Shown here: piece after piece, positions 1-29,541 of the stretch | How the letters are laid out: every line of letters begins with the position of its first letter | How positions within the stretch are numbered: the first letter of the stretch is position 1 | Virus record (IMG/VR): IMGVR_UViG_3300037493_003850 | Location: 1 to 29,541 of that record | Strand: one strand, 5' to 3' | Source: a virus | DNA length: 29,541 nt | Position numbers and translations under genes: made by a program | Notes under the pieces: generated by a model | What the model saw: the letters and a program-made list of their open reading frames with translations, nothing else | Databases searched by the model: none | Told to the model about the DNA's origin: nothing

Positions 1-66
1 ACATGCCAAGATGAGCATTTTAGATTTGACCCCGTCTATTCTTTGCTCGTATATTTTTCAGCATGA
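1..66 (+). CDS. Possible 3' end of an upstream gene (terminase by position)
   Basis: Frame 1 is open from the window edge to a TGA at 64-66, giving 21 residues that end in DPVYSLLVYFSA. The stop overlaps the ATG of the next gene as ATGA, the coupling style used throughout this block. In lambda-like head modules the large terminase subunit lies just upstream of the gpW-like gene, so a terminase C-terminus is expected here, but no terminase motif is visible in so short a piece. The stretch is AT-rich compared with its surroundings and could instead be a non-coding leader. Frame 2 is also open, to 85. This is a positional inference only. Confidence 0.3.
   Translation, partial: TCQDEHFRFDPVYSLLVYFSA
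26..55 (+). promoter_or_regulatory. Candidate sigma70-like promoter
   Basis: TTGACC at 26-31 and TATATT at 50-55 each match the sigma70 consensus at 5 of 6 positions, with an 18-nt spacer, inside a 60-nt AT-rich island in otherwise GC-rich DNA. The start site would fall near 62, so the gene starting at 63 would be leaderless, or the promoter would mainly serve the portal and later genes. The same bases may be the coding end of an upstream gene, which lowers confidence. Confidence 0.3.
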
Positions 67-350
67 CCGCGCCGTCAGAGGATAAACAAGCGAGGCTTCA
101 AGCAAGGATCGACGCTGACGAAGCGCTCGTCACCGCGATCGACACGGCGTTACTTGCGATCACCGTGTCGAAAGCCTCTGAATTTTGGCTCGACACCGGC
201 GAGGGAAAACAGCGCGTGACGCAACTCGATATCGAAAAGCTCGACGCGATGCGCGAAAGAGCTGTGAACCGGATCGAGGCGAACTATAAGCGCCTCGACG
301 GCAAGCAACTCGTGGACATGAACTTGAAGCGGAAAGCGTGGCCGTACTAA
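63..350 (+). CDS. gpW-like head-tail joining protein (candidate)
   Basis: This is a 95-residue acidic and basic helical protein immediately before the portal gene, the place lambda gpW occupies between terminase and portal. gpW is a small protein that enters the filled head before the tail-joining protein attaches. The N-terminal half holds a helix followed by a VSKASEFWLDTGEGKQRVTQ segment, and the C-terminal half is a helix rich in Arg and Lys, broadly the gpW helix-strand-helix plan. It is longer than the 68 residues of lambda gpW. No Shine-Dalgarno sequence is visible, so start-up may depend on the ATGA overlap with the preceding frame. It ends at TAA 348-350, overlapping the portal ATG. 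The assignment rests on position and size rather than on clear sequence identity. Confidence 0.55.
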   Translation: MTAPSEDKQARLQARIDADEALVTAIDTALLAITVSKASEFWLDTGEGKQRVTQLDIEKLDAMRERAVNRIEANYKRLDGKQLVDMNLKRKAWPY

Positions 351-2092
351 TGAGCCGAGCAGGCGACTTTTTCAAGCGGCTCTTTTCAGGCGCCAAGCAA
401 GGCGAGGCCAACCCCTTGTCTAATCCGTTCTTGCGCCCCGCATCCGAGCCCACGAGCATAAGCGCGTTTTTGCAACCGAGCCGCGGAGCTCTGCGCACGG
501 GCGGTACCGGTACCGGCGCAAAGTGGGACTTTGGTCTTTCCGCGAACGGCGTCTCACCGCTGCTCGATAACTATCTTCTCCGGCAGAACTCCCGAAGCGC
601 GATTCACGACTCGGTCGAGTATCGGGCCATGGTTACCAGGCTCGCCGACTCGGTTGTCGACCGTGGTCTAAGGCTCGTCCCCGAGCCGGCCTCGGCGATG
701 CTCGGGCTCACCGAGGACGAAGCAGCGGAATGGGGCGAGGGCGTCAGCGATCGATTCCACGCGTGGGCCCGTCAGAAGTCCGTGGACGTCGCCGGCAACA
801 TGAACCTCTATCAACTGCAGCGCTTCGCGAACGTCAGCCAAACGCGAGACGGCGAGTATTTCGCGCGGCTCTACTATGGGGCGCAAGACGGCCTTGTGAA
901 CCCGCTTCAAATAGGGTTCGTTGACCCTAATGACATACAAGGGACCGCTGGTCTCACGAGCACGATCGGATTCAATCACTACCTGGATTCTGGTATCGAG
1001 CGGGACCAGTACGGGCGCGAGGTCGCATATCATTTCTATTCGTGGACCGGGAAAGACTATGTCCCGCAACGGATCCCAGCGACAACGCCTAACGGTATGC
1101 CCCTTGTGTTACATGGCTTCCGAGCCGAGTATGCAAATCAAGTTCGCGGCTTTCCTGAGTTCTCTCATTGCCTGCAAGAGTTCGAGAACCTGACGGATTT
1201 CAAATCCGCGCATATCAAAAAGGCGATCAATCAAAGCCAACTGGTGCTGAGTATCGAGGCCGGCGACAATGGACCGAGCGACAACGTTTTCGAGGCGATC
1301 ACTCAAGCGAAAACAGGCCCGAGCTCGAGCAACGTCAGCCCGACGGCGAGCGTGGTCGACACCGGGACCCAGTTCTCCTATCAAGTGATCGAAGAAGCGG
1401 CGAGCGGTACCCCTGGCTCGACCGTGGTCTATGGCCTCGACTCGGGCGAGAAGCTTAGACCGTTCGTGAACACCGCTCCGGCCGATGGCTTTGACGCGTT
1501 CGTCGACTCGTTCGCCGCCTACTTGAGCGCGAGCAACTCGATCCCGATCGAGGTCGTCTTGATGCGCTTCAATGCCAGTTACAGCGCGAGCCGCGCGAGC
1601 CTCATGCTCTTTTGGCGCGTTGCCCAGATCTGGCGTGACGAGCAAGCGGCCGATCTTCTCGACACGGTTTACACGGCCTGGCTTTGGGGCGAGATCGCCG
1701 CGGGTAGGGTCATGGCTCGAGGGTTCTCGGATCCAGCTCTACGGGCGGCCTGGACTCAATGCGCGTGGTCGGGCGTTCCTATGCCGAACATCGACCCCGC
1801 TAAGACGGCAAAAGCTGACGAGATCTATGTGAAGCTCGGCGCGCAAAGCCTCGACGCGGTCGCGCAAAACTTCTCGGGCTCGCGCTACAAGCAAAACCGC
1901 GCGAAGCTCGAAAGACAGTACGATGGTCATCCGATCCCGCCGTGGGAAAAAGTGGGACAGGCTCCCGCGCCCGTGCAGCTGGCCGAGCCCTCGAGGGCCT
2001 CGGTGACCCGCGACACGGAAGATCAGGACGACGAGCAGAAACAAGAAGAGGAAAACGACAATGGCAAATCCCGCCGTGACAGCATGCGCTAA
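350..2092 (+). CDS. Portal protein, lambda gpB family
   Basis: This portal protein would form the dodecameric ring at the head vertex through which DNA is packaged and to which the tail is attached. The 580-residue size fits the lambda-type family (PF05136). Recognisable parts are the early SVEYRAMVTRLADSVVDRGL segment, the central QTRDGEYFARLYYG and DPNDIQG region, the RGFPEFSHCLQEFENLTDF helix that precedes the channel region, and the late SASRASLMLFWRVAQIWRDEQ segment. The tail is Asp, Glu, Gln and Lys rich, typical of portal C-termini. I place the start at ATG 350, which overlaps the previous stop as TAATG with GGAAAG at 331-336. An in-frame GTG at 338 would add four residues but sits directly beside that purine tract. 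The 3' end overlaps the next gene by 32 nt. Confidence 0.93.
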   Translation: MSRAGDFFKRLFSGAKQGEANPLSNPFLRPASEPTSISAFLQPSRGALRTGGTGTGAKWDFGLSANGVSPLLDNYLLRQNSRSAIHDSVEYRAMVTRLADSVVDRGLRLVPEPASAMLGLTEDEAAEWGEGVSDRFHAWARQKSVDVAGNMNLYQLQRFANVSQTRDGEYFARLYYGAQDGLVNPLQIGFVDPNDIQGTAGLTSTIGFNHYLDSGIERDQYGREVAYHFYSWTGKDYVPQRIPATTPNGMPLVLHGFRAEYANQVRGFPEFSHCLQEFENLTDFKSAHIKKAINQSQLVLSIEAGDNGPSDNVFEAITQAKTGPSSSNVSPTASVVDTGTQFSYQVIEEAASGTPGSTVVYGLDSGEKLRPFVNTAPADGFDAFVDSFAAYLSASNSIPIEVVLMRFNASYSASRASLMLFWRVAQIWRDEQAADLLDTVYTAWLWGEIAAGRVMARGFSDPALRAAWTQCAWSGVPMPNIDPAKTAKADEIYVKLGAQSLDAVAQNFSGSRYKQNRAKLERQYDGHPIPPWEKVGQAPAPVQLAEPSRASVTRDTEDQDDEQKQEEENDNGKSRRDSMR

Positions 2093-2324
2093 GGACGCGT
2101 GGACCAAGGTCGCGACCTCGGTAACCGCCGGCCAGGTCCACATATTGAGCAAGGCGCCGAGCCAATATGCGCACACTTACCGACTGACCGGCGGGGACGC
2201 TCCAACCACGCTTGCGGAAGCCGTGGTCATGGAAGAGACCTCGATCCCGATCTCCGCCGCTGCAGCGATCGACGTCTATGTCTACGCTTACGGCGCGGCG
2301 GGTAGCGTGAGGGTGGACGTGTGA
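2061..2324 (+). CDS. Small hypothetical structural protein
   Basis: This 87-residue protein lies between the portal and protease genes. AAGAGG about 10 nt upstream provides a Shine-Dalgarno sequence for ATG 2061, and the gene begins inside the portal 3' end, so translation is probably coupled. The sequence is rich in Ala, Thr and Val with alternating hydrophobic residues (SIPISAAAAIDVYVYAYG), suggesting a small beta-sheet domain. It has no signal peptide, membrane segment or catalytic motif. Its place among head genes suggests a virion or assembly role, but I do not recognise the family. Confidence 0.75.
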   Translation: MANPAVTACAKDAWTKVATSVTAGQVHILSKAPSQYAHTYRLTGGDAPTTLAEAVVMEETSIPISAAAAIDVYVYAYGAAGSVRVDV

Positions 2325-2923
2325 CCGACCAGGCGCGAACATACCGCTCCGCGGCGCCCTCGAACATCGGGCCCGGCTTTCGTCCTGGCTTTTATCCCGA
2401 TCCGTTTTGGGATGACCAGAACTTCGACGTGCTCTCGATCACGGTCCCTGGTGGCAATGACGCGCCGACCGCCTATGTCATACCCGGAACGGGGCTTGTG
2501 TTACCTAATTTCCGGAACTCCGCCGGCATTACCGAGATCCCCGCGAGCAAAGAGCTCGAGCACGCTTGGCAGGTCGGGACCTCGATCTTTCCGCATGCGC
2601 ATATCGTGAAGCTGACGGCTACCACCGGCAGTGTGTTCCTCGGGTTCGAGTACCGGATCGCCAATGGAACGACGGTTGTAACCGGATCGAAAACGCTCGT
2701 CTTGTCGCTCACCGCGGCCGCGGTCTTAGATGAGGTCGTATTCGCCGACCTTGGCGAGATCGCGCTGACGGCGTTCACCGCAGCAGGTCCACAGGTCACG
2801 TTCCGGTTCTACCGCGATCCCGGGAACATTGCGGACGATTTCGCCGGCGATATCGGGGTCACAACGGTCGGATGGCATTTTAAGCGCGACTCCGCCGGGT
2901 CGAGACAGGTCACGACGAAATGA
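2321..2923 (+). CDS. Beta-rich hypothetical phage structural protein
   Basis: This 200-residue protein starts at GTG 2321, which overlaps the preceding TGA as GTGA. The middle and C-terminal parts contain alternating strands, a pattern such as PHAHIVKLTATTGSVFLGF, a TFRFYRDPGNIADDFAGD segment, and a closing WHFKRDSAGSRQ. From memory, phage structural modules often encode proteins with the same layout: an H-x-H entry strand, an FRDP-like strand, a final H-like strand and a D-x-x-GSRQ end. They are annotated as hypothetical and are probably jelly-roll-like. That resemblance is an inference and no function is established. Between portal and protease, a head-associated role such as decoration or stabilisation is plausible. 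Confidence 0.75.
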   Translation: MTDQARTYRSAAPSNIGPGFRPGFYPDPFWDDQNFDVLSITVPGGNDAPTAYVIPGTGLVLPNFRNSAGITEIPASKELEHAWQVGTSIFPHAHIVKLTATTGSVFLGFEYRIANGTTVVTGSKTLVLSLTAAAVLDEVVFADLGEIALTAFTAAGPQVTFRFYRDPGNIADDFAGDIGVTTVGWHFKRDSAGSRQVTTK

Positions 2924-4239
2924 CCGAACTGTATCAACAGATCTGGGCATGCGAAGAAGCTGCGCTCGTGGACTATCTATCTCGTCGTGAGCGCTTCGAG
3001 CTCACGGGGATCGACCCGAAGCACGAAGCTTTTCTTTTCGGCACTGGTCGCGACCGAGCCCCGATCCTCTCGATCTCGAACGGCGTAGCGACGATCGCGA
3101 TCGAGGGTGTTCTTTCCAAGGCAGGGCCCGATCTCATTGACCAGCTCCTAGGGCTCGGCGGTACCGGGTACGGGGAGATCGAGGCCGCGCTAACCGAGGC
3201 CCTCGAGAGCCCTGCAGTTCAGTCCATCCGGCTCGCGATCGACTCTCCGGGCGGCGAGGTCTTTGGGGTCGACGAAGCTCGAGGCGCCATTGCTCGAGCC
3301 GCGAACGCCAAGCCCGTCACCGCGTTCAATACCGGTCGCGTTGCCAGTGCAGCCTATTGGCTCGCGAGCTCCGCGCAAAAGATCGTGGCGACGAGCCCGG
3401 CGAACCTCACCGGTTCGATCGGCGTGGTAGCCGTGGCCATCGACCGATCAGATCGCGATCGGCGGTTTGGCATTGTGACCGTGGTCTCACGCAACGCTCC
3501 GGACAAGCGCCCGGATCTCAGCACTGAGGCCGGACGATCGATTATCCAAGACCAGGTCGACTCGCTCGAGCGCGCCTTTATCGAGCGGGTTGCCGAAGGC
3601 CGTGGCATCGAAGCGAACACAGTCCGAGCGACTTTCGGCCGTGGTCGAATGCTCGTCGCGATCGACCCTGACAAGTCGAAGCCGAGCGCGCTATCAGTTG
3701 GAATGATCGACGAAGTCATTGACGGATTCGGGACGGGCTCGAGCACAACTCAAGCGGGCCCCGTAGCCGTCGACGACCAAGCCATAGACGAAGCTGGGCA
3801 TACTGCCACGGCTGACCAAGATGCGCCGCATTGCGCGGCCGAAACGGAGAATGACATGAGCAAAGAGCTAGAGACCAGGATCTCCGAGCTCGAAGCGATG
3901 CTCGGGCAAACAACGGCCGCGCAAACCGACCTAAAGGCGCGTATGGAAGCCGTTGCCCCGATCCTCGCTTCGAACGTCTACCCCGCCGTGATCAAAGAGA
4001 TCGCGGCAAGAGTGCTGTCCGGGAAAGAGCACGCAAAAGCGCTCGAGGGCGCCGTTGCCGTGTTCGATGCCCAGCACGCAACCGCCACGATCGAAGCGGC
4101 CAAGCTGGCCTCGTCCGAGGCCAAGGGCCCCGAGCCCCGCGCGCTCGAGTCCGCAACCCCGGCCGACGGGTCGATCGTTTCCGCCGCGTCGCTCGAGTCC
4201 GCTGTGGGCGTGCTCCGCGCACAGCTCGGGAGGGAATAA
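2920..4239 (+). CDS. S49 (SppA/ClpP-fold) head maturation protease with C-terminal scaffold region
   Basis: This 439-residue protein corresponds to lambda gpC, the protease that processes head proteins during prohead assembly. Residues about 50-260 are an S49 peptidase domain with VATIAIEGVL, IDSPGGEVFG, GRVASAAYWLASSAQKI and ANLTGSIGVV motifs. Ser143 in VASAAYW is the likely nucleophile. Lys196 in APDKRPDL lies 53 residues later, matching the Ser/Lys spacing of the S49 dyad, and is the likely base. After about residue 285 an Ala, Asp and Glu rich linker leads into a coiled-coil-like tail that doubles as a nested scaffold gene. The start overlaps the previous stop as ATGA. The call is firm for the family; the catalytic assignments are inferred from motifs. 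Confidence 0.92.
   Translation: MTELYQQIWACEEAALVDYLSRRERFELTGIDPKHEAFLFGTGRDRAPILSISNGVATIAIEGVLSKAGPDLIDQLLGLGGTGYGEIEAALTEALESPAVQSIRLAIDSPGGEVFGVDEARGAIARAANAKPVTAFNTGRVASAAYWLASSAQKIVATSPANLTGSIGVVAVAIDRSDRDRRFGIVTVVSRNAPDKRPDLSTEAGRSIIQDQVDSLERAFIERVAEGRGIEANTVRATFGRGRMLVAIDPDKSKPSALSVGMIDEVIDGFGTGSSTTQAGPVAVDDQAIDEAGHTATADQDAPHCAAETENDMSKELETRISELEAMLGQTTAAQTDLKARMEAVAPILASNVYPAVIKEIAARVLSGKEHAKALEGAVAVFDAQHATATIEAAKLASSEAKGPEPRALESATPADGSIVSAASLESAVGVLRAQLGRE
3856..4239 (+). CDS. Nested in-frame head scaffold protein (lambda Nu3-like arrangement)
   Basis: An internal ATG at 3856 lies in the protease frame and is preceded by GGAG about seven bases upstream. It would give 127 residues that share the protease C-terminus. 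The product starts MSKELETRISELEAMLGQ, an amphipathic coiled coil, followed by a helical, Ala and Glu rich region, the composition expected of a scaffold. In lambda, Nu3 is made in the same way from the 3' end of gene C. The upstream linker of Asp, Ala and His rich sequence marks the boundary between protease and scaffold. Separate translation is an inference from the ribosome binding site and from precedent. Confidence 0.65.
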   Translation: MSKELETRISELEAMLGQTTAAQTDLKARMEAVAPILASNVYPAVIKEIAARVLSGKEHAKALEGAVAVFDAQHATATIEAAKLASSEAKGPEPRALESATPADGSIVSAASLESAVGVLRAQLGRE

Positions 4240-4242
4240 CCC

Positions 4243-5076
4243 ATGACAGTCATGACCATTACCGACAACACCAACAAGCCATTTTTCCTTGGCGGCGGCG
4301 ATCGCGTCGTTCGCAGTCAAGAGAACTTCCTGCAGGACGGCGGCCGCTCTGCAGTGCTCGCACCCTATACCGTCGTTGCGAAGAACAGCGCGGGCAAGTG
4401 GGTCCCCTTGTCCGACGTGGACGTCTACCAGGATTCCGGGTTCATGACATGCGGAACCCTCGCCGGCGCCTACACCGTATGGGACGACGTCACCGACGGG
4501 TCTTTCTCGGTCACGATCGACGGTGAAGTGATCAACGTCACCGGCCTCAATTTCTCGACGGTGACAGCCAACACAATGATCCCGTTCGTGATCAACTCCC
4601 ACGCATCCGTGGTCGGCAAGTTCCGTTGTGTCGACGTCAACGGCCTCGGTACCATCATGCGCATCGAGTCCTTGAAAAAAGGCCTCGGGGTCTCGTCCGT
4701 TTCCGTGCTGTCCGCAGTCGGATCCGGTACCGATATCTCATCGGGAACAACCGTCGGTCTCAATGGCCGCTCGGGAACTGGCACCGTCACCGCGGCCGTG
4801 GGCGACGTCTACACGACGATCCCCGCCGGCATCTACATCGGAACCGAGATCTCCGCCGCGGCGCTCGTCGCCGGCGACGTGACCAAAAAGCAGGTTTGCG
4901 TGGGTGGTTTCCCTGTCTACGTCGACAAAAATCAACTGGTCTTCGAGAACAGCCAAACACTGGCTTCCGTGATCACGGTAAACGGGGTTTTCAAAACAGT
5001 CGAGGATTACCTCGTCAATAATCTCGGAATCATCGCCGTCGACTCTGTCGCGATCGACGCACAAGAGAACGACTAA
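4243..5076 (+). CDS. Head decoration protein with an inserted domain
   Basis: This 277-residue protein lies just before the major capsid gene, where lambda gpD lies. The N-terminal AVLAPYTVVAKNSAGKWVPL and the late VTKKQVCVGGFPVYVDKNQL segments match the pattern of lambda-gpD-like decoration proteins, which sit as trimers on the expanded capsid. Between them, about residues 75-200, is an extra block containing DGSFSVTIDGEVINVTGLNF and TTVGLNGRSGTGTVTAAVGD. This looks like the beta domain found in DUF3383-type tail sheath proteins. Plain gpD is about 110 residues, so this protein is more than twice as long. GGAGGG lies about nine bases before ATG 4243. Decoration is likely; the origin of the insert is an inference. 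Confidence 0.72.
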   Translation: MTVMTITDNTNKPFFLGGGDRVVRSQENFLQDGGRSAVLAPYTVVAKNSAGKWVPLSDVDVYQDSGFMTCGTLAGAYTVWDDVTDGSFSVTIDGEVINVTGLNFSTVTANTMIPFVINSHASVVGKFRCVDVNGLGTIMRIESLKKGLGVSSVSVLSAVGSGTDISSGTTVGLNGRSGTGTVTAAVGDVYTTIPAGIYIGTEISAAALVAGDVTKKQVCVGGFPVYVDKNQLVFENSQTLASVITVNGVFKTVEDYLVNNLGIIAVDSVAIDAQEND

Positions 5077-5085
5077 GGAGACGCT

Positions 5086-6291
5086 ATGACAATACTGAGC
5101 CCAACTGCCCCGAGCATCTACAAACGCACGATGGACGGCGTGTTCGATGAGCGCGATATCATCGCAACGCCGACCGGCTTTCAATCACTGTTCGGCCGCC
5201 TTGGCGGCGGAACGAGGATCTTCGAAGCGCAGGACGTCGAAGTGGACGTGGACATCGTTCGCGGCAATGAGCGGATCGCTCAAATGTTCCCGCGTGGAAT
5301 GTACGCCCACGACATCGACCCCAAGAAGTATGCGATCCAGGAGCTCTTTTCCACGCGCACTTTCCGGTTCCCCTTCGCGGAAGAGGAGACCCACATTTCC
5401 GCGGCGGAGCTCCGCTCGCGAACCGCCGGCGAGAGCGCTTACGAGCGTATGGACGGCCGAACGCGCTTGCGAATGAAAGCGTTCAAAGCTCACCGGGAGC
5501 ATATCCGCAAACACATTCGGCTGTTCGAATACCTCGCCGCCGAAGTGATCCTCACCGGCAAGCAGCCGGCGATCATCGGTGCGACCGAAACCGAGTGGCT
5601 CTATGATTTCAAGCGCCTTTCGACGCACACGGTTGCCGCTTCCGGCGCCTGGCTTACGGCCGCGACCGATATCCTCGGAGATCTCAACACGGCTTGCCTC
5701 GCGCTGCGCAAAAACGGCAAGGTCCGAGCCGACGGCTTGATCCTCGGATCGAGCGCCTACGCTGGCGTTCGCGCGAACACCAAGATTTCCGCTGACGCTG
5801 ACGTCATGCGCTTCGAGATGGTCGAGCTCGGCGGGCTCCGACAAGTGCCCAGCAAGTGGGCATTCATGGTCGAAGCTGGCTTCGACTATCGCGGCCGGCT
5901 CGAGGTCGCGAGCGGCAAGCAGTTGGACGTCTTCACCTATGACGAGTGGTATGACGACTCGAGCGGAACCAAAACCCCGTACATGCCCGCGGAGCGCGCG
6001 ATCGTGTTCTCGAGCGAGACACGCTGCGACGCTTATTTCGGGCCAAACGAGCGGCTAGACTACAGCCCACAAGAGATCGCCGAGATGCAGTATTACCTCG
6101 GGATCGGGCCCATGGCTGGCCCACTTCCGCCGAACGTCAAGGCCCCCATGGGTCAGATCGATTTGCGGATGTTCCACTTCGACGCCTATCTCGATTCGCG
6201 TCGAACGGGTCTCACGATCCGGACACAGTCGGCGCCGATCTTCGCGCCGACCCTGACCGATGGCTTTTACGTGATCGACACCACGCCATGA
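5086..6291 (+). CDS. Major capsid protein, lambda gpE family
   Basis: At 401 residues this is a slightly long member of the lambda E-like capsid family (PF03864), which forms the HK97-fold shell. Visible family features are the QELFSTRTFRFPFAEEE strand in the region where such proteins contact each other, the long RLRMKAFKAHREHIRKHIRL helix, a central dimer of strands around GLILGSSAYAGVRAN, and the late ERAIVFSSETRCDAYFGPNE segment. A strong AAGGAG lies eight bases before ATG 5086, consistent with high expression. It follows the protease/scaffold and decoration genes in the lambda order. Its stop overlaps the next gene as ATGA. Confidence 0.93.
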   Translation: MTILSPTAPSIYKRTMDGVFDERDIIATPTGFQSLFGRLGGGTRIFEAQDVEVDVDIVRGNERIAQMFPRGMYAHDIDPKKYAIQELFSTRTFRFPFAEEETHISAAELRSRTAGESAYERMDGRTRLRMKAFKAHREHIRKHIRLFEYLAAEVILTGKQPAIIGATETEWLYDFKRLSTHTVAASGAWLTAATDILGDLNTACLALRKNGKVRADGLILGSSAYAGVRANTKISADADVMRFEMVELGGLRQVPSKWAFMVEAGFDYRGRLEVASGKQLDVFTYDEWYDDSSGTKTPYMPAERAIVFSSETRCDAYFGPNERLDYSPQEIAEMQYYLGIGPMAGPLPPNVKAPMGQIDLRMFHFDAYLDSRRTGLTIRTQSAPIFAPTLTDGFYVIDTTP

Positions 6292-6608
6292 TCCGGTGGG
6301 CGTGCAGCACGCCGCGCATGCGGCGGAATGGTGGTCTTTTCTGTCTCGGTGACGTTGTCCCTAGCGGCTACTTCACCGAGGCGGAGATCGCCGACCTCGT
6401 TTCACGCGGCAAGGTAACCGTTACCGAATCGAAGCAAGTCGAGATCGGAGCTCCCGAGCTCGTCGAGCCCCAGGCCCCCGAGCTCGTCGAGCCCCAGGCC
6501 CCCGAGCTCGAGGAGCACGAGGATCTCGACGAGCCCGACGAGCCGATCGACCTTGGCGCGGTAAGGGACAGGCCGAAGGGGAAACCCAAACGCGGGAGAA
6601 AACCATGA
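6288..6608 (+). CDS. Small protein with repeat-rich acidic tail, downstream of capsid gene
   Basis: This 106-residue protein starts at ATG 6288, overlapping the capsid stop as ATGA. The N-terminal half carries GDVVPSGYFTEAEIADLVSRG, a short helical element reminiscent of small winged-helix-like head-completion proteins. The C-terminal half is low complexity: two exact copies of an eight-residue PELVEPQA unit, a third degenerate copy, an acidic run of Asp and Glu, and a basic Lys/Arg end. Such a charged tail suggests a flexible binding segment. Position between the capsid and head-tail joining genes suggests a connector role, but no family assignment can be made with confidence. Confidence 0.7.
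   Translation: MIRWACSTPRMRRNGGLFCLGDVVPSGYFTEAEIADLVSRGKVTVTESKQVEIGAPELVEPQAPELVEPQAPELEEHEDLDEPDEPIDLGAVRDRPKGKPKRGRKP
6453..6510 (+). repeat. 24-bp tandem repeat, about 2.4 copies
   Basis: Two identical 24-bp units occupy 6453-6476 and 6477-6500, and a third begins at 6501 and decays after ten bases. The unit length is a multiple of three, so copy number changes would keep the frame of the host gene and lengthen its acidic, proline-containing tail by eight residues each. Each copy contains the palindrome GAGCTC. Confidence 0.9.
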
Positions 6609-6757
6609 GAGAAGACGGAAGAATCGCAAAGACCGTGTATGTCGGGAACGGCGTGGAATCCATTGAATGGATCGACCCGCCCGCGAAGAAGAAAGACCCG
6701 AAGGTCGAGCACAAGGCCGAGCACAACGCCAAGGCTGAAAAGCCCGCGAAGGACTAG
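6605..6757 (+). CDS. Very small charged hypothetical protein (50 aa)
   Basis: ATG 6605 overlaps the previous TGA as ATGA and the frame runs to TAG 6755-6757. The product begins MREDGRIAKTVYVGNGVE and ends in a Lys, Ala and Glu rich tail. Without this gene a 150-nt gap would interrupt an otherwise gapless coupled block, and the next gene starts three bases after its stop. The N-terminal half could form a small beta hairpin; the tail is probably disordered. Function is unknown, with a virion assembly role possible from its neighbours. Confidence 0.7.
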   Translation: MREDGRIAKTVYVGNGVESIEWIDPPAKKKDPKVEHKAEHNAKAEKPAKD

Positions 6758-6760
6758 CCC

Positions 6761-7135
6761 TTGGTCGACCTGCGCAAATTGAGCGAAGAGTTTTTGGGTA
6801 CTTCACTGGAAGGGGACTTTTCCCTTCCGGTGGAGATCCAAACTCCGAACGGCGCGATCCAAACGGTGCGAGCTCAAGTGCTCTACGATCGCACTGGCGA
6901 GGACCCGCAAACGGGCGAGATGGTCTACGTCACGGATCCCGTGGTCGTGGTCCGTCGTTCTTCGCTTAGCCCCCTACCCGAGCCAGGGGAACGCCTTGTG
7001 ATCCGGATCCCCTCGAGCCCCCGGGAGGACGCGACGAAAGAGACATATTTTTGTTTCGACCAGTCGTTTCAAGGCGGGCGGTCACTCGGTATGATTCGGT
7101 TCTATCTCACCAAGACTGAGCAGACACCAGCATGA
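6761..7135 (+). CDS. Head-tail joining protein, gpFII-like candidate
   Basis: This 124-residue protein starts at TTG 6761 with AAGGA at 6748-6752. The order of elements fits small head-tail connector proteins of the lambda gpFII type: a helical start (LRKLSEEFLG), a PNGAIQTVRAQVLYDRTGED strand pair, a TDPVVVVRRSSL segment describing the common nominal-value domain, then a final YFCFDQSFQGG and RFYLTK strand pair. gpFII is about 117 residues and caps the head for tail attachment. It sits between capsid and tail genes as expected. The assignment is from layout and size, not from a diagnostic motif. Confidence 0.65.
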   Translation: MVDLRKLSEEFLGTSLEGDFSLPVEIQTPNGAIQTVRAQVLYDRTGEDPQTGEMVYVTDPVVVVRRSSLSPLPEPGERLVIRIPSSPREDATKETYFCFDQSFQGGRSLGMIRFYLTKTEQTPA

Positions 7136-7833
7136 CGATGATGTTTCGCACAGTCAAAGCCGCCCTGGTGACGATCCTTGGGAACGCGTCGACCACGGGT
7201 GGTTATCGGGTCACCGGGTATCAAGGGCAGAGTACAGAGGCCGATACGGTATCCGGAACGAGTCGCAAGGTCTCGGTCAGCTACCGCGCCGGCTCTTTCC
7301 CGCGGAGCGGCTCGAGCCCCCGCGGGCCCGTGCGTCATGAGATGGAGTTCGCCGTCGAGCTCCTATGCTCGGCGCGAGCTAACGGGGACTTGTCCGCGCT
7401 CGAGAACCCAGAGTCCACGGACCAGCAAAAGGCCACGGCGATCGCCGCTTTCGTCCCCGCGGCGCAAGCGGTTGACGCTCACATGGATAGTTTCATCGAC
7501 ACCGTCTATCAAGTGCTCATGGACAATGAAGCCACGCGCCTTGATGACGGAACGCTCGGGGATCTCAAGGTCTCTAATCGGTGGATCTCCCGAGTCCAGA
7601 AAGACGATCCGCTACCGAGCGGAGCTCTTGCCGTATTGAGCGCGACAATCGTGTACAATGTGGTCGCCACGGAAGAGATCACCGGCGCCGCGGCGATCGC
7701 GCCGGCCCCGCCGGAAGGTCAGCCCGCGTATGTCGGATCCGTCATTATAGACTTGCTCGTCGAGGGCGACGTCAGCAACCCCGTTGCAGGCGACACCCAC
7801 GAGGGCCGAGCCGGGATCAAGGAAGTTTATTAA
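7132..7833 (+). CDS. Tail completion / terminator-type protein (candidate)
   Basis: This 233-residue protein starts at ATG 7132, overlapping the preceding stop as ATGA; further in-frame ATGs follow at 7138 and 7141. It begins with a helix (MFRTVKAALVTILGN), then strands around KVSVSYRAGSFPRSG and HEMEFAVELLCSA, a helical middle (DAHMDSFIDTVYQVLMDNEA), and returns to strands (GALAVLSATIVYNVVA). That alpha-beta layout with a central helix resembles tail terminator and minor tail proteins that occupy this slot before the sheath gene. No diagnostic motif was found, so the functional label is tentative. Confidence 0.55.
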   Translation: MTMMFRTVKAALVTILGNASTTGGYRVTGYQGQSTEADTVSGTSRKVSVSYRAGSFPRSGSSPRGPVRHEMEFAVELLCSARANGDLSALENPESTDQQKATAIAAFVPAAQAVDAHMDSFIDTVYQVLMDNEATRLDDGTLGDLKVSNRWISRVQKDDPLPSGALAVLSATIVYNVVATEEITGAAAIAPAPPEGQPAYVGSVIIDLLVEGDVSNPVAGDTHEGRAGIKEVY

Positions 7834-8363
7834 TGACGTTAAATGACTATCTCAATTCTCTAAATGACGCGGAGCGAGTCGCTTTCGTGAAGCGTGTCGA
7901 GGCAGTCGGGAACCAAACCGTCGATGTGTTCTCCGAGGCCCTGCCGAAGTGGTATGATCCCGAGGCCAGTTCACTAGACGTCAATTCCGTGTATGCGGTG
8001 CACAAGCACGAGGGACCAGGCGGAGCGACCCACTTCCATCTGCTATTGCTCGATTATCAATACGCCTACTGGGAGAACGCGGAACGCAAACCCGCGAAGC
8101 CTACCAAATCCGAGGACCCGGATCCAAAGGACGAGAAACCAGAAAACGACGTTAAGATCGTCGCGAGCAAAGCAGATAAGAAGTTTTTCAAAGCGACGGC
8201 AAAGGCCGACGGTTCTACCGAGGACGGGCCCTTGCACGTGTTCGGCTCGAGTTTGTATGACCCGGACAAACGCGTTTTCATTTTCCCCGGAACACAGAAA
8301 AAACAGCCGATCGAGGTCGGCGCAAAGCCGATTGAGGTCGGCACAGAGGAGACTAAGGCATGA
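7833..8363 (+). CDS. Hypothetical protein upstream of tail sheath (176 aa)
   Basis: The start is ATG 7833, overlapping the previous TAA as TAATG; the open frame extends further upstream but those codons lie inside the preceding gene. Features are a helical N-terminus (LNDYLNSLNDAERVAFVKRV), a GGATHFHLLLLDYQYAYWEN strand segment, a Lys, Pro, Asp and Glu rich linker in the middle, and a C-terminal HVFGSSLYDPDKRVFIFPG segment. The end holds two copies of PIEVG from a 21-bp duplication. It shares ATGA with the sheath gene. I do not recognise the family; a tail-assembly role is inferred from position only. Confidence 0.72.
   Translation: MTLNDYLNSLNDAERVAFVKRVEAVGNQTVDVFSEALPKWYDPEASSLDVNSVYAVHKHEGPGGATHFHLLLLDYQYAYWENAERKPAKPTKSEDPDPKDEKPENDVKIVASKADKKFFKATAKADGSTEDGPLHVFGSSLYDPDKRVFIFPGTQKKQPIEVGAKPIEVGTEETKA
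8306..8347 (+). repeat. Imperfect 21-bp tandem duplication
   Basis: Units at 8306-8326 and 8327-8347 match at 18 of 21 positions and encode a repeated KPIEVG-like segment at the C-terminus of the gene before the sheath. The period preserves the reading frame. Confidence 0.75.
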
Positions 8364-9934
8364 CTATCAACGCAAGTAGCCTTGCCGCGGCAAACGCGGT
8401 GAGCGTCAGAAACGTCCAGTTTGCGCCGGCCTCGGAAGTGCTCGCGCGAAAGATCGTCGTGGTTGGGACCTACGATCCGGCGAAAACAACCGTGGTAGCG
8501 GCGACACCGATCCAGGTCCTGAGTCCCGAGGACGCGGGAAGCCGCTTCGGTTTCGGATTCATGTTGCACAGGCTCGTCAAGGGCGTGTTCGCTGGCTCCA
8601 AGGGCGTGGAATGTTGGTGCGTACCGCAAGCGGAAGTGGCAGGCGCCAAGGCCGCGGGGACGATCACCATTGCTGGCACGGCAACGGCAGCGGGGACACT
8701 CCATCTGTACATTGCCGGCGACTATGTCCCGGTTAGCATCGCCAGCGGTAACACGGCCGCGCAAGCTACCACGGCAATGATTGCCGCGATCAACGCGGTC
8801 ACAGATCTCCCAGTGGTCGCCCTCGTCGATGGATCCACGCCAGCAGAGACCGACGTCACCGCAAAGACCACGGGAACCTACGGCAACGAGATCAAGATCC
8901 GGCTCAACATCTTCGACGGGCAAGAGCTCCCGGCCGGAATCACCGCGGTGACGGTCGTCGACCTCACGGGCGGGACCGGAACCCCGGTCATGGCCAACGC
9001 ACTGAACGGCCTCGGGACCGGCGACCTCGCGAACGCCAACCATTTCACCGATGGCGTTCACGGCTACCTGCAGGACGCGACCTCGCTCACCGCGATCTCG
9101 ACTTACAACGGCGTGGGCAATGACGCGACGGGGCTCTATGACAAGCTCGTCGCTCGTCCCCTTCGGTTCTTGACGGGTGACATCGACGCGGGATCCGACG
9201 GCCTCGCGGCTCTCGTCGTCATCGGTACGGCCGGCAGGGCAACCGACCGGACAAACGGGATCATCGCCGTCCCCGACTCACCGAACCATCCGAGCGAGAT
9301 CGCCGCGATCGCGATCGGTGTCATGGCCAGAACGAACAATGACCGCGCCGAAGAGTCCTATGTCGGCAAGCTCCTTCCCGGTGTCATCGCTGGTCGGCAA
9401 GTGGCGATCGGCGCTGCAGCCGGAAGGTGGACAGACACATACGACAACCGCGATTCGGCGGTCAAAGCCGGGATCAGCCCGACGATCGCTGACACCGGTT
9501 TCACCGTGCGCCTGCAGAACGTCTTGACGTTCTATCATCCGACTTCGGTCCCCGTGGGCTCGAACGGCTACCGCTCGATGCGGAACATCTCGATCGTCCA
9601 GAACATTTTGAACTCTGTAAAATCGAACTTCGCACAAGAGAAGTGGCAGGGGATTTCGATCGTCGCTGACGTGAACAAGGTCAGCAACTCGCTGAGCAAA
9701 GACAAGGCGAGGTCCTCGAGCTCGGTCATTACCGATCTCGTCGCGCTCGCCGACGCGTTCGCCTCTCGCGCCTGGCTCTATGATGCGTCGTTCACGAAAG
9801 AGAACTTGACCGTCTCGATCCGCACCGGCGGTATCGGGTTCGATTCGGTCATGCCCGTTGTGCTCTCGGGCGAGGGCGGGATCCTCGACACGAGAGTGGA
9901 TTTCGACACAGCGCTAACCGTGTTCCTCGCGTAA
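8360..9934 (+). CDS. Contractile tail sheath protein, Mu gpL-like
   Basis: This 524-residue protein is the main evidence that the tail is contractile. The N-terminal segment ARKIVVVGTYDPAKT and the RFGFGFMLHRLVKGVFAGS helix are typical of sheath subunits. Residues about 95-200 form an insertion with HLYIAGDYVPVSIASGNTAA, a beta domain often exposed on the sheath surface. The later VLTFYHPTSVPVGSNGYRSM and SNFAQEKWQGISIVAD parts correspond to the conserved C-terminal core that interlocks neighbouring subunits. Length is normal for Mu-type sheaths (about 495). It starts at ATG 8360 overlapping the previous stop as ATGA and is followed by the tube gene. Confidence 0.92.
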   Translation: MTINASSLAAANAVSVRNVQFAPASEVLARKIVVVGTYDPAKTTVVAATPIQVLSPEDAGSRFGFGFMLHRLVKGVFAGSKGVECWCVPQAEVAGAKAAGTITIAGTATAAGTLHLYIAGDYVPVSIASGNTAAQATTAMIAAINAVTDLPVVALVDGSTPAETDVTAKTTGTYGNEIKIRLNIFDGQELPAGITAVTVVDLTGGTGTPVMANALNGLGTGDLANANHFTDGVHGYLQDATSLTAISTYNGVGNDATGLYDKLVARPLRFLTGDIDAGSDGLAALVVIGTAGRATDRTNGIIAVPDSPNHPSEIAAIAIGVMARTNNDRAEESYVGKLLPGVIAGRQVAIGAAAGRWTDTYDNRDSAVKAGISPTIADTGFTVRLQNVLTFYHPTSVPVGSNGYRSMRNISIVQNILNSVKSNFAQEKWQGISIVADVNKVSNSLSKDKARSSSSVITDLVALADAFASRAWLYDASFTKENLTVSIRTGGIGFDSVMPVVLSGEGGILDTRVDFDTALTVFLA

Positions 9935-9958
9935 AGCGAAGAAGGGAAAAAGTGACCC

Positions 9959-10342
9959 ATGGCTTATGACGTAGCGGGAAGCAACGGCGCGCTCGAGATC
10001 GACGGAATCTCTTTCGACGTCGCCGCGGATTCGAATTTTTCCGTGACCCCGACCGAGTACGAAAATGATCTCGTCGCAACGAGCGGCAAGCCGATGATCA
10101 AGAAAATGCGCCGCACGCCCAACGTGGAAAGCGTGATCTTGATCTGCAATGCGGAAGATCGCTTGAAGCTCGAGTCGTTCAACGACTCCAAGACACCCTA
10201 TGGCTTGTCATGGACGAACGCCGCCGGCGACACCTATCGCACGACGGGGATCATCCATTACGAGACATACGAGACCGAAGAGAATCGGTGCACGCTGACG
10301 CTGTTACCGCGTGAACCGTGGGCGCCTTTCGTCGCTTCATAG
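9959..10342 (+). CDS. Tail tube protein, Mu gpM-like
   Basis: This 127-residue protein follows the sheath gene, as in Mu and P2, and has the size of Mu-type tube subunits, which stack as hexamer rings inside the sheath. The pattern is mostly strands: NGALEIDGISFDVAADSNFS, a loop with a PMIKKMRRTPNVE segment, VILICNAEDRLKLESF, then GIIHYETYETEENRCTLTLL. The opening strand pair and the final hairpin fit the tube fold. A purine tract, GAAGGGAAAAAG, precedes ATG 9959. No coupling overlap exists with the sheath gene, leaving a 24-nt gap that may help set a high tube yield. Confidence 0.85.
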   Translation: MAYDVAGSNGALEIDGISFDVAADSNFSVTPTEYENDLVATSGKPMIKKMRRTPNVESVILICNAEDRLKLESFNDSKTPYGLSWTNAAGDTYRTTGIIHYETYETEENRCTLTLLPREPWAPFVAS

Positions 10343-10376
10343 CGACTAGTCGAGAACAGAAGGCCGGGAGTTGAAC

Positions 10377-10802
10377 ATGCACACCGTCAGCAGAGAAGTA
10401 GCCGAAAGCCAATTAGGCAAACTGTTCGATCATTATGAGATCGAGCTCGAGAAGCGCCTGAAATCGGACAACGCGCAAGCTGTGGCCGATGACGTCAAGG
10501 ATATCTTGACCCGCAATATAATGAAAGGCCGACTCGAGATCGACGAGGACGAGACCGGGAGCGGGATCAAGATCACCCAGCGCTTGCGCACGCCCGTGGG
10601 GACCGTGAGCGAGATCCATTATCATGAGGTCACGGGTCGAGCTCGAACGGCGATCAAGGACGTCGACAAGGGATCGCCGCATCAAAAGATCTACGCGCTT
10701 CTCGCGGCGATCTCGAAAGAACCACAGCAGGTTTTCCTTGGCATGAGTGGCGTTGACCTCACGTGCGCGGAGACCTTGTCCACGGTTTTTTCGTTAGTGT
10801 GA
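10377..10802 (+). CDS. Tail assembly chaperone, upstream frame (Mu gp41 / P2 gpE position)
   Basis: This 141-residue protein lies between tube and tape measure, the place of the tail assembly chaperone that coats the tape measure during tail assembly. I chose ATG 10377 because GGGAG at 10366-10370 lies six bases before it; a TTG at 10371 would abut that site. The protein is acidic and mostly helical, with a short central strand pair (SGIKITQRLRTPVGTVSEIHYHEV). A T6 run at 10786-10791 lies just before its stop, and the overlapping second frame continues from there, as in the frameshifting chaperone pairs of many phages. The family is inferred from position and layout. Confidence 0.78.
   Translation: MHTVSREVAESQLGKLFDHYEIELEKRLKSDNAQAVADDVKDILTRNIMKGRLEIDEDETGSGIKITQRLRTPVGTVSEIHYHEVTGRARTAIKDVDKGSPHQKIYALLAAISKEPQQVFLGMSGVDLTCAETLSTVFSLV
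10784..10802 (+). other. Candidate -1 frameshift or reinitiation site
   Basis: The upstream chaperone frame reads GTT TTT TCG across a T6 run at 10786-10791 and stops at TGA 10800-10802. The downstream frame is -1 relative to it and is open across this point, so slippage of TTT onto TTT would make a fused protein. The run is not a perfect X-XXY-YYZ heptamer in the zero frame. The stop also overlaps an ATG at 10802 (TGATG), so reinitiation is a real alternative. Confidence 0.5.
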
Positions 10803-10969
10803 TGGACGACGTGCACCGCTTTTTAGGGAACTTGTTTTTCCGCGGTGCGAGTCCATCGGAGCTCGTTGACATGCCATATCACGAGCTCAAATACTGGAAT
10901 CAATGGCACGAGGTAATGGCTGACGAGGAACGTAGATCGGTCAGCAACGCGAAAGCGAAAGCGAAGTGA
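10802..10969 (+). CDS. Tail assembly chaperone, downstream frame (frameshift extension)
   Basis: This short frame encodes about 55 residues from ATG 10802, or the C-terminal extension of the preceding chaperone if ribosomes slip by -1 near 10788. It has the motif layout of such extensions: a small helical domain (DDVHRFLGNLFFRGASPSE), a PYHELKYWNQWHEVM helix, and a Ser, Ala and Lys rich end. In P2 and many others, the extended form of the chaperone links the short form to the tape measure. The tape measure gene starts three bases after its stop. Whether it is made alone or as a fusion cannot be told from sequence. Confidence 0.7.
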   Translation: MDDVHRFLGNLFFRGASPSELVDMPYHELKYWNQWHEVMADEERRSVSNAKAKAK

Positions 10970-10972
10970 ACC

Positions 10973-13063
10973 TTGCCTGATTTTGCGGTCAGCGTAGCGA
11001 TCCGAGGCGATGACCAGATCAGCGACAACCTGAGACGGTTGACGAAAAGCGTAGACCGTTTCGGGAAGAAAGCCGATCACTCGTTCGGCATGGCCTCACG
11101 AGCCGCGGGCGTTTTCAAAAGCGTGGTCGGCGGGGTCCTTGTCTCGGGTGCGATCTCCGCCGGGTTCAACGCGATGCGTATGGGCGCCGCTTCCGTGGCA
11201 AAAGAGTTCCTAGATATGGATCAAGCGCTTGTCTCTGCAGGCGCAAAATTCCAGCTCTCGAAGCTCGGCGCCGAGCAAGCCGCAAGCACAATGCAAAAGC
11301 TCAAGGACGCGGCTCGAGAAGTCGGAGCAGCGACCGAATACACCGCGGCGGAAGGAGCTCAAGGCCTAGAGTTCCTCGCCGCGGCTGGCTTCACGGCCGA
11401 GCAAGCGATCGCTTCATTGCCGGCAATGGTCGACCTCGCAACGGCGAGCAACTCCGACTTCGCGTCATCTGCTAGCGTCGCGGCCGACGCGATCGGTGCG
11501 TTCGGCCTGGCCTCGGATGACGCGCAAGTCCAGGCCAAAAACCTGCAGCGAATCACGGACGTTTTCGCGCAAACCGCGGCGCGGTCGAACGTGGGCATGG
11601 AGGACCTTTTCGAGACGTTCAAAATGGGCGCCCCGATCATGACCACGGCCGGTCAGAGCCTTGAGTCCTTTGCGGCGATGACCGCTATCATGGGCAACGC
11701 GGGCATCAAGGGATCGCTCGCGGGAACCACGCTCAAAAACACGATCGATCGCCTCATTGCGCCAGTCGGCAAGGGCGCCGAAGTTCTCAAGCAACTGAAG
11801 ATCCAAGTCAAAGACAGCGGCGGGAATATGCGCGACGTCGCCACGATCCTCGAGGACTTCGGCAAAGCTACTGAGGGCATGGGAAATGCGCAACGCACCG
11901 CGGCGATCTCCTCCGTGTTCGGTATGCACGCGGTATCGGGCATTGCGACGATCCTCGACACCGGGATCCCCACTTTGAAGTCGTTCCGCTCGGGTCTCGA
12001 GGACGCCGGCGGAGCCTCAAAGAAGATGGCCGACGAAATGCGCAAGTCGCTCACGAACCGGATCAAGGTTCTAAAGTCCGGACTGACCGAGCTCGGCTTG
12101 AAAGTAATCGAGGCCTTTCGGGACAAGTTCCCGAACGCCTTGGAATCCGCGATCAAGGCAATACAGACCTTTGACGTCATGCCGATCATCAACGGGATTA
12201 AGACCATTGTCGAGACCGTCAAGAGCGTTTGGAATTGGTTCGACAAATGGAAGTACGTCATCTTCGCGGTTATCGGAGCGATGGCGGCTTTGCGGATCGC
12301 GCTCGCGCTGACCGCAGTTGTTGAGATGTTCATTGCAGTTGTCACCGGAGCAACGACGGTCACAAAGCTTTGGGCGGCTTCTCAGATGGCGGTTAACGTC
12401 GCTATGTGGACGAACCCTGTAACCTTGATCATTGCTGGAATCATCGCGCTTATAGCGATAATTGCCTTGGTAATTGTCTATTGGGACGAGCTTGTGGTCC
12501 GGTGGGAGGACGGCCTAAAGGTTATGGGCGGCGGGACAAACGAGACGACGAACGCGATCGCTGACTTCTTCGCTATGATGAGCGCTAGCGTTACGAACGT
12601 CGCGATCGATATCAGCAACGCGTTCGGCGAGGCCTGGTATGGGATAAAGGCACAAGCCGCTGACGTCGCCTCATTCGTGGTCGGCGTGATGTCAACTGTT
12701 AGGTCCGCGCTCGGTATGGACGTTTCAGGAATGCCGTCTAGAGAAGATATCACTAAGCAGTTCGGAATCGACGAGGCTTATAAGCCGACCGATCACATAG
12801 ACTATAAAGATGCGGTGCAAGACTATAGAGACTACTTTGCAGAAGCACCGCAGGCGCAAGTTGAATCCGGGCGAACATGGGCCCCGCCGAATAGAGCGAA
12901 ACAAGAGGCCTCGCAAAATAACGTGAACTTGAGCGGCACTATTGACGTGGTCAGCAAGAGCGGCTTTATGACCGAGACGAACGGTCAGAGTACGGTGAAC
13001 GGACACAAGGCCCCGGGCGTCGACTGGCGCTCAAAGGGCGGACAGAATAGCGGGGCCCAGTAA
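10973..13063 (+). CDS. Tail tape measure protein
   Basis: This 696-residue protein sets tail length. The N-terminus (ISDNLRRLTKSVDRFGKKAD) is amphipathic, followed by a long helical region rich in Ala, Gly and Lys containing ATEYTAAEGAQGLEFLAAAG and SVFGMHAVSG, both typical of TP901-type tape measure cores. Hydrophobic segments around residues 427-506 (AVIGAMAALRIALALTAVVE and TLIIAGIIALIAIIALVIVY) fit the membrane-active part. The rule of about 0.15 nm of tail per residue gives a tail near 100 nm, an estimate only. The start is TTG 10973, three bases after the chaperone stop. Codons near 12400-12850 look less GC-rich than elsewhere in the gene. Confidence 0.9.
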   Translation: MPDFAVSVAIRGDDQISDNLRRLTKSVDRFGKKADHSFGMASRAAGVFKSVVGGVLVSGAISAGFNAMRMGAASVAKEFLDMDQALVSAGAKFQLSKLGAEQAASTMQKLKDAAREVGAATEYTAAEGAQGLEFLAAAGFTAEQAIASLPAMVDLATASNSDFASSASVAADAIGAFGLASDDAQVQAKNLQRITDVFAQTAARSNVGMEDLFETFKMGAPIMTTAGQSLESFAAMTAIMGNAGIKGSLAGTTLKNTIDRLIAPVGKGAEVLKQLKIQVKDSGGNMRDVATILEDFGKATEGMGNAQRTAAISSVFGMHAVSGIATILDTGIPTLKSFRSGLEDAGGASKKMADEMRKSLTNRIKVLKSGLTELGLKVIEAFRDKFPNALESAIKAIQTFDVMPIINGIKTIVETVKSVWNWFDKWKYVIFAVIGAMAALRIALALTAVVEMFIAVVTGATTVTKLWAASQMAVNVAMWTNPVTLIIAGIIALIAIIALVIVYWDELVVRWEDGLKVMGGGTNETTNAIADFFAMMSASVTNVAIDISNAFGEAWYGIKAQAADVASFVVGVMSTVRSALGMDVSGMPSREDITKQFGIDEAYKPTDHIDYKDAVQDYRDYFAEAPQAQVESGRTWAPPNRAKQEASQNNVNLSGTIDVVSKSGFMTETNGQSTVNGHKAPGVDWRSKGGQNSGAQ

Positions 13064-14409
13064 TGGGACTAGGCGACGCGATCGACAAACTAAAGGATCT
13101 TCTCGGCCTGGGCCCTGACGATTGGGCAGCTCGGCTCGCCGCGTCGATCGACATGACGAGCCCGAGCGGCAAGGCGTTCTCGCCGAAGTGGATTGGCAAC
13201 GCGCGGAGCTTTGACAAAAAGCTCGGGATCTTTTCTTACCCAAAGCTTTTGGGAAACGTCGTCCAAGATCTCGAAGCGGATTCGGCGCGCTATCCCCTCA
13301 CGCTCTACTTCGACGGGAAAGACAACGATCTCGACGCGGCTAGTTTCTTCGAGGCCGCTCGAGAGACGGGCCCGTGGGACGTGGTTCACCCGGTCCATGG
13401 GTACGTCCAACTGCAGCTGATTTCGATCTCGGAGCAAGTCCAGCCCGTGACGAGTGGCGGGATTACGGTATTCGATACCGAGTGGATCGAGCCGATCGAC
13501 CCTGACGAGCTCGTCACCGCGCGGGAGCTGCAGAGCAAAACCGAAGAGGCGATCAAGGATCTTAACATCAACGCGGCGCAGCAATTCGCGGACAACATAA
13601 CCCAGGCTGCAGCGTCGGCGGTGAACGCGATCGCGAGCGCGGCAAGCCTGGTCTCAGCGATCATGGACGCTGCGACGAGCCCGCTTTTCGATTCGCTCGA
13701 TGCCTTGAATAGCGTGGTGAACGCGACTCAAATCGCGCTGCAGAGCACGATCACTCAAGCTGAAATCATAGCTGACTCGCTGGCCGGTCAATTGCAGCAG
13801 CTGGCTCAACTCCCGGCGTTAGGATCTGGTAACGGTTCTTCGAAACTCGATGCCTTTTCTAACGTGATTGATTCGGTCAGCGAGCAGCTTCCTTTAACGG
13901 GTATTCCGTCATCTGAGGACATCGAGATCGTCAAGAACAAGGTCGCGGTGCACGAGCTCGCCTTGAACGCGACCGTGGGGGCGATCGCAAAGGTCGCGAT
14001 CGTTTCCACGCTCGTCACGAGGTCTGACGCGCTCGTCCTCGCCGAGCGGCTTGGCGACCTGACCACGACGATCCTTGGTAACCTCGACACGACTCAACAA
14101 GCGTTCGACGGTCAGCCCGCCGATCTGCAATACGCCTCGAACGGTCAGACCTTCGCGAGCATCAACAACGTCATAACGCTCGCCACGCGCTATCTTTTGG
14201 CCGTTGCGCCGGACCTCAAGATCGAGCGACGGCAGATCCTCGACGAGCCCAAGACGCCGGTTCAAATCGTGCTCGAAGCCTATGGTGAGCTCGGGACCGA
14301 TAGCGCGCTTCTCGATCTTTTCATCGAAGCCAACAAGCTCGGTGACACCCTCGACGGCAACGGGATCCTCGTGCTCGATCGTGGGTCGGAGGTCGTGACG
14401 TATGGCTAA
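13063..14409 (+). CDS. DNA circularization / tail protein, Mu gpN-like
   Basis: This 448-residue protein starts at ATG 13063, overlapping the tape measure stop as TAATG. Residues about 30-150 show the hallmarks of the gpN N-terminal domain (PF07157): SFDKKLGIFSYPKLLGNVVQ, LYFDGKDNDLDAASFFEAAR, GPWDVVHPVHGYVQLQLISI and DTEWIEP. These match P22/Mu-type proteins historically called DNA circularization proteins, now seen as part of the tail and baseplate hub. The rest is a long Ala and Ser rich helical region and a C-terminal domain. It overlaps the next gene by 8 nt. The label is historical, and a distal-tail adaptor role is more likely than DNA circularization. Confidence 0.87.
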   Translation: MGLGDAIDKLKDLLGLGPDDWAARLAASIDMTSPSGKAFSPKWIGNARSFDKKLGIFSYPKLLGNVVQDLEADSARYPLTLYFDGKDNDLDAASFFEAARETGPWDVVHPVHGYVQLQLISISEQVQPVTSGGITVFDTEWIEPIDPDELVTARELQSKTEEAIKDLNINAAQQFADNITQAAASAVNAIASAASLVSAIMDAATSPLFDSLDALNSVVNATQIALQSTITQAEIIADSLAGQLQQLAQLPALGSGNGSSKLDAFSNVIDSVSEQLPLTGIPSSEDIEIVKNKVAVHELALNATVGAIAKVAIVSTLVTRSDALVLAERLGDLTTTILGNLDTTQQAFDGQPADLQYASNGQTFASINNVITLATRYLLAVAPDLKIERRQILDEPKTPVQIVLEAYGELGTDSALLDLFIEANKLGDTLDGNGILVLDRGSEVVTYG

Positions 14410-15691
14410 GCCAACCGCCGGCCGGCCGTATACGATCGTCCCTGGGGATAACCTCTCGAGGATCGCGGCCGCGGCTTATGGCAGTCCACGCGAGTGGCGA
14501 AAGATCTGGAAAGCCAACAAGGCCACGCTCCGGAGCGGGGACCCGAATCTGATTTTTCCGGGTGAGGTTCTGTGGCTTCCCGAGCAGGTTATCCCCGTCG
14601 AAGAAGACGACGAGACCGCGCCCGATCGGCTCGAGGGAAAGGACCCCGGCGACTTTACGATCATAGTCGAGGGCCTCGAGATCCCCGTGGTCGACGGTCG
14701 GGCGTTCCGTTCGATCGACACCGTGGCCGGCGGGTTCTCCGCGACGATCCCTTGGGATCCAACGAGAACGACCGACCGAGCCAAAGAGCTCCTATCGAAG
14801 GTGAAGCCTTACGGCTTCAAGCCTTGCGAGTGCTACCTTGGCGGCGAACTCATGATGACCGGGCGCCTTTACGGCGTGGGCGTGTCGATCGGAGCGAACG
14901 GCGTGACGCTCGACCTCGAGGGATGGAGTCACACGGCCGATTTGGTCGACTCGACAGTCCGGCCACCATACGAAGCGAAAAAAGTCACCCTCGAGCAACG
15001 GGCAACGTCCATGCTCGAGGGGTTCGCGATCGAGCTCGATTTTCAGCTAGACGAGGACGAGCAATTCGACAAAATCACGATCCAACCCACGGACACGATC
15101 TTTAATCATTTGCTCGAGCTCGCCAGGCAGCGCAAAGCCCTGGTGACGAGCGACGCCAAGGGGCGCCTGGTCATAACACGGGCGAACGTCGACGGAGGAT
15201 CCGTGTTCACCCTCGAGGAGGGCAAACGCCCGCTCTCGCAAGCGGCGATCCGCTTCGACGGTCGAGCGCGGTTCAATACCTACACCGCGATCTCGCAAGC
15301 GCCACGGAAGAAGAAAAAGAACGCTTCCGCGCCGACGGCTACGGCGAAAGATGACGTCGTCCCCGCGGCGCGTATGTTTCGATTCCAGGCGAACGACGTC
15401 AAGGGCGAGACCCTACAGCAGGCCGCAGACTGGGAACGCTCGAGGCGCCTCGCGGACGGGCTCAAGGTGTCGATCCCCGTCGACGGCTGGCAAGTCCCGG
15501 GGACGAAGGACCTATGGCGCGAGAACACGATCGTCACGCTCAAAAGTCCATCGCTGTTCATTCCGGATGGGTACGACTTTTTGATCCGTTCCGTGGAATA
15601 CTCGTTTTCAGAAAAGGGCGCCGTTGCTGACCTCGAACTCGTTCCGCCGGAAACGTTCACCGGCGAGCCCTTAAAGGAGCCCTGGCTATGA
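14402..15691 (+). CDS. LysM-containing baseplate hub protein, Mu gpP / P2 gpD-like
   Basis: This 429-residue protein starts at ATG 14402, with GGAGG about ten bases upstream inside the previous gene. Residues about 8-61 are a LysM domain (YTIVPGDNLSRIAAAAYG and LIFPGEVLWLPE). The remainder fits hub proteins of the gpD/gpP type, trimers that join spike and tube: VEGLEIPVVDGRAFRSIDTV, SATIPWDPTRTTDRA, a KVTLEQRATSMLEGFAIELD segment, a DTIFNHLLELARQRKALVTS segment, and a late KAQ-free strand domain ending VADLELVPPETF. In P2 the LysM protein (gpX) and gpD are separate, so this is a fused form. It ends in an ATGA overlap with the spike gene. Confidence 0.87.
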   Translation: MAKPTAGRPYTIVPGDNLSRIAAAAYGSPREWRKIWKANKATLRSGDPNLIFPGEVLWLPEQVIPVEEDDETAPDRLEGKDPGDFTIIVEGLEIPVVDGRAFRSIDTVAGGFSATIPWDPTRTTDRAKELLSKVKPYGFKPCECYLGGELMMTGRLYGVGVSIGANGVTLDLEGWSHTADLVDSTVRPPYEAKKVTLEQRATSMLEGFAIELDFQLDEDEQFDKITIQPTDTIFNHLLELARQRKALVTSDAKGRLVITRANVDGGSVFTLEEGKRPLSQAAIRFDGRARFNTYTAISQAPRKKKKNASAPTATAKDDVVPAARMFRFQANDVKGETLQQAADWERSRRLADGLKVSIPVDGWQVPGTKDLWRENTIVTLKSPSLFIPDGYDFLIRSVEYSFSEKGAVADLELVPPETFTGEPLKEPWL

Positions 15692-16215
15692 CAGTCACCG
15701 GAAAAGTTCTCGATAGCGAAGTGGGCCCGAACAAGGACGGTGACACGGACGTCCGGCTGCTAACGGTCGAGCTCGCCGATGGTGACGATATCCAAACCGT
15801 CGAGTACTACGACTGCGGCGGGCGCGACTATCTCCCGCCGGACGGCGCCGAAGTCGTGATCGTCGATATCTCGCCTTCGTATCGCGTAGCGGTTGCCGTC
15901 GACGATCGCCAGGACTCGGTAGTCGCCAAGGGTGAGCAAGAGCTCTACTCGCTCGACGAAGCCGGAACGGCCAAAGCCGCGACGATCAAGCTCACGAATG
16001 ACGCGGTCATCGAAATGAACGGCGACACAGATTTCGCCGTGAGATACTCGGAGCTCGAGTCCGCGTTTAATCAACTCAAGCAAGACTTGAACGCGTTCAT
16101 TTTGATTTACAACACTCACTCGCATTCGGCCTTCGGTGGCCCGCCAAGTGCCACCGGCCTCGACTCGGCCGCTGATATCAGCGGAGCCAAGATCGACGAA
16201 ATAAAGGTGCCGTAG
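15688..16215 (+). CDS. Baseplate spike protein, Mu gp45 / P2 gpV-like
   Basis: This 175-residue protein starts at ATG 15688 and overlaps the hub stop as ATGA. The N-terminal part is an OB-like beta domain (TGKVLDSEVGPNKDGDTDVR to YRVAVAVDDRQ), followed by a strand-rich stem with repeated hydrophobic steps (AATIKLTNDAVIEMNGDTDF). Near the C-terminus lies NTHSHSAFGGPPSATG, with His144 and His146. An H-x-H pair of this type coordinates metal at the tip of gpV-like spikes. The length is close to Mu gp45 (about 197). The metal role is inferred from that precedent. Confidence 0.83.
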   Translation: MTVTGKVLDSEVGPNKDGDTDVRLLTVELADGDDIQTVEYYDCGGRDYLPPDGAEVVIVDISPSYRVAVAVDDRQDSVVAKGEQELYSLDEAGTAKAATIKLTNDAVIEMNGDTDFAVRYSELESAFNQLKQDLNAFILIYNTHSHSAFGGPPSATGLDSAADISGAKIDEIKVP

Positions 16216-16668
16216 ATGGCATACGATCGAACACAAGGCGATCCCAAGATCACGATTGACGGCGACGGCGCCGATCTCGTGTTCAAGGGCGGGCAACCGA
16301 TCATGGACTCCGGTCTCGAGAACGCGATCTTGATCTCGCTGTTCTCGGGGTCGGAATGGTTCGGTAACGCGTTCGCCTTGCCAAGCTCGAGGATCGAGAG
16401 TCGATTCTATCCGCTATCACTCAAGTCGATCACCGCGTCGAGGCTCGCCGAGCTCGAGCGCGCGGTGAAAGCGGACTTGAAAGGCCTGGTAGCGAACGGC
16501 GCCATTGCCGATCCCGTCGTTCGCGCGAGCAACCCGACGGGCGATCGGCTGTTAATCGAGATCACGATCTCCCCGCCCGGTACCGAGGCCGAAGTGATCT
16601 TGCTCTCGCGCTACGGCGCAAACTGGTCTGTCCAGACCACTAACCCGGCGAGCTCGAGGGTGAACTAA
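16216..16668 (+). CDS. Baseplate protein, Mu gp46-like
   Basis: This 150-residue protein starts at ATG 16216, directly after the spike stop, with AAGGTG seven bases upstream. The sequence follows the GP46 family: an opening DPKITIDGDGADLVFKGGQP, a SGLENAILISLFSGSEWFGN segment, LKSITASRLAELERAVKADL, and a strand-rich end (LLIEITISPPGTEAEVILL). In Mu, gp46 lies between spike and gp47 and corresponds to the W-type baseplate protein of P2. It ends in a TAATG overlap with the gp47-like gene. Gene order and motifs agree. Confidence 0.87.
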   Translation: MAYDRTQGDPKITIDGDGADLVFKGGQPIMDSGLENAILISLFSGSEWFGNAFALPSSRIESRFYPLSLKSITASRLAELERAVKADLKGLVANGAIADPVVRASNPTGDRLLIEITISPPGTEAEVILLSRYGANWSVQTTNPASSRVN

Positions 16669-17873
16669 TGGCGATCTCAATACCGACGACTCAACAACTT
16701 ATCGACACGTTCATAGCAGCCTTCGAGACCAAACTAGGTCAAACCGTTCCGGCGCTCGAGCGGAGTTTTATCTCGGTACTCGCGCGGGTCTTGGCGCTCT
16801 CCGATACTGGCCTATACAAGTATGCTGCGAATCGCATACTGCAATCGCTGGCCATTACCGCGACCGGCGATAACCTCGATCTCATTGGCGACAATTACGG
16901 GGTCTATCGGATCGCGGGGACCGCGGCGGAGATCAACGTCGTTCTCCTAGGGACCACGGGATCGACGCTCCCGCAAACGGCGGATCTTATCGCCGACAAC
17001 TCCGGGGTTCGGTACTACCCCGAGACCGACGTCTCTTTCGATAACGCCCCCACGCCTGGACAAGAAACGTTCACGATCATATCCGAGTCGATCGGGACCA
17101 CTGGCAACGCGGTCAGCGGCGACACGTTCACGCTCACGTCACCGGTGACCGGCCTGGCTTCCGTCGCCACGTACGCGTCGACCGATACGGCCGGCCAAGA
17201 TCGCGAGGCGGATTCGGCCTACCGTAGACGGATCCTCGACGAGATCCGGACAGTCGGCGGAGCGGGCAACGGCGTGGATTATCGACGTTGGGGAGAGCAG
17301 AGCTCGAACGTGGCCAGGGTCTACCCGTATTCAGGAAAGCCGGTGGACGGATCCGAGGGGCTCGTCGACGAGCCCGGGGATCGCACCGTCTATGTCGAGG
17401 CGATCGAGGCCTATATCACCGGCGATCGGACAGCTGACGCGACGTTGCTCGCCGAAGTCCGGGCCTTGATCACAACCGACCCGGACACGAGCTTTGAGCG
17501 CGTTCCATTGGGTTGCCCGGATAACACCCTTTACGTCAAATCGATCGCGAACCAAGACATATGGGTCACGATCACGAGCCTGACGGCGAACGGGACCGCG
17601 TTGCTCGTGGACATAAAGGCCGACATCGAGGCCGCACTCGAGGGTTACCTGCTCGAGCTCGCGCCGTACGTCGAGGGCGTGGACGTCGAGGTCGATCGCA
17701 ACGACCGGCTGACCGATCTGTCCATCGCGCGGATTGTCCAGCAGATTCTAATCGACCTGAACGGGACAGCAACGGACGTCACGTTCTCGCTCACCGAGGG
17801 CGGATCGAGCGCGGGATCCTATGTGGTCCCGCAAGGGTATTTGACCCAGCTCGGCGGGGTCGACTATGTCTGA
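16668..17873 (+). CDS. Baseplate J-like wedge protein, Mu gp47-like
   Basis: This 401-residue protein starts at ATG 16668. It carries the baseplate J hallmarks (PF04865): the N-terminal PALERSFISVLARVLALSDT and LYKYAANRILQSLAITATGD helices, the GTAAEINVVLLGTTGSTLPQ strand domain, the AVSGDTFTLTSPVTGLASVA segment, and the DREADSAYRRRILDEIRTVG motif that is nearly universal in the family. A later GGAGNGVDYRRWGEQSSNVA segment also matches. These proteins form the outer wedges with gp46 and gp48. The gene overlaps the following gp48-like gene by 8 nt, and the order gp45-46-47-48 is the Mu order. Confidence 0.93.
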   Translation: MAISIPTTQQLIDTFIAAFETKLGQTVPALERSFISVLARVLALSDTGLYKYAANRILQSLAITATGDNLDLIGDNYGVYRIAGTAAEINVVLLGTTGSTLPQTADLIADNSGVRYYPETDVSFDNAPTPGQETFTIISESIGTTGNAVSGDTFTLTSPVTGLASVATYASTDTAGQDREADSAYRRRILDEIRTVGGAGNGVDYRRWGEQSSNVARVYPYSGKPVDGSEGLVDEPGDRTVYVEAIEAYITGDRTADATLLAEVRALITTDPDTSFERVPLGCPDNTLYVKSIANQDIWVTITSLTANGTALLVDIKADIEAALEGYLLELAPYVEGVDVEVDRNDRLTDLSIARIVQQILIDLNGTATDVTFSLTEGGSSAGSYVVPQGYLTQLGGVDYV

Positions 17874-18585
17874 TTTCAAGTATTCGGATGTTCTCCGAAC
17901 GCTCTTTCCCAAGGGCCCCATATGGGCGTTCAAAGCGTTCGGCCACGCCGACAAGCTCATCGAGACGATCGGCGATGCCAAAGAGATCATCCGCGATTAC
18001 CTGAAATCGTTGACCCATATTCGAACGCCGGACGCAACGCCGATCCTCGCCGACCTCGAGCGCGAATATGGGATCACTCCGGCGAGCTCGCTTACCGAGG
18101 CCGAGCGCCGTTCCATTCTCGCCGGGTACGTCTACGCGAAAGCCGGGAGCGGGAAGGACGATCTTCAAGTCAGGCTTCACGCGGCCGGCTTCACCGATCT
18201 TTACGTGCACCACAACGACCCGCTCGTGAATCCGTCGTACTACGCCGGCGGGCTCTGGTCGGCCGTTTGCGCGCACGAGGACACCGTCTGCGGAAACCAA
18301 GAGTGCTACTGCGGCCAACTCGGCGTAGGCGGGTACGTGCTCGCCAATGGGCCCGTGTATGACGACAACGGGAACTTGCACGAGTACACGATCCCCGCGG
18401 GGTCATCGACGTGGCCGATGGTGTTCTTTATCGGAAGCGCAAAGGGTGCGACCGTGGTTGGGTTCGTCGTATTCCAGGACGGGGATATGGAGTATGGCAC
18501 TGACCCAGACAGTATCCTCGAGGACGGCGACGCGGAGCTTTCCACGACCTCGCTCTGGACAGCGGGAGAAGGGATCCCGTCATGA
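17866..18585 (+). CDS. Baseplate gp48-like (DUF2313/YmfQ) protein, N-terminal part with adhesin extension
   Basis: This 239-residue protein opens with MSDFKYSDVLRTLFPKGPIW, then DKLIETIGDAKEIIRDYLKS, TPILADLEREYGI and LTEAERRSILAGYVYAKAGS, which match the gp48/YmfQ family. A cysteine-rich CAHEDTVCGNQECYCGQLG and a STWPMVFFIGSAKG segment follow, both recalled from this family. The usual C-terminal end (fE-x-L-x-L...KPlhtW) is missing. Instead, residues about 215-239 read SILEDGDAELSTTSLWTAG, the first strands of a carbohydrate-binding-like domain that continues in the next gene. The expected gp48 ending instead appears at the end of the 1361-residue protein. The family call is secure for the N-terminal part; the split is an inference. 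Confidence 0.85.
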   Translation: MSDFKYSDVLRTLFPKGPIWAFKAFGHADKLIETIGDAKEIIRDYLKSLTHIRTPDATPILADLEREYGITPASSLTEAERRSILAGYVYAKAGSGKDDLQVRLHAAGFTDLYVHHNDPLVNPSYYAGGLWSAVCAHEDTVCGNQECYCGQLGVGGYVLANGPVYDDNGNLHEYTIPAGSSTWPMVFFIGSAKGATVVGFVVFQDGDMEYGTDPDSILEDGDAELSTTSLWTAGEGIPS

Positions 18586-19214
18586 CGACCGTTTTAAGCA
18601 AGCCATCGGGCTATCGAACCGGCGGAAGTGGGGCGAGGGTTCTACGGATCACGGTGTCGTCCCCATTCCCGCCGTCAGCCTACGCGCAACACGAGCTCAT
18701 ATTGCTGGCCGGCAAAGAGTACCGGCTGCAGGGCTGGCTAAGGTCAGATTCCGTGAACGAGTTTGACCTTGCGATCTGGTCCTCGCGCGTGGACGAGGGC
18801 GGAGCGGATACCGAGATCTTCGCGCTGAGCGGGACGGCCGCGTGGGCTCAATTCGACGAGACCTTTACCCCCGCGCATGACAGTTATTTGAGGTTTGGCG
18901 GGATCTATATCGAGGCGCCGACGGGCAATTTTTGGTTCGAGTATGACGATGTGACGCTATGGGCAACGGAAGACGTTCCCACGAACCCAATACTCTACTG
19001 GACGGCCGGCGGCGACGCGGTACTAGCGAAGGATCTCGATGAAATTTACGAGGGCCTGCAAAGCCTTTCTGTCACCGCTGACGCGAACGACTTTTCGCAG
19101 CAAGACGTGAATCTTGATGAGCGTTACGCGACCGTGAGTGACGCGTTCGTCATGTTCGACGGCGGGAGCGGAGTGCTTCGAAGCCGCGTCCTAGATCAGG
19201 AGCCTCTATCATGA
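18582..19214 (+). CDS. Carbohydrate-binding-like fibre protein continuing the preceding gene's domain
   Basis: This 210-residue protein starts at ATG 18582 overlapping the previous TGA as ATGA. It begins part-way through a CBM_4_9 / galactose-binding-like fold: VLSKPSGYRTGGSGARVLRI, then AGKEYRLQGWLRSDS, AAWAQFDETFTPAHDSYLRF, and FWFEYDDVTLWA. The first strands of this fold are at the end of the preceding gene. A paralogous domain in the next gene has the same order in one polypeptide (TLSKQSGTRTGGSG ... VEFDDVTIEAD). The C-terminal 70 residues are acidic and helical, possibly a linker. Either two products assemble into one domain or a frame shift joins them. Role: host recognition, by inference. 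Confidence 0.75.
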   Translation: MTTVLSKPSGYRTGGSGARVLRITVSSPFPPSAYAQHELILLAGKEYRLQGWLRSDSVNEFDLAIWSSRVDEGGADTEIFALSGTAAWAQFDETFTPAHDSYLRFGGIYIEAPTGNFWFEYDDVTLWATEDVPTNPILYWTAGGDAVLAKDLDEIYEGLQSLSVTADANDFSQQDVNLDERYATVSDAFVMFDGGSGVLRSRVLDQEPLS

Positions 19215-22200
19215 ACAACACGCTAGCCAATGGTTTCAGCGATATTGAGGTCCCGGTAGTCAGCGGCGGTACGAACGATTCGACCACGCTCTCGCTGACG
19301 TTCAACGGCGAGGACCAAGGGGCGAAGGGCACCATAACCCCCGATGGAACGGCCGGAGCGATCACCGCGTGGGTCAAAGTCAATGACGCCTCGCGCGATG
19401 AAACGTTTCGGCTTCGACCCCGGATCACCGGCTACAAAGCGCTTCCCGCCGCGATCACGATCGACGGCGTGACGGTGCAACCCTCGATCCGGCTCGAGGG
19501 CGAGGACGCCACGGTGTCAGCGTGGACGGACGTGATCAACGGTACCTCGTTCGCGATCGCGGGGACGGGCGCCGATCCGACGTTCGACGAGCAAGCGCCG
19601 GGCATTGATTGCAAAAGAGTCAAATTCAATGCGGGGAAGTATTACGCAGTTGGCAGTTCCGGGGTCGGGGCTTTAAGCACAAATGACTTTGTGATAGAAG
19701 CGGTGGTAAAACACGATACCTCGGCCGTTAACTACATATTCAGTAAAGTCGGGCCCGCCGGGTTAGGGGAATCCGTTGTCTTATACAGTGCGGGTGGATC
19801 ACTAGTTTTGTATGTGGATTCCGAGCTCGCGGCTGCGGATCAAGTTACGTTGTCGACATCAATGGTAAACGGTCTGTGGTATCACATAATGCTTTTCTGT
19901 GACCGGAACGGAAATGGAAAGGGCTTTGTGAATGGCGCGGGCGGAACCGCGGTGTCGATAGCGAATCATTCCGCGGCGAACCTAGCCGAAAACGGGAGGT
20001 GGTCCATCGGAGCGGACACCGGAGGATCGGGTCTCGGTCAAGTATCTACTTCATATTTCGCCCTCTGGCACCGCGCAAGCTGGCTTGCTACCGCAGACTG
20101 TGCCGGCATCGCCGCAAAGCGCTTTGCACAATGCTGCGGAACCTACGCCGAGACGGCGCAATTAGTAAACCCCGGGTTCCTCGATCTCGATATGGAAGCC
20201 GCGGACGCCGCGTCATGGACTGCGCTAAACACCGCGACTCTGTCGAAGCAATCGGGAACGAGGACCGGCGGATCGGGATCGCTCGTGATCCGCGTCGCCG
20301 GCGACGGTAGCACGTCTTCTCCCAAAGCCGCGCAAACCCGAGCCGGCGGGATAACCCGTGTCACCGGCTGGGCCCGATCGAACGGCGCTGCAGTCCCCAC
20401 CGTGGCCCTCACGAGTACAACGATCTGGACGGGATCGAACTCGACGAGCTGGCAAGCTTTCGATATTGCCGTCTCGTCCTACCTTTACGCGTCCACGCGG
20501 CTCGAGCTCGGGACCGCGCTCGCAACTGGGCACGTCGAGTTTGACGATGTGACGATCGAGGCCGACGGCGCCATACCGACAACGCAGTCCAGATCGACGC
20601 AGGCCTACCTCGAGAAATGGAACATTGCGGGGACCGAATCCTATTTGATCCCGGTCGGCGCGAATTGGCTTCGAACAGACAAAATCAAGTGCGCTGACGG
20701 GACCTTTGAAATAGGGGCGAGGTTAGAGCAAGCGCAAACAAACCTGTTTTTGTATTCCGAGGACTTCAGCAACGCGGCATGGACTAAGACCCGAACCACG
20801 ATCGGGACCGTGGTGACCGGGCTCGGGAGCTTAAGCTTTAACCCGATCATCGCGAGCGTCGATAACGCAACGCATCTCATCAAACAAGCTGTCGTTACCG
20901 CGGCCGGAGAGGAGCACGTGGTTACCGTCTACGCTAAGGCAGGGGGCGGAGTCACTAATAGCATACGGATCGAACTGAACGAGGACGCAACACAGTACGC
21001 GTATTACAACCTCGCGACTGGCGAGATCGGCGCCGTCGGAGCGGGGTTCACCCTAACAGCGCCAGCACACATATACCCAAAGGGGAATGGGTATTACCGT
21101 TGCGATTTCAGGCCAACGACCCCGGGAACTGCAGCGACGGTAAACATCTATCTGTCAAACGGATCGACAGCGGGAAGCGAGACGTTCACCGGCGACGGTA
21201 CCACCGTGGGGGTGTACCTAGCCGGAGCGCAATTCGAGCGCCAACTAGCGTCAAGCCAACACACGGGATCCCCATCGAGCTACGTAAAGACGACTTCCGC
21301 CACGGTCACGCGAGTAAAAGATCTCGCACTATATCACGGGTATGAGAATTGTGGCGGGCTAAACACCAAAAACGTCCACATGAAAGTGGACCATGTTTGC
21401 CTTGCTTTCGCAAACAACTATGTGGGGCTTCGAACGGCCGGATCGCTCACGTCGAAAAGCGCAAACGATAGATCAGAGCTTTACTCTGATATGTCCACGA
21501 AAAAGTGGAATGCGATCGCGGTGACAGGCGGGACCACGCAAGCGAGTTTAGCGGCCACGACTTCGACACCGTTCGATAACAACCTGCAGACGACCGAAGC
21601 TTGCTTTGCAAAAGACAACGTCGCGCTAGCGGTGAGTAAAACCGTCGAGGCTCGGGACACGTCCGCGACAATAAACCCCATGACCGAGATCGTTGTTGGC
21701 GCTAGCACGGGTTACCTGTATCACATTGACGGCATCATAACAGACTTTTTGCTTTCCCCTTATGGGACCGAATACCCACGGGCGATCTTTGCGCTCGATA
21801 AAGATGCCTACACCCAACAAGCGTTTATTGGGTACGACATGCTCGACGAGGACGCCTTGACGTATGAGCTCCGCGCCGGCGGCGGGACCACGCGACTAGT
21901 CACCATGAACGGCGGGACCTTCAACGTCGGCACGTGGTACCTAATCAGCCTCGAATGGACCGGCGGAACCTCGGTGAGAATCCGAGTCAACGGTACCAGC
22001 GTGGACAGCGCGACGGCCGACGCGACGATCGCCGAGCTAACCGATCTGTTTATCGCGTGGGCGGGGCTTTACGGCTACACGTACGAGCCCGCCGCTGGCG
22101 ATCCCGACTACCCGATCACCTACGGGGCGATCTCGATCGCGGACGTGCAACACCACACCGCGGTCCCGCCGGCGGCCTGGTACACGGAAATGGTGGCCCG

Positions 22201-23296
22201 TGGCGTACCGGCGAAGAACGAGCATCTCATTCACCAGATCTCGCAAGTCGCGCACCAGGCCGAAACCCATTACGATCTACTGACCGGAACGGAAGGGGCG
22301 ATCACCGATAGCGGGAGCGTGCTCAATTTCGTTCCGCCTACCGAGGTCGGGCTAGCGCTCGGCGCGAGCTCGACGAACAAGACGATCATCGACTTCGGGA
22401 CAAACTTCGCGTTCATGCAAGAGACCTCGCACAGTTACGACGCTTGGATCCGCGTCGACGGTAGCGGGGATCAATGCGTGTGGGCGAACGGCGATGCGAA
22501 CACAACCGACTTTCAAGCACTCTTGTATGACAACGCAACCGACTCGCTCATATACAAGTGCGTCATAGGTGCGACCCTAAGATCGGTCAGCGCGGAGATC
22601 GAGCTAGACAGGCTTTATCACGTCACGATCACGCGGGACTATGACAGCGGCGCGGGGACGACAACGATCGCGATCTACCTCGACGCGGTCGCGGCTGATA
22701 TCCAGATCTATTCCGGCGCACCCGTGGTTACTAATGACGATTTCGTCATGCTTTCCACATTAGTAACCACGAGCGAGAGCGGTGAGGCTTTCACTCTACC
22801 TTTCACCGGCGCAACCGTGGGCAATCGTTTCTATGATGACGCGTTGACCCAGGCGGAGATCGACGCGATCTATTTAGCGGACAGCGCGGTCATCCTGAAC
22901 GGGCCCTACGCGACGCAAACGATCACGCCGGCGACCTTGCCCGCGACGATCTCGGGAGCTGTGAAGCCCGACGGGATCAACGGCTACCCGATCGTGCTCG
23001 TCCAGGCCGAAAGCGGCGGAGCGTGGCGAGCGATAGCAACGGCGGAGAGCGAGACGGGTTACTCCGAGTTCTCGAAGCAAACCAAGGTCAATGACTTTCG
23101 GTTGTACGCAAAGGGTTACAATACCTACGAGCCCGTCACGGCATACTTCGATGACCTCGACGGCGGGGAGGATCCCGGCGATTTCACGATCGGGATCGTC
23201 GAGGTCGCGAAGAACAAGCGCAAAGCATTAGAAAATCTCGTGCTCGTCCACAAGCCTTTGCACTCGTGGGCAGTAATGGTGGTCAAGTACATTTGA
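19211..23296 (+). CDS. Large mosaic tail fibre / receptor-binding protein with gp48-like C-terminal end
   Basis: This 1361-residue protein starts at ATG 19211 (ATGA overlap). Approximate modules are: N-terminal strands to 85; a LamG-like lectin fold at 130-310 (DFVIEAVVKHDT, LWYHIMLFCDRNGNGKGFVN); a carbohydrate-binding-like domain at 319-453; an adhesin module with NLFLYSEDFSNAAWTKTRTT at 510-700; a second LamG-like region at 705-980 (NVGTWYLISLEWTGGTSVRI); a third at 1020-1215 (HSYDAWIRVDG, DDALTQAEIDAIYLAD); and a carboxypeptidase-regulatory-like domain at 1245-1310. The last residues, KALENLVLVHKPLHSWAVMV, match the ending of gp48-like baseplate proteins. Lectin-like folds point to glycan or cell-surface binding. 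Codon use and AT content vary between modules, suggesting exchange. Confidence 0.85.
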   Translation: MNNTLANGFSDIEVPVVSGGTNDSTTLSLTFNGEDQGAKGTITPDGTAGAITAWVKVNDASRDETFRLRPRITGYKALPAAITIDGVTVQPSIRLEGEDATVSAWTDVINGTSFAIAGTGADPTFDEQAPGIDCKRVKFNAGKYYAVGSSGVGALSTNDFVIEAVVKHDTSAVNYIFSKVGPAGLGESVVLYSAGGSLVLYVDSELAAADQVTLSTSMVNGLWYHIMLFCDRNGNGKGFVNGAGGTAVSIANHSAANLAENGRWSIGADTGGSGLGQVSTSYFALWHRASWLATADCAGIAAKRFAQCCGTYAETAQLVNPGFLDLDMEAADAASWTALNTATLSKQSGTRTGGSGSLVIRVAGDGSTSSPKAAQTRAGGITRVTGWARSNGAAVPTVALTSTTIWTGSNSTSWQAFDIAVSSYLYASTRLELGTALATGHVEFDDVTIEADGAIPTTQSRSTQAYLEKWNIAGTESYLIPVGANWLRTDKIKCADGTFEIGARLEQAQTNLFLYSEDFSNAAWTKTRTTIGTVVTGLGSLSFNPIIASVDNATHLIKQAVVTAAGEEHVVTVYAKAGGGVTNSIRIELNEDATQYAYYNLATGEIGAVGAGFTLTAPAHIYPKGNGYYRCDFRPTTPGTAATVNIYLSNGSTAGSETFTGDGTTVGVYLAGAQFERQLASSQHTGSPSSYVKTTSATVTRVKDLALYHGYENCGGLNTKNVHMKVDHVCLAFANNYVGLRTAGSLTSKSANDRSELYSDMSTKKWNAIAVTGGTTQASLAATTSTPFDNNLQTTEACFAKDNVALAVSKTVEARDTSATINPMTEIVVGASTGYLYHIDGIITDFLLSPYGTEYPRAIFALDKDAYTQQAFIGYDMLDEDALTYELRAGGGTTRLVTMNGGTFNVGTWYLISLEWTGGTSVRIRVNGTSVDSATADATIAELTDLFIAWAGLYGYTYEPAAGDPDYPITYGAISIADVQHHTAVPPAAWYTEMVARGVPAKNEHLIHQISQVAHQAETHYDLLTGTEGAITDSGSVLNFVPPTEVGLALGASSTNKTIIDFGTNFAFMQETSHSYDAWIRVDGSGDQCVWANGDANTTDFQALLYDNATDSLIYKCVIGATLRSVSAEIELDRLYHVTITRDYDSGAGTTTIAIYLDAVAADIQIYSGAPVVTNDDFVMLSTLVTTSESGEAFTLPFTGATVGNRFYDDALTQAEIDAIYLADSAVILNGPYATQTITPATLPATISGAVKPDGINGYPIVLVQAESGGAWRAIATAESETGYSEFSKQTKVNDFRLYAKGYNTYEPVTAYFDDLDGGEDPGDFTIGIVEVAKNKRKALENLVLVHKPLHSWAVMVVKYI

Positions 23297-23314
23297 CGGT
23301 GAGGAGCAAAAACG

Positions 23315-24178
23315 ATGTTGGATTTCTCGGGCTTCGATAACACAAGCGGATCTTTCCCGAACGTCGAGGCGACCGACTCGAGCGGGCCCACGCTACGCGA
23401 CGGAACGCCGATCAACGCGAATCTGATAAATGATATTTGGGGCGGGTTTCAAGCGATCTTGAGCGCTGCAGGGACCACGCCGAGCGATGGCGTCGAGACC
23501 TCGAGCGCGAGCGATCTGCTCGATTCGATCCGCAAGCTCGGCGGAGCTCCCGGTGAGGTCGTGCTATACGCCTCGCCGAGCGAAACCTTTGACGCGAACA
23601 TCTTACCGCTCAAGGGTCAGATGATCACGATCTCCGCTTATCCGGCTCTCGTCGCCGCGACCTACATTGGCGACACGAATAACCCGGTGGCGAACTTCCC
23701 CGCGTTTTACAAAGCGAGTGACGTCACCGGTTTTGTGCGCAACACCGCGGGGCCCTATTTCAGGCTCCCCGATTGCCGCGGCTATTGTCTTCGCGCACTA
23801 GCCGGCGCCCGTACGGGCGTGGACGCCTATCGTGATTACTACACTACGTTACTCGGAGTCGATCATCGCAACATGTCGGGCCTGACCACAGAATACAGCC
23901 CGGGATGGCATATCCATGACATTGAGACGGACGACGGGGATCAAGTGCTAGAGGAGCTCAACTATGTCATGAGAGCGAACCCAGGCAACGTAACGGGCTC
24001 GGGGGGTACAGTGGCCACATACGCAAACTACGTTTGGAAAAAAACAACCGCTGCATCTTACGACCTCGTCACAAAGATCAGCAGGCTGGCCTCGCCGGTC
24101 ACTGATTTCGGAGTGAACGCCAGTTACAACGAGGTCTACCCAAGGAACGTCGGCTTTCAACTTGGGATCCGGTACTAG
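23315..24178 (+). CDS. Tail fibre protein with phage tail collar domain
   Basis: This 287-residue protein has GAGGAG at 23301-23306 and ATG 23315. Residues about 1-75 form a helical/strand N-terminal region (DGTPINANLINDIWGGFQAI) typical of short fibre proteins. Residues about 78-165 are a tail collar domain (PF07484): GEVVLYASPSETFDANILPL, KGQMITISAYPALVAATYIG, NFPAFY and GPYFRLPDCRGYCLRALAGA. The F-x-LPD-x-RG-x-x-LR-like motif is the family hallmark. The C-terminal part, with HRNMSG and the final YPRNVGFQLGIRY, resembles the metal-binding receptor tip of short fibres. It lies after the large fibre gene and is probably a baseplate-associated tip fibre. Confidence 0.87.
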   Translation: MLDFSGFDNTSGSFPNVEATDSSGPTLRDGTPINANLINDIWGGFQAILSAAGTTPSDGVETSSASDLLDSIRKLGGAPGEVVLYASPSETFDANILPLKGQMITISAYPALVAATYIGDTNNPVANFPAFYKASDVTGFVRNTAGPYFRLPDCRGYCLRALAGARTGVDAYRDYYTTLLGVDHRNMSGLTTEYSPGWHIHDIETDDGDQVLEELNYVMRANPGNVTGSGGTVATYANYVWKKTTAASYDLVTKISRLASPVTDFGVNASYNEVYPRNVGFQLGIRY

Positions 24179-24181
24179 CAT

Positions 24182-25003
24182 ATGAAAGCGATCGCATACG
24201 AGATCATCGACGGCCACAGCATCGTAAGGTCGATCGGCGAGCCGACGATCGATCCCGAGCTGACGAAGCGCGAGGCGAGAAAATGCCTCGAACGATCCGA
24301 GGAATACAAGACGTTCGATCGCGCTTATCGCGTTTGCTCCGGGCTCGAGGACGCAACCGAGGCCGAGACCGCGGCCGCGAAAGTCCAGTTGCTAAAGGTC
24401 CTTGAGGATGTTGTCGAGCTGCGCAAATCCATAGTGAAAAACAACCCGGTCTTTTTCCCCGTGGCCGGCGAGACGAACGTCCTGGACAACCACGCGGAGC
24501 TCTTACGCAAGGCCCTCGCGGAGCTCAAGGATCACGAGCTCCTAACGCTCGACGGCAAGATCGTCAGCGACGAGCGCGGCCGGCGAGCGTGGACACTGCA
24601 GGACAGCGGCCGATGGGACTATATGACGATCTCGAAGCTCGGCGAAAAGCTCCCCGAGGCCTATCGCTGGAACGAGGACCTATCACCCGTCGAGCTTCAC
24701 GCGATCCGCGAGCAAATGGACCGCGACCGGATCGAGGCCATGAGCGGGGACGAGCGCCGAGCTCGAGCGGAGGGTGAGGTCGACGCGGCACTCGACGCGA
24801 TCGTCCGTCGCCACTTGCGATCCCAGATCAAGGGCGAGGTGACGACGAGTGACAACCTGCGCATTATGTATGAGCAAGCGACCCTGCAAATATACGAGCG
24901 CTACCAGCTGATCAGCGACACCACAAGCGAGGTCACCGGCGATGAGCGAGAAGAAAACGTTGAACGATCGGGAAACCCTGGAGATGGACAGCGAGACCCA
25001 TAG
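24182..25003 (+). CDS. Hypothetical helical protein downstream of tail fibres
   Basis: This 273-residue protein starts at ATG 24182, three bases after the fibre stop. It is strongly charged and mostly helical: ELTKREARKCLERSEEYKTF, AAAKVQLLKVLEDVVELRKS, HAELLRKALAELKDHELLTL, and a long AIREQMDRDRIEAMSGDERR to AALDAIVRRHLRSQI stretch. It has no signal peptide or membrane segment. A gene in this slot is often a fibre-assembly chaperone, but no chaperone motif is recognised here. Its 3' end overlaps the next gene by 62 nt, so the two are likely coupled. Function unknown. Confidence 0.75.
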   Translation: MKAIAYEIIDGHSIVRSIGEPTIDPELTKREARKCLERSEEYKTFDRAYRVCSGLEDATEAETAAAKVQLLKVLEDVVELRKSIVKNNPVFFPVAGETNVLDNHAELLRKALAELKDHELLTLDGKIVSDERGRRAWTLQDSGRWDYMTISKLGEKLPEAYRWNEDLSPVELHAIREQMDRDRIEAMSGDERRARAEGEVDAALDAIVRRHLRSQIKGEVTTSDNLRIMYEQATLQIYERYQLISDTTSEVTGDEREENVERSGNPGDGQRDP

Positions 25004-25619
25004 ACGCGTAATCTCCGAGATCGAAGCGAAGTACAGCGAGCCCCTGGCCACACTCCCGATCCTACGGGAGATCCGCGAAAATCAGATCAGCGCTGCGCAG
25101 GAACACAAGAGCCAATACGGCCGGATCGCAGACGTGCTCGGTGAACAAAACACCGCTATTAACAGGTTATCCACAGACGTCGCGGGGCTGTCCATCCGAA
25201 CCGCGACGATCGAGATCGAACAGCAAAAACACGCTACGCTACTCGGGCAGGTGAAGGAACGGCAGGACGGTTGCGCAGCGAGGATCTCCCACGGCGACGA
25301 CACAACCGAGATCCGCGAGATCAGATCGCAGCTGCACAAGGCCGTCCAGCGCCGATCGACCCCGCCGCGCGGGATCAAGATCGCCGCCATTGTCGACGGT
25401 TCGGAGCAAGTGACGGGTGGATGGTGGTCGAGCCCGGCGGGCAAGGCCGTTTTGACCGCGCTGGCCGGCTTGCTCGTGGCGATCGCGAGTGCCCTTACCA
25501 CTTGGGCCACGCTATCCCCGAGTCAGGCGCCAACGCCAAGGCAAGCCCCGCCGATGACGAGCCCGGCTGACTCGAGAACGCCAGCCGACGAGACGAGACC
25601 ATGGTCGCCTAACGAGTAG
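24942..25619 (+). CDS. Coiled-coil protein with one C-terminal membrane segment (possible lysis accessory)
   Basis: This 225-residue protein starts at ATG 24942 inside the preceding gene, with GAGG nine bases upstream; an in-frame ATG at 24984 follows a second GGAG. Residues about 15-135 are helical with heptad-like spacing (TAINRLSTDVAGLSIRTATI). A single membrane helix spans about residues 166-190 (GKAVLTALAGLLVAIASALT), after which comes a Pro, Thr and Ser rich tail. Coiled coil plus terminal membrane anchor is the layout of XhlA-like and some other holin-accessory proteins. A structural membrane role is also possible. No endolysin is visible in this window, so the lysis link is weak. Confidence 0.7.
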   Translation: MSEKKTLNDRETLEMDSETHRRVISEIEAKYSEPLATLPILREIRENQISAAQEHKSQYGRIADVLGEQNTAINRLSTDVAGLSIRTATIEIEQQKHATLLGQVKERQDGCAARISHGDDTTEIREIRSQLHKAVQRRSTPPRGIKIAAIVDGSEQVTGGWWSSPAGKAVLTALAGLLVAIASALTTWATLSPSQAPTPRQAPPMTSPADSRTPADETRPWSPNE

Positions 25620-25622
25620 CGC

Positions 25623-25946
25623 CTACCAGGCCTTGCGGACGAGCGGAGCTCCGCCGGTCGAGCTCGAGAAGTAGTCACATGCAACGGTCATTGCGTCCGA
25701 TAGGTGGTACCGCAGGACGCTGACGACCACGGCGAATCGACTGTGGTTGCTCCGCCAACCGCCGATGGACAGCCCGACGGGCAAGCCGCGGAGCTCGTCG
25801 AGGCGCTGCCTGGCTTCACCAGGGGCTATGTCGACCTCGACGATCATAGTCCATGGCCGGACGGTCCCGCGACCGTGGCAGACGGGGCACGAGCTCGAGC
25901 AGGGGCCAACCCCGGCGACCGGGCAAGGACGCTTCTCTTTTACCAT
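25623..25946 (-). CDS. Small protein with N-terminal cysteine (zinc-like) motif
   Basis: This 107-residue protein starts at ATG 25946-25944, which has AAAGGAGGT seven bases upstream; the longer open frame to 26144 lies inside the neighbouring gene and has arginine-rich shadow composition. Near the N-terminus, CPVAGVGPCSSSCPVCHGRG holds four cysteines in a C-x7-C-x3-C-x2-C pattern, with the last pair like a DnaJ-type CxxCxGxG zinc knuckle. The rest is a compact alpha-beta sequence (MIVEVDIAPGEARQRLDELR, RFAVVVSVLRYHLSDAMTVA). It overlaps the preceding gene by 7 nt and ends 3 nt from the stop of the convergent late block. Zinc binding is inferred; function is unknown. Confidence 0.75.
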   Translation of the reverse strand: MVKEKRPCPVAGVGPCSSSCPVCHGRGTVRPWTMIVEVDIAPGEARQRLDELRGLPVGLSIGGWRSNHSRFAVVVSVLRYHLSDAMTVACDYFSSSTGGAPLVRKAW

Positions 25947-26227
25947 GACCAGACCTCCTTTAGCTGACCGGGCCCGCGTAGCACGAGCTCGAGCTTGTTG
26001 ACGCGACCGGCCGCGCTCGTCACCGGCTCGAGCGTCGCCGACCATCCGAGGGGCCCGATCGCGGCGTTGATTTGAGTAACAAGCGCATCTCGTCGCTCGA
26101 GGTTCACGTTTCGCCGTCCGCCGTCCGACCCAGCGAGCGACCACGGGAGGTCCCCGCGGAGAAGTCGGAGCTCGAGGACGCGTTCGGGCTGGCTTCGAAT
26201 GAGGTTCTGGATTTCAGTCGACGTCAT
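25940..26227 (-). CDS. Small hypothetical protein (95 aa)
   Basis: I place the start at ATG 26227-26225, which overlaps the upstream gene's stop as ATGA and has AAAGG upstream; the 80 extra N-terminal codons of the longer frame are out-of-frame shadow of the neighbour. The product is MTSTEIQNLIRSQPERVLEL followed by a basic segment and QINAAIGPLGWSATLEPV, then a strand pair around NKLELVLRGPG. The QINAAIGPLGWS piece faintly recalls single-strand annealing proteins of the Rad52 type, but the protein is far too short for that family. Function unknown. It overlaps the next gene by 7 nt, so translation is coupled. Confidence 0.75.
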   Translation of the reverse strand: MTSTEIQNLIRSQPERVLELRLLRGDLPWSLAGSDGGRRNVNLERRDALVTQINAAIGPLGWSATLEPVTSAAGRVNKLELVLRGPGQLKEVWSW

Positions 26228-26547
26228 GACCACTGGCCTTTCTCGATCTGCTCGTTGATCCGCGCGGCGAGCTCCCGGGCCTCGATCAATGCGCGCTGGT
26301 AGGCGCAATTGACGGTCGTTCCCACGTTCTGATTTTCCCAAAGCTTTACGATCCGCACCACGCCCTTGGCGTTCTTCGAGATCATTTGCGGGACCTCGCG
26401 GCCGAGCTCGCGGAGCACGTCGCGATCGACGATGACCACGGCGACGCGCTTGTATCGACCCCAACAATTAGCGGCTGGCGTGCAAGACGCGCTCATGACG
26501 ATCGCTTCGGTGTTTCTGGTCTCTTTGATTGCGGTTGCTGTTTTCAT
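26224..26547 (-). CDS. Small hypothetical protein, first gene of leftward operon (107 aa)
   Basis: The start is ATG 26547-26545, with AAAGGAG and a six-base gap upstream; ten extra codons of the open frame lie upstream of this site. The product opens with a short region (TATAIKETRNTEAIVM), then SCTPAANCWGRYKRVAVVIV with two cysteines and a strong hydrophobic strand, VDRDVLRELGREVPQMISK, GVVRIVKLWENQNVGTTVNC, and a C-terminal helix ARELAARINEQIEKGQ. It is a small alpha-beta protein with no recognised family. It is the first gene after the palindrome-bearing promoter at 26577-26606 and overlaps the next gene as ATGA. Confidence 0.75.
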   Translation of the reverse strand: MKTATAIKETRNTEAIVMSASCTPAANCWGRYKRVAVVIVDRDVLRELGREVPQMISKNAKGVVRIVKLWENQNVGTTVNCAYQRALIEARELAARINEQIEKGQWS

Positions 26548-26576
26548 GCTGTGCTCCTTTGTTGCTCTCCGCCTCA

Positions 26577-26606
26577 CTTATAGGAGCTTAGCTCCTATCG
26601 AGTAAA
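26577..26606 (-). promoter_or_regulatory. Sigma70-like promoter with operator-like palindrome in the spacer
   Basis: On the minus strand TTTACT (26606-26601) and TATAAG (26582-26577) are separated by 18 nt and match the consensus at 4 and 5 of 6 positions. The start site would be near 26570, leaving a leader of about 23 nt that holds AAAGGAG before ATG 26547. It lies in an 89-nt gap between two minus genes. A perfect inverted repeat fills most of the spacer and overlaps the -10 box. Confidence 0.6.
26580..26598. repeat. Perfect 8-bp inverted repeat, operator candidate
   Basis: ATAGGAGC and GCTCCTAT flank a 3-nt centre (TTA). The palindrome lies inside the spacer of the promoter for the leftward three-gene operon, where a bound repressor would block polymerase. 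The stem could also form a hairpin in a read-through transcript from the upstream genes, but no U-tract follows it on the minus strand, so a terminator role is less likely. Confidence 0.65.
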
Positions 26607-26636
26607 AGCGCAAGGAGAAAAAGCACAAGGGGGGCG

Positions 26637-27293
26637 CTACTTATTCCGCGCGAGCTCGAGCAACCCCGCGATCGACCTCGCGAGCGGGATCCGGAATCGA
26701 AAATCGCTCTCGTCACGCCACAGCTCGCGCTGCAGAACGAACCGCTCGGCGTTCGTTGCCCGGAGCGTCTCGTCCCCGGTGACTAGTGCGAGGTTCGGGT
26801 TGCGCGACGTATGGCCGGCCGTGGTATGCCCCCACGCCGTGGCCGAAATCCCGAGCTCGTCGAGGCGCATTACCAATTGCTGCAGGATCCCGCCGTGCAG
26901 GAGCTCGCCGGCTCGAGCGGGGCGAGGGTTGTCACCGGCTGTCCGGCAAGCGGCAAACCAAAGAACGGGCGAGGGCGCCAAGATCGCGGCCAGCGCGGCG
27001 GCGAGCCCGGGGAGCTTGGCTAGCGCGTGACCCGTTTGGATCCATCGCTCGGTCCCGTGGCAGAACAACGCGAGGACGTCGACGGGCTCGCCGAGCTCCG
27101 CGCGGGCGTCGAGCATCGCCCTCTCCGCGGCCGCTGGCCGCTGCAGCGCTGGCAGTTGCGGGATAGGGATCAAGGCGCAAGCGTCGCCGCGATCGGCGTG
27201 GAATTGGGCATAGGCGCGCGCCTCGCGCGTGAACTCGTCCCCGTCTCGTCTGCCGTGGGTGTTCTGTGCTGAGTAAAGGATGATATGTTTCAC
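26637..27293 (-). CDS. Caspase/CHAT-like (clan CD-type) protein, candidate cysteine protease
   Basis: This 218-residue protein starts at GTG 27293-27291. It opens with an alpha-beta fold (KHIILYSAQNTHGRRDGDEF). Residues 71-82 (VDVLALFCHGTE) end a hydrophobic strand in His79-Gly80, and residues 109-119 (PVLWFAACRTA) end another in Ala115-Cys116. A strand-HG and strand-xC-x-T pair about 37 residues apart is the catalytic layout of caspase, gingipain and CHAT proteases. A later AWGHTTAGHTSRNP is recalled from uncharacterised phage proteins. No insertion or prodomain is visible. Catalysis is inferred, and a structural clan-CD-like fold without activity is possible. Its start overlaps the stop of the alternate-frame ORF over the methyltransferase gene as GTGA. 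Confidence 0.7.
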   Translation of the reverse strand: MKHIILYSAQNTHGRRDGDEFTREARAYAQFHADRGDACALIPIPQLPALQRPAAAERAMLDARAELGEPVDVLALFCHGTERWIQTGHALAKLPGLAAALAAILAPSPVLWFAACRTAGDNPRPARAGELLHGGILQQLVMRLDELGISATAWGHTTAGHTSRNPNLALVTGDETLRATNAERFVLQRELWRDESDFRFRIPLARSIAGLLELARNK

Positions 27294-28405
27294 AGCCCGT
27301 CACCTTCCCGTAAAAGCGTTGACCAAAGTAGCGAACGCATACGCTGCTTGAACCGGGACCACTGCATTGCCGAGGGCGTGGAGCTGCTCGCGACGGAAGC
27401 CCAGCCCGTTGGATAGCCCATCAATGACTCGACAAAGCGTGGGTTCAACGCTCGGCCAGAACTCGACGGGTACAGTTGCCCATCGCTCGAGGTCGGCGGG
27501 ACCGGGCGGCCAGATCGACACGCCACATCGGTCAAGCTCACCCCCGGATGAGCCTTGCTCCCCGGCAGACACCTTTGACCGCTCGCCTTGAAATCCGTTG
27601 CCGTTGCCGTTGGCCAGATCTTCGATTGATTGGTCAGACCCGCTTCCCGTCGATTGCCACAAGCTGCCCCTTTGGTCCCGTTCGAGGCCATCGGCGTTGC
27701 CCATCCCTTCGCCTGCCCCGTCAATAGCATCTCCCCTTTGCGCTCTCCTGAGCGGCTCAAGCAACCCGCTTTGCCTAAGCCCGCCGTAGGCGTCTGCCAG
27801 TCCTTCGCCCATGTGTGCAAGCTCGGTGTCCCAGCGCTCGGGCGCGTGCAGTTCGATCCATTCTGCGAGCTCCCCGACTCGCTCGCGGCCGGCGTCGGAC
27901 ACTGCGAGCGCGAATAGGCGTTCCCTTTGATGAGGGGCGCCCACCGTTGATGCTCGGCAGACCATCGCCGCAACCGTGTAACCCAAGCTTTGTAAATCTC
28001 GGGCGGCGACGTCGAAGCCGGCGGACAGATGGCGGGCGACGTTTTCGAGAAAGACGAGGGGAGGTCCGCATTCTCCGATGATTCGGAACACCTCGGGCCA
28101 AAGGTGTCTTGCATCGGCGGCTCCGCGCTTTTGGCCGGCGACGCTGAAAGGCTGGCATGGGTAGCCCGCTGTAACGCAATCCACAGGTCCACGCCAAGGT
28201 CTGCCGTCAAAGGTTCGCAAGTCGTCCCAGATAGGTGCTTGAGGTATGTGGCCTTGCTCCATACTCTGTGCGAGAATGGAAGCGCAGTATGCGTCCCGCT
28301 CGACAGCACAAATAGTTCGTGCGCCGGGTACCGCGATCTCAACACCGAGATCGAGACCTCCGAGACCAGTGCACAACGACAGTATTCTGGGAGGTATAAC
28401 CACAT
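27290..28405 (-). CDS. Alternate-frame ORF overprinting the cytosine methyltransferase gene
   Basis: A 371-codon frame, +1 relative to the methyltransferase, runs the full length of that gene. Its ATG (28405-28403) shares the AAGGA site and overlaps the methyltransferase GTG as ATGTG. Its TGA overlaps the GTG of the next gene as GTGA. The product has ATHASLSASPAKSAEPP, a FSKTSPAI segment, repeated WxTPTA-like units (WQTPTAG, WATPMAS, IWPTATATD) and LNPRFVESLMGYPTGW near residue 320. I recall phage hypothetical proteins with the same WPTPTA repeats and LNP-x-WVEWLMGFP ending. It may be a real overlapping gene, or a long shadow of the methyltransferase, the commoner explanation in GC-rich DNA. 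Confidence 0.4.
   Translation of the reverse strand: MWLYLPEYCRCALVSEVSISVLRSRYPAHELFVLSSGTHTALPFSHRVWSKATYLKHLSGTTCEPLTADLGVDLWIALQRATHASLSASPAKSAEPPMQDTFGPRCSESSENADLPSSFSKTSPAICPPASTSPPEIYKAWVTRLRRWSAEHQRWAPLIKGNAYSRSQCPTPAASESGSSQNGSNCTRPSAGTPSLHTWAKDWQTPTAGLGKAGCLSRSGERKGEMLLTGQAKGWATPMASNGTKGAACGNRREAGLTNQSKIWPTATATDFKASGQRCLPGSKAHPGVSLTDVACRSGRPVPPTSSDGQLYPSSSGRALNPRFVESLMGYPTGWASVASSSTPSAMQWSRFKQRMRSLLWSTLLREGDGL
27300..28403 (-). CDS. C5-cytosine DNA methyltransferase
   Basis: This 367-residue enzyme would transfer methyl from S-adenosylmethionine to carbon 5 of cytosine in DNA. Motifs are complete and in order: I, ILSLCTGLGGLDLG near residue 10; IV, the PCQ catalytic loop in AGYPCQPFS (Cys83); VI, FLENV (Glu120); VIII, QRERLF at 159-164; and the C-terminal ALGNAVVPVQAAYAF (motif X). 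The target-recognition part (about 170-330) is Gly, Asn and Asp rich with LADA, GNAD and LANGNGN segments. The start is GTG 28403; an in-frame TAA at 28415-28413 excludes anything longer. No nuclease partner is visible, so protection of phage DNA from host restriction is more likely than a restriction-modification pair. Specificity is not predictable. Confidence 0.93.
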   Translation of the reverse strand: MVIPPRILSLCTGLGGLDLGVEIAVPGARTICAVERDAYCASILAQSMEQGHIPQAPIWDDLRTFDGRPWRGPVDCVTAGYPCQPFSVAGQKRGAADARHLWPEVFRIIGECGPPLVFLENVARHLSAGFDVAARDLQSLGYTVAAMVCRASTVGAPHQRERLFALAVSDAGRERVGELAEWIELHAPERWDTELAHMGEGLADAYGGLRQSGLLEPLRRAQRGDAIDGAGEGMGNADGLERDQRGSLWQSTGSGSDQSIEDLANGNGNGFQGERSKVSAGEQGSSGGELDRCGVSIWPPGPADLERWATVPVEFWPSVEPTLCRVIDGLSNGLGFRREQLHALGNAVVPVQAAYAFATLVNAFTGR

Positions 28406-28412
28406 TAGTTCC

Positions 28413-28592
28413 TTACTTGAACGCCATTCGAGCGCTCAAAAACTCGAGAAACGATCGCTCGTTCACGATCCACGTCTCGCCCACTTTCGAACAGTCGAAC
28501 CGCTTCTCAGCGCACCAGTTTATGATCGTTCGCCGGTCGACTCGCGCGAGCTCGGCCGCTTGTGACGCTGATATCCATTTTGTTTTTGCCAT
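28413..28592 (-). CDS. Small helix-turn-helix DNA-binding protein (excisionase-like)
   Basis: ATG 28592-28590 opens 59 codons ending at TAA 28415-28413. The sequence reads MAKTKWISASQAAELARVDR then RTIINWCAEKRFDCSKVGET, WIVNERSFLEFLSARM. This is a single winged helix-turn-helix of the MerR/excisionase type (HTH_17): S-x-x-Q-A-A-E-L-x-x-V-x-x-R-T-I-x-x-W, then a wing ending in W-x-V. The gene starts one base after the kinase stop and ends seven bases before the ATG of the alternate frame. It may regulate its own operon, or act like Xis or a small terminase-type binder. No integrase is visible here. Confidence 0.8.
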   Translation of the reverse strand: MAKTKWISASQAAELARVDRRTIINWCAEKRFDCSKVGETWIVNERSFLEFLSARMAFK

Positions 28593-28593
28593 A

Positions 28594-29073
28594 TTAAAGT
28601 CCGCCCGGGATCATCCGGTATCGTTTCACATGAAATCCGTGGTCCCGTAGCTCGTCCATTAGTCCCCGGTACGCTTCGAGGACCCGCGAGGCCTGGGCTC
28701 TGACCCTGGAGGTCTGTTCAGCATCGCGAGCGTCACCGAAACGAGCCTCGATCCTCAAATACTCGGGCGCGTCCACGTCGCAATGAATGATCCGGTCCAC
28801 GCGCCCGTCTCGGAGCGACGAGATCACCGTGGCCAGATCGCCGCCGCACCCAAGGGGCTGGTAGCAATAGTTCGTGACCGTCGGCCAGCGATCCGAGATC
28901 ATATCGGGATGCACAACCGAGGCCAGGGCCCTCGAGCACGCGAGCGCGAACTCTTCCGGCGACTCTGGACGGTAGGGCGACTGGTGAACGGCCGGCCAGC
29001 CCGTGGCCATGGACAGCGTTCGGGCCAGGGTTGATTTTCCAGTCCCGTCAAACCCCTCAATGAGCACGTGCAT
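28594..29073 (-). CDS. Thymidylate-kinase-like P-loop nucleotide kinase
   Basis: This 159-residue protein starts at ATG 29073-29071 with GGAG eight bases upstream; the extra 32 codons of the longer frame lie inside the helicase gene. The Walker A motif GFDGTGKST is at residues 6-14. MISDRWPTVTNYCYQPLGCG resembles the D-R-Y-x-x-S-x-x-AYQ segment of thymidylate kinases, with Trp in place of Tyr. HCDVDAPEYLRIEARFGDAR fits the lid region, where the basic residues expected near the end are represented by R and RR pairs. It is shorter than typical thymidylate kinases (about 205-215 residues), as are other phage nucleotide kinases. It probably supplies dNDPs for phage replication; the exact nucleotide is unknown. 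Confidence 0.8.
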   Translation of the reverse strand: MHVLIEGFDGTGKSTLARTLSMATGWPAVHQSPYRPESPEEFALACSRALASVVHPDMISDRWPTVTNYCYQPLGCGGDLATVISSLRDGRVDRIIHCDVDAPEYLRIEARFGDARDAEQTSRVRAQASRVLEAYRGLMDELRDHGFHVKRYRMIPGGL

Positions 29074-29541
29074 GGTATGACTCCAATGCGTCGAGCAAGG
29101 ACGCTTGCAATTCGGCCTTTTGGCCGAGCCTCGAAGCGATCGCCTCATCGACCGTCTCACGGCAAACAAGGTGATAGACGAACACGTGATCGGTCACGCC
29201 TTGGCGACGTATACGTCTGTTCAGTTGCATGTATGCTTCGAGGTCATCGGTCAGCGAATACCAGATCACATGACGCCCGGATCCATGCTGCAGGTTAATG
29301 CCATGGCTCGCACTCGCCGGGTGCAATAGCAGCATGGGGATCTCGTCTCGGTTCCACTTCTCGACGATCCGCGCCCCCTGCTCGGCCGAGCACCCCGCGC
29401 CAATGACATAGTCTGTGCGGAACTCCGCTTGTAGCGCTTGGCGTTCCTCGTCGAAATTGTAGACCACGGCAACCGGTTTCCCCTGCAGCTCGTCGACTAA
29501 GTCGCGCAAGAGCTCGAGCTTGTGTCGATTTAGCCGCGTGG
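29057..29541 (-). CDS. SNF2/DEAD-like helicase, C-terminal part (cut by window edge)
   Basis: The frame is open to the right window edge, so only the final 160 or so residues are visible. They form a RecA-like second helicase domain: KPVAVVYNFDEERQALQAEF opening strand, an IPMLLLHPASASHGINLQHG segment (motif V type), and AYMQLNRRIRRQGVTDHVFV, a motif VI of the Q-x-x-RR-x-R-Q-G kind used by SNF2-type phage helicases. The end is helical (ALGQKAELQ-like region and LLDALESYHARAH). Its TGA (29059-29057) overlaps the kinase start by 17 nt, so the two are coupled. Phage enzymes of this kind act in replication or recombination; the exact role cannot be told. Confidence 0.82.
   Translation of the reverse strand, partial: TRLNRHKLELLRDLVDELQGKPVAVVYNFDEERQALQAEFRTDYVIGAGCSAEQGARIVEKWNRDEIPMLLLHPASASHGINLQHGSGRHVIWYSLTDDLEAYMQLNRRIRRQGVTDHVFVYHLVCRETVDEAIASRLGQKAELQASLLDALESYHARAH

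Follow-up and report, generated by a model that had tools for sequence, protein, structure and literature searches.

On the minus strand of a viral genome, a stretch of about 1.1 kb runs without stop codons in two reading frames at once. Does this locus encode one protein or two and, if two, what could they do together? The window analysed here comprises 29,541 nucleotides, positions 1 to 29,541 of the IMG/VR record IMGVR_UViG_3300037493_003850. As genes for the portal, head protease, major head, tail sheath, tape measure and baseplate proteins are found at positions 338-17873, the virus is a contractile-tailed phage. An open reading frame (ORF) of 1361 amino acids located after the baseplate genes (19211-23296), perhaps a tail fibre or receptor-binding protein, has no match in PHROG. 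The two overlapping frames, named alpha and beta, and the signals around them are as follows.

27300-28403, minus strand: alpha, 367 amino acids, from GTG at 28403 to TGA at 27300; probable large subunit of a C5-cytosine methyltransferase
27290-28405, minus strand: beta, the gene overprinted in the +1 frame, 371 amino acids, from ATG at 28405 to TGA at 27290
28401-28405, minus strand: ATGTG, in which the GTG of alpha and the ATG of beta overlap by one base
28410-28414, minus strand: AAGGA, the sole candidate ribosome-binding site, 4 nt 5' of the ATG and 6 nt 5' of the GTG
27290-27293, minus strand: GTGA, in which the start of the next ORF overlaps the stop of beta

A previous, sequence-only reading of this DNA had described two frames of 367 and 371 codons open over the same 1.1 kb, starts at GTG 28403 and ATG 28405 that overlap as ATGTG behind a single AAGGA, and a stop of the alternate frame that overlaps the next start as GTGA. 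The coordinates and lengths are as it gave them, and both overlaps are present in the sequence, the second at 27293-27290. The ORF that follows (26637-27293, 218 amino acids) is coupled through this GTGA to the stop of beta, not to that of alpha, and has no match in PHROG. The core of that reading was that a second selected gene overprints a methyltransferase. An alternative is that the +1 frame is an untranslated by-product of high GC content and of a constrained methyltransferase protein. The GC content of about 60% lowers the frequency of stops, and in a few relatives rich in GC an open +1 frame would arise by chance with a probability of up to about 0.3-0.4.

The number of stops expected was obtained from 20,000 synonymous-codon permutations of alpha. 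The +1 frame of the window has none, while 6.9 ± 1.8 are expected, and zero was never reached in the 20,000 permutations; the +2 frame, which served as a control, has 10 stops against 11.1 expected. Relatives were drawn from viral contigs by alignment of the alpha frame alone, which avoids a choice by beta, and the best 80 viral loci picked in this way all match the beta profile in the +1 frame (80/80). Stops were counted in the 44 methyltransferase-first loci in which a fixed span could be scored. Their +1 frames have 3 stops against 141 expected and their +2 frames 461 against 456; 42 of the 44 are open in +1, while 1.8 would be expected. Relatives of Dcm, used as a negative control, have no beta match and no +1 ORF, and their 107 stops in +1 against 130 expected do not represent a comparable depletion. 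Stops in the +1 frame of close relatives were to have refuted the gene; their near absence speaks strongly for it.

Because of the offset between the two frames, each third position of an alpha codon doubles as the second position of a beta codon, and the fourfold-degenerate third bases of alpha were used as test sites. In divergent relatives that have a short beta, third-base identity outside beta is at background (0.276 versus 0.265 before it and 0.289 versus 0.264 after it), while inside beta it is 0.399 and 0.622 versus about 0.27 expected. The fourfold third-base excess, with a jackknife over loci that allows for the non-independence of locus pairs, is 0.246 ± 0.031 inside beta and 0.017 ± 0.016 outside. 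At the stop of beta, identity is 0.84 and 0.74 in the last two ten-codon blocks, then 0.34 and 0.26. When the window is compared with its own class, third-base identity is 0.397 versus 0.284 expected, and the excess is positive in 53 of 57 comparisons. Between motifs VIII and IX, conservation of the +1 frame is close to that of alpha or higher, with ratios of 1.09 for the short form of beta and 0.90 for the long form, compared with 0.45 and 0.31 outside beta. Pairwise similarity beyond what alpha dictates has a median z of 4.1 in the +1 frame; that of the +2 frame also lies slightly above the shuffle mean, as a by-product might, but its median z is only 1.7. Constraint limited to the methyltransferase frame, also proposed earlier as a refutation, was not found, and the fourfold sites strongly support beta. 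Given this difference between the frames, the stop depletion in loci picked by alpha, the sharp start and end of third-base constraint at the borders of beta and the enrichment of internal SD cores given below, an untranslated by-product is extremely improbable and is strongly disfavoured already. The +1 frame is a selected gene, not chance, and the core claim is upheld by stop depletion and third-base constraint together.

Alpha is matched by PF00145 with an E-value of 2.2e-31 and a score of 109.9 bits (Pfam gathering cutoff 22), over residues 6-169 only, and by M.HhaI (4.8e-14) over residues 6-167. With PF00145 above its gathering score and a catalytic PC motif, it qualifies as a C5-cytosine methyltransferase. 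Alpha carries motifs I-VIII and X, the latter as LGNAVVPVQAAY, which contains LGNAVVP. Motif IX is absent from alpha, and we assign it to beta.

28143-28160, minus strand: alpha motif IV, PCQPFS, with the catalytic Cys
27915-27926, minus strand: alpha motif VIII, RERL
27401-27448, minus strand: beta motif IX, LNPRFVESLMGYPTGW; the same bases read EPTLCRVIDGLSNGL in alpha
27360-27371, minus strand: GNAV core of alpha motif X

The motif IX block of beta is located directly 5' of the codons of motif X, in the other frame. It is predicted to be a helix (pLDDT 95), and its M, G and P are invariant in 98 betas. The block is in the +1 frame in 102 of the 107 loci in which it can be recognised; two loci with an interrupted alpha, L034 and L038, still have it in +1 when motif X is taken as the reference. 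Its identity as motif IX is inferred from single-chain relatives. In L003, L164 and L171, alpha itself encodes the block and continues into motif X, so that a single chain has both in the order seen in M.HhaI. This single-chain form is collinear with M.HhaI 273-312 through motifs IX-X (RLNPKFVEYMMGLPEGW over KLHPRECARVMGYPDSY); the direct alignment of motif IX to M.HhaI is below threshold alone and is collinear with a strong N-terminal match. The predicted structure of the single-chain form superposes on M.HhaI 12-327 with a Z of 23.5 and an rmsd of 3.7 over 228 aligned residues, and the part of alpha that lies between motifs VIII and IX is modelled there with a pLDDT of about 35-50. Dcm carries LTPRECARLMGF at the position of motif IX, which resembles LNPRFVESLMGY.

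A third arrangement is found in L054, L069 and L108: alpha stops after motif VIII, and motifs IX and X are both read in the beta frame. Motif X is also in the +1 frame in L121, L157 and L174. These loci have either an M.AquI-like split or a frameshifted product, and they are what could be expected if programmed ribosomal frameshifting joined both frames into one methyltransferase chain, rather than two proteins being made. However, a fused chain would lack motif X in the window and in loci of the common form, all of which read this motif in alpha (there are no slippery-site data), and beta has its own start and SD. We consider frameshifting very unlikely as an account of the locus.

The starts of beta fall into two forms. 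The short form of beta opens some 160-180 nt into alpha, in most cases right after an in-frame stop, and in 19 of 25 loci its start has an internal SD-like core ahead of it, compared with 7.9 ± 1.9 when the alpha codons are shuffled. In the long form, which includes the window, beta begins at or near the start of alpha. The window shares ATGTGG with six other loci (L001, L002, L037, L045, L051 and L062), and the beginning of beta, MWLYxP, is common to the window, the cyanophage locus L001 and the Acidovorax phage locus L002. The public records of these two phages annotate only the beta frame (L001:2501-3616 and L002:2501-3667) and leave the catalytic alpha frame unannotated; the beta of L002 is named a cytosine-specific methyltransferase. 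No third-base constraint is found in the first 45 or so alpha codons of the long-beta class (0.27-0.32 versus 0.27-0.29), so the N-terminal 60 or so residues of the window beta are weakly supported, and its true start could lie inside.

The product of beta matches phrog_1008 over most of its length (E-value 1.2e-16; beta residues 76-351, profile positions 40-294 of 329), and no family of Pfam or NCBIfam matched it. As all 83 betas scanned match phrog_1008, the product of beta is a known phage protein cluster; phrog_27243, 26627 and 31772 stand beside phrog_1008 among its nearest known counterparts. As a single-sequence query against viral contigs, beta retrieved no relatives. The label of PHROG 1008, 'DNA methyltransferase', is silent on the position in a second frame inside the gene and on the motif carried, both of which are assigned here. 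The sequence-only reading had pointed to a common phage protein of unknown function; the cluster is indeed there, but the protein is best read as the motif-IX small subunit of the methyltransferase and not as an unrelated protein. It had also described WPTPTA-like repeats, of which beta has four.

27884-27901, minus strand: repeat 1, CPTPAA, at beta residue 169
27782-27799, minus strand: repeat 2, WQTPTA, at beta residue 203; the +1 reading of alpha LADAYG
27686-27703, minus strand: repeat 3, WATPMA, at beta residue 235; the +1 reading of alpha GNADG
27599-27616, minus strand: repeat 4, WPTATA, at beta residue 264; the +1 reading of alpha LANGNG

The general kinship suspected from such repeats holds, in that the WPTPTA/LMGxPxGW family consists of frame-shift relatives of the LADADG/RVADG methyltransferase family. 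The AlphaFold model of beta alone is mostly of low confidence (mean pLDDT 58), with only motif IX and two helices predicted confidently, and for this reason it was not used for a fold search. No solved structural relative of beta was found at an E-value of 10.

In a clade with motif IX in alpha (L177-L256, for example L177:2251-2721), a selected +1 beta fragment that ends before motif IX was observed. The rest of beta is open in the +1 frame in 80 of 80 loci of this clade, and fourfold third-base identity reaches 0.94 near the end of the fragment. In this clade, beta must therefore have some role beyond carrying motif IX. This retained remainder, the richness in WPTPTA-like repeats and the lack of a solved relative would also be compatible with beta being real and yet no enzyme subunit, for instance an overprinted regulator, inhibitor or counter-defence protein. 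Against such a role, alpha lacks motif IX exactly where beta has it, motifs IX and X occur together in one chain, either alpha (L003, L164 and L171) or beta (L054, L069 and L108), and no beta is found without alpha. We give this possibility a small chance.

The arrangement is shared by hundreds of phage and bacterial loci, and the phages concerned infect a wide variety of hosts. Bacterial loci picked by beta have it nested in the +1 frame of a methyltransferase in 80 of 80 cases, and they span Proteobacteria, Planctomycetes, Verrucomicrobia, Bacteroidetes, Nitrospira, Firmicutes and Actinobacteria. Profile searches of evenly drawn genomes found beta in 24 of 398 Pseudomonadota (about 6%) and in 4 of 299 from the phylum to which a Paenibacillus belongs, with the two seed genomes included in these counts; the loci from these 398 and 299 sampled genomes are nested in +1 in 35 of 35 cases. 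A free-standing beta was found neither in viral contigs or bacterial genomes with beta-pattern scans nor in the 398 and 299 genomes with the profile. A lack of beta homologues outside methyltransferase overlaps had been named as grounds for rejecting the gene, and taken literally this has come about. It does not refute the gene, because the stop and constraint tests strongly favour it.

In E. coli, a DNA relative of the Klebsiella form is present in 66 of 5426 genomes, and both frames are open in the two prophages examined. An intact alpha ORF of 404 amino acids in E. coli NZ_CP126602.1 (L175:2944-4155) is annotated in RefSeq as two broken pseudogenes. Annotations often omit beta, or give it instead of alpha. 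Many records of P. larvae phages annotate both frames, so the overlap has already been seen locally; a survey of these phages names methyltransferases and, in the passages retrieved, does not comment on the overlap (PMC6070908). Among open-licence papers, none was found that treats the overlap as general or describes it in phages.

Two-polypeptide enzymes of this type are known. In M.EcoHK31I, a C5-methyltransferase of YGGCCR, the small subunit is encoded within the large one in another frame, and both subunits are required in vitro. This enzyme has been called naturally split (PMC3439449), and its large subunit contains motifs I-VIII, motif X and the predicted target domain, while the small subunit contains motif IX only (PMC3404938). 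The window has the same layout. Alpha carries I-VIII and X, as the large polypeptide of this type should; motif IX is carried by the small polypeptide and not by the large one, with its identity inferred as above; and the small polypeptide lies in an alternate frame over the large one, under selection. The window thus fits the M.EcoHK31I kind on every feature compared, among which sequence homology and joint activity are not included; the likeness is one of motif layout, with no sequence comparison behind it. In contrast to M.EcoHK31I, the beta of the window is longer (371 amino acids) and overprints the whole of alpha, the start region is shared as ATGTG, and the locus is in a contractile-tailed phage. 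M.AquI (CYCGRG) is likewise a C5 enzyme in two polypeptides, of which the large one has motifs I-VIII and the small one the distal variable region and motifs IX-X (PMC3404938). A small subunit that holds both IX and X, the mark of M.AquI, is seen in L054, L069 and L108 but not in the window; there, motif X belongs to alpha and the two genes overlap over their full length. In the Paenibacillus phage Redbud, gp51 ('g50 internal gene') is a +1 ORF inside a C5-methyltransferase and has the end LNPDWVECLMGFPIGWTD, like beta; unlike the window beta it is of the short form, with a start about 180 nt inside alpha. The single-chain enzymes M.HhaI and Dcm share the catalytic domain and the motif order of the window enzyme, but have all motifs in one frame. 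The kind is therefore already known, while its breadth, the full-length form with a dual start and the architectural variants appear undescribed in the open-licence literature.

Both frames are open and under selection at the protein level, alpha lacks motif IX, beta has it, and other loci join motifs IX and X. Our best explanation, with a probability of roughly 85%, is that one C5-cytosine DNA methyltransferase is encoded here as two subunits, the large one in the alpha frame and the small one in the beta frame. Alpha (motifs I-VIII and X) would bind AdoMet and provide the catalytic Cys. Motif IX would come from beta, as would, probably, a large part or the whole of the small DNA-recognition domain. 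Whether beta also supplies target recognition is an inference to which we give about even odds. Methylation by the heterodimer would be directed at a specific site in the DNA of the phage or of its host. One ribosome-binding site may serve both the ATG of beta and the GTG of alpha, overlapping as ATGTG, so that a single initiation region would yield both subunits; where beta is shorter, as in some relatives, it would use a putative ribosome-binding site of its own inside alpha. Translation of both proteins in this phage, their association, a joint need for activity, the site specificity and the start at ATG 28405 are inferred only.

More tentatively, and at somewhat less than an even chance, alpha and beta may be an ancient overprinted pair, a catalytic frame with a DNA-recognition and motif IX frame, which has been kept across several phyla and is among the more widespread long overlaps of prokaryotes. 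A single ancestor would then have given rise to the M.EcoHK31I-like, M.AquI-like and single-chain-like forms as motifs IX and X changed frame. On this view, it is the overprinted frame that would determine the target site. Apart from a few small viruses, proof is rare for long overlaps on one strand in which both frames are selected. Enzymes identified as methyltransferases by alpha alone would be only half described, should both chains prove necessary. The pair is carried by E. coli prophages, among them a lambdoid one in NZ_CP019243, which leaves the idea open to test in a laboratory strain, and the frame changes of motifs IX and X represent a natural series for enzyme splitting and overprinting.
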